Below are positions 1-64,000 of a stretch of DNA of 64,000 bases, piece after piece. The stretch's first letter is position 1. Every line of letters begins with the position of its first letter. The translations under genes and the position numbers were made by a program. Source of the stretch: Jatrophihabitans sp. (lineage in GTDB: Bacteria; Actinomycetota; Actinomycetes; Mycobacteriales; Jatrophihabitantaceae); assembly GCA_036389035.1 (NCBI GenBank), contig DASVQQ010000040.1, positions 1-64,000 on the forward strand, given 5' to 3'. The notes under the pieces were generated by a model. It was not told the origin of the DNA, did no database searches, and saw only the letters and a program-made list of their open reading frames with translations.

Positions 1-774
1 GTCGTGGTGGCGGTGTTCGGCCTGGCGATCGGGTCATTTCTCAACGTCGTGATCTACCGGGTGCCCAACGGCCAATCGCTGATCATGCCGGCCTCGCACT
101 GCCCGCGCTGCGACACCCCGATTCGCAACCGGCACAATGTGCCGGTCCTGGGCTGGCTGGCGCTACGAGGCCGCTGCGCCGACTGCGCGGCGCCGATCAG
201 CGTCCGGTACCCGCTCGTCGAGGCGGCCACCGGGGTGGCGTTCGTGCTGGTGACCTGGCGGTTGCACTCCCTGGACCGGCTGCCCGGACTGCCGGCCTGG
301 CTCTACTTCACCTCGATCGCGATAGCGCTGGCGGCCATCGACCTCGACTGTCACCGGCTGCCCAACGCCATCGTGCTTCCGTCCTACCCGGTGCTGGCGC
401 TGTTGCTGGCCGGGCCGGCGCTGTGGCAGCAGGACTACCCGGCGCTGCTGCGGACGGCGATCGGGGCCGCGGCACTGTTCGGCGGCTACTTCGCGCTGGC
501 GCTGGCCTATCCCAAGGGGATGGGCTTCGGCGACGTCAAGCTGGCCGGGCTGATCGGCGGCATGCTCGGCTGGCTGAGCTATTCGGCTTTGCTGGTAGGG
601 GCATTCGCTGCCTTCGTGCTGGGCGGGGTGGCTGGCATCGCGGTGATCGCGAGCAGGCGTGGCACCGGAAAGACGCCGTTGCCGTTCGGCCCCTTCATGC
701 TCGCGGCGGCGGCGCTGGCGCTGTGGCTGGCCCAGCCGATCCTCGACAGCTACCTCGACCTCACCGGGCTCTGA
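1..774 (+). CDS. Prepilin peptidase (A24 family), 5' end cut by window edge
   Basis: Integral membrane aspartic protease that cleaves, and in many homologues N-methylates, type IV prepilins. The reading frame is open to the left edge, and the family normally has several more N-terminal residues, so the true start is probably outside. Visible family marks are GSFLNVVIYR at the N-terminus, two CxxC pairs (C33/C36 and C58/C61) of the zinc-binding cytoplasmic loop, and the two catalytic Asp regions, in AAIDLDCHRLPN and GMGFGDVK. About seven hydrophobic segments follow. It lies directly upstream of pilM, pilN and pilO, so it should process the pilins of that system. Confidence 0.93.
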   Translation, partial: VVVAVFGLAIGSFLNVVIYRVPNGQSLIMPASHCPRCDTPIRNRHNVPVLGWLALRGRCADCAAPISVRYPLVEAATGVAFVLVTWRLHSLDRLPGLPAWLYFTSIAIALAAIDLDCHRLPNAIVLPSYPVLALLLAGPALWQQDYPALLRTAIGAAALFGGYFALALAYPKGMGFGDVKLAGLIGGMLGWLSYSALLVGAFAAFVLGGVAGIAVIASRRGTGKTPLPFGPFMLAAAALALWLAQPILDSYLDLTGL

Positions 775-820
775 ACCAGCCCGCTCTCTCACCCCGCGCT
801 GCCATTCTCCAGGAGAAGCG

Positions 821-1903
821 ATGAAACACCGCCAGATCTGCAACCCCAAAATCGGAATCGTCAATCCGGACGGTCACGCCATCGGCGTCGACATCGGCGC
901 CACCTCGGTGCGCGCGGCGATCCTGTCGCACGGCACCACCGACGGCCGGCCCTCGGTCAGCGTGCACGGCTGCGGCCATGTCGAGCTGCCGCCCGGCGCC
1001 GTTCTCAACGGGGTGGTCTGCGATCAGAACGCGGTGACCGCCGCGCTGAAGCAGCTGTGGTCGAAGAACCACTTCGAATGCAAGAACGTGATCCTCGGCA
1101 TCACCAACCAGCAGACCGTGGTCCGCGACCTCCCGATGCCCGAGCTCCCCCACGACCAGCTGGTCAAGGCGCTGCCCTACCAGGCCCGCGAGGTGGTGCC
1201 GTTGCCCCTGGACCAGGCGCTGATCGACTGGCTGCCACTCGGCAACGCCGACCCGGCCACCGGCATGGTGCCCGGCCTGCTGATCGCCACCCCGCGCTCG
1301 CCGGTGCTCGCCGCCGTGCAGGCGATCGAGAACGCCGGGCTGCAGGTCGCCCGGGTCGACCTGTCCTCCTTCGCCGCGCTGCGCGCCATCGCCGATGAGC
1401 ACCACGGCGTCGAGGCGGTCATCGACATCGGCGCCCACATGACCGACATCATCATCCACAACAACGGGGTGCCCAAGGTGGTTCGCGCGGTCGCCCGTGG
1501 CGGCCAGGAGCTCACCGACCGGCTCGTCGACCGGGTCGGCCTGGACCTGATGCAGGCCGAGGCCGCCAAGCGGCTGCAGGGCCTGCACGCCACCAACCGC
1601 ACCTTCATCGACGCGCTGAACGAGGGAATCCGGCCGCTGCTGGCCGAGATCCGCGGCTCCATCCACTACTTCGGGACGACCCAGACCAGCGCGCCGGTCG
1701 AGCGGCTCTCGCTCACCGGCGGCGGAGCGGCACTGCCCGGCCTGGCCGAGCTGATCGGCGATCACCTGTCGATACCAGCCAACGTGATCGCACCCATGCA
1801 GCACGTGCGCAACCGGTTGGCATCGAAAGAACTTCAGAACGAGGACGCGGAGCTGTCAGCCACCGCGGTGTCGGTAGGACTGGCGATGGGAGCAGCGGCA
1901 TGA
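821..1903 (+). CDS. pilM: Type IV pilus assembly protein PilM, actin-like ATPase
   Basis: Cytoplasmic actin-fold ATP-binding protein that docks on the PilN N-terminus to form the inner-membrane alignment platform. The start at 821 follows AGGAGAAGCG and gives 360 residues, the usual PilM size. Actin/HSP70-type nucleotide motifs are visible: VDIGATS near residue 23, VIDIGAHMTD near residue 200, and LTGGGAALPG near residue 305. The stop overlaps the pilN start by 4 bp (ATGA), indicating translational coupling. As expected for an organism without an outer membrane, no pilP or pilQ follows. Confidence 0.93.
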   Translation: MKHRQICNPKIGIVNPDGHAIGVDIGATSVRAAILSHGTTDGRPSVSVHGCGHVELPPGAVLNGVVCDQNAVTAALKQLWSKNHFECKNVILGITNQQTVVRDLPMPELPHDQLVKALPYQAREVVPLPLDQALIDWLPLGNADPATGMVPGLLIATPRSPVLAAVQAIENAGLQVARVDLSSFAALRAIADEHHGVEAVIDIGAHMTDIIIHNNGVPKVVRAVARGGQELTDRLVDRVGLDLMQAEAAKRLQGLHATNRTFIDALNEGIRPLLAEIRGSIHYFGTTQTSAPVERLSLTGGGAALPGLAELIGDHLSIPANVIAPMQHVRNRLASKELQNEDAELSATAVSVGLAMGAAA

Positions 1904-2595
1904 CCACCATGCAGCCACGTGAACTGTGGAGCACGATGCCGGGTTGGGGCATCGTCGCCAACCTCATTCCGCCCGAGGTGTTGCAGGCTCGGCGGGTCAA
2001 GGCCGTCCGCAAGCTGGTGGCCTACCTGCTGTGCGTGCTGGTGCTGCTCGCCGGCATCGGGTACGGCTTCGCCTTCTACCAAAGCCAGCAGGCTGCCGAG
2101 ACGCTGGCTGCCGAGCAGAGCCGGACGTCGCAGTTGCTGATCCAGCAGAAGCGCTACGCCGATGTCACGCTGCTGCAGACAAGCGTGGCGGGCGTGCGCA
2201 CCGAGCTGTCCCAGCTGCTCAGCAGCGACGTCGACGCGTCGGCGCTGATCACCTCGGTCCTCAAGCAACTTCCGGCCGGCGCCACCGTGAGCCAGCTGGC
2301 GGTGACCATGTCGCCTCCGGCGGGCCAGCAGGCCAAGGTCAACCCGGCTTCGGGCACCGGCTCCCTGGACACCTCCGGACGCGCACACATCGGCCTGATG
2401 ACCGTCACCGGCCAGGCGTTGCGGGTCTCGGACGTGTCCACGCTGGTGGACCGGCTGGGCGCCCTGCCCGGCTTCATCGACCCGTATCCGACGGCCAACA
2501 CGACGAACGACAAAGGCACCCTGTTCACGGTCCAGTTCACGATCGATGACCGGCTGTTCTCCCACCGCTACGACGTCAAAACCGGAGGCAAGTGA
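1900..2595 (+). CDS. pilN: Type IV pilus assembly protein PilN
   Basis: Bitopic inner-membrane protein of the PilMNO platform, 231 residues. A short cytoplasmic N-terminus comes first (the PilM-binding side in known systems). One transmembrane helix follows at about residues 37-58, then a Gln-rich coiled-coil-like stretch and a ferredoxin-like periplasmic-type domain. It is coupled to pilM by ATGA, and its stop overlaps the pilO ATG by one base (TGATG). The call rests on position and architecture, because sequence conservation in this family is low. Confidence 0.85.
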   Translation: MTTMQPRELWSTMPGWGIVANLIPPEVLQARRVKAVRKLVAYLLCVLVLLAGIGYGFAFYQSQQAAETLAAEQSRTSQLLIQQKRYADVTLLQTSVAGVRTELSQLLSSDVDASALITSVLKQLPAGATVSQLAVTMSPPAGQQAKVNPASGTGSLDTSGRAHIGLMTVTGQALRVSDVSTLVDRLGALPGFIDPYPTANTTNDKGTLFTVQFTIDDRLFSHRYDVKTGGK

Positions 2596-3299
2596 TGAGC
2601 GGCGCCAAGGGCGATCGGCTGTGGATGGCAGGTGGTGGGGTCGCCGGAGTGGTGATCGCGGCGCTGGCCTGGTTCATGGTGGTCAGCCCGGAGCTGTCCA
2701 ACGCTTCCTCGCTGGACGAGCAGACCATCGCGGCCCAGACCCAGAACATCAGCCTGCAGTCCAAGATCCACCGCTTGCAGGCTGACAACGCCAACATGGA
2801 CGCCCTGGTCAACTCCCTGCGGCAGGCGCGGACCGCCCTTCCGGTGAACAGCAGCCTGGCCGAGTTCACCCGCCAGCTGACCGGCTACGCAAGCCAGCAC
2901 GGGGTGAGCATCAGCGGGATCACCGCGGGTGAGCCGATGGCACTGACATCGGCGGTGCCCGCGGCTGGAGCCGCGGCTGCCGCTCCGGCGGCGCCGGTGG
3001 CTGGATCGGCGGCTGTTCCACTGACGGGTGTCAGCACCGCCTCGGCGGCCGGCCGGACCTACGCCCTGCCGCTCACCGTGGTCGTCAAGGGATCGGCGGC
3101 CAATGACCTGAACTTCCTGGCGGCCCTGCAGGGTCCCGGCAAGCGGGCCGCGCTGGTCACCGGAACGCAGCTGACCGGCGACACCGTCAAGCGGGGCGCT
3201 GTCATGCAGCTGACCGTTCAACTGCAGCTCTTCGTCACCCCGCAGTCGTCGAGCCCGGTGGACGAGCTGCTGCGGCGGCTGTCCGAGACCCCCAAGTAG
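2595..3299 (+). CDS. pilO: Type IV pilus assembly protein PilO
   Basis: Partner of PilN, with the same layout: an N-terminal transmembrane helix (about residues 12-32), a coiled coil with the pattern LQSKIHRLQADN, and a C-terminal fold, 234 residues in all. An in-frame GTG at 2592 is possible, but the ATG at 2595 has GGAGG at 2584-2588 with normal spacing. An Ala/Pro-rich linker (AAGAAAAAPAAPVAGS) near residue 120 is a local expansion. This is the last gene of the operon; its TAG stop is the first copy of a tandem repeat array. Confidence 0.85.
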   Translation: MSGAKGDRLWMAGGGVAGVVIAALAWFMVVSPELSNASSLDEQTIAAQTQNISLQSKIHRLQADNANMDALVNSLRQARTALPVNSSLAEFTRQLTGYASQHGVSISGITAGEPMALTSAVPAAGAAAAAPAAPVAGSAAVPLTGVSTASAAGRTYALPLTVVVKGSAANDLNFLAALQGPGKRAALVTGTQLTGDTVKRGAVMQLTVQLQLFVTPQSSSPVDELLRRLSETPK

Positions 3300-3408
3300 C
3301 GCTGGGGCACCTCAGTAGCGCTAGGGCACCCAGTAGCGCTGGGCACCCGAGTAACGCTGGACCGCCCAAGTAGCGCTGGGCACCTGAGAAGCGCGGGGAC
3401 ACCCGGCA
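3295..3408. repeat. Six-unit tandem repeat beginning at the pilO stop
   Basis: Units of 18-19 bp with consensus AGTAGCGCTGGGCACC start at 3295, 3314, 3332, 3350, 3369 and 3387. The first unit contains the pilO TAG stop (3297-3299), and most later units keep TAG or TAA in the same place. Confidence 0.9.
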
Positions 3409-3423
3409 GGCAGACCACACACA

Positions 3424-3462
3424 GAAGGGCTCGGCGAGGATGCGCCCTCGCCGAGCCCTTCT
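3424..3462. terminator. Bidirectional Rho-independent terminator
   Basis: Near-perfect inverted repeat with arms 3424-3439 (AGAAGGGCTCGGCGAGG type) and 3446-3462, and a loop of about 6 nt. It is flanked by AGAA and TTCTT. It lies between the convergent pilO and the secreted nuclease gene, so it can serve both strands. Confidence 0.85.
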
Positions 3463-3463
3463 T

Positions 3464-3514
3464 GCTGTGGAGCCGGTCTCGCTATGGAGCCCGTCTTGCT
3501 ATGGAGCCGGTCTT
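3464..3514. repeat. Three 17-bp tandem repeats
   Basis: Units 3464-3480, 3481-3497 and 3498-3514 with consensus GCTATGGAGCCGGTCTT. They lie just beyond the terminator and before the minus-strand nuclease stop, whose surroundings (TGGAGCTA) resemble part of the unit. Confidence 0.85.
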
Positions 3515-3527
3515 GCCGGGGGTGGAG

Positions 3528-6500
3528 CTACGCCACGTTCACCGTGAGCGTCGGGCTGGTCGAGCCCAGGTGGTTGGCGGTGTCGGTCGGAGTGAACACC
3601 GCCCGCACCTGCACCCGCTCCTTCGGAGCCGGAACGGTGACCGTGGCGCGGCCGTCCGCTCCGACCTGCGCCTGTGCGACGACCACACCCTTGAGGTAGA
3701 AGGCAACGGTGCCGACGGCCGGCTTGCCGGTGTTCAGCGAGACGGTGGCCGTCATCTGGATCTCGTACTTGCCCTTGCTCTTCAGCACCTTCGCGGTGAG
3801 GCCGGTCGTGGAGACCGCCTTGTTCACCGTGAACTGCAGGGCCTGCGACGTCGAGCCGGTCACCGTTGCCGCCGACGGCACGAACGTGGCGGTGAACTGG
3901 TAGGTCCCCGCCGCGGCCGTGGCCGACAGCTGGTGGCTGGCCTGACCCGAGCTCACCGCAACGGTGGCCAGCACCGTGCCGTCAGCGGCCTCGAAGCGCA
4001 CCGAGCCGCTGGGCTCCGCGCCGTCGCTCTGGGCAACGGTCGCCGTGAGCGTGGCCGGGGTGCTGGTGCCGTAGGTCTGGGACGTGGCCGAAGCGGTCAG
4101 CGTGGTCGTGGTGCTCACCAGCTGAGCGACCGTGATCGGCACCGTGGTGGTGGTGCCGGTCTGCGCTCCCTTGACCGTCAGGTTCTGCTGCCCGGCCGGC
4201 ACGCCGGCGGGAAGGGTGAAGCTGACGGACGCGGTCCCGTACTCGTCGGTCACCGTCGTGCCGATCGCGTTGTTCACCGCGAACGATCCCAGGGCGGTGT
4301 CGCCCAGGCTCACGTCCACCGCGGTGTCCTTGCGGTCGGCCGGGGTGCTGTAGGCCAGCGACGACAGGTCGAAGTTGACCTGGTCACCCGGGTAGTAGGA
4401 CGCCGGGGCGCCGGCCGGGAACATCACACCTACGGAGCGCTGGGTGTAGTCCGGCGAGACCGGGGTGTGGGTGTCCATGTAGTCGACCATGGCCTGCAGG
4501 TCGGTCTGCCCGGTGTCCTTCTTGTTGGCGCCCTGTGCGAACACCCCGAAGTTGTCACCACCGGCCGCGAGGAACGAGTTGACCGTGACGGAGTAGCTGG
4601 CCGCCGGGTCGATCGCGGTGCCGTTGAGCCACATGGCGGTGATCCGGCTGCCGGCCGCCGCCCGCGGGTCGTAGGTGTAGGTGAAGCCCTCGGAGATGCC
4701 GAGCCGCAGGAACGGCCGGGCTGAGCCCGCCGGCTGCCACTGCTGCTCGAGCGCCGTCTTGAGTTGCGCACCCGTCAGCTTCAGGTTGACCAGCGTGTTC
4801 GCGAACGGCTGGACGTTGGCCGCCTGCCGGTAGGTCAGCGTGTTCGGGTAGGTCGAGCTGCTGCCGACCATGTCCGCCCGCAGGCCGCCCGGGTTCATGA
4901 AGGCGATCTGGGCAGCGCCGGTGTTCGCGCCCTCGGTGGCAGTCTGCTGCACCTCGGCGACCAGGTTGCCCAGGGTGGACTCGCCGCCCCGGTTCTCCGC
5001 GCCCGTGGAGAGCTTGGCGCGGTTGAACGGACCCGTGAGCTCGCCCAGCGGCTCGGCGCCGCGGACGGCGGCGTCAGCCACTGCCTTGTCAACGATGGCC
5101 TTGGTCGGAGCGTCGGTCGGGTAGGCCGGCGTCTTCACCAGCGGCAGGATGTTCTGCTGCAGCCCGGTGACGTCACCGCTCTCGGAGTCCACCGTGAACA
5201 GCAGCTGGTTGAGGTTGTAGCCGTACTGACCGGCCGAGACCACCGGACGGGTGGTCACCGCGCGACCCTCGTTGACCCAGCCGGGAACCGTGACCGAGTG
5301 GTTGTAGGCCAGGTGGGTGTGACCGGACACGATCGCGTCGACGTTGTCGTTCACGCCGGTGACGATCTTGCCGAAGTCGGTGGCCGGGTTGGTGGCCGAG
5401 GACAGCGCGGTGGTCTCGGCGCCCTCGTGGACCAGCAGCACCACGATCTCGGCGCCGGCGGCCTTGAGCTCGTTGGCGTGCCGGTTGGCAGCGACCACCG
5501 GGGACTCGATCTCCAGGCCGGCGATGCCGTCCGGCGAGACCAGCTCGCTGAGGTGGTCGGTGACCGCGCCGACGAAGCCGACCTGAACACCGTCGAAGTC
5601 CTGGATCCAGGTCTCGGGCAGTGCCGCCGAGTGGTCGTCGGCGTGCCGCACGTTGGCGCCCAGGTACTCCCATGCGGCGCCGCCGTAGGGGTTGGTCTCG
5701 GCGTTGTACGGAGCCATCACCCGGTTGATCAGGTCGTCATAGCCCTGGTCGAACTCGTGGTTGCCCACCGCCGAGACCTCGAGGCCCGCCTCGTTCAGCG
5801 CGTCGATCGTCGGCTTGTCCTGGGCGATGAAGGACTCGAAGGTGGACGCGCCGATCAGATCACCGGCAGCGGCGAACACCGTGTCGGGGTACTGGGTCCG
5901 CAACTGCTTGACCGCACCGGCCAGCACAGCTGCCCCGGCCTCGATGCCCGAGGCCTGGATGCGGCCGTGGAAGTCGTTGATGCCGAGCACCTGCACGGTC
6001 TTGGCGGGCGAGCTCGCGGTCAGCCCCACGACCACCGGGTCGTGGTCAGAGGAACGGTAGGCGTCCGGGACGTGGAAGTCGGTGCCGTGGTAGTTCCAGC
6101 GGCTGTACTCCAGCGCCAGCGACTCACCGGAGTTGATGTTCCAGACATCGGCGCCGGTGGTGCGCTTCAACGCGTCGGCGTTGACCAGGACGTGGTCCAG
6201 CGAGCCGGCCAGCCCCGAGAAGGAGTAGGAGTACTCGCCGTGGCCGAAGTGCTGCTCGACGTTGGTGTAACCGGCCGCGCTCAGGACGTCGAGCGGGTCT
6301 TCCTTGGCGTAGGCGTTGAAGTCACCGGCCAGCATCACGGCCTTGGTGCCGGTGGCCGGCAGCACGGTCGGGATCCAGTCACGCAGCGCGGTGGCCTGGC
6401 GGACCCGCGACTCGTTGGAGGCGCCCTGCCCGTCGCCGGTGTCGGCGTCACCCGGCCACGGACCGGCCGAGCCCTTGGACTTGAAGTGGTTGACGACGAA

Positions 6501-8534
6501 CAGGAACTTGCCGCCGCCGGCCACCGGGGAGAAGACCTGGGCCACCGGCTCGCGGGCGTTGTCGAACGCCTCGCCGGCGGAGCTGGCGGTGCCCAGGGCG
6601 CGCGCGTCGCCGACCCGGGTCACAGCTGCCGGCTTGTAGATGATGGCGTTGGTGATGAAGTCCATCTCGGCCACCGGCGGCAGCTCCGCCGAGGACGGGT
6701 TGGCTGCCCAGGTGCCGGCGCCGGCGTCGGCGTTCAGCGCGGCCACCAGGGTGTTGGTCGCCTCGTCGGGAGTCTCGCCCAGGCGGGCTGAGTTCTCGAT
6801 CTCCATCAGGCCGACCACGTCGGCGTCCAGGGCGTTGATGGCCTTGACGATCTTGACCTGCTGGCGGGCGAGGTCTTCGGAATCCCAGGCGCCGCGCTGG
6901 TCACAGCCGCCGTTGACAGTGGCGCCGTTGCCGTCGCGGTCCTTGAACGAGGTGCACGAGGCGTCGTCGGTGCCGAGGGTGGTGAAGTAGTTCAGCACGT
7001 TGAACGAGGCGATCTTGAGGTCGGCGTTGCCGATCAGGGCCTCGTCGGGCGCGGCGGTGCGGGTGTTGGCGAAGCTGGCCGGGGAGTTCGCGTTGGCCGG
7101 GCCGGTGACGGTGGTGGTGGGCTGGAACTTCCATGCGCTGTTGCGCCAGTCGACGATCACGTCGCTGGTGAAGGTGGCGGGCGCGCCCACCCGGACCGGA
7201 GCGGACTGCGAGACGTAGGGCGGGGTCAGCGCGCCGTTGACGAGCACTCCGCCGCTGGTGGCCAGGAAGTTGGTGGTGGAGCCGTCGTCCAGGGTGACGC
7301 GGCGAGCGGCGTTGTCGGCCTCGACGGCGCTGGCGGCTGCCGGGCCGGGCTCTTCGACCTCGGTCCGCTGCATCAGCGGCTTGGTGCCCGAGGCCAGGCC
7401 GACCTCACCGAACTGGTTGGTGGTGAAGGTGTTGGTGACGGTGTAGGCGCCGGTCGGGCGGTAGAGCATGCCCTCGAGCGACTCGCGCGCGGCGTTGGTG
7501 GTGGGCCAGCCCGAGGTGGTGGCGGCGGTCACGCCCGCGGGCGGGTCGGCCAGGTCCACCACGTCAGCGGCGGCGACGGTCAGCTGGGTCATCCCGAAGA
7601 ACTCGGTGACCCCGCCGGTGACCTGGACGTAGTTGCCGATCTCGATGGCCGCGGGGAAGGCGCCGGTGGACTGGAAGACGAAGATGCCGTCCGAGGTGGT
7701 GTCGGTGGCCGGGTCGACCGGTCCGCCGGTGCCGGGGGTCTGGATGTAGTAGCCCCGGAACCCGCCGGTCGGGTAGGCCGCGGTGACGATGCCCTTGGTG
7801 GTGACGGTGCTGCCCGCCAGCGGCGACTCGGCTCCCGGGCCCTGGATCTCGGCGATGGTCTTCTCGACCGTCGGGTCCGGCGGCGGGGTGACGGTGGTGC
7901 AGGCGGTGCCGCAGGCAACCGGGCTCGGCGCGCCGGCGGCGAAGTCCGCGGCGTTGTTCGCGGTGTTGTCGTGGGCGGCGTTGCGCGAGACGGCGTTGGT
8001 GTTGCTCGGCGCGGGCGTGGGGCCGGTGCCGGCGAAGTCGTTGGCGGTGGTTCCGTAGCCGACGAAGTCGACGACGGCGGCGCTGCCGTCGCAGTCGGCG
8101 CCGCAGGTCAGCGCCCCGGTGGTGTTGACGAGGGCGACCTTGCCGGCCGTGCCACCCATCGCGATGGTGCCGGTGACGTCGGAGGGCACGTCGGTGGTGC
8201 CGCCGGCGCCCTGGGCCTCGCGCACCACGTAGTGGCTGCCGGCCGGCAACGTGCCGGTCAGCGGCGTGGTCGCCCATGAGGTGCCGGTGGCCGAGGCGTA
8301 CTGGACCGACCAGCCGGCCAGGCTCACCGCCGCGTTGCTCTTGTTGTAAAGCTCGATGAAGTCCTGCTTGTAGGTCGCGCCGGCGTTGCCGCCGCCGCCG
8401 TACACCTCGTTGATGACAACGGGTGCGCCAGGGCTGACTCCGGCCCAGGCCGAGGTCGGCACTGCCATCCAGGCGCCGGCCACCAGGGCCGTGCTGGTGA
8501 GTCCACTGATCAAAGCTTTACCGCGTGCGCGCAT
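3528..8534 (-). CDS. Secreted ExeM/NucH-type nuclease fused to 5'-nucleotidase
   Basis: Multidomain extracellular phosphate scavenger of 1668 residues. A signal peptide (cleavage after AWA, residue 31) precedes a lamin-tail domain with VINEVYGGGG (about 35-160). An OB-like ExeM-type region follows (about 220-480). The endonuclease/exonuclease/phosphatase domain starts at KIASFNVLNYF near 505, with GDFNAY and SSDHDPVV. A calcineurin-like 5'-nucleotidase domain runs from GINDFHGR near 846 to SGHTHLAYNH near 1065. The 5'-nucleotidase C-terminal domain holds MNPGGLRADM near 1212, and Ig-like repeats run from about 1470 to the end. No sortase motif or membrane anchor is seen. Expected outcome is DNA to nucleotides to nucleosides plus phosphate, which fits the PHO-box-like promoter. 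Confidence 0.92.
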   Translation of the reverse strand: MRARGKALISGLTSTALVAGAWMAVPTSAWAGVSPGAPVVINEVYGGGGNAGATYKQDFIELYNKSNAAVSLAGWSVQYASATGTSWATTPLTGTLPAGSHYVVREAQGAGGTTDVPSDVTGTIAMGGTAGKVALVNTTGALTCGADCDGSAAVVDFVGYGTTANDFAGTGPTPAPSNTNAVSRNAAHDNTANNAADFAAGAPSPVACGTACTTVTPPPDPTVEKTIAEIQGPGAESPLAGSTVTTKGIVTAAYPTGGFRGYYIQTPGTGGPVDPATDTTSDGIFVFQSTGAFPAAIEIGNYVQVTGGVTEFFGMTQLTVAAADVVDLADPPAGVTAATTSGWPTTNAARESLEGMLYRPTGAYTVTNTFTTNQFGEVGLASGTKPLMQRTEVEEPGPAAASAVEADNAARRVTLDDGSTTNFLATSGGVLVNGALTPPYVSQSAPVRVGAPATFTSDVIVDWRNSAWKFQPTTTVTGPANANSPASFANTRTAAPDEALIGNADLKIASFNVLNYFTTLGTDDASCTSFKDRDGNGATVNGGCDQRGAWDSEDLARQQVKIVKAINALDADVVGLMEIENSARLGETPDEATNTLVAALNADAGAGTWAANPSSAELPPVAEMDFITNAIIYKPAAVTRVGDARALGTASSAGEAFDNAREPVAQVFSPVAGGGKFLFVVNHFKSKGSAGPWPGDADTGDGQGASNESRVRQATALRDWIPTVLPATGTKAVMLAGDFNAYAKEDPLDVLSAAGYTNVEQHFGHGEYSYSFSGLAGSLDHVLVNADALKRTTGADVWNINSGESLALEYSRWNYHGTDFHVPDAYRSSDHDPVVVGLTASSPAKTVQVLGINDFHGRIQASGIEAGAAVLAGAVKQLRTQYPDTVFAAAGDLIGASTFESFIAQDKPTIDALNEAGLEVSAVGNHEFDQGYDDLINRVMAPYNAETNPYGGAAWEYLGANVRHADDHSAALPETWIQDFDGVQVGFVGAVTDHLSELVSPDGIAGLEIESPVVAANRHANELKAAGAEIVVLLVHEGAETTALSSATNPATDFGKIVTGVNDNVDAIVSGHTHLAYNHSVTVPGWVNEGRAVTTRPVVSAGQYGYNLNQLLFTVDSESGDVTGLQQNILPLVKTPAYPTDAPTKAIVDKAVADAAVRGAEPLGELTGPFNRAKLSTGAENRGGESTLGNLVAEVQQTATEGANTGAAQIAFMNPGGLRADMVGSSSTYPNTLTYRQAANVQPFANTLVNLKLTGAQLKTALEQQWQPAGSARPFLRLGISEGFTYTYDPRAAAGSRITAMWLNGTAIDPAASYSVTVNSFLAAGGDNFGVFAQGANKKDTGQTDLQAMVDYMDTHTPVSPDYTQRSVGVMFPAGAPASYYPGDQVNFDLSSLAYSTPADRKDTAVDVSLGDTALGSFAVNNAIGTTVTDEYGTASVSFTLPAGVPAGQQNLTVKGAQTGTTTTVPITVAQLVSTTTTLTASATSQTYGTSTPATLTATVAQSDGAEPSGSVRFEAADGTVLATVAVSSGQASHQLSATAAAGTYQFTATFVPSAATVTGSTSQALQFTVNKAVSTTGLTAKVLKSKGKYEIQMTATVSLNTGKPAVGTVAFYLKGVVVAQAQVGADGRATVTVPAPKERVQVRAVFTPTDTANHLGSTSPTLTVNVA

Positions 8535-8583
8535 GCACTATCTCCGTGTCAGGACAAGGGAGGACGGCAGACACAAAGATGGC

Positions 8584-8616
8584 TGCCGGTAAATTTCGGA
8601 TACAGGAACGGTAAAC
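8584..8616 (-). promoter_or_regulatory. Candidate PHO box (PhoP operator), three 11-bp direct repeats
   Basis: On the minus strand three adjacent 11-mers read GTTTACCGTTC, CTGTATCCGAA and ATTTACCGGCA. They share T2, T4, A5 and C7, close to the actinobacterial PHO-box unit GTTCACC with 11-bp periodicity. The block ends 50 bp upstream of the nuclease/5'-nucleotidase start. Found by eye; no matrix score was computed. Confidence 0.6.
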
Positions 8617-8822
8617 GACGGGCGAGGCTTCGTATACCCCTGGAACCCGCAAGAAACCCGCAAGTTTTTGAGAAAAGCTGAGCGCTCAGCGCGGTGTTTA
8701 GGGGTTTTTACCGATGTATAGCGCTAGTTGATAACGCAGAGTCAGCATTGTGTTAGCTCAGTGTGATAACAGCTCCTTATGAATTGCCTCACAAATAGCC
8801 GCCGTATGATGCCGAAGGAATA

Positions 8823-8853
8823 GTTGAATGCTCAACATCGCTGTGTAGAGCAT
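8823..8853 (+). promoter_or_regulatory. Overlapping inverted repeats, possible operator of the VOC gene
   Basis: GTTGA (8823-8827) pairs with TCAAC (8832-8836), and ATGCTC (8828-8833) pairs with GAGCAT (8848-8853). They lie just ahead of the AGGAGG ribosome-binding site of the VOC gene. The regulator is unknown. Confidence 0.35.
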
Positions 8854-8881
8854 CATTGACACCACCGATCAGGAGGCCGCC

Positions 8882-9418
8882 ATGTCCGTTTTCAGGTTGA
8901 ACCACGCCGTGCTCTACGTCCGCGATGTCGCTGCCAGCGTGGCGTTCTACCGCGACGTGTTCGGCTTCGACTACATCCCCAACGGCGAGACGATCCCCGG
9001 CGCGGCCTTCCTGCGGGCGCCCGGCTCGTCCAATGACCACGACCTCGGCCTGTTCCAGCTCGGCGACCAGGCCGGCGCCTCGGCCGCCGGGCGCGCCACC
9101 GTCGGGCTGTACCACCTGGCCTGGGAGGTCGACACCCTCGGTGACTTGGAGGAGCTCGCCGGCAAGCTGGCCGCCGTCGGCGCCCTGGGCGGCGCCTCGG
9201 ACCACGGCACCACCAAGTCGCTCTACGGCCGTGACCCCGACGGCCTGGAGTTCGAGGTCGTCTGGCTGATCCCGGCCGACCTGCTGACCTCCGACGACCG
9301 GGCCCGAGCGGCCTCGATCCGGCCGCTGGACCTGCAGGCCGAGATCGCCCGGTTCGGCCGGGACGCCCGGGGCGGCTTCGGCGTCTCCCGCGCCGCTGTC
9401 GGCGCCGCGGCGCGCTAG
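8882..9418 (+). CDS. VOC superfamily protein (glyoxalase / catechol dioxygenase-like)
   Basis: 178 residues starting at ATG 8882 after a strong AGGAGG. Two beta-alpha-beta-beta-beta modules are visible. The first is LNHAVLYVRDVAASVAFYRDV at residues 6-26 with H8 as a likely metal ligand. The second is GLYHLAWEV, followed by SDHGTTKSLYGRDPDG and LEFEVVW carrying the other likely ligands. The pattern resembles the CatE-like extradiol dioxygenase or glyoxalase group, but the substrate cannot be told. A C-terminal extension of about 40 residues is unassigned. The gene stands alone and has its own upstream inverted repeats. Confidence 0.85.
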   Translation: MSVFRLNHAVLYVRDVAASVAFYRDVFGFDYIPNGETIPGAAFLRAPGSSNDHDLGLFQLGDQAGASAAGRATVGLYHLAWEVDTLGDLEELAGKLAAVGALGGASDHGTTKSLYGRDPDGLEFEVVWLIPADLLTSDDRARAASIRPLDLQAEIARFGRDARGGFGVSRAAVGAAAR

Positions 9419-9527
9419 CACCTCGGCGATCCCGCCCGGCCCTCCTCGCCGCCCCCATCACCGGTTGGCATCAGTCGGATAACTACCCGGCCGGACCGGT
9501 CACCAGCACGCTGGCCGAGGGTGTCTT

Positions 9528-12500
9528 ATGACATCGCGAGGCAGGCCGGCGAGAGGGCGGGCCGGCGAGGAAGGCGAGCCAATCAGCAGCTTCGGGATCA
9601 GCCGACTGGCCCTGCTCCTGCGCGCCCTGTGGTGGCGCCGGGGCCTGTCGGCGGCGACCCTGCTGGTGGCCGCCATCACCATCGGCGCCGGCTCCCTGGG
9701 CCCGCTCTACGCCCGGGCCGCCGATGAGTCGACGCTGCGGGACCGGCTGACCGAGAACGCCAACGACGCCTCGCTGCACTTCACCTTCACCCGCGACATC
9801 CAGACCGACGCGGACCTGGCCGCGGCGGCCGCCCTCGGCCCGAAGCCGGGCAGCATCGAGGCCTATCCCCGGACGCTGGTGTCGGCGAAGCTGCTGGGGC
9901 GTGCCTCGACCTTGGCCCAGGTGGCCATCGGCGACGTGGGCCCCATCACCCAGCTGGTCTGGCGAGCTGACGCCTGCGCGCACCTGGCGCTCACCCGGGG
10001 GCGCTGCCCCACCAAGGCCGGCGAGGCGCTGGTCAGCGAACGCAGCCTGCAGGGCGACTACGGCTGGAAGGTCGGCACTCGGCTGAGGATGTCGAACCTG
10101 CCGCAGACCGTGTCCCCGAGCGGATTCAGCGGCGAGTCGGCCGAGCCGGGAACCACGGTCACCGTGGTGGGCGCCTACCGGCTGGGCAGCGCCACCGACC
10201 CGTTCTGGCAGGGCCGCAGCTACTTCAACGCCGGCCCCGGCGCGGGGGACAGCCCTGACCGCGTCGACGCCCTGTTCATCGACCGCGCCGAGCTGCCGAC
10301 CCTGTACCCCGCCAGCGTGGAGATGCACGTCGATTACCCGATCGACGCCACCAAGGTCCGGCTGACCGACGTCCCGGCGCTGGAAGCTGATGTGGCCACG
10401 CTGAGGCAACTGCGCGCCGACCCCGGGGTCGGTGACAGCTTCAGCACCGAGATCCTGGCGGTGCTGGCCGCGGCCAAGGCCGAGCAGCGGCTGATCAACC
10501 TGTCCACCCTGCTGGTGTCCCTGCAACTGGCGGTGCTGGCCTGGCTGGTGCTGTTCCAGGTGATCGCCGACGCGGTCGAGGCCAAGGGCTCGGAGATCGC
10601 GCTGGCCAAGCTGCGCGGCCTGGGACCGGCGGCCACGCTCCGGTTCGGACTGGCCGAGCCGATGCTGCTGGTCGCGCTGGCCACCCCGCTGGGGCTGCTC
10701 GGCGGCTGGCTGGCGGTGCGGCTGTTCGCGGCCACCGAGCTGGTCCCCGACACCCCGGTCACCCTCACCTGGGCCACCGCGGTGGCAGTGGCGGCGTCAC
10801 TGGCCGGCAGCCTGGTGGCCGCGGCCGCCGCCGGCCGCAAGACCCTGCGGCGGTCGGTGCTGGACCAGTGGCGCCGGACGCCGGGCCACCAGCCGAGCGC
10901 GCTGATGCTGGCGCTGGACATCGTGCTGGCCGCGGCCGCGGTGTTCGGGCTGGTGCTGCTGCGCCGCGCCGGTCAGGACGGCAGCCCGCGGCCGGTCACC
11001 CTGCTGGCGCCGGCGCTGCTGGTGTTCGCCGTGGCGCTGCTGGGCATCCGGCTGCTTCCGCTTGCGCTGCGCCCGCTGCTGCCGATGACCCGTGGCTCCA
11101 AGCGGATCGGGCTGTTCCTGGCGGCCAGGCAGGTGGTGCGCCGGCCCGCCGGGCTGCGGCTGGCCGCGCTGCTGGCGGTCGCCGTCGGCCTTGCCACCTT
11201 CGCGATCGCCGGCGAGGGGGTGGCCAGTGAGAACCGCGAGCTGCGGGCCCGGATCGAGGTCGGCGCCCACGCGCAAGCCCTGGTGCAGTACGAACCGCTG
11301 CACGATCCGGTCGCCGCCGCCCGCAAGGTCGACCCGGCCGGGCAGTGGGCGATGGCCACCGCGTCCTGGCTGCCGGCCGGCGGCGGCTCGGTCACCGGCC
11401 GGGTGCTGGCCGTGGACGCCAGCAGGCTGGCCGCGGTGACCTACTCGGGCGGCGGCACGCCGGAGCCCGCTGAAGCGACCAGGGCGCTGTTACCGGCCGA
11501 CCTGCCCGCTCCGCTGCAGGTCCGGACGGACCGGCTGAGAGTGAGCGTCGAGGCCACCAAGCTCAGTGCCGGAAACCGGCCGATCGTGCTGCTCAACCTG
11601 CGCAAACCCGACCGGCGGGCCGTCTACACCCGGGCCGGCACGCTCGCGCCCGGCGCGCACCGCTACACCGCGGCGGTCGACTGCACCGGCGGCTGCACCC
11701 TGACCGGCATCACCTGGGACCGCCCGGTCAGCACCTTCGGAGAGTTGAGCGGCACGGTGCGGGTGAGCCAGCTGGAGTACTTCGCCGACGGCCGCTGGCA
11801 GCCGCTGGACAGCGGGCTCGACACCCCCGGCCGCTGGCGGTCCCAGACCAGCCGGTTGGGCAATGCCGAAGACAGCCTCAGCGTCGTCGACGGCGCCCTG
11901 CAGGACGTCTACAGCAGCCGCTCCGGCGGCTCGTCCGGCATCGAGCATGCCGACACCCCGCGGCCGTTGCCGGTGCTGGTCTCACCCCGTGGCCTGCCCG
12001 CGGAGGCGGTGAACAAGCCCGACCTGCGGATGACCGACCAGACCGGGGCCGCGGCGACCTTCCAGGTGGTGGGCACCCCGGCGGTGCTGCCCGCGGTGCT
12101 GGACGTGGGCCTGCTGGCCGACGTGACCGGGCTGCGCACCCAGCTGCCGTCCTTCGACAGCGAGGCCCGCTGGTCGATCTGGCTGGGGCCGGCCGCGCCG
12201 GCGGATGCGATCAGCCGGCTGCGCGCCGCCGGGCTGGTGGTGGAGGCCGGCGACACCCAGGCCGGCCGGCTCAGCGAACTGGCGCGGCAGGGCCCGGCGC
12301 TGGCGCTGCGGCTGCTGGTGGTCTGCGCCATCGCGGGCTCCATCCTGGCCGTCGGCGGCACCGCCATCGCGATCGCCTCGACCGGCCGGCGGCGCAGCTT
12401 CGAGCTGGCCTCGCTGCGCGCCGTCGGGATCCGCCGGCGAACCCTGCTCGGCGCCTGCATCACCGAGCAGTTGCTGCTGCTGGGGGCGGCCCTGCTGCTG

Positions 12501-12716
12501 GGCGTGCCGGCCGGCTACCTGGCCGCCCGCTGGACGATGCCCTCGATCCCCGAGTTCGCCGACCGGACCCCGGTGGCGTTGAGCTACCAGCCGGCCCTGA
12601 CCGGCGTCCTGCTGTTCGCGCTGATCTTCTTGCTGTTGCTGGGGATCACCGCGGTGCTGGCCGGCCGCGCGCTGCTGCACGCCGCCGCGCCGGCCCGGCT
12701 GCGGGAGGCCGAATGA
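9528..12716 (+). CDS. Large FtsX/MacB-type ABC transporter permease
   Basis: 1062-residue membrane protein with the two-FtsX-domain layout of LolE/MacB-like exporters. A first transmembrane helix lies near residues 30-55, followed by a large extracellular domain. A three-helix FtsX domain follows near 330-420. A central hydrophobic block lies near 480-540, with a second extracellular domain after it. The C-terminal FtsX domain begins near 920 with LRAVGIRRRTLLGACI. The ATG at 9528 is the first plausible start, without a clear ribosome-binding site. Its stop overlaps the next ATPase gene by 4 bp, so permease and two ATPases form one operon. The substrate is unknown; lipid or peptide export would fit the family. 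Confidence 0.88.
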   Translation: MTSRGRPARGRAGEEGEPISSFGISRLALLLRALWWRRGLSAATLLVAAITIGAGSLGPLYARAADESTLRDRLTENANDASLHFTFTRDIQTDADLAAAAALGPKPGSIEAYPRTLVSAKLLGRASTLAQVAIGDVGPITQLVWRADACAHLALTRGRCPTKAGEALVSERSLQGDYGWKVGTRLRMSNLPQTVSPSGFSGESAEPGTTVTVVGAYRLGSATDPFWQGRSYFNAGPGAGDSPDRVDALFIDRAELPTLYPASVEMHVDYPIDATKVRLTDVPALEADVATLRQLRADPGVGDSFSTEILAVLAAAKAEQRLINLSTLLVSLQLAVLAWLVLFQVIADAVEAKGSEIALAKLRGLGPAATLRFGLAEPMLLVALATPLGLLGGWLAVRLFAATELVPDTPVTLTWATAVAVAASLAGSLVAAAAAGRKTLRRSVLDQWRRTPGHQPSALMLALDIVLAAAAVFGLVLLRRAGQDGSPRPVTLLAPALLVFAVALLGIRLLPLALRPLLPMTRGSKRIGLFLAARQVVRRPAGLRLAALLAVAVGLATFAIAGEGVASENRELRARIEVGAHAQALVQYEPLHDPVAAARKVDPAGQWAMATASWLPAGGGSVTGRVLAVDASRLAAVTYSGGGTPEPAEATRALLPADLPAPLQVRTDRLRVSVEATKLSAGNRPIVLLNLRKPDRRAVYTRAGTLAPGAHRYTAAVDCTGGCTLTGITWDRPVSTFGELSGTVRVSQLEYFADGRWQPLDSGLDTPGRWRSQTSRLGNAEDSLSVVDGALQDVYSSRSGGSSGIEHADTPRPLPVLVSPRGLPAEAVNKPDLRMTDQTGAAATFQVVGTPAVLPAVLDVGLLADVTGLRTQLPSFDSEARWSIWLGPAAPADAISRLRAAGLVVEAGDTQAGRLSELARQGPALALRLLVVCAIAGSILAVGGTAIAIASTGRRRSFELASLRAVGIRRRTLLGACITEQLLLLGAALLLGVPAGYLAARWTMPSIPEFADRTPVALSYQPALTGVLLFALIFLLLLGITAVLAGRALLHAAAPARLREAE

Positions 12717-13585
12717 GCGCCCGGGTGCTGCAGACCGGCCTGGCCATCTACTGCGAGCACCTGAGCCACTACTACGAGCTGGACGGCTACGAGGTCACCG
12801 CCCTGGACAACGTCGAGTTCAGCGTGGCCGCCGGCGAGTCGGTGGCGCTGCTCGGGCCGTCCGGCTCGGGGAAGTCGACCCTGCTGAGCCTGCTGGCCGG
12901 GCTGCTGCGGCCCACCTCCGGCCAGATCTACCTGGGCGCCGACGACATCACCGTGATGAGCGAGCCGGAGTTGCTGCGGCTGCGCGGGCAGCGGATCGGC
13001 GTGGTGGTGCAGAACCCGTCGCGCAACCTGCTGCCCTACGGCACCGCCGAGCAGAACATCAGCTTCGCCCAGCGCGCCCTGCGCGGTTACCGGCGGGTCG
13101 ACCTGCTGTCCCCCGCCGAGTTGCTGGCCGGGCTGGGACTGGCCGAGCTGAGCGGGCAGCGGGTGTCGCGGATGTCCGGTGGCGAGCAGCAGCGGCTGTC
13201 GGTCGCGGTGGCGATGGCAGGTTCGCCCGGGCTGCTGCTGGCCGACGAGCCGACCTCGCAGCTGGACACCGCCAACCGGGACAAGGTCGGTGACCTGCTC
13301 ACCCGGATCACCGGGAGCTTCGGAACCACCGTCGTGGTGGTGACGCACGACCCGGCGGTGGCGGCCGCGCTGGGGCGCAGCGTCACCATCACCGAGGGCC
13401 GGGCCGATGACCGCGACCAGCAGCGCGAGCAGTTCGTCCACGTCGAGGCCGACGGCGCGGTGCGGCTGCCACCGGACGTGCTGGCCAGCCTGCCGCCCGG
13501 TTCCCGGCTGCGGGTGGTGCGCAAGCACGGCGGCGTGGAGTTCGTGGTGACCACCGAGCCCGAGCGTCCCGGGGGTCACCGATGA
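12713..13585 (+). CDS. ABC transporter ATP-binding protein 1
   Basis: Nucleotide-binding subunit of 290 residues for the adjacent FtsX-type permease. It has Walker A GPSGSGKST near residue 45, Q-loop VVVQNPSRNLL, signature MSGGEQQRLS near 157, Walker B LLLADEPTSQLD, and H-loop VVTHDP. About 60 residues after the core, including HVEADGAVRLPPDVLASLPP, resemble the C-terminal extension seen in MacB-type ATPases of actinobacteria. It is joined to its neighbours by 4-bp overlaps at both ends. Confidence 0.92.
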   Translation: MSARVLQTGLAIYCEHLSHYYELDGYEVTALDNVEFSVAAGESVALLGPSGSGKSTLLSLLAGLLRPTSGQIYLGADDITVMSEPELLRLRGQRIGVVVQNPSRNLLPYGTAEQNISFAQRALRGYRRVDLLSPAELLAGLGLAELSGQRVSRMSGGEQQRLSVAVAMAGSPGLLLADEPTSQLDTANRDKVGDLLTRITGSFGTTVVVVTHDPAVAAALGRSVTITEGRADDRDQQREQFVHVEADGAVRLPPDVLASLPPGSRLRVVRKHGGVEFVVTTEPERPGGHR

Positions 13586-14274
13586 CCGCCCGGCACTCGA
13601 CGCCGCAGCACCCCAACGGTGAGCTTCCGCCGACCCTGGTCGCGGACCGGGTGGGTTACCGGCGGGGTGGGCGGGCGGTGCTGGAGGACGTCTCGGTCAG
13701 CGCCTACCCCTACCAGGTGCTGGCGATCACCGGGCCGTCCGGCAGCGGCAAGTCGAGCCTGCTGGCGTTGCTCGCCGGGCTGGAACCCCCTGACAGCGGA
13801 ACGGTGTCCAGGACCGGCGCGCAGGTCGAGGGGACGGTGCCCGAGGGGTATGGCCTGGTGCTGCAGGGCTATGGCCTGGTCAGCGTGCTCAGCGCCGCCG
13901 AGAACGTCGAGATCGTGCTGCAGGGCTCGGACTCGGACGGCTTGGACCGCAACGAGATCCTGGACCGCGCCGAGGACGCGCTGGCCGTGCTCGGCCTGGA
14001 TGAGGTCGCCGACCACCTGGTGGAGCAGCTGTCCGGCGGCCAGCAGCAGCGGGTCGCGATCGCCCGGGCGCTGGTGATCGAGCCGGCGGTGCTGCTGGCC
14101 GACGAGCTCACCGCCGAGCTGGATCACGACTCCAGGCAGCGGGTGCTGGATCGGGTTTTCGCTTTGGCCGCCAGTGGATCGACCGTGGTGATCTGCACCC
14201 ATGACCCCGAGGTGGCGGCCCGCTGCCACCGCCAGATCGAGCTCACCAACGGCCGGCTCACCAGTAGCCGGTAG
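13582..14274 (+). CDS. ABC transporter ATP-binding protein 2
   Basis: Second ATPase of the operon, 230 residues. It has Walker A GPSGSGKSS, signature [14 protein letters not shown], Walker B VLLADELTAELD, and H-loop CTHDP. The Q-loop region contains a short duplication, GYGLVLQGYGLV (13851-13882). Two non-identical ATPases beside one long two-FtsX permease suggest an asymmetric ATPase pair. That is an inference from gene order; one of them could serve another permease. Confidence 0.9.
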   Translation: MTARHSTPQHPNGELPPTLVADRVGYRRGGRAVLEDVSVSAYPYQVLAITGPSGSGKSSLLALLAGLEPPDSGTVSRTGAQVEGTVPEGYGLVLQGYGLVSVLSAAENVEIVLQGSDSDGLDRNEILDRAEDALAVLGLDEVADHLVEQLSGGQQQRVAIARALVIEPAVLLADELTAELDHDSRQRVLDRVFALAASGSTVVICTHDPEVAARCHRQIELTNGRLTSSR

Positions 14275-14298
14275 CGGTGCGGACTGGCCCGGCGGGGG

Positions 14299-14345
14299 CA
14301 GCCGGCCCGATCAGCCGGCCCGGTCAGCGGGGCCAGCCGGCCCGG
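14299..14345. repeat. Short tandem array at the hydrolase stop
   Basis: About 13-bp units TCAGCCGGCCCGG at 14299, 14311 and 14324, with a degenerate further copy near 14334. The unit at 14324 begins with TCA, the complement of the TGA stop of the minus-strand hydrolase. Confidence 0.7.
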
Positions 14346-15211
14346 TGCCGCAACTCGGCCAGCAGGTCAGGGAGCTGGCTGAGCATCGACAGGTGGCCCT
14401 CGGTGGCGAACAGGTGCGCCTGCGCGCCCGGCACCTCGGCGGCCAGCCACTGGCCGTGCTCGAACGGCACCATCCGGTCCTGCCGGCCCTGCCAGACGTC
14501 GACCGGCACGGTGATCTGCCCGAGGTCGAATCCCCAGTCCTTGACGAAGGCAAGGTCATCGTCGCGCCAGCCCGCGATCCCGTTGAGCACCGCCCGGCGC
14601 AGCGCCGCCGCCATCTCCTCGGCGAACTCACCGGTCAGCGCTGCCCGATCCACCGAGGACAGCAGCCCGGCCATCGCCTCGATGACGCCCGTCCCGGTCA
14701 CTGTCGTCAGTTCGGCCGCGAACGTCTCGAGCAGCGGGCTCAGCTCGGCGGTTCCGACGATGGCGGCGCCGAACTCGGCCACGTTGTCCTCGCCCATGCC
14801 GACGAAGAAGTCGATGCCGTGCGCCGGATACGGCGCCACCCCGGCCAGCACCGCCACCGCCCGGCACCGCTCGGGCAGCCGGGCGCCGGCCGCCAGCGCG
14901 TGCGGGCCGCCGCCGGACCAGCCCAGCGTTGTAAACTCCTCGGCGCCGACGGCGTCCAGCACCGCCTCGATGTCGGCGACGGCGTCTGCCACGCTGCGTC
15001 CCGGACGGGGCGTGGACTGCCCGTAACCGGGCCGGGAGTAGCTGACGGTGCGCAGCCCCAGCTTCGCGGCGGGCTCGACGACGCAGCTGAAGAGCACCGC
15101 GGAATTCGGGGTGCCCGGCTGGAACAGCAGCACCGGAGCGTCCGGCGGGCCGCTGACCAGGTATTCCAGCGTCGCGCCGCCGGCGGTGGTCACTGTCTGG
15201 AAGATCGCCAC
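14324..15211 (-). CDS. Alpha/beta hydrolase
   Basis: 295 residues with a complete catalytic triad pattern. The nucleophile elbow is GWSGGGPHA (about residues 97-105), the acid lies in WQGRQDRMVP, and the His lies in ATEGHLSM. SYSRPGYGQS upstream is the usual oxyanion-side strand and loop. The family covers esterases, haloperoxidase-like enzymes and epoxide hydrolases, so the substrate is open. It is transcribed away from the next gene from a short shared upstream region of about 100 bp. Confidence 0.88.
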   Translation of the reverse strand: MAIFQTVTTAGGATLEYLVSGPPDAPVLLFQPGTPNSAVLFSCVVEPAAKLGLRTVSYSRPGYGQSTPRPGRSVADAVADIEAVLDAVGAEEFTTLGWSGGGPHALAAGARLPERCRAVAVLAGVAPYPAHGIDFFVGMGEDNVAEFGAAIVGTAELSPLLETFAAELTTVTGTGVIEAMAGLLSSVDRAALTGEFAEEMAAALRRAVLNGIAGWRDDDLAFVKDWGFDLGQITVPVDVWQGRQDRMVPFEHGQWLAAEVPGAQAHLFATEGHLSMLSQLPDLLAELRHRAGWPR

Positions 15212-15319
15212 CTCTCGATCCTAGGACGGCGCCCGGCTGGGCCGACGTGGCAGCCCGGAGGCCGCCGGTCCGGCTCAGCGGGTGCGGCTCGCCGACCGCG
15301 GGCGATAGCGTCCTGTGCC

Positions 15320-16051
15320 ATGGATCCCGTGCTGGTGCTGCTGCCGAGCCCGTTGTTGCCCGCGCTGGTGTGGCATCCGGTCGCGCGGCGGTTGGCCTCG
15401 GCCGGCTGGTCGGTGGCTGAGGTTGCTAACGCCGATGCGCTTGAGAGCCAGCCCAGCGCCTCCAGCCAGCCCAGCACCTCCAGCCAGCCATGCACCGCCG
15501 AGCAGGTGCGTGCCCGGTTCCTGGACGCCATTCCCACCGATCGGGACGCGATCCTGATCCCGCACAGCAACGCCGGCCTGTACGTGCCCGGCCTGGTCGC
15601 CGAGCGCCGGGTTGCGGGCTACGTGTTCGTCGACGCCGGCCTGCCGCCGGCCGCCGGGCAGGTTCGGCTCGCTCCGGAAGAGTTCGCCGATTTCCTGGCG
15701 GCCAAGGCCGATCGGGACGGGATGCTGCCGCCGTGGACCCGGTGGTGGGATGAGGATCTCTCCGGCCTCTTCCCCAGCGACGAGGTGCGGGAGCGGGTGG
15801 AGCGCGGGCAGCCGAGCATGCCGCTGTCCTACTTCGCCGGGTCGCTGGCGGTGCCGCCGGGCTGGGATGACCGGCCGGGCGCCTACCTGGGCTTCGGATC
15901 GACCTACGCGGCGGAGCGGGCGGCGGCTGCGGCCCGCGGCTGGCCGACGGCGGTGCTCGACGGGCAGCACCTGCACCAGCTCGTCGACCCGGACCGGGTC
16001 GCGGCCGAGATCCAGGCGTTGCTGGCGCAGTGGCCGGCGTTGACGCCGTGA
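15320..16051 (+). CDS. Alpha/beta-hydrolase-like protein of unknown function
   Basis: 243 residues beginning at ATG 15320. Strands VLVLLPSPLLP, AILIPHSNAGLYVP and GYVFVDAGLPP give an alpha/beta-hydrolase-like fold. The nucleophile elbow would be HSNAG, with H240-region LDGQHLHQLVDP supplying a possible His. A local 18-bp repeat codes Ser-Gln-Pro-rich SQPSASSQPSTSSQP near residue 40. The stop overlaps the next gene's GTG start by 4 bp, so it is translationally coupled to the kinase-like gene. Confidence 0.7.
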   Translation: MDPVLVLLPSPLLPALVWHPVARRLASAGWSVAEVANADALESQPSASSQPSTSSQPCTAEQVRARFLDAIPTDRDAILIPHSNAGLYVPGLVAERRVAGYVFVDAGLPPAAGQVRLAPEEFADFLAAKADRDGMLPPWTRWWDEDLSGLFPSDEVRERVERGQPSMPLSYFAGSLAVPPGWDDRPGAYLGFGSTYAAERAAAAARGWPTAVLDGQHLHQLVDPDRVAAEIQALLAQWPALTP

Positions 16052-16593
16052 CCGGGTTGATTGTGGTGGCCGGACCGCCGGGCGCCGGCAAGTCGACGGT
16101 GGCGGCCCTGCTGGCCGACAGCTTCAGCACCAGCGCGCTGGTGGCCGGCGACGCGTTTTTCGCCTTCATCCGGCAGGGTTATGTGATGCCCTGGCTGGAC
16201 GAGGCGGCCCAGCAGAACGACGTGATCCTCGCGGCCGCGGCCGCCGCCACCGGGCGGCTGGTCAGCGGCGGCTATCCGGTGGTCTATGACGGGGTGATCG
16301 GCACCTGGTCCCTGCCGGCGTTCCTGGCCGCGACCGGGCTCAGCGAGCTGCACTACGCCGTGCTGCTGCCCTCGGCGCGATGCTGCGTGGCCAGGGTCGG
16401 AAGCCGCGTCGGGCACGGGTTCGCCGACCTTGCCGCGACCCGGGACGTGCACCGGATGTTCGCCGAGGCCAAGATCCCGGCGAGGCACCTTTTCACCGAA
16501 GACAGCGACGATCCCGCCACCACTGCGGCGCGGATCCGAGCCCGGGTTGCCGATGGCTCGCTGGTGCACCGGCTGGAAGACTGCGGCCCATGA
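16048..16593 (+). CDS. P-loop kinase-like ATPase
   Basis: 181 residues with a P-loop GPPGAGKST near residue 8 and VAGDAFF near 36, the pattern of small-molecule kinases of the AAA/chloramphenicol-phosphotransferase-like group. I chose GTG 16048 because it overlaps the preceding stop (GTGA) and puts the P-loop at the usual distance from the N-terminus; a GTG at 16030 is also in frame. The substrate is unknown. It sits between a hydrolase-like gene and ridA with 4-bp overlaps on both sides, so the three are one operon. Confidence 0.75.
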   Translation: MTGLIVVAGPPGAGKSTVAALLADSFSTSALVAGDAFFAFIRQGYVMPWLDEAAQQNDVILAAAAAATGRLVSGGYPVVYDGVIGTWSLPAFLAATGLSELHYAVLLPSARCCVARVGSRVGHGFADLAATRDVHRMFAEAKIPARHLFTEDSDDPATTAARIRARVADGSLVHRLEDCGP

Positions 16594-16979
16594 GCGAGCG
16601 TCAGCTGGTGTCCTCAGGGGCGACATGGGAGTCGGCGGTCGGCTACTCGCGGGCCGTCCGGGTCGGTTCCTGGGTGTCGGTGGCCGGCACCACGGCGGCC
16701 CTGCCAGGTGGCGGCGCCGTCGGCGGTGACGACCTCGCCGAGCAGGCCCGCGAGGCGATCCGCCGGATCTCGGCAGCGCTGGAGCAGGTCGGCGCGAGCC
16801 TGGAGCACGTGGTGCGCACCCGGATGTTCGTCACCGACATCAGCCGCTGGGAAGAGGTCGGCCGCGCCCACGGCGAGTTCTTCGGCGACATCCGCCCGGC
16901 CGCGTCGATGCTCGAGGTGCGTGCCCTCATCGCGCCCGAGCTGCTGGTCGAGATCGAAGCGGACGCGGTACTCGGCTAG
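16590..16979 (+). CDS. RidA (YjgF/YER057c/UK114) family protein
   Basis: 129 residues. RidA proteins hydrolyse reactive enamine/imine intermediates and form trimers. Family features are GDDLAEQAREAIRRISAALEQ, VRTRMFVTDISRWEEVGRAH with the conserved Arg, and the C-terminal ALIAPELLVEIEADA. The ATG overlaps the upstream stop (ATGA). The closing TAG (16977-16979) belongs to the first unit of a tandem repeat shared with the convergent gene. Whether it is the housekeeping RidA or a pathway paralogue cannot be told. Confidence 0.9.
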   Translation: MSERQLVSSGATWESAVGYSRAVRVGSWVSVAGTTAALPGGGAVGGDDLAEQAREAIRRISAALEQVGASLEHVVRTRMFVTDISRWEEVGRAHGEFFGDIRPAASMLEVRALIAPELLVEIEADAVLG

Positions 16980-17045
16980 CAGGCTGGTCGGCTAGCAGGC
17001 TGATCGGCTAGCAGGCTGATCGGGCCTGCAGGGCGGATCGGCTAG
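16972..17045. repeat. 16-bp tandem repeat spanning both convergent stop codons
   Basis: TCGGCTAGCAGGCTGR units at 16972, 16988 and 17004, an altered unit at 17020, and a partial TCGGCTAG at 17038. The first contains the ridA TAG stop, and the last contains CTA, the complement of the SPL-like gene's TAG stop. Confidence 0.9.
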
Positions 17046-18139
17046 AAGGCGTAGCGGATTCGCAGCCAGGGCGCATCGGCGGCCACCAGGTCCCGCAACT
17101 GCTGTACCGCGTCGGCCTTGATGTTGTTGCGGTAACGGACGTTCCAGCCACCGCTCTGGGAGCGCTTGGCCTGCTGCAGCTCGGGCCGCCACAGCACGTC
17201 CTCGGCCTTGGGGTGCCAGCCCAGGTTGACCTCGTGCAGCTGCCGGTTATGGGTCATCAGGATCACCTCGGCCGCGGCCTGGGCTTTGAACGCCTCGCCC
17301 GCGCCGTCGCCGATCTGGCGCAGCAGCTCGGCCCAGTCCGCCAGCCAGCCGTCGCGCAGCACCACCGGCGAGAAGTTCAGGTGCACCTCGTAGCCGGCCG
17401 CGACGAAGTCGTCGATGGCGGCGATCCGGTCCGCGATCGGGCTGGTGCGGATGTCCAGCAGCCGCGAATCCGCTTCGGGCATCAGGGAGAACCGGATCCG
17501 GGTGCGCCGCCGCGGGTCGAGCTCGAGCAGGTCGCGGTTGACGTACTTGGTGGCGAACGATGCCTTGGCGCCCGGCTGGTCGCGGAAGGCGGCAATGAGG
17601 TCGGCGACGTTGTCGCTGACCAGCGCGTCGACGGAGCAGTCGCTGTTCTCGCCGATGTCGTACACCCAGGCGGCCGGGTCGCACTGGTTCGGTTCGGCCT
17701 TCGGGCCCTGCCGGGCGATGTGCCTGCCCAGGTAGCCGATGATCTTGTCGATATTGGTGAACACCGTGATGGGATTGGCGTAACCCTTGCGTCGCGGCAC
17801 GTAGCAGTAGGCGCACGCCATCGCGCAGCCGTTGGCCAGCGACGGGGCGATCCAGTCGGCGGACCGGCCGTTCGGACGGGCCGCCAGCGACTTCTTGACG
17901 CCGATCACCAGATCTTCGGTCTTGACCCGGACCCACCGGTCGACATTGCCGGCGTTGCCGTGCAACTCCTCGATGTTCCAGTGCGAGTCGACCTCGATGA
18001 CCTCAGCGGCCGGAAACCGGTCGAGGACCTGCCGGCCCCGGGGGCTGGCCAGCGCCTCGGGCTCGGCCCAGATGCGCCGAACCTGCAACAGTTGCCGGGT
18101 GGCGTCGGGGGCGGTGGCGTCAGGAGCTACAGCGGTCAT
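17042..18139 (-). CDS. Spore-photoproduct-lyase-family radical SAM protein
   Basis: 365 residues. The radical SAM cluster is a CX3CX2C motif, CAMACAYC at C105, C109 and C112, in the SPL-type context followed by YVPRRKGY. Later blocks such as ATKYVNRDLLELDP and RIRFSLMPE match the SPL-like family of actinobacteria. In endospore formers SplB repairs spore photoproduct in UV-damaged DNA. Here no sporulation gene is visible, so the substrate may be a different pyrimidine lesion or something else. It is monocistronic, convergent with ridA and divergent from nothing nearby. Confidence 0.85.
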   Translation of the reverse strand: MTAVAPDATAPDATRQLLQVRRIWAEPEALASPRGRQVLDRFPAAEVIEVDSHWNIEELHGNAGNVDRWVRVKTEDLVIGVKKSLAARPNGRSADWIAPSLANGCAMACAYCYVPRRKGYANPITVFTNIDKIIGYLGRHIARQGPKAEPNQCDPAAWVYDIGENSDCSVDALVSDNVADLIAAFRDQPGAKASFATKYVNRDLLELDPRRRTRIRFSLMPEADSRLLDIRTSPIADRIAAIDDFVAAGYEVHLNFSPVVLRDGWLADWAELLRQIGDGAGEAFKAQAAAEVILMTHNRQLHEVNLGWHPKAEDVLWRPELQQAKRSQSGGWNVRYRNNIKADAVQQLRDLVAADAPWLRIRYAF

Positions 18140-18225
18140 GCTCCCTTTCTACCGGCCGGCACTGACAACGCGGCCGGCCGCTGGTTGCTGAATGTCCTGT
18201 TATTTCCGGGCGAAACGGCTCCGCA

Positions 18226-19290
18226 TCAGGTGACCAGCGCGGCAAGGGTGTCGGCAATCACAGCAGGCTCCAACCGGCAGGTGGCCCGCCCGACGCTCAG
18301 CTCGCAGCGCACCACCTTCGGGTCACCGGTCGGGTACGGCTTAGCCCACGTCCAGATGCCGTCCTGCTCGGCCAGCCGCTGGGCGTTGGCGCTGAACCGC
18401 TCGGCCTCCACCTCGAACAGCAGGTGCATCATCGGGGTCTGCGGCGGGTCGGGCACCACCCGGACGCCCGCCACTGCGGCCAGCGCGGCGGCGATCGCCT
18501 TGGCGTGCCGCAACCGGGCCGGCATCTCGGCCAGCCGTTCTCCCAGCAGCGCCAGCGCCGACGCGGCAGCCGGCCACAAGCCGAACAGGGTGCCGCCCAG
18601 CCGCTGGCGCCACTCCCGAACCTGGGCGACGTCAGCCTCCGAGCCCGCCACGCAGCAGCCCGGCAACGCCCCGATCCCCTTGTAGAACGAGACATACACC
18701 GTGTCGAACAGCGCCGCGATCTGAGCCGGCTCGCGGTCATAGCCGGCCGAGGCCTCCCACAGCCGGGCCCCGTCCAGGTGCACCGCGACGCCTCGCTCAC
18801 GGGCCCAGTCCAGCTGCGCGCCGAGGTCGGCCCAGTCCGGCAACTGGCCGCCGAGGTTACGCTGCGGCAGCTCCAGCAGCACCGCCGCGACCGGCTCGGC
18901 CACCGCCTCGAGGTCTGCCAGCGTGATCAACCGGTCCAGCTGGCCGACCGGGCGGCCGGTCAGCTGGTGCAGCCGGGAATGGGCCTGGCCCTCGTTGTTC
19001 TCCAGGTGGCAGGCGGGGTGCCAAAGCACGGTGCGGCTGCCTCGCCGGTCGGCATGCACCCGCAGCGTCGCGCCCTGGGCCATCGTGCCGCTGGGCAGGA
19101 ATACCGCGGCCGGCTTGCCGAGCAGGGCGGCCAGGTACTGCTCGAGCTCGGTGACGACGCCGCCGTCGCCGTAGACGTCGGGCTCGGAGTCCGGGCTGAT
19201 GGTGGCCAGCAGCGCCGCCGGCGGCACCAGCCCGTCGCCGTTGACAAATCGCGTACACGCCGCCCGCCGCGCCCTGGTCTGGTCATCCAC
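18226..19290 (-). CDS. Threonine aldolase / beta-eliminating lyase family PLP enzyme
   Basis: 354 residues of fold-type I PLP enzyme. The Schiff-base Lys lies in VSFYKGIGALPG, the cofactor Asp in VHLDGARLWEA, and the phosphate-binding PSGTMAQG near residue 66. The sequence fits low-specificity L-threonine aldolase, cleaving threonine or allo-threonine to glycine and acetaldehyde, although related members act on other beta-hydroxy amino acids. It is divergently transcribed from the methyltransferase, with only 44 bp between starts, so the promoters overlap. Confidence 0.87.
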   Translation of the reverse strand: MDDQTRARRAACTRFVNGDGLVPPAALLATISPDSEPDVYGDGGVVTELEQYLAALLGKPAAVFLPSGTMAQGATLRVHADRRGSRTVLWHPACHLENNEGQAHSRLHQLTGRPVGQLDRLITLADLEAVAEPVAAVLLELPQRNLGGQLPDWADLGAQLDWARERGVAVHLDGARLWEASAGYDREPAQIAALFDTVYVSFYKGIGALPGCCVAGSEADVAQVREWRQRLGGTLFGLWPAAASALALLGERLAEMPARLRHAKAIAAALAAVAGVRVVPDPPQTPMMHLLFEVEAERFSANAQRLAEQDGIWTWAKPYPTGDPKVVRCELSVGRATCRLEPAVIADTLAALVT

Positions 19291-19334
19291 CAGGCCATTC
19301 TTGCCTGCCCGGCGAAGTCGGTAGCCTCCAGGCC

Positions 19335-20048
19335 ATGACCGAGACCGGTGGAACCCTGCCCGGTGAACCGTCGCCCACCCGGTGGACCGAACTTGCCGGC
19401 CAGGCGCCCGGCCCCGACTACGCCGCCCGGTTCGCCCGGCTGGCCGCGACCGGGCAGGACATGCACGGCGAGGCTTCCTTCTGCGCCGGGCTGGTTCGGA
19501 TGCCGGCCCGGGTGCTCGACGCCGGCTGCGGCACCGGGCGGGTCGCGATCAGGCTGGCCGAGCTCGGCTACCGGGTGGTCGGCGTCGATGTGGACTCCTC
19601 GATGCTGGCCGAGGCCCGCCGGGCCGCGCCGGACCTGCGCTGGCTGAGCGCCGACCTAGCCGCGCTGCCCGGTCCGGACCGGCTCCTCGAACCAGCCGAC
19701 CTCGAACCAGCCGACCTCGAACCGGCCAGCCGTGAATCAGCCACCGCCGAGGCCGGCTTCGACCTGGTGGTGGCGGCCGGCAACGTCATCCCGCTGCTGG
19801 CCCCGGGCACCTTGAGCGAGACCGTCCGGCGGCTGGCCGCGGTGCTGGGGCCCGGCGGGCTGCTGGTCGCCGGTTTCGGCCTGGACTCCGCGCACCTGCC
19901 GGCCGGCTGCCCGGTGACGCCGGCCGCGGACTACCTGGCGGCCTGCGCCGGGGCCGGGCTGGCCGAGGTGGCCCGGCACGGTGGCTGGGACGGCGCCGCT
20001 GAGTCCGACGGCTACCTGGTCAGCGTGCACTCCAAGCCGGTCAGCTGA
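19335..20048 (+). CDS. Class I SAM-dependent methyltransferase
   Basis: 237 residues with motif I VLDAGCGTGRVA, acidic loop VVGVDVDSSMLAEA, and the motif II/III region LVVAAGNVIPLL. The substrate is unknown. Residues around 118-135 are a 15-bp in-frame repeat (LEPADLEPADLEPAS) in the loop between motifs, a likely slippage expansion. The last 8 bp overlap the end of serS on the other strand. Confidence 0.85.
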   Translation: MTETGGTLPGEPSPTRWTELAGQAPGPDYAARFARLAATGQDMHGEASFCAGLVRMPARVLDAGCGTGRVAIRLAELGYRVVGVDVDSSMLAEARRAAPDLRWLSADLAALPGPDRLLEPADLEPADLEPASRESATAEAGFDLVVAAGNVIPLLAPGTLSETVRRLAAVLGPGGLLVAGFGLDSAHLPAGCPVTPAADYLAACAGAGLAEVARHGGWDGAAESDGYLVSVHSKPVS

Positions 20049-21279
20049 CCGGGCGCAGCACCTCGCGCCCGCCCAGGTAGGGCCGCAGCGCCTCGGGCAC
20101 GGTGACCGAGCCGTCGGGCAGCTGGTTGTTCTCCAACATCGCGGCGATGTGCCGGTCACAGAACCCGGTGGCCGAGATGGTGTACGGGTGCACCATCTTG
20201 CCGTCGATCCGGGCCCGGATGCCGGCCCGCCGGGTCTGGTAGTCGGTCAGGTTGGTGTTGGAGGTCAGCTCGCGGTACTGGCCGGTCGAGGGGAACCACG
20301 CCTCGACGTCGTACTTGAAGAAGCCGGGGGCGGCCACGTCGCCGGAGCTGCAGATGATCGTCTGGCTGGGCACGTTCAACGCGTCGATGAAGGCGACCTC
20401 GTTGCTCAGCATCTGCAGGTGCAGCGCCTCGACCTCGTCCGGCGCGCAGTAGAGGAACTGCTCCAGCTTGTAGAACTGGTGCACCCGCAGCATGCCCCGG
20501 ACGTCGCGGCCATGGCTGCCGGCCTCGGTGCGAAAGCACATCGAGTCGCCCAGGTACTTGACCGGCAATTCCGGCAGCACCTCGTCGGCGTGCATGCCCA
20601 GCAGCGCCTGCTCCGACGTGCCGGTCAGGGACAGCTCGGAGTCGCTGACGCTGAAGTTGTCGGACTGGGAGAACGGCAGGTATCCCGAAGCGTAGAAGGA
20701 GAATCGCTTGGCCAGCACCGGTGGTGACACCAGCTCGAAGCCCTGGCCCTCCACCATGTCCAGGAACAGCTGCAACATCGCCAGCCGCAGCCGGACCCCG
20801 TCGCCCTTCAGGTTGTAGAACCGGGAGCCGGACAGCTTCGCGGCCCGCTCGGTGTCCAGGATGCCCAGTCCCAGGGCGATCTCGTCGTGCGGCTTGTACG
20901 GTCCGCCCTCGACCGGCGGATTGGCCGCCCGGATCACGGTGTTGGCCGACTCGTCGCCGGCCGGCACCCGATCATCGAGGTAGTTGGGCAGCCAGGACGC
21001 CTTGCTGGTCAGCTCCTCACGGGCCTGCCGCAGCCGGGTCTCGAGTTCGGTCTGCTGGTCGCGCAGCGTCCGGGCCTCCGCGCGCAGCGCCTCGTCCCTG
21101 GCCGCCCGCTTGGTCAGCTCCTTGCTCTGCACCCGCAACTGCTCGTACTCCTGGGTCAGCTGGGTGACCGCCTGCTGGGCCTTCAGAACGCCGTCGACGT
21201 CGACCGACTCGGCTCCGCGCTTGGCCAGCGAGCGGCGGTAGGAGTCGGGGTCAGCGGCCAGCTTCTTCAGGTCGATCAT
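20041..21279 (-). CDS. serS: Seryl-tRNA synthetase
   Basis: Charges tRNA-Ser (and, where present, tRNA-Sec) with serine. The 412 residues show the N-terminal antiparallel coiled-coil arm (about 30-105) and the class II catalytic core, with motif 2 FRTEAGSHGRDVRGMLRVHQ and motif 3 region SNTNLTDYQTRRAGIR. It follows the HAD gene of the Ter cluster by only 41 bp on the same strand, so readthrough from that operon is possible. In an organism using selenocysteine this enzyme would also provide the seryl-tRNA-Sec precursor. Confidence 0.97.
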   Translation of the reverse strand: MIDLKKLAADPDSYRRSLAKRGAESVDVDGVLKAQQAVTQLTQEYEQLRVQSKELTKRAARDEALRAEARTLRDQQTELETRLRQAREELTSKASWLPNYLDDRVPAGDESANTVIRAANPPVEGGPYKPHDEIALGLGILDTERAAKLSGSRFYNLKGDGVRLRLAMLQLFLDMVEGQGFELVSPPVLAKRFSFYASGYLPFSQSDNFSVSDSELSLTGTSEQALLGMHADEVLPELPVKYLGDSMCFRTEAGSHGRDVRGMLRVHQFYKLEQFLYCAPDEVEALHLQMLSNEVAFIDALNVPSQTIICSSGDVAAPGFFKYDVEAWFPSTGQYRELTSNTNLTDYQTRRAGIRARIDGKMVHPYTISATGFCDRHIAAMLENNQLPDGSVTVPEALRPYLGGREVLRPVS

Positions 21280-21320
21280 CGCGGCGGTCAGCTCCTTGCG
21301 ATCGCGGGGGGCGGTCCGAG

Positions 21321-22157
21321 TCAGCCTATCGCCGCGGCCGGAGGCGCGGACCGGCGGCTGAACTCCTCAGCCCGGCCGGTGAGCCACTCCACGATCTCCT
21401 CACCGGCCAGCACGCCGGCCGCGCGGGTGCATTCCACCCCGGGCGCCGACCAGCCGCTGGTGAACAGCTCACCGTGCGCCGGATGGATGCCCCGGTCGGC
21501 GTAGCAGAGCAGCTCGCGGTCCAGCAGCGAGTCCCCCGCGGCCAGCACCAGTTCGGCTCCGACCCGGCCGGCCACCTCGTCGACCGCCGCGGTCTTGGTG
21601 AGCCCGCGCGGAACCCAGTACAGCTTGCGGCCCTGCGCCGAGACCGTCCATCCCCGGTCGGCGGCCCACGCGGCGGCCTCGGCGACGAAGCCCTCCGGCG
21701 CCCCGACATCACCCAGCACGGCATAGCAGAACAGGCCGCCGGCCTCGCGCACCTGGAGCGTCCAGGCCGGTAGGCAGTGCTGTCTGACGTAAGTCAGGAC
21801 ATCAGACAGATTGGCAGATTCGGCCACCGCGCGAGCGACCCGACCCTGCCAGGCCCGGTCAGCCTGGCCGTCCACCAGCAGCACGCCACCGTTCGCGGCG
21901 ATGGCGAACCGCGGCGGCGGCCCGGGCAGCTCGATCCTGGCCAGTTGCTCGGGCAGCCTGGTGGTCACCGGCATCAGCACCGCCCGGCCGGCCAGTGCGG
22001 CAGTCAACCGGGCCGCGGCCGCGGTCATGAAGCCGACCTGCTCACCGCCGCGGGTCTCCACGCAGGTCAGCTCCGGCAGCGCGCCGGGGGTGAGCGCCAG
22101 CGCGGCGCGGGAGTACACCAGGGTGCGGTCCAGGTCGGTGGCGATCAGGACGCTCAT
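21321..22157 (-). CDS. HAD-family phosphatase of the Ter cluster
   Basis: 278 residues starting at ATG 22157, which overlaps the upstream stop by 4 bp. HAD motif I is DLDRTLVYS (nucleophile Asp near residue 8), motif III Lys lies in GLTKTAAVDEV, and motif IV is AAGDSLLDREL. The cap is of the Cof-like type. Published comparative genomics of Ter systems describes a HAD phosphoesterase working with a phosphoribosyltransferase, a citrate-lyase-like enzyme and StiP in making a nucleoside-like metabolite. This gene has that context, but the substrate is unknown. Confidence 0.88.
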   Translation of the reverse strand: MSVLIATDLDRTLVYSRAALALTPGALPELTCVETRGGEQVGFMTAAAARLTAALAGRAVLMPVTTRLPEQLARIELPGPPPRFAIAANGGVLLVDGQADRAWQGRVARAVAESANLSDVLTYVRQHCLPAWTLQVREAGGLFCYAVLGDVGAPEGFVAEAAAWAADRGWTVSAQGRKLYWVPRGLTKTAAVDEVAGRVGAELVLAAGDSLLDRELLCYADRGIHPAHGELFTSGWSAPGVECTRAAGVLAGEEIVEWLTGRAEEFSRRSAPPAAAIG

Positions 22158-25009
22158 CGGCCGGTGCCGGCCGCCGCGTCGAGTCGACCGGCGTCCTCGG
22201 CCGCGCCGAGCTGGCCGTCCTCGGCCGTGCCGAGCTGGCCGTCCTCGGCCGTGCCGCGGCTGAACCGGGGATGGATCAACCCGACGCAGCTGAAGGCCAA
22301 CCCGTCGACGGATTCGACCGGCACCCCGCGCTGGCGCGCCAGCAGCAGCACGTGGTGCAACTTCTCGGCGTCGCCGGTCCGGATCAGCACCTTCCACGGC
22401 ACCCGGCGCAGCAGCACCCGGGTGGTCTCGCCGACGCCCGGCTTGACGAGGTTCTCATCCCCCACGCCGTACTGCTCATTGAGCTGCCGCACGCTCTGCC
22501 AACCGGCCCAGGTCGGGCGCCGGTCCGACTCGCGCAGCACCGGCCAGTCCCGCGCCACCGCCTCGGCCACCGCCGCGAACCGTGCGGTGACCGCGTCGAT
22601 GAAGTCGACTGAGACGTCGGCGTCGGCCAGCTCGGCGTAGAACTTCGCGCCGTGGAACTGGCCGGGCCCGATCAGCTCGGCGTTGAGCACGGTGCGCGAG
22701 ACGAGCCCGGACACGGTCGAGTTCAGGCAGGCCGACGGGATCAGGTAGTCCTCGCGGGTGCCATAGATCGGCACGCAGCTGCCGGGGTCGGCCAGCACCG
22801 CCAGCTCCGCCGAGAAGCCACCGCCAGCCGGCCACCAGGCCTGGTTCACGCCGGCCACCGCCGCCGCCAGCTCGCGGGTGATGGCGCCCTTGCCGGTCCA
22901 GCCATCGATGAACATCACGTCGGCGGGATCGTGGTGACGGGCCAGGTAGGCAAGCGCCAGCTCGTCGATTCCCCTGCCCCGGACGATGGAAACGCTGTAG
23001 TGGGGCAGCTCGAGGCCGTGGGCGAAGCGCGCCCACCGGCGCATCAGCACCCCCACCGGCGTGCCGGCGCGAGCCAGTGAGGCCAGGACAACTCCGGGCC
23101 CGCGCCGGTCCAGCACCAGCTCGGTGACGACCCCGACGGCGTGTGCCAGCCGGTCGGCCGACTCGGCCAGAGTGTCGGTGAACAGCTGCCGGTACTCCGC
23201 GCTCGGCTGGTACTCGTGTGGCAGTGACTCGGCATAGTGCGCGCCGCCGGACTGGATGGCCTCCTCGCGTTCCTCGGTCGGGGCCTCCAGCGCGACGCCG
23301 GACAGGTCGGTGAGCAACCAGGCCACATCGGCGGCGGGGTAGCTGCCGAAGTCCGGCCCGGTCAGCGGAGCAGGCAGCGGTCGGTAGGTCGGCAGCCGGA
23401 CGATCTGCAGGTGATCGGTGACCGCGGCCAGCCGGCCCACCAGCCCGGTCGGGCCGTGGTGCTCCGCCAGGTCGGTGTCGGTGACCAGCACGATGTCGCT
23501 GAACCCCTGGTCCGGGCCCGGGCCGGCGACGTTGTAGGCATAGCGCGCGCCGGGATCACCGGCCGGATCCGCCGCCTCGTCCGAGCTGGGGAAGCTGAGC
23601 CGGTTGCGGATCGCGTAGCCGGGATCGTCCACCGCCACCACCGGTGACCGGGTGGTGGTGGAGTACCGGACGGTGGCCCAGCCCTCGAGCTCATCGGCCA
23701 GGGCGGCGGCGATCCGCAGCGGCGCGTACATCAGCTCCTCGCTGCCGAGCACCAGGATTCGCCTTGGCTGTGCTGGCTGACTTGGCTGTGCTGGCTGACT
23801 GGTGCTGCTGTCCTGATCGGCGGGGCGGTGCTCGTGCAGCCGGACGGCCAGCACCTTGGCCAGCTGGGCGCTCGCCTGCTCGAGTGCTGACTGCGAGCCG
23901 GGCGCGAAGCCGTGCCGGCCGCCTTCGGGCAGTGCCGCCGGCCAGCCGGTGAGCACCGGGCTCAGCCGCGCCCGGCGTCCCGAGCCAGGCTCGGTCACTG
24001 GCTGCCGGGCCGCCAGCCGCTGCCCCACCGCCAGCGCGTCCTCGGCCACCCGCAGCTGTCCCGACGCCAGCGTCACCACGTCGATCTCGACGCCGAGGGA
24101 CTCCGCGGTCCGGCGCAGCCTGGCCCGATCGGCCGTCGAGCGCAGGTCCACCAGCACGGCGATCAGGTAACGCTGCCGGGGCCAGTCCCGGTGCAGCGCC
24201 TGGATGGTGTTGAGCACCGTCTGACCGGTAGACAGCTCGTCGTCGACCAGCACCAGCGGTCCGGGGCCGGCCAGCAACTCAGGATCGGCCGGCAGCAGCA
24301 GGTGCCGGGTCGCGTGGCTGTGTTCCTCGTCGAAGCCGGCCACCGGCTGGCAACCGGGAACCAGCCGCCGGGTGGAGTGCAGGTAGTTCCCGGCCAGCGA
24401 TTCGGCGACGCAGTGCCCCAGACCGGTGGCGGTCTCGGCATAGCCGAGCACCACCGCGCCGTCGCCCGGCAGAGCGCCGTCGACTCTCAGAGCGCCGTCG
24501 ACCGGCGGGGAACCGGCGCGATGCCGGTCGCACAGCTCGATCAGCCGACGGCAGTCCTCAGCCGGCTCGGCGGCGTTGAGCGCCGAGCGCAGCAGCGCGC
24601 CACCCTCGGCGGTGATGTCGCCGTGCTGCCCGGCCAGCCGGTCGGCGACCATCGCGCCGAGCAGCCGGCCGGCGCCGTAGACCAGTCGCGGATCGGCGGG
24701 CAGGTGCTTGCCCAGCACTGTCGAGACCAGCAGGTGCGCGCGTCGCGGGTTGTGGCGCAAGGCCATTCCCACCAGATCCGGCACCGTCAAGGGCGAGCCG
24801 GGTCCGGGCCCGACCGGTTGCCCCGGCTCGATGCTGACGCCGAGCGCCTCGGCGACCCACCGGCCCGACCACGGCGCCGCGCCGTCCGGCGCACTGCCGG
24901 TCGGCGCACTGCCGGTCGAGGCACCGCCGGTCGGGGCCCTGCCGGTCGGGGCACTGCCGGTCGGGGCACTGCCGGTCGGGGCACCGCCGGTCGGGACGCC
25001 GGCGGTCAC
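22154..25009 (-). CDS. Fused phosphoribosyltransferase-TRSP-StiP-PELOTA protein of the Ter cluster
   Basis: 951 residues from GTG 25009, whose GTGA overlaps the preceding stop. After an Ala/Pro/Thr-rich repeat come a phosphoribosyltransferase domain with PRPP loop LVLVDDELSTGQT near residue 246, and the TRSP domain starting at RRILVLGSEELMYAPL near 414. A StiP-like cysteine-protease domain follows at about 590-840, with SACLNSTVSGLVSR near 756 as candidate active-site region. A PELOTA-type RNA-binding segment lies at about 855-912. As far as I recall, these are usually two or more genes. A 24-bp in-frame repeat (TAEDGQLG) lies near the C-terminus. Cytosolic; predicted to act in the nucleoside-like metabolite pathway of Ter systems. 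Confidence 0.85.
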   Translation of the reverse strand: MTAGVPTGGAPTGSAPTGSAPTGRAPTGGASTGSAPTGSAPDGAAPWSGRWVAEALGVSIEPGQPVGPGPGSPLTVPDLVGMALRHNPRRAHLLVSTVLGKHLPADPRLVYGAGRLLGAMVADRLAGQHGDITAEGGALLRSALNAAEPAEDCRRLIELCDRHRAGSPPVDGALRVDGALPGDGAVVLGYAETATGLGHCVAESLAGNYLHSTRRLVPGCQPVAGFDEEHSHATRHLLLPADPELLAGPGPLVLVDDELSTGQTVLNTIQALHRDWPRQRYLIAVLVDLRSTADRARLRRTAESLGVEIDVVTLASGQLRVAEDALAVGQRLAARQPVTEPGSGRRARLSPVLTGWPAALPEGGRHGFAPGSQSALEQASAQLAKVLAVRLHEHRPADQDSSTSQPAQPSQPAQPRRILVLGSEELMYAPLRIAAALADELEGWATVRYSTTTRSPVVAVDDPGYAIRNRLSFPSSDEAADPAGDPGARYAYNVAGPGPDQGFSDIVLVTDTDLAEHHGPTGLVGRLAAVTDHLQIVRLPTYRPLPAPLTGPDFGSYPAADVAWLLTDLSGVALEAPTEEREEAIQSGGAHYAESLPHEYQPSAEYRQLFTDTLAESADRLAHAVGVVTELVLDRRGPGVVLASLARAGTPVGVLMRRWARFAHGLELPHYSVSIVRGRGIDELALAYLARHHDPADVMFIDGWTGKGAITRELAAAVAGVNQAWWPAGGGFSAELAVLADPGSCVPIYGTREDYLIPSACLNSTVSGLVSRTVLNAELIGPGQFHGAKFYAELADADVSVDFIDAVTARFAAVAEAVARDWPVLRESDRRPTWAGWQSVRQLNEQYGVGDENLVKPGVGETTRVLLRRVPWKVLIRTGDAEKLHHVLLLARQRGVPVESVDGLAFSCVGLIHPRFSRGTAEDGQLGTAEDGQLGAAEDAGRLDAAAGTGR
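24885..25001 (-). repeat. 15-bp in-frame tandem repeat at the 5' end of the fusion gene
   Basis: About eight units of CCGACCGGCAGTGCC type coding PTGSA/PTGGA repeats at residues 5-40. Such a low-complexity N-terminal tail is probably disordered and hypervariable. Confidence 0.85.
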
Positions 25010-26166
25010 TGATGCAGCCCGGCGCCGAGCAGGTCGACGAAGGAGATGTCGGCGTTGGCGACGCCGAACACCGCGGCGCGCAGCACGGTGCGCCGGGCCC
25101 ACGCCGAGTGCGGCTTGGACTCGTTCATCTTGTTGCCGTACACCGAGGACGCCACCCCGCCGCCGGACCGGGTGCCCAGCACGTCGCGGGCGTCGCAGAA
25201 CTCCTCATGGGTCACCACCGACAGCGCGTGCACGGCGGCCACGTGGCTGGGATGGATGACGGTCTTGCCGGTCAAGCCGTTCGCCTTGTCCATGGCGACC
25301 TCGCGGATCAGGCCGTCGAGGTCGCGGGCGATCAGGTCGGTGCGCAGCGCCCGCTCGGAATGCGCGATGAACGGCGCCTCCCGCAGTTGCGGCTTGAACA
25401 TCCGCTCGGTTCCGGAGAAGTACTCCCAGACCGCGCCGGTCACGATGAAACCGGTCTCGTCCGCCCGACCGAGGATGTTGACCACATCGGCGATGACGTC
25501 GGCCACCACCCGCACGTCGTAGATCGTCAGGTCGCGGGACCGGCGCAGGCCGAAGGCCGAGCTGAGATCGGTCGCCCCGATCCGGACGGCCAGCACGTTC
25601 TCGCGGTGTTTGTTCAGCAGCTGGCGCACCTGCAGCAGCACCTCGACCCGGGACTCGGCATAGATCACCGACGGCGCCTCCAGGACCGGCATCGCCAGCA
25701 GCCGGTGACCGGTCACCGCGCTGGCCTCGCTGATCGCGTCCAGGTACCGCGCGCCGTTCTCGTCGGTGAACTTGGGCAGCACGAAGCCGGTCAGGATCGA
25801 GACCTGCTCACCGAGGCCGGCCACGATCATCGGGATCTGCTCGGCCGAGCGCACCCGGATGAACACCAGCGGGCGCTGCGAGCCCGACTCGGCGTAGGCC
25901 TGCAGCTGGCTGATCACGTTCTGCTCGGCCGCCGGCACCGCCTCGTCCGGGATGGAGTCCTCCAGGCAGATCACCGTGCTGAGCACGCCGTGGGTGACAC
26001 GCTTGGTCAGGTCGGCCACCAGTGTCGGGCGGGTGGCCGGGCTGTACAGGGTGGCGCCCAGCGCCATGCCCAGCACGTCCAGATCATCGTCGGCGCTGAA
26101 CGATTGCGGGGGCTGGAAGAACAGCCGTTGCCGGTCGGCCTCGGACAGAAAATCGAAATGGCGCAT
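25006..26166 (-). CDS. Citrate-lyase/HpcH-HpaI-like C-C bond lyase of the Ter cluster
   Basis: 386-residue TIM-barrel enzyme. The ATG at 26166 lies 6 nt after GGAGG and is preferred to the in-frame GTG 26172. Family marks are ICLEDSIPDEAVPAAE with metal and CoA-side acidic residues, VFIRVRSAEQ with the conserved Arg, LPVLEAPSVIYAE, and GKTVIHPSHVAAVHAL near the end. In Ter systems this enzyme accompanies phosphoribosyltransferase, StiP and HAD, and its substrate is not established. It is coupled to the fusion gene by GTGA overlap. Confidence 0.87.
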   Translation of the reverse strand: MRHFDFLSEADRQRLFFQPPQSFSADDDLDVLGMALGATLYSPATRPTLVADLTKRVTHGVLSTVICLEDSIPDEAVPAAEQNVISQLQAYAESGSQRPLVFIRVRSAEQIPMIVAGLGEQVSILTGFVLPKFTDENGARYLDAISEASAVTGHRLLAMPVLEAPSVIYAESRVEVLLQVRQLLNKHRENVLAVRIGATDLSSAFGLRRSRDLTIYDVRVVADVIADVVNILGRADETGFIVTGAVWEYFSGTERMFKPQLREAPFIAHSERALRTDLIARDLDGLIREVAMDKANGLTGKTVIHPSHVAAVHALSVVTHEEFCDARDVLGTRSGGGVASSVYGNKMNESKPHSAWARRTVLRAAVFGVANADISFVDLLGAGLHQ

Positions 26167-26177
26167 GGTCACCCTCC

Positions 26178-27095
26178 TCAGGCCACCGGGGTGCGGTCGT
26201 CCAGCCAGCTGATCAGGTCGAAACCATAGGCCTGGACCGCGTTGCGGATCGAGCCGGCGATGTTCTCCATCTCGGCGCGCACCACGAACTCACCTCTGAC
26301 GTTGTAGATCGACAGCAGCACCGTGACACCTCCCGAGGCCGGCCGGTCCAGCGGCAGCTCCACCCGAGCGCCGCCGGCCGTCCTCAGCACGAGGGTGCCG
26401 CCCCAGTTCAGCTGCCCGCCGGATTCGGAGAAGCCGTAGACGACCATCCGTTCGAGCAGCCGGTTCTGCCGCAGATCCACCACCAGCCGCTCGTACTTCT
26501 CGGCCCTGGCGACGATCACCGGACGCCGGGAGTTGCGCGGGGCGGTGGAGCTCGCGCCTACCCGCGAGACGATGGAGCTATGGCCGTCGGCCAGCTGGTA
26601 GGCCGCGCCGATCCGCAGGTCCCCGACCGCCGGGGAGCAGGCCGCTTCGACGCTCAGCACGCCGATGCCGCTCTGCAGCCGGTTCAGGGTGACCGTGGGG
26701 GCCTTCGGGGTCAGCAGCGTCCGCTCTCCGGAGCGGGCCCGGGGCAGCGGGCGGGCGACCCGCCGCGGGCCGCTGGGCCGGCCGCTGACCGCCGGCGTTG
26801 CGACGGCGGCCGGCGGCGCGGCAGCCGGCGTGGACAGGTCCAGGCTGGACGAACCGGCAGCCGCCGCCGGACGAGCCGCGGGCCGGCTCGGCGGCGAGGA
26901 CAGGTCCAGGCTCGACGAACCGGCAGCCGCCGGACGAGCCGTGGGCCGACTCGGCGGCGAAGACAGGTCCAGGCTCGACGAACCCGCAGCCGGGGCGGGC
27001 TGCTGGGCCGCCGGGCGGAACCGCACCCGGTGCCGCAGGAACGGCAGGTCGGTCCGTGCCGGCGCCCGGTCGGGGGCGTGCACGTCGATGTTCAC
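26178..27095 (-). CDS. TerA/TerD-like protein with repeated SSSLDLS linker, degenerate metal site
   Basis: 305 residues from GTG 27095 (overlapping the upstream TGA). The C-terminal ~190 residues are a TerD-type domain. However, the strand that reads LDLDLGCLYEF in the paralogue at 29479-30183 is here DLRIGAAYQL, so acidic calcium ligands are lost. The N-terminal half is a disordered linker with three copies of GSSSLDLSS separated by SRP-ARPAA (about 26820-27000). It lies between a noncanonical TerD and the lyase in an overlapping operon, suggesting a scaffold role rather than calcium sensing. That role is inferred. Confidence 0.75.
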   Translation of the reverse strand: MNIDVHAPDRAPARTDLPFLRHRVRFRPAAQQPAPAAGSSSLDLSSPPSRPTARPAAAGSSSLDLSSPPSRPAARPAAAAGSSSLDLSTPAAAPPAAVATPAVSGRPSGPRRVARPLPRARSGERTLLTPKAPTVTLNRLQSGIGVLSVEAACSPAVGDLRIGAAYQLADGHSSIVSRVGASSTAPRNSRRPVIVARAEKYERLVVDLRQNRLLERMVVYGFSESGGQLNWGGTLVLRTAGGARVELPLDRPASGGVTVLLSIYNVRGEFVVRAEMENIAGSIRNAVQAYGFDLISWLDDRTPVA

Positions 27096-27655
27096 AGCGT
27101 GATCCCGTAGTCCTTGGCCAGGCCGGCGATTCCGGTGGAATAACCCTCCCCGATGACCTTGAACTTCCAGTCGCCCTGATGGCGATACACCTCGCCCAGC
27201 GACATGGCGGTCTCACCGTCGAGTGAGTTGGCCAGGTTCTCCGAACGAACCAGCTCGGCGTTGTCAGCCAGGTTCAGCACCCGCAGAACGCACTCGCGCA
27301 GCCGCCCCAGGCTGCGCCGCAGGCCCATGCCCTCGTTCAGGTACATCACCACGACGATCCGGCTGACCTCGGGCGGGACCGCGTCGAGGTGGATCTCGAT
27401 CTGCTCGGCGTCGGGTCCCATCGCCTTCTCCAGCTGGCTCACCGTCATCGACGGTTCGGTGAGTTGGTTGAAGAACACGAAATGCTCGTCCGATAGCGCC
27501 TTGCTGTGCTCGTCGCACAGGATGGTGGCCACCACCAGGTTGTCGGTCAGGGCGGTCTCGGCCCCGGCGTCCCAGCGCACTCCCAGCACCAGCCCGGTCA
27601 GGCTGGGTATCTCACGGGTCAGGGCGACGTTGGAGCCGCGCTTCATGGTCGCCAT
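27092..27655 (-). CDS. TerD-family stress protein, noncanonical metal site
   Basis: 187 residues. TerD fold marks are GLVLGVRWDAG, LSDEHFVFFNQLTEPS, and MSLGEVYRHQGDWKFKVIGEGY. The canonical calcium motifs FDLDAS and [13 protein letters not shown] of the two paralogues near 32 kb are replaced by DNLVVATI and EKAMGPDAE, so calcium binding is doubtful. The ATG directly abuts the preceding TAG; a second ATG at 27646 would give the more typical short N-terminus. It starts the strictly overlapping part of the operon. Confidence 0.88.
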   Translation of the reverse strand: MATMKRGSNVALTREIPSLTGLVLGVRWDAGAETALTDNLVVATILCDEHSKALSDEHFVFFNQLTEPSMTVSQLEKAMGPDAEQIEIHLDAVPPEVSRIVVVMYLNEGMGLRRSLGRLRECVLRVLNLADNAELVRSENLANSLDGETAMSLGEVYRHQGDWKFKVIGEGYSTGIAGLAKDYGITL

Positions 27656-28165
27656 CTACAGATCCAGGTCCGAGCCCGAGAACTTGGTACGCAGGAAACT
27701 GCCCTGGCTCAGCAGCGCGTCGGCGTCCTGCGCCTGGGCGGCGGTGAGGACGCTGGTGGCCGCGTCCAGCAGCGCCTCCAGCTGCTCCTGCAACGACTGG
27801 ATCGGGGTGCGCCCGGACGGGCGGGCCACCGTCAGCTGGGCGTCGTCCAGAGCCAGGAAGCTGCGCAGCGTGGTCGGCAGGTAGTCCGTCAGGATGCCCT
27901 TGACCGAGATCACCGCGTAGATGTCCAGCGGCCGGATCTCGGAGGTGTCGATCACCTCGCGCAGCACGTCGGTCACCCGGCGGGCGGTCACCACCGACTC
28001 GCCGGGCAACTGGCCGGAGTTCTGGTTGATGAAACGGTTCAGCCGCGCCAGCTCGATGCGCAGCGACACCGGGTCATCGCCGTCGAGTGCTGGCTCAGCG
28101 ACGGGCGGCTCCGGCGCCGGAGCCGGCGCGACCGGCGGCGGCAGCAGCTTCCGGAACCAGGTCAT
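27656..28165 (-). CDS. Unknown protein between TerD and TelA
   Basis: 169 residues, not recognised with confidence. A Pro/Ala/Glu-rich N-terminal tail (PPPVAPAPAPEPPVAEP) is followed by an all-helical domain with RIELARLNRFINQN and LREVIDTSEIRPLDIYAVISVKGIL. The position next to TelA is like that of XpaC-type partner proteins in other bacteria, but no membrane segment is seen. The last residues, GSDLDL, match the start of TelA (MSDLDLGSS). It probably belongs to the TelA complex, but this is only inferred from position. Confidence 0.7.
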   Translation of the reverse strand: MTWFRKLLPPPVAPAPAPEPPVAEPALDGDDPVSLRIELARLNRFINQNSGQLPGESVVTARRVTDVLREVIDTSEIRPLDIYAVISVKGILTDYLPTTLRSFLALDDAQLTVARPSGRTPIQSLQEQLEALLDAATSVLTAAQAQDADALLSQGSFLRTKFSGSDLDL

Positions 28166-28207
28166 GATCGTCCATTTCGTCGTCGCAGGGCAGCAGGACC
28201 CGACCGT

Positions 28208-29440
28208 TTATTCTCCGCCGCTGGCGCTCAGCTCGCCCCGCCGGGTGCGCTCAAGGTAGGGCTTGGCGCGTTCGATCTGGCCCTGGAGCGCGTCGACGGT
28301 CGCGGCCATCGAGTCGGCGGCCTGGGCCCGGAAGGTGTCCAGGGCGTCCATGGTCGCGAAGACGTTGTCGAAGGCGGCCTGCAGCTTGGCGACCTCGATC
28401 GTCGAGGAGGCGGCCTGCTGGTTGATCTGGCCGCCCTGGATCCGCAGCTGCTCCGAGGTCCGCTCGATCAGGTCGGAGGTGGTGGCGTTCAGCGCGGTGA
28501 TCTGCTCCAGCACCAGCTTCTGCCGCGACAGCGCCTGCGAGACGATGATCGCGGTCCGCAGCGCGGCGATGGTGGTGGTCTGGGCCCGGTCGACACCCTT
28601 AATCAGCTCGATGTTGTTCTTGCGAACCAGGTCCAGCGCCATGTAGCCCTGCACCGCCACGGCCATCTGGGTCATGATGTCCTGCCGGCGCTGGCGGATC
28701 GGGAACAGCGCGTCGGCCTTCAGGGCGTCGGCCTGCTTGGTCTGGCCGGCCGCCTGCAGCTGCGCGATCTTCTCCTCGACGGCCGCGTCGAGGGCGCCGG
28801 CGAGCTCGTTGTACTCGCTGAGCTTGCCCATCGTGGCCCACATGTTGGCCTTCTCGGTGTCGATGGCCGCGTTGTCCTTGCGCAGCTCGTCCTGGCCCGA
28901 CTCCAGCGCCTTGATGATCGCGTTGAGCTGGGTCTGGGCCGACTCGTACTTCTGGAAGTAGCGCTGCACCTTGTCGCCGCCGGGCAGGAACTTCAGGACC
29001 TTCTTGACCCCGGTCAGGTCAGCCCGGTTCGGGTCGAGCTCGGTGACGGTCTGGCGCAGCTCGCCCAGGGTGCTGGCGACCCGGGACTGGGCGTCGGCGC
29101 CACCGCGGCCCTTGCTGGCGTTCAGCGCGGCCGCCGGGCGGTCCAGCATCCGGTTGGAGACGCTGGCCGAGGCGCGCATGTCCTGCTCGCCCATCGAGGT
29201 GATCGCATTGACCTTCTCGGTGAACGCCGGTGAGTTGGCCTCCAGGCCGGCCAGCTCCTGGGCGAAGGTCTGGGCGCGGGAACGCAACTCCAGCTGGCGG
29301 GTGTTGTCCACCGGCACCGCCCCGACCGCCTGCTCCTTCTCCACCACGACCACGGGCGGCGGCGGCGCCAGCACCAGCGCGTTGCCGGCCGGCGGGGTCG
29401 CCGCCGGAGTGGCGCTCGAACCGAGGTCGAGGTCAGACAT
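28208..29440 (-). CDS. telA: Toxic-anion (tellurite) resistance protein TelA
   Basis: 410 residues of mainly helical coiled-coil protein of the TelA family. Family stretches include FLPGGDKVQRYFQKYESAQ, SGQDELRKDN, and a C-terminal region around ALSRQKLVLEQITALN. AAGGAGT precedes the ATG with good spacing. Members confer resistance to tellurite, some antimicrobials and phages in some bacteria, and mechanism is unresolved. A Pro-rich tail (APPPPVVVVEKEQ) carries the N-terminal MSDLDLGSS motif shared with its neighbours. Confidence 0.9.
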   Translation of the reverse strand: MSDLDLGSSATPAATPPAGNALVLAPPPPVVVVEKEQAVGAVPVDNTRQLELRSRAQTFAQELAGLEANSPAFTEKVNAITSMGEQDMRASASVSNRMLDRPAAALNASKGRGGADAQSRVASTLGELRQTVTELDPNRADLTGVKKVLKFLPGGDKVQRYFQKYESAQTQLNAIIKALESGQDELRKDNAAIDTEKANMWATMGKLSEYNELAGALDAAVEEKIAQLQAAGQTKQADALKADALFPIRQRRQDIMTQMAVAVQGYMALDLVRKNNIELIKGVDRAQTTTIAALRTAIIVSQALSRQKLVLEQITALNATTSDLIERTSEQLRIQGGQINQQAASSTIEVAKLQAAFDNVFATMDALDTFRAQAADSMAATVDALQGQIERAKPYLERTRRGELSASGGE

Positions 29441-29478
29441 GGTGGGACTCCTTCGGGTTGGGAGGTGTGGGCTGCGAG

Positions 29479-30183
29479 CTACTTGCGCCCGGGAGCCCAG
29501 TTCATGCCCCAGCCGTAGGCGCGGTCCAGGGCGCTCTGGCTGCCGTCGATGTAGTTGACCTCGCGCCGGACGGAGATCTCGCCGTTCCTGCTCTCCAGCA
29601 GCGCGATGCCGCAGATCCGGGCGCCGTCGCGGGTCTCGTCCAGCCGGACCTCGACCTGCGGGCCGCTGGCCGGGTGCAGCGTCACGAGGCCGTCGGCCGC
29701 CGCCCAGTTGGCCGCGCCCTGGTAGATCAGCGCGAACACCAGCACCCGCTTGATCTGGCTGGCGTAGCTGAGGTTGATGAACAGGTTCTCGCCCTCGGTG
29801 TTGGTCCCGGAGCGGTCATCGCCGTCCAGCCGGATGACCGGCTCGCTGACGCCCCGAGGGCTGGCCGCGAACGCGTTGCCCAGTGCCTGCACCACGCCCT
29901 TGGTGCCGTCGGTGAACTCGTACAGGCAGCCGAGATCCAGGTCGAGGGTAGGAGCGGACCGCTTGAACAGGCCGCCGCCGCCGCTACCGGCCGGCTTGGC
30001 GTTCCAGTTCAGGTTCACCCGCAGCATGCCGGTCGAGGAGCCCTGCTTGGTCAGCGACACCGAAGGCGCCGACTTGGTCAGGGTGACCTTGGACAGCGAC
30101 ACCGGTGCGCCGCCGGACGGCGCCGGAGCGCCGCCGGACTGCTGCGCGGGGGTTGCCGGACGTTTGGTGTAGTCGATACCCAT
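29479..30183 (-). CDS. TerA/TerD-family protein with N-terminal extension
   Basis: 234 residues. After a Pro/Gly/Ala-rich tail with repeated VSLSKVTLTK/VSLTKQG, the TerD domain keeps TLDLDLGCLYEFTDGTKGVVQALG, RLDGDDRSGTNTEGENLFINL, and a C-terminal RREVNYIDGSQ stretch, so acidic calcium-site residues are present. Calcium-binding TerD proteins are thought to act in stress signalling at the membrane with TerC. It lies 26 bp from the terC gene and 38 bp from telA, all on one strand. Confidence 0.88.
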   Translation of the reverse strand: MGIDYTKRPATPAQQSGGAPAPSGGAPVSLSKVTLTKSAPSVSLTKQGSSTGMLRVNLNWNAKPAGSGGGGLFKRSAPTLDLDLGCLYEFTDGTKGVVQALGNAFAASPRGVSEPVIRLDGDDRSGTNTEGENLFINLSYASQIKRVLVFALIYQGAANWAAADGLVTLHPASGPQVEVRLDETRDGARICGIALLESRNGEISVRREVNYIDGSQSALDRAYGWGMNWAPGRK

Positions 30184-30209
30184 GATGGTCTGCTTTCTGT
30201 GCTGGGAGC

Positions 30210-31376
30210 TCAGACTGCGGCAGTCGCCGGGTCGAGGTCTTGGGTGGCGCCGGGTGGGTTCTCGTCGCTGTTACGCCGGTTGCGGCGCACCGAGGACACC
30301 AGGGCCGCGATGATGAAGCCGACCCCGATCAGGCCGGTGACCACCTCGGGGATGTGGTACTTGATGGTGAGCAGCAACAGCACCGCCAGCGAGCCGATCG
30401 CCCACAGCGCGCCGTGCTCGAGGTAGACGTACTCGGCCAGGGTGCCCTTGCGCACCAGGTAGACCGTCAGCGACCTGATGTACATGGCGCCGACGCCCAG
30501 GCCGATGGCGATGATGATCGGGTCGGAGGTGATGGCGAAGGCGCCGATCACGCCGTCGAAGCTGAACGAGGCGTCCAGCACTTCCAGGTAGAGGAAGGAG
30601 AAGAAGGCTGCCTTGCCGGTCTTGAGGGCGAGCTCGCCGTTGGCCTTGGCGGCGCTCCTCGGCGGCAGCTCTTTCGAGGGGGCGGGCAGCAGTTCCGAGC
30701 CGGACTCGTCCTCCGGGTCGACGTGCGGCACCTCGTGCTCTTCGAGCATGCTGCTGAGCCCGTTGACCAGGATGTAGGTGACCATGCCCAGCACGCCCGA
30801 CATCAGGACGGTGGCCACCTTGTCCTCGGGAGCGAGCTGGGTCGCCGCCAGCAGCAGCAGCACGCTGGCCACCACGACCCCGAGCATGTCGAGCTTGCCC
30901 ATCTTGCCCAGCGGGCGCTCCAGCCAGCTCAGCCAGGTGATCTCCCGCTCCTCGAAGATGAAGTCGAGAAAGAGCATCAGCAGGAACATGCCGCCGAAGG
31001 CCGCGATCGCCGGGTGCGCCTCGTTCAGCAGGTAGGCGTAGCTGCCCGGCTCGTCCGCGGGGCCCTTCTCCAGGGCGAGGGTCACGGCCTCGGTCGGCGA
31101 CAGGTGCGCGGTGATCCCGACGATGAGCAGCGGGAAGACCAGCCGCATACCGAAGACGGCGATCAGGATGCCGAGGGTCAGGAACAGCTTCTGCCAGAAC
31201 GGGCTCATCCGCTCCAGCACCGTGGCGTTCACGACGGCGTTGTCGAAGGAGACCGAGACCTCCAGGACGATCAGGATGGCCGCGATCGCCAACCCGGCCG
31301 GGCCGCCGTACATCAACGCCAGCACCAGGCCGACCGCGGTGACCCCGAACGACCAGCCGAAAATTCTGAACACCAT
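30210..31376 (-). CDS. TerC-like integral membrane protein (DUF475 type)
   Basis: 388 residues from ATG 31376 (an upstream TTG at 31400 is in frame but less likely). About nine membrane segments are visible. The conserved SFDNAVVN near residue 45 and SFSFDGVIGAFA near 270 carry Asp residues characteristic of TerC proteins, implicated in metal ion handling. A hydrophilic loop near 225-250 (HVDPEDESGSELL) is cytosolic. It probably forms the membrane part of the complex with the TerD proteins encoded on both sides. Confidence 0.9.
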   Translation of the reverse strand: MVFRIFGWSFGVTAVGLVLALMYGGPAGLAIAAILIVLEVSVSFDNAVVNATVLERMSPFWQKLFLTLGILIAVFGMRLVFPLLIVGITAHLSPTEAVTLALEKGPADEPGSYAYLLNEAHPAIAAFGGMFLLMLFLDFIFEEREITWLSWLERPLGKMGKLDMLGVVVASVLLLLAATQLAPEDKVATVLMSGVLGMVTYILVNGLSSMLEEHEVPHVDPEDESGSELLPAPSKELPPRSAAKANGELALKTGKAAFFSFLYLEVLDASFSFDGVIGAFAITSDPIIIAIGLGVGAMYIRSLTVYLVRKGTLAEYVYLEHGALWAIGSLAVLLLLTIKYHIPEVVTGLIGVGFIIAALVSSVRRNRRNSDENPPGATQDLDPATAAV

Positions 31377-31450
31377 GAAAGCTTCGCTATCTGTGAGCAA
31401 CCAGGGCCGTGGCGGCCCCGGTTGGGGTGTGTGTGCCCGTCCGCGCCGGA

Positions 31451-32029
31451 TCAGCCGACGTTGACGCCGTAGTCTCGCGCGATGCCGGCCAGCCCGGAGG
31501 AGTAACCCTGGCCGACCGCCCGGAATTTCCAGTCTCCAGCATGGCGGTACAGCTCGCCGAAGATCATCGCAGTCTCGCTGGACGCGTCCTCGGACAGGTC
31601 GTAGCGCGTCAGCTCCACGCCGTCGGCCTGGTTGATCACCCGGATGAAGGCGTTGCGCACCTGGCCGAAGTTCTGCCGCCGGCTGTCGGCGTCATAGATC
31701 GAGACCGGGAATACGATCCGGTCCACCTCGGCCGGCACCTGGCTCAGGTCGACCTTGATCTGCTCGTCGTCGCCCTCGCCCTCACCGGTCAGGTTGTCGC
31801 CGGTGTGCTCGACCGAGCCGTCCGGACTGGTGAGGTTGTTGAAGAACACGAAGTGGGAGTCGGACAGGATCCGCCCCTTCGGCGTCAGCATCAGCGCGCT
31901 GGCGTCGAGGTCGAAGGCCTGGCCGCTCGTGGTGCGCTCGTCCCAGCCGAGACCGACCACCACGGCGGACAGGCCTGGCGCCTGCTTGGTCAGCGAGACG
32001 TTGCCGCCCTTGGTGAGGCTGACTCCCAT
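31451..32029 (-). CDS. terD: TerD family protein (canonical)
   Basis: 192 residues, the standard TerD length, starting [15 protein letters not shown] from ATG 32029 behind GAGGGAG. It keeps the calcium motifs [11 protein letters not shown] and [15 protein letters not shown] and the C-terminal [20 protein letters not shown]. It is closely related to the next gene (32102-32677), so the pair is a tandem duplication. An upstream in-frame extension to 32077 lacks family similarity and was rejected. Confidence 0.95.
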
Positions 32030-32101
32030 CCAACTCCCTCCCGCGTTCTTCTCCTGCGCATGCTCGCCGCGACGCACTCGCGGCCGGCCCGAGCTAAGGC
32101 G

Positions 32102-32677
32102 TCAGACGTTGACGCCGTAGTCCCGGGCGATACCGGCCAGGCCTGAGGTGTAACCCTGGCCGACCGCGCGGAACTTCCATTCCGCACCGCTGCGGTACAG
32201 CTCGCCGAAGACCATCGCGGTCTCGGTCGAGGCGTCCTCGGACAGGTCATAGCGCGCCAGCTCGCTGCCGTCGGCCTGGTTCACCACCCGGATGAAGGCG
32301 TTGCGGACCTGGCCGAAGGACTGGCCGCCGGCCTCGGCGTTGTAGATCGAGACCGGGAAGACGATCTTGTCGATCTCGGCGGGAGCTCCGGCCAGGTTGA
32401 CCTTGACCTGCTCGTCGTCGCCCTCGCCCTCACCGGTCAGGTTGTCGCCGGTGTGCTCGACGGCGCCTTCCGGGCTGGAGAGGTTGTTGAAGAAGATGAA
32501 GTGCTTGTCGGAGAGGACCTTGCCATTGGCACCGCAAGCGATCGCGCTGGCATCGAGGTCGAAGTCCTGGCCGTCGGTGGTGCGGGCGTCCCAACCCAGG
32601 CCGACCGTGACCGCGGTCAGACCGGGGGCTGCCTTGGTGAGCGAGACGTTGCCGCCTTTGGTGAGACTGACTCCCAC
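32102..32677 (-). CDS. terD: TerD family protein (canonical, tandem paralogue)
   Basis: 191 residues starting at GTG 32677, 6 nt after GGAG, giving [15 protein letters not shown]. It has [12 protein letters not shown] and [15 protein letters not shown] calcium motifs and [20 protein letters not shown]. It differs from its neighbour mainly in the C-terminal third and in surface residues. It is separated from the AIM24 gene by about 200 bp and probably has its own promoter at the head of the TerC-TelA group. Confidence 0.95.
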
Positions 32678-32873
32678 GTGAAACTCCAGGTGACTAGAGG
32701 AAGGCCGCATGACCTTCGTCGCGGATCTTCGCCGCCCGGTGCGGGCGACATATGTTCATGCTAGGCGAGACGATTAAGGCACCTGACAAGTTCCACCCAG
32801 GTGTGGCGGCTGTTAGGTGGTGGGCGTTCGAAAATCGTTAAGAAGCTGCCTGTCAACTGCTCGCGGGTCGGGC

Positions 32874-33677
32874 TCAGCTGGTGCTGCCGGAGAACAGCCC
32901 GCCCATCCCGGCCCCGGTTTTGCGGTCCCCCGCGCCCATGTTCTTGGCCAGCGCCTTGGCCAGCCCGTCGATGGTCAGCGACTGCAGGATCACCGAGCCG
33001 TTGCCGCTCAGAGTGGCCAGGTTCATTCCCTCGCCACCGAACATCGCGTTCATCACACCGGCCTTGTTCAGCGAGCCGACCCGCTCGATGCCGTAGGTGA
33101 TCCGGTCGTCCCAGGCGACCACGCAACCGGTGTCGACCTTGAGCCGGCCACCGTAGTCGGCCGGGTTGATGTCGATGAAGTTGCCGGCGCCGGCGATGAT
33201 CAGGCTGCCCAGGCCGGTGAACTTCTCCAGCACGAAGCCCTCGCCGCCGGCGAAACCCTGCCGCATGCCCGAGAACGCGATGTCGAAGTGCACCCCGGCT
33301 TCGGCGGCGACGAAGGCGTCCTTCTCGGCGAACCAGGTGGTCCGGCCGTCCAGTTCGAGCACCCGCATCTCACCGGGCAGCACTCCGGCCAGGGCCAGCA
33401 GGCCGTCGCCGCCGGCCGTGTTGAAGTGGCAGAACGCGAACGACTCACCGGCCAGCACCCGCTTGCCGACGTCCATCGCGCCGCGCAGCATGCCGCCCAG
33501 GCCACCGGCGGCCGCGGGCTGGCCGGCAGCCGCGGGCGCGGTCAGCTTGGTCTCCATCGTCACGTCGGCCGAGCTGAACAAGAACTTGCCCGCCTCGCTG
33601 TAGATGGTCTGGCCCGGCCGAAGCTGGACCAGCGCCATCTGCATGACGTTGCCGCTGAGCTGGACGTCGAGGGTCAT
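32874..33677 (-). CDS. AIM24-family (TIGR00266-type) protein
   Basis: 267 residues after an excellent AAGGAGG. Beta-rich AIM24 domain features are GQTIYSEAGKFLFSS, the Gly-rich hinge AGGLGGMLRGAMDVGKR, and GAGNFIDINPADYGGRLKVDTGCVVAWDD. The C-terminus ends in a Gly-rich tail. The biochemical role of bacterial members is unknown; they often sit beside Ter genes in actinobacteria. It heads the minus-strand cluster and is divergent from the PspC gene. Confidence 0.88.
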   Translation of the reverse strand: MTLDVQLSGNVMQMALVQLRPGQTIYSEAGKFLFSSADVTMETKLTAPAAAGQPAAAGGLGGMLRGAMDVGKRVLAGESFAFCHFNTAGGDGLLALAGVLPGEMRVLELDGRTTWFAEKDAFVAAEAGVHFDIAFSGMRQGFAGGEGFVLEKFTGLGSLIIAGAGNFIDINPADYGGRLKVDTGCVVAWDDRITYGIERVGSLNKAGVMNAMFGGEGMNLATLSGNGSVILQSLTIDGLAKALAKNMGAGDRKTGAGMGGLFSGSTS

Positions 33678-33922
33678 TCCGATTTCCTCCTTGAAGGCAG
33701 TGCCGTGTCGCTCCCTTCACGGTAGGCGGCCCTCCTAAGGCCTCCCACAGGGAAGTGCCTGAGCTGACCCTGATCGGCTTACCGCGCGGTGCGGGTAAAG
33801 ATCAGGGCCGATCCCGACGCCACGGAGGCCGCATGGGGGCGATGCTTACACCTGACGCCGCACCGGGCGGCGCAGGCCCAGACTGCCGCAGAAAGCACCG
33901 TACGAAGAGGAGCACACATCTC

Positions 33923-34180
33923 ATGGGGTCCATCCAAGAGCGTTTCCGTAGCCAGGGGTTGTCGCGCCCACGTGAGGGACGCATCCTCGGCGGGGTGTGC
34001 GCGGGGCTCGGTCAGCGATTAGGCATCGCCCCCTGGCCGGCCCGCTGGCTGTTCCTGATCGTCCTGCTCGTGGCGCCGGGCAGTCAGCTGATCGTCTACC
34101 CCATCCTTTGGATCCTGATGCCGCCGGCCGAGCCGGGCTACCCCGGCACGACGCAGACGGACTTCCGGCCGCCTGCCTGA
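33923..34180 (+). CDS. Small PspC-domain membrane protein
   Basis: 85 residues from ATG 33923 (GAGGAG lies about 11 nt upstream). The PspC pattern RILGGVCAGLGQRLGI is followed by one membrane helix, WLFLIVLLVAPGSQLIVYPILWILM. PspC-type proteins act in envelope stress responses. It is divergent from the AIM24 gene across a 245-bp gap. Confidence 0.85.
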   Translation: MGSIQERFRSQGLSRPREGRILGGVCAGLGQRLGIAPWPARWLFLIVLLVAPGSQLIVYPILWILMPPAEPGYPGTTQTDFRPPA

Positions 34181-34218
34181 GCAGTCGGCCCCCGTCAGCT
34201 CCCGATCGGGCTCGGGTT

Positions 34219-34462
34219 GCTGGGCGGCTCAGTTTGCTGGCCGGCTCAGGTTGCTGGCCGGCCGACGCGTATCGATATCGACCGTCCTGGCGAGCGAATT
34301 CAATACGGGTCGGACGCGGCGCCAGGGTTGCTGGCGGCTCAGGTTGCTGGCCGGCCGACGCGTAGCGATATCGACCGTCCTGGCGAGCGAATTCGATACG
34401 GGTCGGACGCGGCGCTCTGGTTGCTAGCCGACTCTGGTTGCCGACCGGCTCAGTTGCTGATC
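34219..34462. repeat. 93-bp direct repeat with long hairpin, inside TCAGGTTGCTGG micro-repeats
   Basis: Two nearly identical 93-bp units (about 34243-34335 and 34336-34428). Each holds an imperfect palindrome with 19-nt arms, 34262-34280 with 34295-34313 and 34355-34373 with 34388-34406. TCAG(G)TTGCTGGCC boxes at 34229, 34246, 34339 and 34450 flank them. The last is the complement of the stop of the adjacent small gene. The 270-bp region has no gene. Confidence 0.85.
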
Positions 34463-34809
34463 AGGCGCTCGGCGTGCGCGAGCTCGTCGGGGCCGGGTTC
34501 GGCGGCCTCGCTGCGCAGCAGCTGCCAGCGGGCGGTGGCCCCGTCCGGGCGGCTCTGCTCGCCGGTGCGCAGCGCCTGCTCGATCAGGCGACGGACCTCG
34601 GGCTCCTGATCGGGCTCGGCCGCGAACAGGGTTCGCACCCGCACCGTCTCACCGTCGCGCTGGGCCTGGGAGTGGTGCGGTGCCAGCGGGCAGGGCGGCT
34701 CGTGCTCCCAGTGCCCGCACAGCGCGACGGTGATCGCCGCTCCTACGGCGGCCGGGTCATCGCCGACGGGCATGCTCAGCTCGGCGCTGTGAGCGAAGGC
34801 CTGGCGCAT
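34450..34809 (-). CDS. Small conserved-type hypothetical protein
   Basis: 119 residues from ATG 34809; the frame continues upstream into the next gene but that part is a shadow. It contains ALCGHWEHEPPCPLAPHH, a Cys/His-rich stretch that could hold a metal, and a helical C-terminus EPDQEPEVRRLIEQALRTGE. No family recognised. It lies 53 bp after the end of the propeller-like gene on the same strand. Confidence 0.6.
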   Translation of the reverse strand: MRQAFAHSAELSMPVGDDPAAVGAAITVALCGHWEHEPPCPLAPHHSQAQRDGETVRVRTLFAAEPDQEPEVRRLIEQALRTGEQSRPDGATARWQLLRSEAAEPGPDELAHAERLISN

Positions 34810-34861
34810 GCGGGCGAGTGTGCCGGGCGCGGTGGCTGGTCGGCAACTAATCGGCGGCCGA

Positions 34862-36097
34862 CTACCGGGCGGGCCGCAGAACGAGTTGGCTGAGTTCGGG
34901 CAAGGACACTCCCAAGCCGCCGACGGTTCCGGTCTCGCGGTTGATGACCGCGAGCGTCTTGTCGGCGGTGACGGCGAATACCAGGGCGCTGTCCGGTGAG
35001 AAAGCGATGCCTCCTCCGTCATAGGACTCCATATGCAGGGACACCTTGAGGGCGCGCCGGTTTCCCGAGGCGAGGTTGATCAACTCCAGCCCGAGCCTTC
35101 CGCTGGGGTCGAAGGTCATCATGGCCGCGGTCGCCCCGTCGGGTGAGATCACTCCACGCGGGCTGCGGATCGGTATCGCGGCGTTCACGGTCTGCCGTGA
35201 GCCGTCGACCCGGCCGATCAGCACGGTCTGGCAGCGATACCGGTCATCGCATTCGGCCACCAGCCAGCCCGTCGGACCCACCGCCAGCAACGCCCCGGTG
35301 CTGATCCGGCGCAGGCCGTCGGGTCCAGCGGTGTACACCCCGCCGACGCCGGAGACCAGGAGTCCACCCGCGCCGTCGGCAACCACTTCATAAGCCGCAC
35401 TGTCCGGCGGCATCGGGAGGGATCCGGCGAGCTTGCCGCCATCCAAGGTGGTCAGCGCCATCACCGGCTGGCTGTCACCGGACCTCATCCACATCTGGTT
35501 GGGAGCGGGTCCGGGAAATACCCAGCCGTCCTTGTCGAGCACGGGCAACTCGCGGGACGGCTTGCCGTCCGGCACGAGATAGCCCGGCGCCCTGTCCAAC
35601 GGCTGGATGAGCACCTGGTCCGCACCTGCCAGCAGGCTGACGAAGCCCTGATCACTGCGCGAGCCGGGGACCGTGGTGCGGGTGATCCGGCCGGCGGCTA
35701 ACTCGATGCGCACCAGCACCTCGTCACCGCGGGCGATCAGCTCCCAGCCGGTGGTGGCGCCGAGCAGCGGCCGGCCCAGCCGGGTGACCGACACCGCAGG
35801 CAGGGTTGACGTGTGCGCCGGCGGCGCGACGGTGAACGCGGGTGCGGTCGGGCTCGGTGCCGGCGTGGTCGGCGCAGATGTCGGCGATGTCGTCGGCAAG
35901 GTGCTCACCCGCGCTGTCGACTGGGTGGCCCGTTCCCGATTCAGCACCGAGAGCACGAGTGCGACGACCGCGAGGACGACCGCCGCCGTGAACCACCTCG
36001 GCCATGGACGTCGCGGCGGAGCCGTCCCACCGGGCGCGCCATCGGAGCCGACATCGAGCCAGTCGATGTCGTCGGAGTACGGGTCCCCTCGGCTCAC
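34862..36097 (-). CDS. Membrane-anchored propeller-like protein, copy 1
   Basis: 411 residues from GTG 36097. A cytosolic N-terminus with DIDWLDVG is followed by one membrane helix (about 36-57), a Thr/Pro/Ser-rich linker, and an exported beta-rich domain. Repeating motifs such as GGVYTAGPDGLRRISTG, GVISPDGATAAMMT and GIAFSPDSALVFAVT resemble propeller blades. Function is unknown. It is a clear paralogue of the gene at 36232-37446, which shares ECDDR-RCQ and LGRPLLGATTGWEL blocks. Confidence 0.75.
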   Translation of the reverse strand: MSRGDPYSDDIDWLDVGSDGAPGGTAPPRRPWPRWFTAAVVLAVVALVLSVLNRERATQSTARVSTLPTTSPTSAPTTPAPSPTAPAFTVAPPAHTSTLPAVSVTRLGRPLLGATTGWELIARGDEVLVRIELAAGRITRTTVPGSRSDQGFVSLLAGADQVLIQPLDRAPGYLVPDGKPSRELPVLDKDGWVFPGPAPNQMWMRSGDSQPVMALTTLDGGKLAGSLPMPPDSAAYEVVADGAGGLLVSGVGGVYTAGPDGLRRISTGALLAVGPTGWLVAECDDRYRCQTVLIGRVDGSRQTVNAAIPIRSPRGVISPDGATAAMMTFDPSGRLGLELINLASGNRRALKVSLHMESYDGGGIAFSPDSALVFAVTADKTLAVINRETGTVGGLGVSLPELSQLVLRPAR

Positions 36098-36176
36098 GCC
36101 TCATTGTGGACCCGCGTGAGGTGGATCGGCGTGCGTATCGGCCATACGGTTTGTAACAAATGGTGCGGCGATCACT

Positions 36177-36212
36177 GCGCCTGTAGTCAGCACCGCGCCT
36201 GTAGTCAGCACC
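36177..36212. repeat. 18-bp tandem repeat, two copies
   Basis: GCGCCTGTAGTCAGCACC at 36177-36194 and 36195-36212, followed by a partial copy. It lies in the 134-bp gap between the two propeller-like paralogues. Confidence 0.9.
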
Positions 36213-36231
36213 GCGCCCGTCGGCACTACAG

Positions 36232-37446
36232 CTAGCGGGCGGGCCGCAGGACGAGCTGGCTGAGCGGCGGCAGCGGCACGCCCAGGCTGCCCACGGCCGC
36301 GGTCTTGCGGTTGATCACCGAGAGCGTGCCGTCCACGGTGACGGCGAGCAACCAGTTGCTGTCCGGTGAGAAGGCGATTGCGCCCTCGTAGGACTGATTG
36401 ACCGAGACGTTGAGAACCCGCCGGTTCCCGGTGGCGAGGTCGAGCAACTGCAGCCCGATAGCGCCGTTGCGGGCCGAGGTCAGCATGGCCGCGGTCGCCC
36501 CGTCGGGGGAGATCACCCCGCGCTGCTGCCGGCCGGTTATCGCGGCGTTCACGACCCGCCGGGAGCCGTCGCGGCGATCGATCACCACCGACTGGCAGCG
36601 GTGCCGGTCATCGCATTCGGTGACCAGCCACCCGGTCGGGCCGACCGCCACCAGAGAGCCGGTGCTGATCCGTCGCAGGCCGTCGGGCCGGGCGTTGTAG
36701 ACCCCGCCGATACCGGGAAACAGCAGGTAGCCCGCGCCGTCGGCGGTCGCGTCGAAGGAGAGGTTCTCCGAGGGGATCGGAATGAACTCGGCGAGCCTGC
36801 TGCCGTCCAGCTCCATCAGCGCCATCACCGGCTGGTGGTCATCGCTGGGCCGTGCCCACATCTGGTCGGGGCGCGGTCCCGGATACACCGGGCCGTCGTG
36901 CTCGAGCAGCGCCGGCAGCTCACGTGCCGGCCGGCCGTCGGGCACCAGGTAGCCCGGCACCTTGTCCAGCGGGCGGATGAGCACCTGGTCCTCGCCTGCC
37001 AGCAGGTACACCGGGCCGCCGCTGAGCAAGGTGGGAATGGCGGTGCGGGTGATCCGGCCGGTGGCCGGCTCGATGCGCACCAGCACCCTGTCACCGCGGG
37101 CGACCAGCTCCCAGCCGGTGGTGGCGCCGAGCAACGGCCGGCCCAGCCGGGTGACCGACACGGCCGGCCCGGCAGGTCGCGGCGCCGAGGTGGTGGGCGT
37201 CCGAGGGCCGGCCTGGGTCGAGGAGGACGTCGGAGTGGTCGGAGCGGCGCTCCCCCGGGCCGCCGACGGGGTGCCGCCCCGTTCGTAGTTCAGCGCCGCG
37301 ACCACCAGCGCGGCGGCGAGCGCGACCACCGTCAAGGTGAACCATCTGGGCCATGGCCGCCGGGGCGGGGTCATCTCACCGGGCGCGCCGTCAGGGCCGA
37401 CATCGAGCCAGTCGATGTCGTCGGGATGCGCGTCGTCTCGGCCCAC
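36232..37446 (-). CDS. Membrane-anchored propeller-like protein, copy 2
   Basis: 404 residues from GTG 37446, with the same layout as copy 1: N-terminal DIDWLDVGPDGAPGEM, one membrane helix (about 36-58), Thr/Ser-rich linker, and blade-like repeats GGVYNARPDGLRRISTG and AIAFSPDSNWLLAVT. Two Cys in ECDDRHRCQ are conserved in both copies and may form a disulfide in the exported domain. The pair arose by tandem duplication with the stalk diverging most. Confidence 0.75.
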   Translation of the reverse strand: MGRDDAHPDDIDWLDVGPDGAPGEMTPPRRPWPRWFTLTVVALAAALVVAALNYERGGTPSAARGSAAPTTPTSSSTQAGPRTPTTSAPRPAGPAVSVTRLGRPLLGATTGWELVARGDRVLVRIEPATGRITRTAIPTLLSGGPVYLLAGEDQVLIRPLDKVPGYLVPDGRPARELPALLEHDGPVYPGPRPDQMWARPSDDHQPVMALMELDGSRLAEFIPIPSENLSFDATADGAGYLLFPGIGGVYNARPDGLRRISTGSLVAVGPTGWLVTECDDRHRCQSVVIDRRDGSRRVVNAAITGRQQRGVISPDGATAAMLTSARNGAIGLQLLDLATGNRRVLNVSVNQSYEGAIAFSPDSNWLLAVTVDGTLSVINRKTAAVGSLGVPLPPLSQLVLRPAR

Positions 37447-37680
37447 GCCTCATTCTGGACCCGCACGGCGGATCTCAGGTTGCGAATCGGTATCCCAACC
37501 GACGCCACAGCTGCGGCGACCCGGCCGGTACGTCTGCAGGGCGTCGGTCGTGCACACGGCATATGCAGGCGTGCGCTCTTACACCGCCGATGCCGCCGGT
37601 CTATGACCTAGGCAATTCAGCGCCTTGTCGGCGCGGTCGGGTGCCGTCCACCCTCGCCAGGAACGAGAGGGAGAGAGACC

Positions 37681-39438
37681 ATGACTGCTGTTACAGCATC
37701 GCCTACAGCATCGCCATCGCCGTTGCGCGGCCTGTGGCAGCGCGAGTTGCCGGAGTACCCGACCGGCGCCAGGCGCATCTTCTACCTCGCGATTGTCTTC
37801 ACCGCGACAGTCATGGTGTATTACCAGAACTTTCTCGCTGGGGCAGTCACACTGCAGCTTCTCGGTGACTTCGACGTCACTTTCTTGTACTTCGCCAGCG
37901 TCACGGCATTGTCGAACGCTGTCGGCGCCATCGGCTCCCTGGCGTCCGGCGTCGCCGACAAGGTGGGACGCGGCAACATGGCGGTCGTCGGCCTGATCGG
38001 CGTCACCCTGGTGACGCTGCTATGGGTGCCCAACGTGACGACCGGCTTTCAATACGCGATCGTTCTGAGCGTTGGCGGGATTTTCGAGGGCATCATCCTG
38101 GTCGTCACGCCGGCGTTGGTGCGTGACTTCAGCCCCCAGGTCGGTCGCGCCCAGGCCATGGCCTTCTGGACGATGACGCCGGTGCTGGGCAGCCTTCTGG
38201 TCGCCATGGTCTCCAGCAACACCCTCGACAGCCACCCGGACTGGCAGTTCCAGTTCAAAGTCGCAGGCTGGGTCGGCGTGGTCGTCAGCGTGCTGGCCCT
38301 GCTGTTCCTGCGCGAGCTCAACAGCGCCGACCGCGACCGCATCGTCGGCGCGCTCGAGGCCAAGACCGCAGCGGCGCTGAACAGCCGCGGGCTGTCGCAC
38401 GAAGAGGCCACCCGCCACCCGTACCGGCAGATGGTCCGGCTCGACATCGTCGGCCCGGCAGTCGGCATCAGCGTTTTCCTGCTCATGTACTTCACCGCCG
38501 TCGGGGCTCTTCCGGTGTACTTCCAGACCAACCTCAACTTCACCGCCAGTGAGTCGAACTCCCTGTTGAACTGGCTGTGGGCCACCGCGGCGGTGTCCAT
38601 GCTCGTTTTCGGGGTGCTGTCGGACAAGCTGCGCGTCCGCAAGCCGCTCATCGTCGCCGGCGCCCTGGTCACCGTCGCGGTCGACATCGTGTTCCTGTCG
38701 AAGGCCGACTCCTCACCGACCTTCTCCACCATCGCGATCCTGCTGGCGCTCATGGGCCTATGCCTGGGTGCTGTATGGGTGCCGTGGATGGCTGCCTTCA
38801 CCGAGACCGTCGAGCATCGCAACCCCGCCCTGTCGGCCACCGGCCTGGCCATCTGGGGTTGGACCCTGCGCTTGTTCCTCGCCGGCGCGATCGTCACGAT
38901 CCCGTTGATCGTCTCGGCTGTCACGCCCATCGTCGACGACGGCCCTTCCGTGGGTCAGGCGCGAGCCTACTTCGCGAAGAGCCAACCCCTGCAACTGCTG
39001 CTGGCCCAGGCGCAGGCGCACCCCAAGGTGTTCAGCGACCTCGGCGCGTCGCCGAAGGACCCGGCAGTGCGACAGAAGGCGATCGAGACCGTCGGCGCGC
39101 CAACACTGGCTACGTTGGCCGGTGACCCGATCGCACAGCGAAATCTCGCCCTGATCGCCGAAAAGGTGCCAGGCCTGCTCAAGGCGCGGGCCGACAGCCC
39201 GGGCCAGTGGCAAGCCTGGTTCTGGATCTGCACCATCGGGGCACTGGCCCTCTGCCCGCTCACGCTGCTGCTCAGGGGCTCGTGGCGCCCGCAACCCACC
39301 GACGATGCCCACGCCACAGAACACGCTCTCGAACTGGCCAACCGCAGCGCCCATCCCGATGCGCATCCGGTGGGGGCGGCTCCGCTCCACCTGCCGGAGC
39401 ACGCCGCTGTTCGCCAGCAGCCCGACGCAAGGGCTTGA
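37681..39438 (+). CDS. MFS transporter with unusual insert before the last helices
   Basis: 585 residues, larger than a usual 400-450-residue MFS member. GAGAGGGAGAGAGACC precedes the ATG. The first half has the loop 2-3 motif GVADKVGRGN, and the second half has SDKLRVRKPL in the equivalent place. About 12 helices are visible. Residues 425-510, between helices 11 and 12, form a long soluble insert (SVGQARAYFAKSQPLQ onwards), and the C-terminus is a His/Pro-rich tail. Substrate unknown. The selenoprotein gene starts 86 bp downstream on the same strand. The 234 bp upstream hold no recognisable site. Confidence 0.85.
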   Translation: MTAVTASPTASPSPLRGLWQRELPEYPTGARRIFYLAIVFTATVMVYYQNFLAGAVTLQLLGDFDVTFLYFASVTALSNAVGAIGSLASGVADKVGRGNMAVVGLIGVTLVTLLWVPNVTTGFQYAIVLSVGGIFEGIILVVTPALVRDFSPQVGRAQAMAFWTMTPVLGSLLVAMVSSNTLDSHPDWQFQFKVAGWVGVVVSVLALLFLRELNSADRDRIVGALEAKTAAALNSRGLSHEEATRHPYRQMVRLDIVGPAVGISVFLLMYFTAVGALPVYFQTNLNFTASESNSLLNWLWATAAVSMLVFGVLSDKLRVRKPLIVAGALVTVAVDIVFLSKADSSPTFSTIAILLALMGLCLGAVWVPWMAAFTETVEHRNPALSATGLAIWGWTLRLFLAGAIVTIPLIVSAVTPIVDDGPSVGQARAYFAKSQPLQLLLAQAQAHPKVFSDLGASPKDPAVRQKAIETVGAPTLATLAGDPIAQRNLALIAEKVPGLLKARADSPGQWQAWFWICTIGALALCPLTLLLRGSWRPQPTDDAHATEHALELANRSAHPDAHPVGAAPLHLPEHAAVRQQPDARA

Positions 39439-39524
39439 CGACGCCGACCAGGACGTGATGAGCACTGGGACGGTAGCTTCTAACCAACGCTGATGACGAT
39501 CAGCGATCAATGCGGGGTGACGGT

Positions 39525-40562
39525 ATGGCATATCTACGGGTGATCGGCAAGCAGGAGGCGGACGGCGACCTCCTCGAGGCGTACTCAGCGATGGCTGCCC
39601 GTCCGATGCCACCCGTATACCTGCCGGATCACGGTGACGCGGCTGGGATCATCCGAGCGCACTCTCTTGATTCAGAGTTGCTGCGACGCACGTTCGCGGT
39701 CTCGGGCTCGCTGAGCAACGACGCGCTTCCCTGGCGCTCCCGGGAGCTGCTCAACTCGGTGACTTCCCGCGAGAATGAGTGCTTCTATTGAACGACCGCT
39801 CACGCAGAGTTTCTGCGTGTAGCCAGCGGCGACGACACCGTCAGCCGCCGCATCGTCCTGGGGCAGGCGTTCGACGAGCTCTCACCTCAGGATGCCTGCC
39901 TGGTGGATTTCGCTCAGACCTTGACGGCTCGCCCGTGGGCGATCGGCCCTGTCGATATTCGACGGCTGTCCGAAGAGGGTCTGTCGCGGACCTCGATAGT
40001 GGTCGCCATCGGGCTGGTAGCCATGTTCAACTACCTGACTCGGGTAGCCGACGGCACCGGAATCGAGGCGGACTACGGCAACGAGCTTCCCCGGTTCGTC
40101 TATCGCGGCCTCACGGAATCGGCCCCGAGGCCCGGACCGGAAGAGTGGCCGCCCGTCGACGGCTCACTTGAGCTCCTGTCTGCCCTACCTGACGTGCAGG
40201 CAGCTTGGCACCGCTGGCGTGACTACGTAGCAGAGGGTCCTGGCCCGCTATCTTCGGCGACGCTGAGCCGGCTCCGACGGATAGCGGCTCGCAACGCGTG
40301 CGACGGCGCCATAGCTGCCCTTGACCAGGCCGATTCACTAACTGCTGCCGAGAGCACCGCAGGGTCGGGCGACACATTGTCGGAGTTCGCGGACAAGCTG
40401 AGTCTCACACCATGGCTCATGGCTCAAGCCGATGTGGACGCTCTGCGCTCGATCGGCATGGATGACCTTTCGATCCTCCACGTCATCGCCGTTGTCGCCT
40501 ATCAATCAGCTGAGTCGCGGTTGCGCATCGGGCTTTCTGCCCTCGCCAGGTCCGGAGACTAA
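39525..40562 (+). CDS. Two-domain AhpD/CMD-family selenoprotein with in-frame TGA (Sec89)
   Basis: 345 residues if TGA at 39789-39791 is read as selenocysteine. Start ATG 39525 follows GGGGTG; ATG 39510 is also in frame. The N-terminal domain matches peroxidase-related AhpD-like enzymes. WRSRELLNSVTSRENEC(86)-F-Y-U(89)-T-T-A-H(93) aligns with the family's CxxC-x3-H redox motif. The frame continues without any break after the TGA through VDFAQTLTARPWAIG and FNYLTRVADGTGIEAD to TAA 40562. A second, degenerate CMD repeat follows, with a single C259 in NACDGA. The family reduces peroxides or serves as disulfide reductase. The alternative reading is a pseudogene with a nonsense mutation exactly at that codon. 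Confidence 0.8.
39801..39819 (+). promoter_or_regulatory. Candidate bacterial SECIS element
   Basis: Perfect 8-bp stem CACGCAGA / TCTGCGTG (39801-39808 and 39812-39819) with loop GTT. Seventeen nucleotides separate the TGA from the loop, and the loop starts with G. Both agree with the general description of bacterial SECIS hairpins (spacing about 16-37 nt, G in the first two loop positions). It lies inside the coding sequence, as expected for bacteria. Confidence 0.75.
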
Positions 40563-40623
40563 TCATTTTTTTCAGCCACCCGACTGCTAACAGCACGCCT
40601 TAACCCACTCACGCGGAAATCGC

Positions 40624-40659
40624 AGGAACGGCGCTCAGGAGATCCTGAGCGCCGTTCCT
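40624..40659 (-). terminator. Terminator hairpin downstream of ssrA
   Basis: Perfect 17-bp inverted repeat, AGGAACGGCGCTCAGGA (40624-40640) with its complement at 40643-40659, 2-nt loop. It lies 14 bp past the encoded CCA end of the minus-strand tmRNA and may also stop transcription of the plus-strand selenoprotein gene. Confidence 0.8.
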
Positions 40660-40672
40660 GTTGAGCTACTAC

Positions 40673-41048
40673 TGGTGGAGGTGCCGGGAATCGAACCCGG
40701 GTCCTTCGTCGCTTTGATGGGTCTTCTCCGGGCGCAGTGTGCGGTGTCTCTACTCGGCCTCACCGATCACGCACACAAGTCGGTGTGACAGGCCCAGTCG
40801 CTGTGAGTTGTCCCGAACTCCCCCGCGACCGGGGAGTTCGGTAAGCCACCTAGCTGATGCCAGGATCCGGGCCGGTGACGAACCCGGGCTGACAGACTCG
40901 TTTCGCTACTTAGGCAGCGAGAACGAAGTCAGCGCGATTGGAATCGGCGCTTATTTTGTTTTGCATCGCTTTTTTAACGAGGTCAGCAATGCGGTCCTCG
41001 GCCCGCTTCCCCTCATCTCAACGTCCGAAGTCGAGACCATTCACCCCC
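40673..41048 (-). ncRNA. ssrA: tmRNA (SsrA)
   Basis: 376 nt. The 5' end GGGGGTG pairs with 3' CACCTCC, followed by encoded ACCA. The T-arm GGGTTCGATTCCCGG is intact. The tag coding part (complement of 40913-40948, stop TAA at 40910-40912) reads ADSNRADFVLAA, close to mycobacterial ADSHQRDYALAA. It rescues stalled ribosomes with SmpB, encoded 3 kb away on the same strand. A 174-bp upstream gap separates it from the CYTH-CHAD gene. Confidence 0.97.
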
Positions 41049-41222
41049 TTCTGGGCGTTGTGCGCCCGTCACACTGCCCAACGCGGTGAGCGTCCGGCAG
41101 ATTCCATCATGCCATGACCGGCCCCGCCGCCCCGGTTGAATTGCTGCCCTGACCGCCTGTGACCCCCGGGCACTCGAAAGGAACTACCGTGCACTGACAC
41201 GCCAGGCTGTACAACTACACCC

Positions 41223-42698
41223 GTGGCCGATACCCATCGCGAGATCGAGACCAAGTTCGACGTGGCCCCCGACTTCACGCTCGGGGACCTGGCCGAGTTC
41301 GCCGGCCCGGGCGCCAGCGTGCAGAGCCGCACCGTGAACCTGTCCAGCGCCTATTACGACACCGCCGAGAACGACCTGCTGCGCTCGCGCCTGACCCTTC
41401 GCCGGCGCATCGGCGACACTGACACCGGCTGGCATCTCAAGGTCCCCGGGGTGGGCTTCCGCACCGAGCTGCACTGGCCACTGCCCGGCAACGACGAGCC
41501 GCCCGAGGAGTTGCGCAACCTGATCTGGCCGTTCGCCGGCCAGGACGAGCTGGTGCGGACCATCACCCTCAACACCACCCGGACGTCCCACCGGATCACC
41601 GCCCCGGACGGCCGGCTGGTGTTCGAACTGGCCGACGACGAGGTCCGGGTGAGTTCGGAAGGGGCGCCGGTGGCGGTGTCGCGCTGGCGCGAGCTCGAGG
41701 TGGAACTCGGCCAGGCCGGCAGCACCGCGGACCTCAACCGGGCGACCAGGCTGCTGCTGGCCCGCGGCGCCTTCGTCTCACGCTCGGGATCGAAGCTGCA
41801 ACGCGCGATGGGCTGCCCCGACGATCCGGCCATCAGCAGCGCCGCGACCACCCTGACCAGCTACCTGCGCGCCCAGTGCGACGCCCTCACCGCCGGCCAC
41901 TTCGCCATCTCGGTCAAGCCGTTCGAGGCCAGCGCGACCAGCCCGCCGCACGAGGCCATTCACCAGACCCGGGTCGCGACCCGGCGGTTGCGGGCCGCGC
42001 TGCGGATCTTCGCGCCGCTGTTCGACGCCGAGCCGGCCACCCGGCTGCAGGACGAGCTGGCCTGGTTCGCCGCCGAGCTGGGCGAGGTGCGCGATCGCGA
42101 GGTGCTGCGCAGCCGGCTGGCTCGCGCGGTCGATGACCTGCCCGCCTACCTGGTGGTCGGCCCGGTCGCCCGGCGGATCGACGACGTGCTGCTCACCGAA
42201 TTGCGCCAGCACGCCGGCGCGCTGCTGGACACCATGCGCGACGAGCGCTACCGGGTGCTGGTTCGCGACCTGGCCCGCTGGCGCGAGCAGCCCCCCTTCA
42301 CCCCGGAGGCGGCCGGCCCGCCCAGCGTGCTGACCGAGTACGTCGACGCGGCCGAGCGCAAGCTCGGCAAGCGGATGAAGCGCGCCGCCGGCAACCACAC
42401 CCCGGCCGAGCAGCTGCACCAGGCCCGCAAGGCCGGCAAGCGAGCCCGCTACGCCGCCGAGGCGGCCGCTCCGGCGCTGGGCAAGCGCGCCAGCGCGGTA
42501 GCCAAGCGGGCATCGCGGCTGCAGACGTTGCTCGGCGAGCACCAGGACGCGATCGTGGCCACCGAGGTGCTGCGCCGGATCGCTGACCAGGTGGCCGACG
42601 AGGGCGAGAACGCCTTCACCTACGGCATCCTGGTGGCCGACCAGCGCCGCATCGCCACGACCTCGGCGCAGGCCGCCCGGGCCAGCACCGGCACCTGA
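41223..42698 (+). CDS. CYTH and CHAD domain protein
   Basis: 491 residues from GTG 41223. The CYTH triphosphate-tunnel domain (about 1-200) has the EIETK motif at residues 7-11 and YYDTAENDLLRSRLTLRRR. The CHAD domain (about 220-480) has the conserved helix HEAIHQTRVATRRLRAALR and a second HQARKAGKRARYAAE. These fused proteins bind or hydrolyse polyphosphate or triphosphates in the families studied. It is divergent from ssrA and convergent with the GNAT gene. Confidence 0.92.
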   Translation: MADTHREIETKFDVAPDFTLGDLAEFAGPGASVQSRTVNLSSAYYDTAENDLLRSRLTLRRRIGDTDTGWHLKVPGVGFRTELHWPLPGNDEPPEELRNLIWPFAGQDELVRTITLNTTRTSHRITAPDGRLVFELADDEVRVSSEGAPVAVSRWRELEVELGQAGSTADLNRATRLLLARGAFVSRSGSKLQRAMGCPDDPAISSAATTLTSYLRAQCDALTAGHFAISVKPFEASATSPPHEAIHQTRVATRRLRAALRIFAPLFDAEPATRLQDELAWFAAELGEVRDREVLRSRLARAVDDLPAYLVVGPVARRIDDVLLTELRQHAGALLDTMRDERYRVLVRDLARWREQPPFTPEAAGPPSVLTEYVDAAERKLGKRMKRAAGNHTPAEQLHQARKAGKRARYAAEAAAPALGKRASAVAKRASRLQTLLGEHQDAIVATEVLRRIADQVADEGENAFTYGILVADQRRIATTSAQAARASTGT

Positions 42699-42721
42699 CC
42701 CGGCCTACCCGAGCCGGCCGC

Positions 42722-42801
42722 GCGGGCCGGTAAGGGCTGGCGCGCGAGCCGGTCAGGGCTGGCGCACGGGCCGGTCAGGGCTGGCGGCCACCGATCAGGG
42801 C
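42722..42801. repeat. 22-bp tandem array at the GNAT stop
   Basis: Units with core GGCCGGTCAGGGCTGGCG; TAAGGG/TCAGGG starts at 42731, 42753, 42775 and 42795. The last is the complement of the minus-strand GNAT stop (TGA). Confidence 0.88.
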
Positions 42802-43754
42802 TTGGGGGCCGGCTCCAGCCGTCCGTAATGGGCGATCACCCGGTCCAGCTGAAATCCCAGCGAGGCGTACAAGGCGCCGGCGCCCGAGCCGTTCTCCGAG
42901 TCGACGTCCAGGCACGCCGTGGTGTAGCCCTGCTCGGCCATCGCCCGCACCGACGCCGCCAGGCAGGCCCGGGCCAGCCCGCGGCCTCGGGATCGCTGCC
43001 GGGTGCCCACCAGCGCGACCCAGGCCTCACCGTCCACCCACTGGTTGACCAGCACGTAGGCCTGCACGTCGCCGTCGGAGTCCAGGCTGACGAACGAGCA
43101 GTCCGGCCGGAACGTCCGGGAGCCGACCTGGCTGGCCCACGAGTCGGCATCGCGCTCGATGGCGCCCCAGTGGGTGCTGAAGGCGTCGTTGTGGGCGAGC
43201 CGGACGGCCTCGGCCAGCTCGGCCGAGTACCGCCGCACCGGCAGCTCCGGCGGCGGTGGCAGCACGCCGGGGATCGGCCGGCTCAGCTCCTGGAAGTAGC
43301 GCACGATCTGATAGCCGCGGCGCTCCAGCATGGGGCGCACCGAGGCCCCCTCGATGCCGCCGGGAACCCGCAGCATCACCGGCGCGCCCGGATGCCGCTG
43401 GCCGGTCAGCTCCAGGGCCCGGGCCTCCATCCGGTCCATGATCTCGGCGCCCAGCCCCTGTCTGCGGAACTCCGGCCGGACCCCGCCGTAGATCTCGGCC
43501 CGGGCCTGGCCCTCGAACAGCCCGGACGCGACCCGCAGCTGCCCGAAGCCGACCAGTACGCCATCGCGCCACACTGCCACCGTGTCCAGCTGCGGGTCGA
43601 CGCCTGGCTCGGTCAGCTCCTCGGCCAGCGCCTCGGGCTCGTAGAACTCCTCGGTGCCGTCCGCCACGGCCAGCAGGTTGGTCAGTTCGGCCCAGGCGGT
43701 CACCGTCTCGACGCTCAACGGCTGCCATCGCACGGTTGTCACTGACACCCTCAC
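42795..43754 (-). CDS. Tandem GNAT-domain acetyltransferase
   Basis: 319 residues with two GNAT folds. The first has EIYGGVRPEFRRQGLGAEIMD and the second has VGTRQRSRGRGLARACLAASV; both carry the acetyl-CoA pyrophosphate loop R-x-x-G-x-G/A pattern. The two-domain layout resembles mycothiol synthase and related actinobacterial enzymes, but substrate is not proven. GTG 43754, 43748 and 43742 are all in frame; 43742 has GAGG at the best distance. Acts in the cytosol. Confidence 0.85.
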   Translation of the reverse strand: MRVSVTTVRWQPLSVETVTAWAELTNLLAVADGTEEFYEPEALAEELTEPGVDPQLDTVAVWRDGVLVGFGQLRVASGLFEGQARAEIYGGVRPEFRRQGLGAEIMDRMEARALELTGQRHPGAPVMLRVPGGIEGASVRPMLERRGYQIVRYFQELSRPIPGVLPPPPELPVRRYSAELAEAVRLAHNDAFSTHWGAIERDADSWASQVGSRTFRPDCSFVSLDSDGDVQAYVLVNQWVDGEAWVALVGTRQRSRGRGLARACLAASVRAMAEQGYTTACLDVDSENGSGAGALYASLGFQLDRVIAHYGRLEPAPKP

Positions 43755-43937
43755 ACCTCACAAATCCATCAACGCCGCGCCGTTGTGCCATAGCACCTGC
43801 CTCAACCAATCATCGCCGAAGCCCCACTCCAGCAGCGACTGAATTTGGCTGGCGTAGCACAGCAACCCCAGCGGCCTCAGGAACCCCAGCGACTCAGAAA
43901 CTCTCAGCGGCGCTGCCGGCCGGAGCGCCGGCGTCCA

Positions 43938-44438
43938 TCAGTCGGTTCTGCCCTTGGCGCGCCGGCCCAGCACCCGGCTGATCTCGCGGTCGGCGTCACG
44001 CTTGGCCATGTCCTGGCGCTTGTCGTAGGTCTTCTTGCCCTTGGCCAGGGCGAGCTCGACCTTCACCTTGCCCTCGACGAAATACAGCGACAGCGGCACC
44101 AGGGTCAGCCCGGACTCCTTGATCTTGCCGATCAGCCGCAGGATCTCGCCCTTGTGCAGCAGCAGCTTGCGGACCCGGCGCGGGGTGTGGTTGGTCCAGG
44201 ACCCGAAGGCGTACTCGGGGATGTGCACGTTGTGCAGGTAGACCTCGCCGTCGTCGATGGTGGCGAAGCCGTCGATCAGCGAGGCCCGACCCAGCCGCAG
44301 CGACTTGACCTCGGTGCCCATCAGCACGATGCCGCACTCGAAGGTGTCCACGATCAGGAAGTCGTGCCGGGCCTTCTTGTTCTGCGCGATGATCTTGCGG
44401 ACCGGGCGGTTGGAGGACTGTGCGGTTGCGGCGGCCAT
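43938..44438 (-). CDS. smpB: SsrA-binding protein SmpB
   Basis: 166 residues of OB-fold RNA-binding protein that delivers alanyl-tmRNA to stalled ribosomes. Marks are [37 protein letters not shown], and the basic C-terminal tail [20 protein letters not shown]. ftsX lies 10 bp upstream on the same strand and ssrA 2.9 kb downstream, the common actinobacterial order with the GNAT and CYTH-CHAD genes inserted. Confidence 0.97.
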
Positions 44439-44448
44439 GAGGAGAAAG

Positions 44449-45366
44449 CTACAGCCGGACGTAGAGGCGCAGGGTCAGCCAGGCAGTGGCCGCGGCCAGG
44501 ATCACGCCGGCGATCAGGCCCACCCCGCCGGCCAGGATGATGTCGTTGGCCGAGATCGGCTGCAAAATCCGAGACTTCACCTGATCACCGAGCAAACCGT
44601 CCAAGAAGACCACCTTGGCCACCCAGTTGCCCACCATCGCCAGGATCGCTCCGACCACCGCCGCCAGCATCGCCTCGATCACGAACGGCAGCTGGGTCAT
44701 CCAGCGCGAGGCCCCGACCAGGCGCATGATGCCGGTCTCGTTGCGCCGCTGCTGGGCCGCGGTCTGGATGGTGTTGGCCATCTGCAGCAGCGCGCAGATC
44801 AGCACCACGAAGAACATCACGAACGAACCCACCCGGCCGGTGTCGAACAGCCGCAGCATGGTCTTGAGGCTGACGTCCTGATTCTGGATCTGCTCGACGC
44901 CGGCGACGTTGGCGTAGCGGGAGGCCACCGGCACGTAGTCGGCCTTGAGATCGCGCAACTTGACCGTGAACGACGCCGGGATCGCCCCCGGCCCGGCTTC
45001 GTCGACCACCTTCTCACCGAGGCGCTGCTTGGCGATCTGGGTGGCCTGGGCCTCGGTGAGGTACTGCACGTCGGTGATCTGCGGATCGGCTTTCAGCTTC
45101 GCCTCCAGCGCCACCCGCTCGGCGTTGGTCACCTTCTGCTTGCAGTTGGATCCCGGGCTCTGCTTCGAGGTCTCGGTGCAGAGGTAGATCGAGACGTTGA
45201 TCTTGTCCTTGTAGGCCGCCTGGGTCTTGGCGATCTCCTTGTTGATCAGCAGCGCCCCGCCCAGGAAGAACAGCGCGATCGCGGTGGACAGGATCAGCGC
45301 GATGGTCATGCTGGCATTGCGCCGCAGCCCGGTCGCGACTCCGGACATGAGATAGCTAGCGCGCAT
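44449..45366 (-). CDS. ftsX: Cell division protein FtsX
   Basis: 305 residues. One N-terminal membrane helix ([20 protein letters not shown]), an extracellular domain with two Cys (YLC and SNCKQK), and three C-terminal helices of the FtsX domain including [18 protein letters not shown]. FtsEX couples ATP binding to peptidoglycan hydrolase activation at the division site. ATG 45366 is 10 nt from GGAG; ATG 45375 is too close. It follows ftsE by 75 bp. Confidence 0.95.
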
Positions 45367-45441
45367 GGGCTTCATACTCCGATCGGTGTTCGCTCAGCAG
45401 GAGCCACTGGCGCTGCGGGGTGAGCTTGGCGGCCAACCGAC

Positions 45442-46131
45442 TCAGCGGCCGATTCCGTAGACGCCGCGGTTCTGGTCGCGGACGACGTGGCCCAGTTCGA
45501 GTTCGATCACCCGGCGGCGCATGGCGTCGACGATGTTGTTGTCATGGGTGGCCATCACCACCGTGGTGCCCTTGCGATTGATCCGCTCCAGCAGGCCCAT
45601 GATGCCCTGGCTGGTGTCCGGGTCCAGGTTTCCGGTCGGCTCGTCGGCCAGCAGCACCAGCGGCCGGTTGACGAACGCCCGGGCGATCGCGACCCGCTGC
45701 TGCTCGCCGCCGGACAGCTCGTTCGGATAGCGGTGCGCCTTGCCCTGCAGGCCCACCATCTCCAGCACCTCGGGGACCGAGCGGGTGATCGCGCGCTGGG
45801 ACTTGTTGATCACTTCCAGGGCGAAGGCGACGTTTTCGAAGACGGTCTTCTTCTCCAGCAGCCGGAAGTCCTGGAAGACGCAGCCGATCCCGCGGCGCAG
45901 CTCAGGAACCTTGCGCGCGGGCAGCTTGGCGATGTCCTTGCCGTTGACGATGACGCTGCCCTTGGTGGGCACGTCCTCGCGCAGCAGCAACCGCAGCACC
46001 GAGGACTTGCCCGAGCCCGAGGCGCCGATCAGGAAGACGAACTCGCCCTTGTCGATGTCGAGGGAAACGTCGTCCAGGGCTGGGCGGGTGCTGGCGGCGT
46101 AGATCTTGGTGACGTTCTGGAGCGCGATCAC
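45442..46131 (-). CDS. ftsE: Cell division ATP-binding protein FtsE
   Basis: 229 residues from GTG 46131. Walker [10 protein letters not shown] near residue 36, Q-loop [16 protein letters not shown] typical of FtsE, signature [14 protein letters not shown], Walker [12 protein letters not shown], and H-loop ATHD. Soluble partner of FtsX at the septum. The gene is followed downstream by ftsX, smpB and ssrA on the same strand. Confidence 0.96.
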
Positions 46132-46204
46132 GGGGGATGATCCTACCTTGGCAGGACTGGCCGCCCGGTTTAGCGCGATTGCGGGTCGTGGGTCAGTTTC
46201 AGCG

Positions 46205-47020
46205 TTATGCCGAGCGCAGGCGTGCGGTGGTCCGGTAAGCGGCCGGGCTGAGCGGCCGGTTGAACCTCTCCGGGGTGGCGCCGGGCGGGTGCTCGTCGAA
46301 CAGCATCAGCAGGACCGGCGGGTCCAGCAGGCACCTCGGACGCAGCCAGATGTCAGCTTCGGCGACGGCGCCGCTCTGCACCGAGACCAGTCCGTGGGTT
46401 CCCACCGCGCCGGCCTGTCCCCACTCCGCGTAGGCCTCGACGGACCGCCTCGACTGGGGACCGGTGCACGCCATCACGTACCACTCACCTTCGGGCACGT
46501 TCGGCAGGACGTAGCTGTCGCCGCTCTCGACGAAGGTGAAGCTGACCGGTCGGCCTTCGAGGATCCGCTTGGGGAAGGCGCCGACGAAGGTGTGCGACGG
46601 TGACGCGGGCGGGTCGTACCGCAGGCGCCCGGTGATGGTGCCTGCCGCCCGGTCCGAGGAGGGGTTGTCGAACAGCACGTGCGGAATCACGTTGTTGTGG
46701 CGGCGGTAGTGCGACGGTGACAGGCCGACGCTCTTGCTGAACCGGGTGCTGAAGGTGCCGACGCTGCTGTAGCCCACCAGGACGCTGATGTCAGCGACGT
46801 TCCACCTGGTGGACACCAGCAGTTGCTTCGCCTTCTGCAGCCGCAATGCCGACAGGAACCGGCCCGGAGAAACACCGGTGACCTCTTGAAAGATCCTGGT
46901 GAAATGAAACTTGCTGAACATCGCCGAGTTTGCCATGTCATCAATGGTGAAATAGTCACCGAGATTCTCGTGCATCATACGAATAGCGCGTTCTGCCGCG
47001 AGCTTGGTCGTGGACGCCAT
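46205..47020 (-). CDS. AraC-family regulator with N-terminal DNA-binding domain
   Basis: 271 residues from ATG 47020, 6 nt after GAGGGGG. The AraC double helix-turn-helix is at residues 8-108 ([21 protein letters not shown] and [21 protein letters not shown]). This placement is the reverse of most AraC proteins. The C-terminal ~160 residues include [22 protein letters not shown] and may be a beta-sandwich ligand domain; I do not recognise it. No target is apparent. Confidence 0.83.
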
Positions 47021-47521
47021 TGATCGCCCCCTCGGGGTTCTGGGTAGTAGCCGGGCAGCGGCAAGTGCCGGAGTGCAGACCTCCGGGCAAGCCGAAAACA
47101 TGGTGGGACGCGATCGCGATCACGCTGACCAACGTGGCTGGTCAGGGATTGGCTTTATATCTTCGACATATCCGTGAATGCGATGAGACGATGGTGGCAC
47201 CTCGCCGCGGTTCGCGACTCTCCGACAGTGCGCGCCTGAAAGTCAGCTCGGTCTCACTCTTCGATAGTGCGCAGCCGGCGGCTGCTCGACAGCTACGGTG
47301 ACTCCGCCGCATGCTGCTGGCACCCCGAAAGTCATCGCGGCGTCCTCATTGCCGGAACGGGGAGCACGTCACGAGTTGGCCTCGGCAATAGATTGTCGTG
47401 ACGATATGACGCGGGGTCCGGTCATGGCCGGAAAGAAGCCGCCCGACGGCTCCACATTGCAGGCCGATCACTATTTCTCGGTGCGGGCGGCAATTCGGCC
47501 GCGTTAGCGCATTATCCTTTT
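47021..47521. promoter_or_regulatory. Gene-free 500-bp region upstream of AraC and lipoprotein genes
   Basis: The two short frames here lack start signals and coding character. It holds an AT-richer block CTTTATATCTTCGACATATCC (47149-47170). It also holds a direct repeat CGACAGTGCGC / CGATAGTGCGC (near 47222 and 47262). These could be regulator sites, but nothing is certain. Confidence 0.4.
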
Positions 47522-48559
47522 ATGAGACTTCGCACGACGGTCGTGACCGCACTGTCGCTGTGCCTGGTGGCGACCGGGTGCGCCGGCGCGCAGACCGCCC
47601 GATCCGGCGCGAGCGGCTCGCCGCAGGCCGCGTCCGGCGCCCCCTCGTCCGCTGCCCCGGACTACGAAGCCCAGTACCGGGCCGGACGCGCGGACGCCGA
47701 GAGTGCGGCCCGGAAGCTGCTCGCGCTGGCTGAGGTCCCGCCGGGCTCGGTGGAGCTCGCGACGGCTCCGGCTGCCCTGTCCGGCCCGGCGCTGGGCTCG
47801 ACCGTGGCCCCCACCAACGTCGACCTGGCCAGGTACTGGCGGGTGCCGTTGTCGTTCCCGGCACTCGATGCCTACGTCAAGCAGCACCCACCGGCCGGCT
47901 TGTCGCAGTCGGGCAACATGAGCCGGGGTTCCGGGACCCCTTACACGACCCTCGGCTACAGCTGGCATGGCGCCGGCGGTTCATCGTCCAACGGTGAGCT
48001 GCACATCGGGCTGGCCGCGATCGGCGACGCGTCGGCGGCCGGTAAGGCGAGCTACCTGCGGGTCGACGCCCTCACCTCGTGGCTGGACCCGCGCCCGCGA
48101 CCCGACAAGGCCGTCGGCGCGCGGATGCGGATCGAGGCCGGTGACCGCTGCCCCGCTGAGAACAAGGACATGGTCGGCGTCCGCAACGAAGGCAAGGACC
48201 TCGACCACAACCTGGCGCCGGCCGACAAGCCGAACGCCGGACTGCTGTGCTCCTACGCCGGCATGTACGGCGACGCCTTGGCGCTGTCGCTCGAGCGCGT
48301 CCTGACGGCCGCCGACGCCGCCCGCATCGCCGAGGCCGCGCACCGGGTGTCGCTCAGCCACTACGACGCCCTGCACACAAGTCTTGGGATGCGCGACCGC
48401 TCGGTGACCGTGCTGGTGCTGCAGTATCCGAACCGCCCGGCAGTGAACCTCTGGCTTCCCTCGACCAGCCGTAGTGTGACGTCGAACGGTCATATCGTCG
48501 CGACGGACCTGCTCAGCCTCGGCAAGCTGCGCGATGTCGTGAACCAGCTCAGCCGGTGA
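47522..48559 (+). CDS. Putative lipoprotein of unknown function
   Basis: 345 residues. The N-terminal signal MRLRTTVVTALSLCLVATGC has a lipobox with Cys20, then a Ser/Ala/Gly-rich linker. The exported domain contains two further Cys (DRCPAENKD and LLCSYAGMYG), which may pair. No family recognised. No ribosome-binding site precedes the ATG, so the transcript may be leaderless or near so. The TGA stop sits in a 16-bp tandem repeat. Confidence 0.75.
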   Translation: MRLRTTVVTALSLCLVATGCAGAQTARSGASGSPQAASGAPSSAAPDYEAQYRAGRADAESAARKLLALAEVPPGSVELATAPAALSGPALGSTVAPTNVDLARYWRVPLSFPALDAYVKQHPPAGLSQSGNMSRGSGTPYTTLGYSWHGAGGSSSNGELHIGLAAIGDASAAGKASYLRVDALTSWLDPRPRPDKAVGARMRIEAGDRCPAENKDMVGVRNEGKDLDHNLAPADKPNAGLLCSYAGMYGDALALSLERVLTAADAARIAEAAHRVSLSHYDALHTSLGMRDRSVTVLVLQYPNRPAVNLWLPSTSRSVTSNGHIVATDLLSLGKLRDVVNQLSR

Positions 48560-48582
48560 CCAGCACAGCCGGTGACCAGCAC
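48551..48582. repeat. Two exact 16-bp tandem repeats at the lipoprotein stop
   Basis: AGCCGGTGACCAGCAC at 48551-48566 and 48567-48582, followed by a partial AGCGGTTCG. The first contains the TGA stop (48557-48559). Confidence 0.95.
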
Positions 48583-48602
48583 AGCGGTTCGAAGCTCAGC
48601 GG

Positions 48603-49562
48603 CTAGCGGTCGGCGAACCGGTCGAGCGCTTCGAGCGCCGCCGCTCGCTTGCTGGCGCTGCCCTGGTGCCCGGCGTCGGCCAGCGCGATCAGCCGCGCGT
48701 CCGGCCAGGCCTGCGCCAGCTCCCAGGCGGTGTCCAGCGGGCAGCTCAGGTCCAGGCGGCCGTGGATGAGGACACCGGGAATGCCAGCGAGGCGGTCGGC
48801 GTCGCGGATCAGCTGCCCCTCCTCCAGCCAGGCGTCATGGGCGACGTAGTGCGCGCAGATCCGGACGAGGGCCAGCAGCGCGTCGGAGGCTCGGTCGCTG
48901 TACAGGTTCGGCTTGGCGTTGGGCTCCAGCGACAGCACCGCGTCCTCCCAGCGGCACCAGTCCCGAGCGGCCTTCTCCCGCACGGCCCGGTCAGAGCTCT
49001 CCATCAGCCACGAATAGCCCACGGCGAGGTTGCCGTCCCGGTACTCCGGGGCGACGCCGGACTCGAACCGCTGGAACTCCTCGGGAAAGAACCGGGCCAC
49101 GCCGCGGTAGAGCCACTCGGCCTCCCAGCGCCGGCCGGTGGTGATCGCCGACAGCACGATCTCGCTGACCCGGTCCGGGTGCCGCTGCGCGTAGGCCAGG
49201 GCGAGGGTCGATCCCCATGAGCCGCCGCTGAGCAGCCAGCGGTCGATGCCCAGGTGCTCGCGCAGCGCCTCCAGGTCGGCGACCAGGTGCCAGGTGGTGT
49301 TGACGCTCATGTCGGCCGCCGGGTCGCTGGCGTGCGGGGTGCTGCGGCCGCTGCCGCGCTGGTCCAAGAGCACCACCCGGTAGCGGGCCGGATCGAAGCC
49401 GCGGACCATTCCGGGGGCAGCGCCGGTTCCCGGCCCGCCGTGCAGCATCACGGCCGGCTTGCCGTCGGGGTTGCCGAAACTCTGCCAGAAGATCCGGTTG
49501 CCGTCGCCGACGTCGAGCAGGCCCTCGTCGGTCGGCTCGGGCTGCGGGTACAGGTCGGTCAT
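48603..49562 (-). CDS. Prolyl aminopeptidase (proline iminopeptidase)
   Basis: 319 residues of alpha/beta-hydrolase fold peptidase that removes N-terminal proline. Features are HGGPGTGAAPGMVRGFDP, DQRGSGRSTPHA, nucleophile GGSWGSTLALAYAQ, the acid in HGRLDLSCP, and His in DAGHQGS. The start at 49562 gives the usual length; the 17 residues upstream lie in prfB. It follows prfB by 7 bp on the same strand, so the two are co-transcribed. Confidence 0.93.
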   Translation of the reverse strand: MTDLYPQPEPTDEGLLDVGDGNRIFWQSFGNPDGKPAVMLHGGPGTGAAPGMVRGFDPARYRVVLLDQRGSGRSTPHASDPAADMSVNTTWHLVADLEALREHLGIDRWLLSGGSWGSTLALAYAQRHPDRVSEIVLSAITTGRRWEAEWLYRGVARFFPEEFQRFESGVAPEYRDGNLAVGYSWLMESSDRAVREKAARDWCRWEDAVLSLEPNAKPNLYSDRASDALLALVRICAHYVAHDAWLEEGQLIRDADRLAGIPGVLIHGRLDLSCPLDTAWELAQAWPDARLIALADAGHQGSASKRAAALEALDRFADR

Positions 49563-49569
49563 CGGCAGC

Positions 49570-50661
49570 TCAGGCCGAGCGGCGCCAGCGGATGCCGGCC
49601 TCGATGAAGTCATCGATGTCGCCGTCCAGCACCGCCGAGGGGTTGCCGACCTCGTGCTCGGTGCGCAGGTCCTTGACCATCTGGTACGGGTGCAGGACGT
49701 AGGAGCGCATCTGGTTACCCCAGCTGTTGCCGGCGTCCTTCAGGTCGTCCATCGCCGCCTTCTCCTGCTCGCGGCGGCGCTCCAGCAGCTTGGCCTGCAG
49801 CACCGCCATCGCCGAGGCGCGGTTCTGGATCTGGCTGCGCTCGTTCTGGCAGCTGACCACGATGCCGGTCGGCAGGTGGGTCAGCCGGACCGCCGAGTCG
49901 GTGGTGTTGACGCCCTGGCCGCCGGGGCCGGATGAGCGGTAGACGTCGACCCGCAGCTCGTCGTCCGGGATCTCGACGTGGTCGGAGGACTCCACCACCG
50001 GCAGCACCTCGACCCCGGCGAAGCTGGTCTGGCGACGGCCCTGGTTGTCGAACGGGCTGATCCGCACCAGCCGGTGGGTGCCCTGCTCGACCGATAGCGT
50101 TCCGTAGGCGTAGGGCGCCTTGACTCCGAAGGTGGTCGACTTGATGCCGGCCTCCTCGGCGTAGGAGGTGTCATAGACCTCGGTCGCGTAGTTGTGCCGT
50201 TCAGCCCAGCGCAGGTACATCCGCATCAGCATCTCGGCGAAGTCGGCGGCGTCGACCCCGCCGGCCTCGGACCGGATCGTCACCAGCGCCTCGCGGGCGT
50301 CGTACTTGCCCGACAGCAGGGTCTGCACCTCGAGCTCGCCGATGGCCTTGGTCAGCTTGATCAGCTCGGCCTCGACCTCGGCACGCGAGTCCGGGTCGTT
50401 CTCGGTCTCGGCCATCTCCCAGAGCAGCTCGGCGTCATCGACCCGGCTGCGCAGCTCCTCGACCCGGCGGATCTGGCCCTGGGTGTGGCTGAGCTTGGAG
50501 GTCACCTTCTGGGCGTTCTCCGGGTCGTTCCACAGCTCGGGGTCCGAAGCCTGCCGCTCCAGCTCGGCGGCCTGGTCGCGCAATGTGGGCACGTCGAGAA
50601 CTGCTTCGATGCTGGTCAGGGTTGCCGAGAGCTCTTTCAGCTCGGCGGGTACGTCGGTCAC
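49570..50661 (-). CDS. prfB: Peptide chain release factor 2
   Basis: 363 residues from GTG 50661. GGQ motif is in [17 protein letters not shown], and the RF2 anticodon tripeptide SPF in [15 protein letters not shown]2 terminates at UGA and UAA. The gene is one continuous frame, without the +1 frameshift site found in many bacteria. If the organism uses selenocysteine, RF2 competes with Sec insertion at UGA codons. Confidence 0.97.
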
Positions 50662-50939
50662 AGCAGTTCAGCCTACTGGCTCGGCCCGAGCGGGCCTGGT
50701 CCAAGCCCGTCCAGCTCAGCGTGGCCGGGCCTCCCAGCTTCAAGCAGCAGCCGCGTTCGGGAGCGGGCGTCGCGCGTCGGGAGCCCTGCGTGCTCGCCGC
50801 AGACAAGTGAGCAACCTGGAAGTGCTGAAAACCGCACGAACGCGCACCCAATGCATTCACTGCTCGCAGCGAGAGTTCAACGGGCCTGACCACGACCGAG
50901 GAGGGGCCCTCTGGTCGCGCGAGCGTCAGCCAGCTATTA

Positions 50940-50955
50940 TCGAACAAATGTTCGA
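50940..50955 (+). promoter_or_regulatory. LexA (SOS) box
   Basis: TCGAACAAATGTTCGA is a perfect inverted repeat matching the actinobacterial TCGAAC-N4-GTTCGA operator. It overlaps a -10-like TATTAT (50935-50940) and ends 31 bp before the ATG of the next gene. Confidence 0.8.
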
Positions 50956-50986
50956 ACAACTCTTGCAGTCACCGCCGGGGTGAATC

Positions 50987-51286
50987 ATGCACAGCTCAGA
51001 TCTACCGGCCTACGGGGCGGTGCGCTACTGCCCGGCCGGGCACTGGCAGCCCGATCCGGGCCTGCCACCGCTCGGCTCCCCTCAGCCGACGGCCACCTTT
51101 CGGGTCCGGCGCGACGCCCGCAAGCTGGAACTGAACGGTCAGCTGACCGAATGGCCGGCTGAGCAGCTGTTCATCCGCAGGTGCACCACCGTGGTGCGGA
51201 CCGAGGACCCCAACACCGGACGAGCCGTGTCGATCCTGTGCGGCCAGGAGTGGGTGGAGTCGACGGAGGGGTCCAGGGACTACTGA
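50987..51286 (+). CDS. 99-residue protein under likely SOS control
   Basis: Soluble small protein, not recognised. It starts at ATG 50987 after GCCGGGGTGAATC. Cys at residues 15, 66 and 85 and a core RKLELNGQLTEWPAEQLFIRR are the main features. The LexA box upstream implies damage-induced expression. It runs opposite to prfB (divergent) and converges on the GAF-ANTAR gene through a four-unit repeat. Possible roles such as division inhibitor or mutasome accessory are untested. Confidence 0.75.
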   Translation: MHSSDLPAYGAVRYCPAGHWQPDPGLPPLGSPQPTATFRVRRDARKLELNGQLTEWPAEQLFIRRCTTVVRTEDPNTGRAVSILCGQEWVESTEGSRDY

Positions 51287-51294
51287 ACGCCGCG

Positions 51295-51357
51295 GTTCAG
51301 CTCGCCCTCGGCTCAGCTCGCTCCTCGGCTCAGCTCGCCGACGGCTCAGCTCGTCGG
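51295..51357. repeat. 16-17-bp tandem array at the GAF-ANTAR stop
   Basis: GGCTCAGCTCGCCNNC units with TCAGCTCG at 51297, 51313, 51330 and 51346. The last TCA is the complement of the GAF-ANTAR stop. Confidence 0.9.
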
Positions 51358-52083
51358 CGAGGACGTGGACAGCGCCCCACCCGGAACGAAACGGGGAAGC
51401 TCACCGCTCTCGATGACATCCAGGGCGACCAGGTGCAGCTTGCAGTGGATGTGCTGGCTGGTGATGCGCAAGGCGTCGAAGGCCTCTTGCTTGGTGACCA
51501 GCTTGGACGCCATCAGGATGCCGATGGCGACCCCGATGTCGCGATTGGTCTCCAGTGCGGCCCGCAGGTGCTGGTTCTGCTCGCGCTCAGCGACCGTTGT
51601 CAGGGCGACCGCGCAATGCGTGGCGAGATCATCGAGCGCAGCCAACTCCGTGTCGGCGAACGCGGCAGGCTTTCGTGAATAGAGGTTGAGCGCGCCGATC
51701 GTGTCCGAATCCTCGAGGAACAGCCGGTGCGACATCATGCTGACAACCTCGGTCTTGGCGGTGACCTCGCTGCCGAAGACGGGCCAGCGGTCATCGGCGC
51801 CGAGGTCGTCCGAGCGGAAGACGTGGTGTTGTTCCAACGCCTGCAGGCACGGCCCTTCCTTGGTCCGGTACTGGATGGCGTCGACCTTCAGCGGCAGCTC
51901 CCCTGTCGAGGCGACCGTCTGATAGCGCTCCGCGCCGCGCTTGACCGTGATGGCCGCGTATTCGGCGGCGGGGATGATGGCTGCCGTGCGCTCGACGATG
52001 GCCTGCAGGGTGGCCGTCAGCGTCGGCTGGGTGGCGAGCTCGCGGGCCAGTGCGGCGAAGCTCTGGGTTCGGGTGAAAGGCAT
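51346..52083 (-). CDS. GAF-ANTAR domain regulator
   Basis: 245 residues from ATG 52083. A GAF domain (about 15-165) with FAALARELATQPTLTATLQAI and TIGALNLYSRKPAAF is followed by an ANTAR RNA-binding three-helix domain, RDIGVAIGILMASKLVTKQEAFDALRITSQ. ANTAR proteins antiterminate transcription at two-hairpin RNA leaders. The signal and the target RNA are unknown. It is transcribed like the Tad operon upstream but 150 bp separate them. Confidence 0.9.
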   Translation of the reverse strand: MPFTRTQSFAALARELATQPTLTATLQAIVERTAAIIPAAEYAAITVKRGAERYQTVASTGELPLKVDAIQYRTKEGPCLQALEQHHVFRSDDLGADDRWPVFGSEVTAKTEVVSMMSHRLFLEDSDTIGALNLYSRKPAAFADTELAALDDLATHCAVALTTVAEREQNQHLRAALETNRDIGVAIGILMASKLVTKQEAFDALRITSQHIHCKLHLVALDVIESGELPRFVPGGALSTSSPTS

Positions 52084-52233
52084 TTCGAGGTCCGTTCGCG
52101 GCAGTCGTCGCTCATAAGCGCGAGACCCGGCTGTCGGAGTCGAAAGCGTTATCAGCATACCTCTTGACAAGGTAAACATCCAAACACCGTCCGTAACCGA
52201 AAACGAGGTTATCGGCCGGTTCGAGCGGCGTGA

Positions 52234-52695
52234 TCACTGGACGAAGCCCTGGGCCTGGGAGCGGGCCCGCTGGTCGATGCCGTCCGGGTGGCCGATGAGG
52301 CCGGCGAAGGCGAGTTCGGTGTGCGCGTGGCAGTCGGCCAGCACGGTGCTGCCGTCGGCGGCGAGCGTGGCCTGCACCAGCACCTCGGTACGCCCGGAAT
52401 CCGCGGCGAGATAATCCTGCACTGCCGCCTGCACCGCGGCCAGCGGCAGCGTGCTGGTCAGCTCCCTGGTCCTGGCGGCCGGGCCGTCGATCGCGTTCGC
52501 TCCGGCCACCGCCGCGCCGTCGCAGACACTCTGCAGGTCGCGCTGCTGGGTGAAGGCGTCACTGGCCATCACGGCTGCCGCGACTACTAATAACCCGATC
52601 AGGAAGAACCCGAGGATCAGCGGGATGGTGGAGCCCCGGTCGTCCCTGAATGCCGGGTGACCGGGTGGCCGATCGCGCAGTACCAGCCGGCTCAT
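52234..52695 (-). CDS. TadG-like pseudopilin-type protein
   Basis: 153 residues. An N-terminal hydrophobic helix after DDRGSTIPLILGFFLIGLL has the TadE/TadG prepilin look with Gly-Ser-Thr at the cleavage region, followed by a short exported domain with two Cys (VCDGAA, ADCHAH). It is the last gene of the tad operon, overlapping its neighbour by 4 bp. Shorter than TadG of proteobacteria and lacking a von Willebrand domain. Confidence 0.78.
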   Translation of the reverse strand: MSRLVLRDRPPGHPAFRDDRGSTIPLILGFFLIGLLVVAAAVMASDAFTQQRDLQSVCDGAAVAGANAIDGPAARTRELTSTLPLAAVQAAVQDYLAADSGRTEVLVQATLAADGSTVLADCHAHTELAFAGLIGHPDGIDQRARSQAQGFVQ

Positions 52696-53177
52696 CGGGC
52701 GATGATCCGGAAGTCGTCGACGTGCACCAGGTAGCGGCCGATGACCGTCACGCCGCGTCCGGACAGCAGGGTGGGGATCGCCGGCAGCGGCTGATGCCTG
52801 ATCACGCAGATCGCGAACACCGATGCCGGGGCCAGCGACGGCGCCGTGGCCGGGCCTTGGCAGTCCGCTCCCGCTTCGACGTAGCGCAACTCCACATCGG
52901 CCGAGGTCAGGCCCTGACCGCGCAGGGCGGCTCGCAGCGCGGCCTGGGCCCGAACCTCGGCCTGGCCGGCCGTGGTCGACGTCGCGATCGCCCGTCCGAC
53001 GTCACGAGCGGCGTTGGTGGTGGCCAACCGGGCGCGCTGCACCACTGCCACAGCCACGATCAGGTAGATCAGCGGCACCAGCACCAGCACCGCCACGAAG
53101 ACGAACTCGATGATCGCGCTGGCCTGCTCGCCCGAGCGCCGCAGCTGTTTGCACCGTTGAGACAGGGGCAATCTCAT
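52692..53177 (-). CDS. TadE-family pseudopilin 2
   Basis: 161 residues. The TadE signature is in SAIIEFVFVAVLVLVPLIYL (a Glu five residues into the hydrophobic stretch). The exported part contains DCQGPATAP and ICVIRHQ, a probable disulfide pair. It overlaps the neighbouring genes by 4 bp on both sides. Minor pilin assembled by the Tad machine. Confidence 0.83.
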   Translation of the reverse strand: MRLPLSQRCKQLRRSGEQASAIIEFVFVAVLVLVPLIYLIVAVAVVQRARLATTNAARDVGRAIATSTTAGQAEVRAQAALRAALRGQGLTSADVELRYVEAGADCQGPATAPSLAPASVFAICVIRHQPLPAIPTLLSGRGVTVIGRYLVHVDDFRIIAR

Positions 53178-53590
53178 GGGTCGTCCTTGAGGGACTGCCC
53201 GCTCACGTCAACTGTGACCAGCGCGCCGATCGGCAGGAAGACCGACCTGATCGTCCCGCGGCACCGCACCTCGGCGGTCACCAGGCCACTTCCGTCCTCG
53301 GCCACCAAGCCGCCGGCGCAGGGCAACCGCCGAGCCATCCCGGGGCTCAGCGCCTGGGCCAGCAACGAAGCGGCGCGCTCAGCACCGGCCTGCGCCGGCA
53401 CACCCGCGTTCGCGGCGTAGCGGGCGCCGTCAGCAGCCGCCGCCGACGCCACCGACCGGACGTAGAACACCGCCGCGACCTGCAGCACCGCGAACAGCAG
53501 CATCACCAGCAGCACCGACATCAGACAGAACTCGACGACCGCGGACCCGCGGTCGTCGATCAGCACCCGAGGTCGCCGGCGGCCAGCCAC
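53174..53590 (-). CDS. TadE-family pseudopilin 1
   Basis: 138 residues from GTG 53590. DDRGSAVVEFCLMSVLLVMLL is the TadE motif with conserved Glu, followed by AVFYVRSVASAAAADGARYAAN typical of the family, and a compact domain with two Cys (LPCAGG, VRCRG). The gene starts 4 bp upstream of the Flp-like gene's stop boundary and is part of the same operon. Confidence 0.85.
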   Translation of the reverse strand: MAGRRRPRVLIDDRGSAVVEFCLMSVLLVMLLFAVLQVAAVFYVRSVASAAAADGARYAANAGVPAQAGAERAASLLAQALSPGMARRLPCAGGLVAEDGSGLVTAEVRCRGTIRSVFLPIGALVTVDVSGQSLKDDP

Positions 53591-53594
53591 CGCC

Positions 53595-53819
53595 TCAGTT
53601 GCCGGTCTCGCCGGTCACCGAGTCGATCGCGTTGCTGACGGCATCGGTGATCTTGGCCTTGAACACGCCGAAGATCACCACCACCAGGCCCGCCGACATC
53701 ACCGTGACCATCACCCAGCCGGGCACGTCGCCGCGCGCGGAGTCCGCACCCCGAAGCCGGCGCTGCGCCCGCAGGTAACCGTTGCCGAACCAGGCGGCCA
53801 GCAACTGTGCCTGAACCAT
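53595..53819 (-). CDS. Small Flp-like pilin
   Basis: 74 residues from ATG 53819 (preceded by GGGGAACGGAAG; ATG 53837 is an alternative). A basic, hydrophilic leader ends near GDVPGWVM, followed by the hydrophobic helix VTVMSAGLVVVIFGVFKAKI and a short tail ending SNAIDSVTGETGN. It has the small size and position of the Flp pilin between tadC and tadE in actinobacteria. It is probably the major subunit. Confidence 0.75.
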   Translation of the reverse strand: MVQAQLLAAWFGNGYLRAQRRLRGADSARGDVPGWVMVTVMSAGLVVVIFGVFKAKITDAVSNAIDSVTGETGN

Positions 53820-53877
53820 CTTCCGTTCCCCTTCCATCGGCTCGCACGCGCGTGCCGTTCGGTGTGTTGTCCAGCGG

Positions 53878-54822
53878 TTACTTGGTGAGCGAGACCAGCG
53901 TCAGCAGTCCTGGGTAGAGGGCGAACAGCACCGTCACCGGCAGGATCAGGAACACCACCGGCACCATCATCTGCAGCTCCTTGCGGCCGCCGGCCTCCAG
54001 CAGCGCCCGCTTGGAGAACTCCCGGACGTCGGTCGCCTGGGCGCGCAGCACGTCCGCCAGCGGCGTGCCCCGCTCGATGGCGACCAGCAGACCCTGGATG
54101 AACCTGCTGAACGGTTCCAGGGTGGTCCGTTCGGCCAGCTCGCCCAGCGCCCTGGTGATCGGCTTGCCGGCTCTGGCCTCGTTCAGCACGCCTTGCAGAT
54201 CTCGGGTCAGCTCGCCCCTGGTCAACCGGCAGACCCGCTGCATGGCATCGATCGGCGCCTCGCCCGCCAGCACTGCGAGGGCGAGCAGGTCAGCGATCAC
54301 CGGGAACTCGGCGAGCATGGCCCGTTCGCGTCGCTGCACCTGCTGGGTGAGCCACCAATCGCGAGCCAGCACTCCGCCGACCGCGCCGAGCAGCGCCGCC
54401 CCGGCGACCAGCACCGGGTCCAGGCCAGCGCGCAGGTAGGTCAGGCCGGCCAGGCTGACGGCGCCGCCGATCACGCCCAGGCCACCCCACACCACCTGTT
54501 CCATCCGGAAGTTCTCGACGTCGGCGGGCAGTCCTAGGCCGCCGAGCCTGCGGCGCACCGATGCCGAGCCGCCGACCATCCGGTCCAGCCAGTGGACCAG
54601 GCCAGCTGCTGCCGGGCCGAGCAGCCGCCGCACCACGTCCAGCGGCGGAGCCGGCCCAGCCGAACGAGCGAGCAGCCGGGACGGCGCCGGGGTGTCGGCG
54701 AGATAGGGCGCGATCCGGTCACTGAGCCGGATCGCTCGCATCGGCGGCGCCGAGCGGATCGCCAGCAGCGCGCCGAGCGCCGCCACCAGTCCGAGGACGG
54801 CGCCCAGCCACCAGCTGGTCAT
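53878..54822 (-). CDS. tadC: Tad secretion membrane platform protein TadC
   Basis: 314 residues from ATG 54822. GspF-like domain with helices near residues 5-25, 120-160 and 285-312. Characteristic stretches are LAEFPVIADLLALAVLAGEAP and FIQGLLVAIERGTPLADVLRAQA. It pairs with TadB in the inner-membrane platform moved by the TadA ATPase. Its start lies in a three-copy micro-repeat shared with the tadB stop. Confidence 0.9.
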   Translation of the reverse strand: MTSWWLGAVLGLVAALGALLAIRSAPPMRAIRLSDRIAPYLADTPAPSRLLARSAGPAPPLDVVRRLLGPAAAGLVHWLDRMVGGSASVRRRLGGLGLPADVENFRMEQVVWGGLGVIGGAVSLAGLTYLRAGLDPVLVAGAALLGAVGGVLARDWWLTQQVQRRERAMLAEFPVIADLLALAVLAGEAPIDAMQRVCRLTRGELTRDLQGVLNEARAGKPITRALGELAERTTLEPFSRFIQGLLVAIERGTPLADVLRAQATDVREFSKRALLEAGGRKELQMMVPVVFLILPVTVLFALYPGLLTLVSLTK

Positions 54823-54860
54823 CGCACCACGCCGGTCATCGCAAACACACTGGTCATCGC
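54813..54860 (-). repeat. Three TGCGATGACC micro-repeats at the tadB/tadC junction
   Basis: On the minus strand TGCGATGACC occurs three times, with ATG at 54857, 54839 and 54822 (spacing 18 and 17 bp). The first carries the tadB TGA stop and the last the tadC ATG. Confidence 0.9.
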
Positions 54861-55711
54861 AGTACCCGGGGCTCCTCGGGCAACCGCCCGATCCGAACCA
54901 TGATCCGGTACGCGAGCAGGCACACCGCGGCGCCGATGCCCAGCAGCAGCACGCCGCCGGAGGAGTCGAAGGTCTGCAGCGTCGAGGACTGGGCACCCAG
55001 CAACAGCAGCACGATCCACGGCGCGGCGACCGCGAGCCGGGCCGCGCTGATCGTCCAGCCCTGGCGGGTCTCCAACTCGGCACGGGTCCGCGCGTCCACC
55101 CGCAGCAGCTCCGACAGCGTGCGCAGCACGGTGCCCAGGTCGCTGCCGCCGACCTCGCGTGCCACCCGCAGCGTCTCGCACACCCGGTCCCCCACCGGAT
55201 CGGCCAGGTCGTGCTTCAACGCGCTCAGGCATTCGGCGAACCGGCCGCTGGCCCGGTAGGAGATCCCGAACCGGGCGAACGCCGGACGCAGCGGCTCGGG
55301 CCCGCGGATCCCGAGCGCGGACACCCCTTCCGGCAAGGACATTCCGGCCCGCACGGCCGAGGCCAGGTTGTCGATGGCCTCGGGCCACAGCTCGCGCAGC
55401 GCGACCTGGCGGCGCTGGCGCAGCCGCCGGACGACGGCCAGCGGCCCGAGAAAGGCGAACACCGTGAAGCAGGCGGCGACGGCCAGCGTGCCAGTGACGA
55501 GTTGCACCAGCAACCCGGCCAGCACCGCCGCGATCACCTGCAGGCTGAGCAGCTGCGCCGAGCTGACCGACTCGATTCCGGCCTGCCGGATCAGTTCGTC
55601 CCGGCGCGTTGCCCAACCCAGCCGCGCCGGATTGCGTTGCGGCGCCCGGGTACCGCTGCGCCAGATCAGCAGCAGGCCGACGCCCGCGAGCAGTCCCACG
55701 AAGGCGCCCAC
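54854..55711 (-). CDS. tadB: Tad secretion membrane platform protein TadB
   Basis: 285 residues from GTG 55711, one base after the tadA stop (TGACGTG). GspF-like domain with helices near residues 3-14, 64-98 and 220-260. EAIDNLASAVRAGMSLPEGVSAL and LRVDARTRAELETRQGWTISAARL are typical of the family. The frame upstream of 55711 lies inside tadA and is not used. Cytoplasmic-membrane platform with TadC. Confidence 0.9.
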   Translation of the reverse strand: MGAFVGLLAGVGLLLIWRSGTRAPQRNPARLGWATRRDELIRQAGIESVSSAQLLSLQVIAAVLAGLLVQLVTGTLAVAACFTVFAFLGPLAVVRRLRQRRQVALRELWPEAIDNLASAVRAGMSLPEGVSALGIRGPEPLRPAFARFGISYRASGRFAECLSALKHDLADPVGDRVCETLRVAREVGGSDLGTVLRTLSELLRVDARTRAELETRQGWTISAARLAVAAPWIVLLLLGAQSSTLQTFDSSGGVLLLGIGAAVCLLAYRIMVRIGRLPEEPRVLR

Positions 55712-55712
55712 G

Positions 55713-56999
55713 TCAGGCTCCCGACCGGACGGCGCCGGCAGCCGTGACAGCTGGAGCTCCACGGCCTGGGCGGTCGTCCTGCCCGAGCAGTTCGGCGAGG
55801 TCGTGACCGGCCTGCTCGTATCGCTCGCGATGCGGCGGGTAGCCGTCGCCGCGGCGCAGTTGGCCTTGCCGGTAACCGAAGATCTCCGAGGTCTCGATGA
55901 CCTCGCCCTCGGCCCGTCCGGTGACCGCGACGATCTCACGCACCCGGCGCTGGCCCCGGTGGTCCGCGCCCAGGTGCACCACCAGGTCGACCGAGGCGGC
56001 CACCGTCGGAACGACGAACGCGGCGCTGACGTTCTCACCGGCCAGCAGCGGCAGGGTGCACATCTTCACCAGCGCCTCGCGGGCGGAGTTGGCGTGCAGC
56101 GTGCACATGCCGGGCAGCCCGGAGTTCAGCGCGATCAGCAGGTCCAGGCACTCCTCCTGCCGTACCTCGCCGACGATGATCCGGTTGGGCCGCATCCGCA
56201 GCGCCTCCTTGACCAGCCGCCGCAGGCTGATCTCACCGGTGCCCTCCAGGTTGGGCTGCCTGGTCTGCATCGACACCACGTCGGGCAGCGGCACCTGTAA
56301 CTCGAAGACCTCCTCGGCGGTGATCACCCGCTCAGTCGCCGGGATAGCCGCGCACAGCGCGTTGAGCATGGTGGTCTTGCCGGCCTGGGTGCTGCCCGAG
56401 ACCAGGATGTTCAGCCCGGCGGCGACCGAGGCTTCCAGAAACCGGGCGGCCGGTATGGGCAGCGAGCCGAGCCGCACCAACTCGTCCAGACCGGCGACGC
56501 CGAGGACGAACTTGCGGATGTTGACCGCCATGTGCAGGCGGGTGATGGACGGGATGACCACGTGCAGGCGCGAGCCGTCGGGTAGTTGGGCGTCGACGAA
56601 GGGCGTGCTGAGATCCAGGCGGCGACCGGACAGCCGCAGCATCCGCTCGACCAGGTCAGCGACCTCGTCGCTGGTGAGGATCACTGTGGTCAGTTCGGAG
56701 CGGCCGTGCCGGGCGATGAACACCCGGCCGGGCTCGTTGATCCAGATCTCCTCGACGGCCCGGTCGTCGAAATACTGCTGCAGCGGGCCGAAGCCGGCCA
56801 CCTGGTCAAAGACCGTGCGGGCCGCCGCGTCGGCGTCGCCGAGGGGCGGCAGCGCCGACATCGCGGCCCGGTCCAGGTAGTCCGACAGCACCTCATCGAC
56901 CAGCCGCCGGGTCGCCTCGGGCTCCAGCACCGGGTCCAGTTGCCGGCGGCGCACCAGCTCGCGGACCTCGCCCTCCACGATCGACTGCGCGCTCGCCAC
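55713..56999 (-). CDS. tadA: Tad/CpaF secretion ATPase TadA
   Basis: 428 residues from GTG 56999. Hexameric motor for pilus assembly. N-terminal domain with FGPLQQYFDDRAVEEIWIN, arm with RLHVVIPSITRLHMAVNIRKF, Walker A GSTQAGKTTMLN near residue 200, Asp box region RVITAEEVFELQVPL, and Walker B and His box near RNRIIVGEVRQEE and GMCTLHANSAREAL. Parts of this gene recur as broken copies at 57.8, 58.4, 59.6 and 61.1 kb. Confidence 0.95.
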   Translation of the reverse strand: MASAQSIVEGEVRELVRRRQLDPVLEPEATRRLVDEVLSDYLDRAAMSALPPLGDADAAARTVFDQVAGFGPLQQYFDDRAVEEIWINEPGRVFIARHGRSELTTVILTSDEVADLVERMLRLSGRRLDLSTPFVDAQLPDGSRLHVVIPSITRLHMAVNIRKFVLGVAGLDELVRLGSLPIPAARFLEASVAAGLNILVSGSTQAGKTTMLNALCAAIPATERVITAEEVFELQVPLPDVVSMQTRQPNLEGTGEISLRRLVKEALRMRPNRIIVGEVRQEECLDLLIALNSGLPGMCTLHANSAREALVKMCTLPLLAGENVSAAFVVPTVAASVDLVVHLGADHRGQRRVREIVAVTGRAEGEVIETSEIFGYRQGQLRRGDGYPPHRERYEQAGHDLAELLGQDDRPGRGAPAVTAAGAVRSGA

Positions 57000-57365
57000 T
57001 GCTCACCCCCGGTAGGTTTCAAGATCAACCTGCGAGAGCGTAACGGGCCAATGCGCGGCCTACCGCTTAAAAATCCATTTGTGGATAACCATCACACCGA
57101 CGTGAAGCAGAGCGAGCAGGCCGGCATGACCGTTGCATAGACAGTCCGTCTAGTCGCCTCAGTCTGACTAGCTCATTCTGGCTCAACGCAAGCCTGATAT
57201 GCGTCCGGTCGCCGCTCGGCAGGCAGCCTAGGTTGGGGCCACTGTTAGCGCACCTTGTCACAGCGTCCAGATCTCCTCGGTTGCGACGCCTAGGGCCGCT
57301 CGAATCGCGGCATGTGAATGCGTTTCGGAGGCGCGTCGTCCACGCGGTCGTGGATGATGGGCCGG
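57000..57365. promoter_or_regulatory. tadA upstream region, also present as a copy near 61.2 kb
   Basis: 57000-57090 is the leader of tadA and is repeated at 61208-61300. The rest holds a 27-bp direct repeat (57164-57190). No reliable gene was seen before 57366. Confidence 0.6.
57164..57190. repeat. 27-bp perfect direct repeat, copy 1 (other copy 58601-58627)
   Basis: The 27 bases starting CTGACTAGCTCATTCTG occur identically at 57164-57190 and 58601-58627, 1437 bp apart. Copy 2 contains the stop codon of the DinB-like gene. Confidence 0.95.
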
Positions 57366-57710
57366 GTGACCTCCTCGGCTGACTCCTCGGCCATCGCGGA
57401 TGCCGTCAACGCCTTCTTCGCCGAGCATGAGGTCGCAAGCCTCCGCCTTCCCTCGGGCTGGTTCGGTCGGCCATTCGACAACTGGCATCAACTCACGGAT
57501 GCCGCGACCGACGGCGCTGGCGTGCTGATCCGCCTGGACGACAGGCAGGTGCTCACGCTCGACGCGGACAGTGTGTCCTCAGAGGGCCGCGTCCTCCGGG
57601 TTTCAATCCGAGGTGGGCGCTGGCACTGGACGGAGTACGGCGGCGACCAGGAACACAACGAGGTGCTGGGACCCGGCGTCGTGGAGTTCCACGCGCCGTT
57701 CCATCGGTGA
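57366..57710 (+). CDS. Small hypothetical protein
   Basis: 114 residues if GTG 57366 is used; ATG 57354 and 57357 are also in frame. It contains RLPSGWFGRPFDNWHQLTDA and a beta-rich region VLTLDADSVSSEGRVLRVSI with WHWTEYGG. It looks like a soluble single-domain protein, but no family is recognised. It lies between the 27-bp repeat and tadA fragment A, so it is probably part of the acquired or rearranged segment. Confidence 0.6.
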   Translation: MTSSADSSAIADAVNAFFAEHEVASLRLPSGWFGRPFDNWHQLTDAATDGAGVLIRLDDRQVLTLDADSVSSEGRVLRVSIRGGRWHWTEYGGDQEHNEVLGPGVVEFHAPFHR

Positions 57711-57767
57711 GTCCGCGCACGCTCATCGGCATGAGAGGGCGTTGCCACCTCGTGGTTTCGTACTAAC

Positions 57768-57813
57768 CTCCTCGACGGCCCGGTCGTCGAAGTACTGCTG
57801 CAGCGGACCGAAG
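57768..57813 (-). pseudogene. tadA fragment A
   Basis: 46 bp matching tadA 56748-56793 (codes FGPLQQYFDDRAVEE), with G at the position where tadA has A (GAAGTAC against GAAATAC). The same base is found in fragment C. No open frame is kept. Confidence 0.9.
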
Positions 57814-57956
57814 CGAGTCCGAGGCGCCTGCTCAGTCGGCGTCGGAGCAGGTCACGCCTGCGGTGGTGCCTCCGTACCCGACGAGGCGCCGGCGGACTGG
57901 CGCGCCGACGAGCTGGCGGAGGTGCACCAGCAGGCGGGACGCACCATGATGGAGCC

Positions 57957-58355
57957 ATGACTGACGGCGACGACTTTCTTGCCTGGCTCCAGACGGCGCT
58001 GTATGACGCGGAGGTCGCCGTTCACAATGGCGATCCCGCACCCCGGCGGGCGGTCTGGTCCCGCCGTGATCCCGTCAGCGTCTTGGGCGCAATGATGAAC
58101 GCGCACGGCCAGCAGGAACTGGACGAACTCTTCGTTACGCTGGGCGAGCGTTTCTCCGACTGCTCGTCGTACGAGTTCGAACTGCTGTCCTATGACGTCG
58201 TGGGCGACATGGCCTATACGGAGGGCTTCGAACACACCTCAGCGTCCGTCGAGGGTGAGCCCCGCACCTACACCCTGCGCGCCACTCAGGTTTACCGCCG
58301 AGAGGACGGTCAGTGGCGGGTGGCCCATCGCCACGCTGACGCGGTGAGAGGGTGA
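57957..58355 (+). CDS. SnoaL/NTF2-like protein
   Basis: 132 residues. Helical N-terminus (DDFLAWLQTALYDAEVAVHNGDP) followed by a curved beta sheet with RATQVYRREDGQWRVAHRHAD, typical of NTF2-like fold proteins of about 130 residues. Function is unknown; family members are cyclases, isomerases or stress proteins. No ribosome-binding site was noted. The 57.8-58.6 kb segment also carries tadA fragments A and B. Confidence 0.75.
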   Translation: MTDGDDFLAWLQTALYDAEVAVHNGDPAPRRAVWSRRDPVSVLGAMMNAHGQQELDELFVTLGERFSDCSSYEFELLSYDVVGDMAYTEGFEHTSASVEGEPRTYTLRATQVYRREDGQWRVAHRHADAVRG

Positions 58356-58401
58356 CGACGCCACTTCCCAGGTGCGCCTCGCATCGCGCGCTCGTCGACG
58401 C

Positions 58402-58573
58402 TCGTCCAGTCCGGCGACGCCGAGGACGAACTTGCAGATGTTGACCGCTATATGCAGGCGGGTGATGGACGGGATGACGACGTGCAGCCGTGATCCGTCG
58501 AGCAGCTGAGCGTCGGCGAAGGGCGCGCTGAGATCCAGGCGGCGCCCGGACAGCCGCAGCATCCGCTCGACCC
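58402..58573 (-). pseudogene. tadA fragment B
   Basis: 172 bp matching tadA 56482-56653 without gaps. It codes LSGRRLDLSAPFADAQLL onwards through HIAVNICKFVLGVAG, with about six substitutions in 54 residues, and has no start or full frame. Confidence 0.92.
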
Positions 58574-58600
58574 GGAGCGCAGCACGAGCGGGCGCTCGTC

Positions 58601-58627
58601 CTGACTAGCTCATTCTGGCTCAACGCA
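58601..58627. repeat. 27-bp perfect direct repeat, copy 2
   Basis: Identical to 57164-57190. It covers the TGA stop (58620-58622 complement) of the minus-strand DinB-like gene. Confidence 0.95.
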
Positions 58628-59351
58628 TACGAGCGAGATCCCGTCGGATGTAGCGCAGGTGCGCCCATTCCTCCTCCAGGATCACGCGAATGCAGTCACC
58701 GACGCTGGGATGCCAGTCACCGCCGCCCCACGGGTTCTCGCGAACCTCGGCGAGCAGTTCTGCCGTGGCCGTGGCGAGAAAGTCGGTCACCAGCTGCTGT
58801 CGCTCGGCCCGTACCGCGAGGACCTCCTCGTAGGCCGGCGGCTCGGCGCGGAAGATCGACATGTCGAAGCCCATCTTGTCGGCGCCGGTGAAGATCTGAC
58901 CGATCTCGTGGAACGGGTGCTGCATCCGCAGGATCCCGCCGCGGAGCCAGGCGTCGGTCGCCAGGATGAGGTGCCGCAGGGTCTGGGCCAAGGACCACTC
59001 GTCCTCGACGTGGGCGTCCGCCAGGTCCGGCGGCGTGCTCGCCACCGTCGTCTGCCACGCGGACTGCACAGCGGCCCAACCCTCGCGCAGGCCGGCGGGC
59101 GTCTGCGCCTTCTGCAGCTCGCGACCCGGGAACTGCCGGTTGAGCTCGGCTTCCACTAGCGGCACCACGTCGACCCCATTGACGAAGAGGCTGCCGAAGG
59201 ACAGGTCGTGGCTGTCGATGTCGAGTCCGTCCACATCAACGCCGCGCATCGTCACACCGCTGACATCGGAGAATCGCAGGGTGGCGCCCTTGAAGCTCGC
59301 CCTGACGAAGGCCGCGCCTTCGAACTCCTTCGTGCCGGAATAGGTCGTCAT
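58620..59351 (-). CDS. DinB-like protein with N-terminal pentapeptide-like segment
   Basis: 243 residues from ATG 59351 (upstream in-frame residues lack support). Residues 6-50 resemble a pentapeptide repeat (GAAFVRASFKGATLRFSDVSG). Then a DinB-type four-helix bundle with EDEWSLAQTLRHLILATDAWL and ILEEEWAHLRYIRRDL, His residues that could bind a metal. DinB proteins often act in thiol or damage-related chemistry. Stop lies inside the 27-bp repeat. Same strand as the tadA fragments. Confidence 0.8.
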   Translation of the reverse strand: MTTYSGTKEFEGAAFVRASFKGATLRFSDVSGVTMRGVDVDGLDIDSHDLSFGSLFVNGVDVVPLVEAELNRQFPGRELQKAQTPAGLREGWAAVQSAWQTTVASTPPDLADAHVEDEWSLAQTLRHLILATDAWLRGGILRMQHPFHEIGQIFTGADKMGFDMSIFRAEPPAYEEVLAVRAERQQLVTDFLATATAELLAEVRENPWGGGDWHPSVGDCIRVILEEEWAHLRYIRRDLARMR

Positions 59352-59550
59352 CGCTCTATCATCACCGCTATCGGCGACAGTCGTGGGACATCGGCACCAA
59401 CGACGGTCGCCCAGACAGGTCAACGGATGTCGCGCCGATACCACCTAAACTGACGTGAGGCAGCGTCGGGATAGGCGAGCGCACATCGACATGAGAGTGC
59501 GTACGTCCGTGTCAACCTCGCTTACGCGAAATCGTGGATATGGACGAAAT

Positions 59551-59600
59551 TCCTCGACCGCCCGGTCGTCGAAGTACTGCTGCAGCGGGCCAAAGCCGGA
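59551..59600 (-). pseudogene. tadA fragment C
   Basis: 50 bp matching tadA 56750-56799 with the variant base shared with fragment A. It lies between the DinB-like gene and a membrane protein gene. About 60 bp just before it (59475-59520) also resembles the bases before fragment A. Confidence 0.85.
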
Positions 59601-59787
59601 GCCAACGACCGCGCTACGTTTTAGGTTGGTGCGGTATCCGAAAATTAAGCGATAGTAGACGATCAAATTGGGCGGCGTGAGGCCTTTTCTTCGGGCTTTC
59701 GTCGGACTTGCCTCCACCCCACACGCGCTACTTGATGACGGAAAGATGCGTCTCGACAAAGGGTGCCGGTAGCGGGACGATTCGTGT

Positions 59788-60651
59788 ATGAACGAAAGCT
59801 ATGACAGTGGACGGGGCGCGGCTTCGGGCACGGCAGCCACTGGGACGGATGTCCTAGCCAGGGAGACGTACCGTCACTTGAGGCTGATGTTGGCGACCTT
59901 GCCAGCGCTGATTCTGCTCGCGATACTCGCTTTAGCCCTCAGAGGAACAGTCGAGGACTCCATCAGCGCGTATTACGGGCAGCCTGTCCGAGACCTCTTC
60001 GTCGGAGCAATGGTCGGCATCGCGGTCTGCCTGATCGTCTACCGTGGGTTCCCGCCATTCGAGGACTACGCCTTGAATTTGGCCGGCTTCTTCGCCTTCT
60101 TCGTAGCATTCGTGCCCAACACGCTGGCGGATGACCTCGCGAAGCTCTCCGAGGCAGACCGCAGCGAGGCACTGTTCGGACTTCGGGCTTCCATAGCAGC
60201 CGTAGTGTTAGCGACGCTCCTCTTCGTCGGCATGGAATGGCGCCTTGGTCACTGGACTCTTCCAACTTTGTGGCAACGACCAATCACGAGGTGGGTACTA
60301 ATAGTTGCCAATGTGCTCGTGGGTGTTTTTCTCGTGCTGGTGGTGGTGAATGGCATTTTCCACGACCACTTCGCGAACGTGCATGTGAGTGCCGCGATTC
60401 TGCTTTTTGCGAGCCTGGCGATGGCCGTCGCTGCCCATGCTTGGCCGGGCAGGTTCGGAAGCCCAGGCGACCCTCGTCACCGAACGGTCTTCTGGCTCAT
60501 GGTGGCCGGGATTCCGTTGGCCTTGGTCCTCGAGTTTGTAATCAAGTCCGAATCCACTGTGATCATTCTTGAGGCATGGGAGATCCTCCTTTTCTTCTCG
60601 TTCTGGGTCGTTGAGGCCAGACGAACGTGGCACGCGCCGGTACCAGGCTAG
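59788..60651 (+). CDS. Seven-helix membrane protein of unknown function
   Basis: 287 residues with seven strong hydrophobic helices, for instance ALILLAILALALRG and WVLIVANVLVGVFLVLVVV. GC content is visibly lower than in the core genes, and codons such as TTT and TTG are frequent, suggesting transfer. No motif points to a function; DUF998-like proteins have similar topology. The next small membrane gene starts 34 bp after its stop and may be co-transcribed. Confidence 0.75.
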   Translation: MNESYDSGRGAASGTAATGTDVLARETYRHLRLMLATLPALILLAILALALRGTVEDSISAYYGQPVRDLFVGAMVGIAVCLIVYRGFPPFEDYALNLAGFFAFFVAFVPNTLADDLAKLSEADRSEALFGLRASIAAVVLATLLFVGMEWRLGHWTLPTLWQRPITRWVLIVANVLVGVFLVLVVVNGIFHDHFANVHVSAAILLFASLAMAVAAHAWPGRFGSPGDPRHRTVFWLMVAGIPLALVLEFVIKSESTVIILEAWEILLFFSFWVVEARRTWHAPVPG

Positions 60652-60685
60652 GCAGCGTGCTCACGGCCTGAGAGGACAGGATTCT

Positions 60686-61051
60686 GTGGAAGTGTCGCGG
60701 AAGGGAACATGGGCGAAGCTCGGTTTCTTAACCCTCGTGCTAAGCGAAGTACTCAGCGTGCTGGTCTCGCTGAGGATGTTGGCCTTCCCGTCGGCTCTTC
60801 CAGAGCCGTGGCTCCGCTCGGGTGGCGGCGACGTTCTAGTCAGGGCTTGGGCGGCCACGTGGCTTGCTTTGAGTGCAGTGCTCCTCGTCATCCTGTTCGT
60901 GAGCTTCCGCCGAGCGGAGCGCTGGGCTCGGCTTGTCATGGTGACGGTGCCCGCCCTCTGGCTCGTTCACTTCGTGCTTGTGCCGAGTACCGTTTACAAC
61001 CTCTTGCTCGCACTCATCACGTCCTGCGCGCTGGCCGCAACCCTCATCTAA
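60686..61051 (+). CDS. Small membrane protein
   Basis: 121 residues from GTG 60686, behind AGAGGACAGG (GTG 60692 is an alternative). About four hydrophobic helices (LGFLTLVLSEVLSVLVSL, WLALSAVLLVILFVSF and others). No family recognised. Composition resembles the preceding membrane gene, with which it may form a unit. Confidence 0.7.
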   Translation: MEVSRKGTWAKLGFLTLVLSEVLSVLVSLRMLAFPSALPEPWLRSGGGDVLVRAWAATWLALSAVLLVILFVSFRRAERWARLVMVTVPALWLVHFVLVPSTVYNLLLALITSCALAATLI

Positions 61052-61096
61052 TCGACGTGCCATAGCGGTCACCCGCGGTGTCGGCTCACCTAGCGC

Positions 61097-61300
61097 TGCA
61101 GCGCCCGACATCGCGGCTCGGTCGGGTAGTCGGATAGCACCGAGTCCAGCTGCCGACGGCGCACCAACGCGAACCTCACCCTCCACGATCGACGGCGCGC
61201 TCGCCACTCCTCACCCTCGGAAGGTTTTCAAGATCAACGTGCGAGAGCGTGACGGCGCCAATACACGGCCTGCCGCTCAAGGGTCGAATTGTGGATAAAC
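61097..61300 (-). pseudogene. tadA fragment D (5' end and leader)
   Basis: Matches tadA and its leader, 56855-57086, with a deletion of about 37 bp between two AGCAC words. It keeps the GTG start (61205-61207) and MASAPSIVEGEVR, then loses similarity to the functional frame. The leader GTTTTCAAGATCAACGTGCGAG is conserved. Confidence 0.92.
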
Positions 61301-61329
61301 GGCCCCGCTGGGGCTAGCAAGCCCGAGGA

Positions 61330-61878
61330 CTACCGTCTTGGCTCGTACCGCTGTGCCACTGCGCCTGAGTCGAACTCCAGCCGACTCACGAGCTTCAAGT
61401 CGACGTGCTTCAACAGCCCCGCGAACAACGTCGGCCCGTGGCCGGCGATCCTGGGATGCACCACGAACTCGTACTCATCGATCAGTCCCAGCTCCGTCAA
61501 CGCCAGTGGCAGCTGCACACCACCTACGAACAGTCCCTTGCCCGGCTCCCGTTTGAGCTGCTGAACCGCCTCGCCCAGATCTCCGCGCACGAGTTCGGCG
61601 TTCCAATCGACCTGCTCCAGGGTGCTCGACACGACGTACTTCTTGGCCGCGCTGATCGTCTGGGCGAAGGGTTCCGTCCAGTCAGGCCTCCCCGCCGTCT
61701 GCGCCGGCGGCCGAAACGCTGTTTCCATCATGTCGTAAGTCACCCGGCCGAAGAGGAGGGCATCGGCCTGTTTGAGGTTCTCGACCGCGTGACGATGCAA
61801 GTCTTCGTCCGCAGGCATTGCTCGATGGTCGCAACACCCGTCCAAGGTGACGTTGATGGAGTAACGGAGGGGTCGCAT
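61330..61878 (-). CDS. Dihydrofolate reductase/RibD C-terminal family protein
   Basis: 182 residues. NADPH-binding features are LLFGRVTYDMMETAF, KKYVVSSTLEQVDW and LFVGGVQLPLALTELGLIDEYEFVVHPRIAGHGPTLFAGL. Single-domain members of this family occur widely in actinobacteria with unknown substrates. It is divergent from the secreted protein gene with a 49-bp gap. Preceded downstream by the tadA fragment D. Confidence 0.87.
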   Translation of the reverse strand: MRPLRYSINVTLDGCCDHRAMPADEDLHRHAVENLKQADALLFGRVTYDMMETAFRPPAQTAGRPDWTEPFAQTISAAKKYVVSSTLEQVDWNAELVRGDLGEAVQQLKREPGKGLFVGGVQLPLALTELGLIDEYEFVVHPRIAGHGPTLFAGLLKHVDLKLVSRLEFDSGAVAQRYEPRR

Positions 61879-61927
61879 CTCGCGAGAGTACCGACGGCGA
61901 AGCCGTCAAGATGGCAGCATCGCAAGC

Positions 61928-62389
61928 ATGCGCACATTCAACGTCCTTGGAGCGGTCGCCCTGGTTGCGACATCGGTGATCGTCGCGACCCCCGCGGGAG
62001 CCGCGCCTCGAGCAGAACGCCTGAAGCTCAAGATCAGCCCGGTGACCAGCCCGATCTTCATCTTCGACGCCGGAATCGCGGAAGAGAACCTGGTGCCGGC
62101 CATCCAGGTGACCGGACTGCTGTCCGGCTGCACGCCGGGCACCGACACCTACGGCGAGAGCACCACCGTGGAGCAGGACGGCCGCATCCTTTACGAGTGG
62201 AGCGGCCACCCTGGATCGGGCTTGACCTCATGTATGGACCCCTCGGGCTCCACGGTGAGTTCTGGCTCGATCTTCGCCTTCTCAGGCGCTGCCGTGCACC
62301 CGGGACGGGTCCGGATCACCATGACGGTCCGGAGCTACTCGAACTCTGCGACGGTGACTGTTACTCGCTGGGCCACCATTCCTGGCTAG
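61928..62389 (+). CDS. Small secreted protein
   Basis: 153 residues. A signal peptide (cleavage after AGA, about residue 25) precedes a beta-rich domain with two Cys (LSGCTPG, TSCMDP) likely to be paired. No family recognised. Its TAG stop overlaps the convergent gene's stop on the other strand in a shared CTAG (62386-62389). Confidence 0.72.
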   Translation: MRTFNVLGAVALVATSVIVATPAGAAPRAERLKLKISPVTSPIFIFDAGIAEENLVPAIQVTGLLSGCTPGTDTYGESTTVEQDGRILYEWSGHPGSGLTSCMDPSGSTVSSGSIFAFSGAAVHPGRVRITMTVRSYSNSATVTVTRWATIPG

Positions 62390-63498
62390 CTGTTCCTGCC
62401 GCGAGCCGCCACGGCCCACCGGTCGACGAGCTGTCCCGCGCTGACCACGGCGACGTCGTCGACGAGGTTCATCGTGATGCACACGTGGTTGGGGACCACC
62501 CGCAGTCGCTCGCCGAGCGCCGGTAGCGGGCTTTCCTCAGGCCAGACAACGGTGGCGTGGTGCTCGGACAACGCGGTGATCCGAGCTTCAGGGTGGTCGA
62601 TCAGGCGGCCGTGGCCGGTCGCCCAGGCGGGCCGGTCAGTGCCGAGCACCTTGCTGCCGGAGTCGAGGATGAGCCGCCGCGGAGATCCCCGGCCGATGTC
62701 GTTGAAACTGACGTCGGTGCGGCTGACGACGGTGGCGGCGACCGTCAAGGCGATGTCATCCCAGGCGCATCGCTCCAGCTCCAGTTGTTGCGCGTCGCCG
62801 AACACATAGACACCCGGACGCACCTCGGTCACCACCGAAGATCCGGTCAGGGTCGCTGTCGGGGTCGAGCCGCCACTGCGCCGGGTCACGTCGAAGCCGG
62901 CGGCCGTCAAGAGCTCCGTGGCCTCGGCGAGCGCTGCCTGTTCCTGCTCGACCACCTGCTGCGGCATCCCGGGCGCGTAACTGTGGCCGGGGAAGGTGAA
63001 GACTCCTTCGACCCGGAGCCCCGCCTCGTGCGCGGCCTGCGCCACCTCCACCACCGAGCCTGGATGCGCACCGCTGCGGTGGTGTCCGCTGTCGATCTCC
63101 ACGAGCACGGCGATCTTGCCGGCGGCGCCGTTCAAGGCAGCGCCGACAGTCCTGGCGCCTTCCACCGAATCGACCCCGATCGAGATCCGGGCCTTAGTGC
63201 TGAGCCGGCGCAATCGCTCTGCCTGCGCCTCGGTGAGCCATAGCGGGTAGGCGATGAACAGGTCGTCCACCCCGTGGTCGGCGAACACCTCCGCCTCACC
63301 GATCGTGGCCACCGTGAGTCCGACGGCGCCGGCCGCCAGCTGCCGGTCGGCGATCTGGAGCACCTTGTGCGTCTTGGCGTGCGGCCGCAACCGCAGGCCC
63401 TTCTCTCGCACGTTGGCCGCCATGCGGGTGATGTTGCGATCGAGCACATCCTGGTCGATGACGACCTGAGGAGTGGGGACGTCTTCGACAACGCTCAT
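62386..63498 (-). CDS. Alanine-racemase-fold PLP enzyme (D-threonine aldolase / D-serine dehydratase-like)
   Basis: 370 residues. The PLP Lys is K42 in RPHAKTHK, the family mark of D-threonine aldolase-type enzymes. Further marks are EIDSGHHRSGAHPG, VFTFPGHSYAPG, STPTATLTG, and the C-terminal metal-binding HATV...NHVC region (EHHATVVWPEES, VVPNHVCITMN). It degrades D-amino acids to glycine plus aldehyde or to a keto acid. The 230-bp region upstream shows no gene. Confidence 0.9.
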   Translation of the reverse strand: MSVVEDVPTPQVVIDQDVLDRNITRMAANVREKGLRLRPHAKTHKVLQIADRQLAAGAVGLTVATIGEAEVFADHGVDDLFIAYPLWLTEAQAERLRRLSTKARISIGVDSVEGARTVGAALNGAAGKIAVLVEIDSGHHRSGAHPGSVVEVAQAAHEAGLRVEGVFTFPGHSYAPGMPQQVVEQEQAALAEATELLTAAGFDVTRRSGGSTPTATLTGSSVVTEVRPGVYVFGDAQQLELERCAWDDIALTVAATVVSRTDVSFNDIGRGSPRRLILDSGSKVLGTDRPAWATGHGRLIDHPEARITALSEHHATVVWPEESPLPALGERLRVVPNHVCITMNLVDDVAVVSAGQLVDRWAVAARGRNS

Positions 63499-63727
63499 CT
63501 GGGTCCCCTACCCGCGCCGCTATGCCACGAGGACCCTATCGGGCGCGGATGTGCGTGACGTCCGACCGTTGATCACCGATCGATCGATCGACTAGTAATG
63601 GACCAGCGCCATGCCGGAGATGCGGTTGATCGCGGATGCGACCACCGAGACGCCGGCGGCCTTGGCGAAGCAATAGATCTCTAAGCTTGACCCGCCTGCG
63701 CGGCCGATGCTCCCTGTTGATAGGCCC

Positions 63728-64000
63728 TCAACCGCGCCGAACCTCGATGACGGGGCTGTGGAGCCCGGTGTAGAGGATCGCGCTGAAGGTAAGGCCGTTC
63801 CACGTAGTGGTCGCCTGCCGGAGCCGGCCAGTACCTGAGTGATAGACGAACGTATGGCCCTCGGCTCCGGGCAGGATGTCGCGAACGGTGCCCCTGTCCT
63901 GCAAGAAGGGGCCAGTAGCGGTGAAGACAAGCTCAACATCCTGCACAGTTCCATCCAGTTGCGGCAGGGCTGCAACGATCCTCAGCGAATCAAGCTGCGG
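63728..64000 (-). CDS. C-terminal part of an unknown protein cut by the window edge
   Basis: The frame is open to the right edge without a stop: 18 residues upstream of GTG 63946, then DVELVFTATGPFLQDRG and FVYHSGTGRLRQATTTWNG, ending VIEVRRG. Beta-rich, perhaps a secreted or sensor domain. Function cannot be told. Confidence 0.55.
   Translation of the reverse strand, partial: PQLDSLRIVAALPQLDGTVQDVELVFTATGPFLQDRGTVRDILPGAEGHTFVYHSGTGRLRQATTTWNGLTFSAILYTGLHSPVIEVRRG

Follow-up and report, generated by a model that had tools for sequence, protein, structure and literature searches.

The proton relay of AhpD in M. tuberculosis consists of Glu118, Cys130, His132, Cys133, and His137, and the AhpD-like protein PA0269 has a corresponding set of Glu36, Cys48, Tyr50, Cys51, and His55 (PMC3141380). 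In the protein YP_296737.1 of R. eutropha (PDB 2PRR), the catalytic residues are E74, C86, Y88, C89, and H93 (PMC4674687). Selenocysteine (Sec) forms of this site are also known, and AhpD-like (TIGR01926/COG2128), CMD-like, and NF041238 selenoproteins with a CxxU motif are listed in several sources (PMC1088965; PMC1794560; PMC2398784; PMC9312934; PMC13188914). The original prediction for the locus described here had mentioned AhpD-like selenoproteins from marine metagenomes, and CxxU forms are indeed catalogued from the Sargasso Sea and GOS. Two AhpD-like repeats in one chain are described for the sestrins (PA26, Sesn-A/Sesn-C), in which the N-terminal repeat is catalytic and the C-terminal repeat is without the redox motif (PMC4674687).

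The gene at 39525-40562 of the window (the whole 64,000-nt stretch of DNA that was analysed) combines a Sec codon in the first AhpD-like repeat with a second, degenerate repeat. Comparison with its relatives indicates that it is very probably a genuine selenoprotein gene with an AhpD-like redox site, with Sec insertion itself deduced from the sequence.

Gene structure and active site

The predicted selenoprotein CDS (39525..40562, + strand) encodes 345 residues including Sec89 and ends with a TAA at 40560-40562, in agreement with a five-way alignment of full-length genes. The frame is open over all 345 codons if TGA is read as a residue, and its lone interruption is the in-frame TGA at 39789..39791 (+), the candidate Sec codon 89, after which 256 codons follow in the same frame. 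This codon occupies the second redox position of the AhpD/"peroxidase-related" site, C86-F-Y-U89-T-T-A-H93. A sole interruption by TGA 39789, placed at the second Cys of CxxC-x3-H with 256 codons beyond it, had been predicted, and recomputation of the coordinates and counts gave the same values. The gene has the features by which bacterial selenoproteins are recognized, namely an in-frame UGA at a functional redox position and a frame that is conserved beyond it. The start at 39525 is favoured over a longer start at 39510, with M/V-A-Y/W found at the same place in 5/5 genes. Ordinary annotation would probably divide such a gene in two, giving a short ORF plus a fragment.

Relatives were searched for among 101 related genomes, 397 genomes of the order, 394 of the class, 396 of the phylum, and 240 of one family; the order, class, and phylum sets overlap, each includes the window's own genome, and scoring was limited to the top candidates in each genome. 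Five full-length genes were found in two families of the order, comprising the window gene, one from the same genus (G008; record JAVEEO010000386.1, a Pseudonocardiales MAG), and three from another family (G376, G1170, and G1142), the encoded proteins being 78% (G008), 50% (G376), 49% (G1170), and 48% (G1142) identical to the window protein. In all four orthologues codon 89 is TGA and is the only internal stop, the frame is otherwise uninterrupted, and the hairpin follows as in the window gene. Within the window's genus the gene was present in 2/9 genomes, several of the nine being incomplete.

The first repeat (residues 1-190; 39525..40094, +) is a predicted catalytic AhpD/peroxidase-related domain with matches to TIGR01926, CMD, and PDB 6k40. 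The window protein scores 121 bits against TIGR01926, above the cut-off of 81.8 (G008, 124 bits; G376, 113.3 bits), and 24.4 bits against CMD, where the threshold is 23; similarly, a three-way profile of this repeat matches 6k40 with an E value of 4e-19. The active-site codons (39744..39803, +) encode E74, C86, Y88, U89, and H93, which coincide in position with all five residues of the AhpD proton relay, are spaced as in AhpD and PA0269, and are invariant across the five genes. Since the relay residues keep AhpD spacing, with the same numbers in 2PRR and Cys at 89, Sec at the second position would be expected to be the reactive group.

The second repeat and predicted catalysis

Residues 202-345 (40128..40559, +) form a degenerate AhpD repeat. 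Alignment of residues 196-345 with residues 1-195 by hhalign gave probabilities of 92-93 and E values of 5.6e-7 and 3.4e-7 (one comparison each), residues 193-345 alone match TIGR01926 with an E value of 6.5e-9, and a five-way profile of residues 202-345 matches PDB 6k40 with an E value of 9e-11. These three lines of evidence bear out the predicted degenerate second CMD repeat and indicate that the C-terminal half is homologous to the AhpD domain, giving a two-repeat architecture. C259-D260 is invariant in the five genes, and the repeat has neither CxxC nor CxxU. Though inactive, it is constrained, with a dN/dS of 0.226 against G008 (residues 190-345). An AlphaFold model from a three-row alignment (the window, L063, and L064, where L063 is the G008 record) had a mean pLDDT of 37.4, too poor for use.

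In the proposed mechanism, Sec89 would replace the second (C133-type) Cys of the AhpD CxxC in the first repeat and would be activated by E74, Y88, and H93 through the AhpD proton relay. Reduction of an organic or lipid hydroperoxide (or of a disulfide) would take place at the activated Sec89, C86 would then resolve the Sec as a selenenylsulfide, and a cellular thiol donor would reduce the selenenylsulfide. The second repeat has lost the redox pair; its most likely role would be that of the fixed partner in an AhpD-type pseudo-dimer, and it may also have a function in binding. Taken by itself, the peroxidase step, with a hydroperoxide as the presumed substrate and a thiol as the presumed reductant, is reasonably probable.

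A selenoprotein that is not chiefly a peroxidase, acting instead as a disulfide reductase, an oxidant sensor, or a pathway-specific enzyme with a ligand or partner bound by the second repeat, is the strongest of the competing readings, yet it is rather unlikely. The weak peroxidase activity described for PA0269 and the additional adaptor role described for AhpD (PMC3141380) would suit it, as would the constraint on the inactive repeat; against it stand the conservation of the full AhpD proton-relay set and the lack of a conserved partner gene nearby that would hint at a pathway.

Gene neighbourhood

The gene adjoins an MFS gene (37681-39438) in the window. The original prediction had pointed to this neighbour, which is real in the window but incidental, as no MFS relative was present near the other four full-length genes in the stretches read around each. 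When window positions 32001-48000 were compared with 12-14 kb around the gene in G376, G1170, and G1142, only the selenoprotein was shared (blastp E 1e-10, blastn 1e-8). In G008, a single homologue of the tandem pair at 34862-37446 is found on the corresponding side of the orthologue, and other genes replace the MFS gene. No operon partner is conserved in the stretches compared.

Several other features of the surrounding DNA were observed. The window contains tandem paralogous genes at 34862-36097 and 36232-37446 (-), one homologue of which lies near the G008 orthologue with different genes between, and two 93-nt tandem copies that are 94% identical at 34242-34427. Between the selenoprotein gene and a tmRNA gene (40673-41048, -) lies a perfect inverted repeat of 18 bp whose arms are separated by 2 nt (40623-40660), perhaps a shared terminator; a stem-plus-T-run scan gave no hit at 40623-40660, and neither promoters nor terminators were detected on scanning 39300-41100. 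With regard to possible integration at the tmRNA end, one 18-nt stretch beside the gene has no second copy within the window. The GC content of 40000-40999 is 0.617 compared with 0.66-0.75 in the other kilobases of 33000-45999, which may reflect a later arrival of the gene or merely the tmRNA.

The predicted bSECIS hairpin

The predicted bSECIS hairpin (39801..39819, +) has a stem of eight Watson-Crick pairs (39801-39808/39812-39819) and a GUU loop (39809-39811), starts 9 nt past the TGA, and places the loop 17 nt from the TGA; the original description of a perfect 8-bp stem with a GTT loop at these distances was accurate in every element. The bSECIS model allows a loop of 3-9 nt with G in the first two loop positions, a stem of 4-16 bp, a spacing of 16-37 nt, and an MFE of ≤ -7.5 kcal/mol (PMC13188914), and the window hairpin (loop GUU, 8 bp, 17 nt, -20.6 kcal/mol) lies within all of these limits. 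The MFE of -20.6 kcal/mol was obtained for a 48-mer (z -2.86, with 2/200 shuffles equally good), and the fold of a 45-nt stretch was equalled or bettered by 10% of the 45-mers of the window. Under a criterion fixed after the window was seen (a stem of ≥7 pairs and a GT-containing loop of 3-5 nt located 14-22 nt downstream), a hairpin follows 9/1602 TGA triplets of the window, that of codon 89 included (7/774 on the + strand and 2/828 on the - strand), and 316/42636 background positions. The hairpin taken alone is uncommon and is neither decisive nor proof; it goes beyond chance because the TGA and the hairpin recur together in all five full-length genes.

The hairpin stretch reads CTCACGC[A/G]GAGTTTCTGCGTGT in all five genes. 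Among positions at which the residue is invariant in the five genes, codons 92-98 are identical in 6/7 cases vs 28/106 elsewhere (Fisher p 0.003), the stretch having been picked as the stem and after inspection of the pairwise alignments. The seventh of these codons is GCA or GCG, which swaps A-U for G-U and keeps the pairing. In addition, TTT-96 is the sole TTT of the gene in each of the five genes, and TTT-96 and CGT-98 are kept in 5/5 genes, while in eight neighbouring genes TTT accounts for 5/81 Phe codons and CGT for 5/236 Arg codons. The hairpin codons are unusually conserved, which points to constraint at the RNA level. Synonymous divergence from G008 is low over codons 84-110 (3/25 vs 83/229, p 0.014), a result that is not unique within the gene (any-window permutation p 0.60), and the corresponding test of codons 85-102 gave p 0.016 for the window gene and G376, p 0.014 for the window gene and G008, and p 0.11 for G008 and G376. 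Column-by-column covariation across eight Sec genes, in two rows of which the loop is shifted by 2 nt, gave nothing above shuffles.

Selenocysteine machinery

In the window's genome, which is 98.8% complete, SelA has a single match (329.5 bits), and SelB and tRNA-Sec each have a single match that exceeds the threshold (261 bits against a cut-off of 242 for SelB, and 68.0 bits against a gathering score of 47 for tRNA-Sec); a selD with a Cys active site was recognized by eye. A search for selA, selB, selD, and tRNA-Sec had been proposed as a check on the selenoprotein assignment, the absence of tRNA-Sec or SelB counting as refutation, and all four are present, clustered in the order selD(-), tRNA-Sec, selA, selB on one locus (L017; C7:50500-70000). 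With these components, the GUU-loop hairpin 17 nt downstream would recruit SelB and Sec-tRNA(Sec), and the ribosome would read UGA-89 as Sec.

Upstream of the Sec cluster, which is located at L017:8216-12619, a gene recognized by eye as fdhA-like contains a TGA in frame at L017:2930 (ENQARIU-HSATV), and 19 nt beyond that TGA there is a GUU-loop hairpin. Besides the window gene, the organism therefore possesses at least one selenoprotein gene of classical type with a hairpin of this kind.

Across the genomes with a full-length gene, SelA is present in 5/5, and tRNA-Sec lies beside selA in the window's genome, G008, G376, and G1170; in G1142, tRNA-Sec was not found within the 8 kb read around selA. 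Such co-occurrence is weak evidence because SelA is common in the order (64/101 genomes, the window's own included).

Conservation and selection before and after the TGA

The dN/dS against G008 is 0.113 before the TGA and 0.238 after it, and purifying selection is acting on either side of the codon. In G008, G376, G1170, and G1142, the gene ends at a TGA as its terminal stop, which means that recoding would be site-specific and that TGA still means stop there. A full-length version with Cys was not found, within the E limits used, among the genomes searched (relatives, order, class, phylum, and one family), and the family would so far consist of Sec members only (5/5). Two further scans of contigs used peptide patterns, of which 1/6 and 1/2, respectively, carried Cys for Sec and the rest lay near the window's own letters, and returned two sequences only, one being the G008 record and the other a Cys gene with a single repeat from a Myxococcales MAG; as the patterns are so close to the window's letters, distant orthologues would escape such scans. 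Among viral contigs no relative was confirmed, and of 97 matching plasmid records, none covers 80% of the query.

These patterns bear on whether the TGA is read through. Selenium-dependent partial termination is possible as a side product of Sec insertion. It is very improbable that the TGA simply terminates translation to give an 88-residue N-terminal product and a separately started C-terminal protein (e.g., from GTG 39903), with the hairpin in a regulatory role: ORFs at 39510-39791 and 39903-40562 do exist, but codons 90-126 would belong to neither product, yet they include the catalytic H93 and hold one of the most conserved stretches of the family (T-x-AHAEFLRVASGD, invariant in the five genes). 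Weakest is the reading of the TGA as a decayed TGC/TGT in a pseudogene, with a Cys gene altered by nonsense mutation or misread in sequencing, for although TGA is one base off the Cys codons and relatives of the first repeat with TGC at this codon are common, the same TGA in 5/5 full-length genes down to 48% identity, the selection after it without any frameshift, and the Sec machinery in the genome make this extremely improbable. An accidental nonsense mutation had been judged unlikely from the outset, and the proposed inspection of close relatives for unrelated stops or frameshifts showed none in the four full-length orthologues. Recoding of TGA-89 as Sec is the reading preferred here.

Sec and Cys in the first repeat across the phylum

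Alignment with Cys-containing homologues, another suggested check, recovered 59 rows of the domain with Cys at the UGA position, all found through the first repeat. A tree of the domain was built from 70 rows (11 Sec and 59 Cys) and has several long branches; it leaves out duplicates (L017, L018, L049-L053, L056, L058, L063, L065, and L066), the machinery loci L001-L016, loci without C-x-x-C/U-x3-H in an open frame (e.g., L024 and L030), the wrong-frame row L059_C_66, and the later-found G1170 and G1142. At least five Sec/Cys changes are needed on this tree, four to five on bootstrap trees, and the starred branches alone force three. Changes of this number imply that Sec was gained or lost several times at this codon, and point to several Sec/Cys switches in the phylum. 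The strict hairpin occurs in 6/11 Sec rows and 0/59 Cys rows of the same domain; it is absent from 5/11 Sec rows, and 4 of the 6 positive rows share one hairpin by sequence. The hairpin of L020 (from G099) is nearly letter-identical to that of the window, and L076 and L099 have dissimilar stems with GU loops at 19 nt.

A SelA match was present in 13/13 tested genomes with TGA seen at this codon, in G906 to part of the gene only (positions 1-94), and in 30 of the other 41 genomes of the same survey; G893, which carries an NF041238 gene, is outside the count of 13. In other genomes of the phylum, this codon is likewise TGA in the AhpD-like genes L072, L073, L074, L075, L076, L077, and L099, where the motif context is CHYU, CHCU, or CLFU, and the window's own genome has a second, stop-free relative of the first repeat with 28% identity (G000:C6:2367-2786).

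Comparison with known systems

The AhpD-like CxxU selenoproteins of TIGR01926/COG2128 from the Sargasso Sea and GOS, and MCB9421940.1 (PMC13188914), belong to the same family and likewise have Sec second in CxxU, the likeness to MCB9421940.1 being drawn from the catalogue description rather than from its sequence. Scores above the TIGR01926 cut-off were likewise obtained for the Sec relatives L020, L072, and L076. The other matches in the order, class, and phylum searches cover one repeat only and do not extend past about residue 220 of the query, whereas the window protein has the additional C-terminal degenerate repeat. Among the nearest solved structures to the first repeat are 2PRR, 6k40, and 3c1l (E 4e-19 to 4e-11); the catalytic residues of 2PRR carry the same numbers as those of the window protein, but all three proteins have Cys and a single repeat in place of Sec and two repeats.

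NF041238 (AhpD_rel_CFYUT, 'hypothetical protein 1' of the Sargasso Sea) shares with the window protein the CFYUT motif and a length of about 350 positions. The window protein scores 71.4 bits against this model (two orthologues, 69.7 and 80.2 bits), below the cut-off of 175. Its match starts at model position 218, and the Sec domain is C-terminal in NF041238 and in L102 and L103, whereas it is N-terminal in the window protein. NF041238 was found at four loci in 3/296 phylum genomes, with one TGA each, the TGA at CFYU being seen in L102 and L103, and the sequence past the TGA of L102 does not form the window's hairpin. No description of a two-repeat Sec form appeared among the matches listed in the literature, mostly non-subscription, on AhpD, carboxymuconolactone, NF041238, and actinobacterial selenoproteins. 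What looks new is the combination of Sec in the first repeat with an inactive second repeat in a family that is always Sec so far, CxxU AhpD-like proteins being already known; the originally suggested novelty of the two-domain version holds for the two-repeat form and not for the CxxU site, which is catalogued, nor for the length, which NF041238 approaches. The gene adds a selenoprotein to the actinomycetes, with one orthologue in a named Pseudonocardiales MAG; genomes with Sec synthase are common in this order, and a Sec-only family (5/5 so far) raises the question of why Cys does not suffice.

The layout of the window protein resembles that of the sestrins in its two AhpD-like repeats per chain, of which the N-terminal one is catalytic and the C-terminal one is without the redox motif. 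In the sestrins the first Cys is retained and Leu occupies the second position (PMC4674687), where the window protein has Sec. Against PA26/Sestrin (PF04636), the window protein scores 20.0 bits, below the gathering score of 29.4, the second repeat matches Sestrin-2 chains weakly and below threshold (E 0.04-0.08), and nothing bearing on leucine sensing or a DD motif was seen in the comparison. It may be speculated, with a low chance of being right, that the gene encodes a Sec-based bacterial counterpart of the sestrin layout, in which an obligate-Sec first repeat and an inactive sensing or partner-binding second repeat would combine peroxide reduction and signalling in one chain, spread horizontally as a stand-alone gene among Sec-decoding actinomycetes. 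The fused inactive repeat offers a testable link to the sestrin layout.
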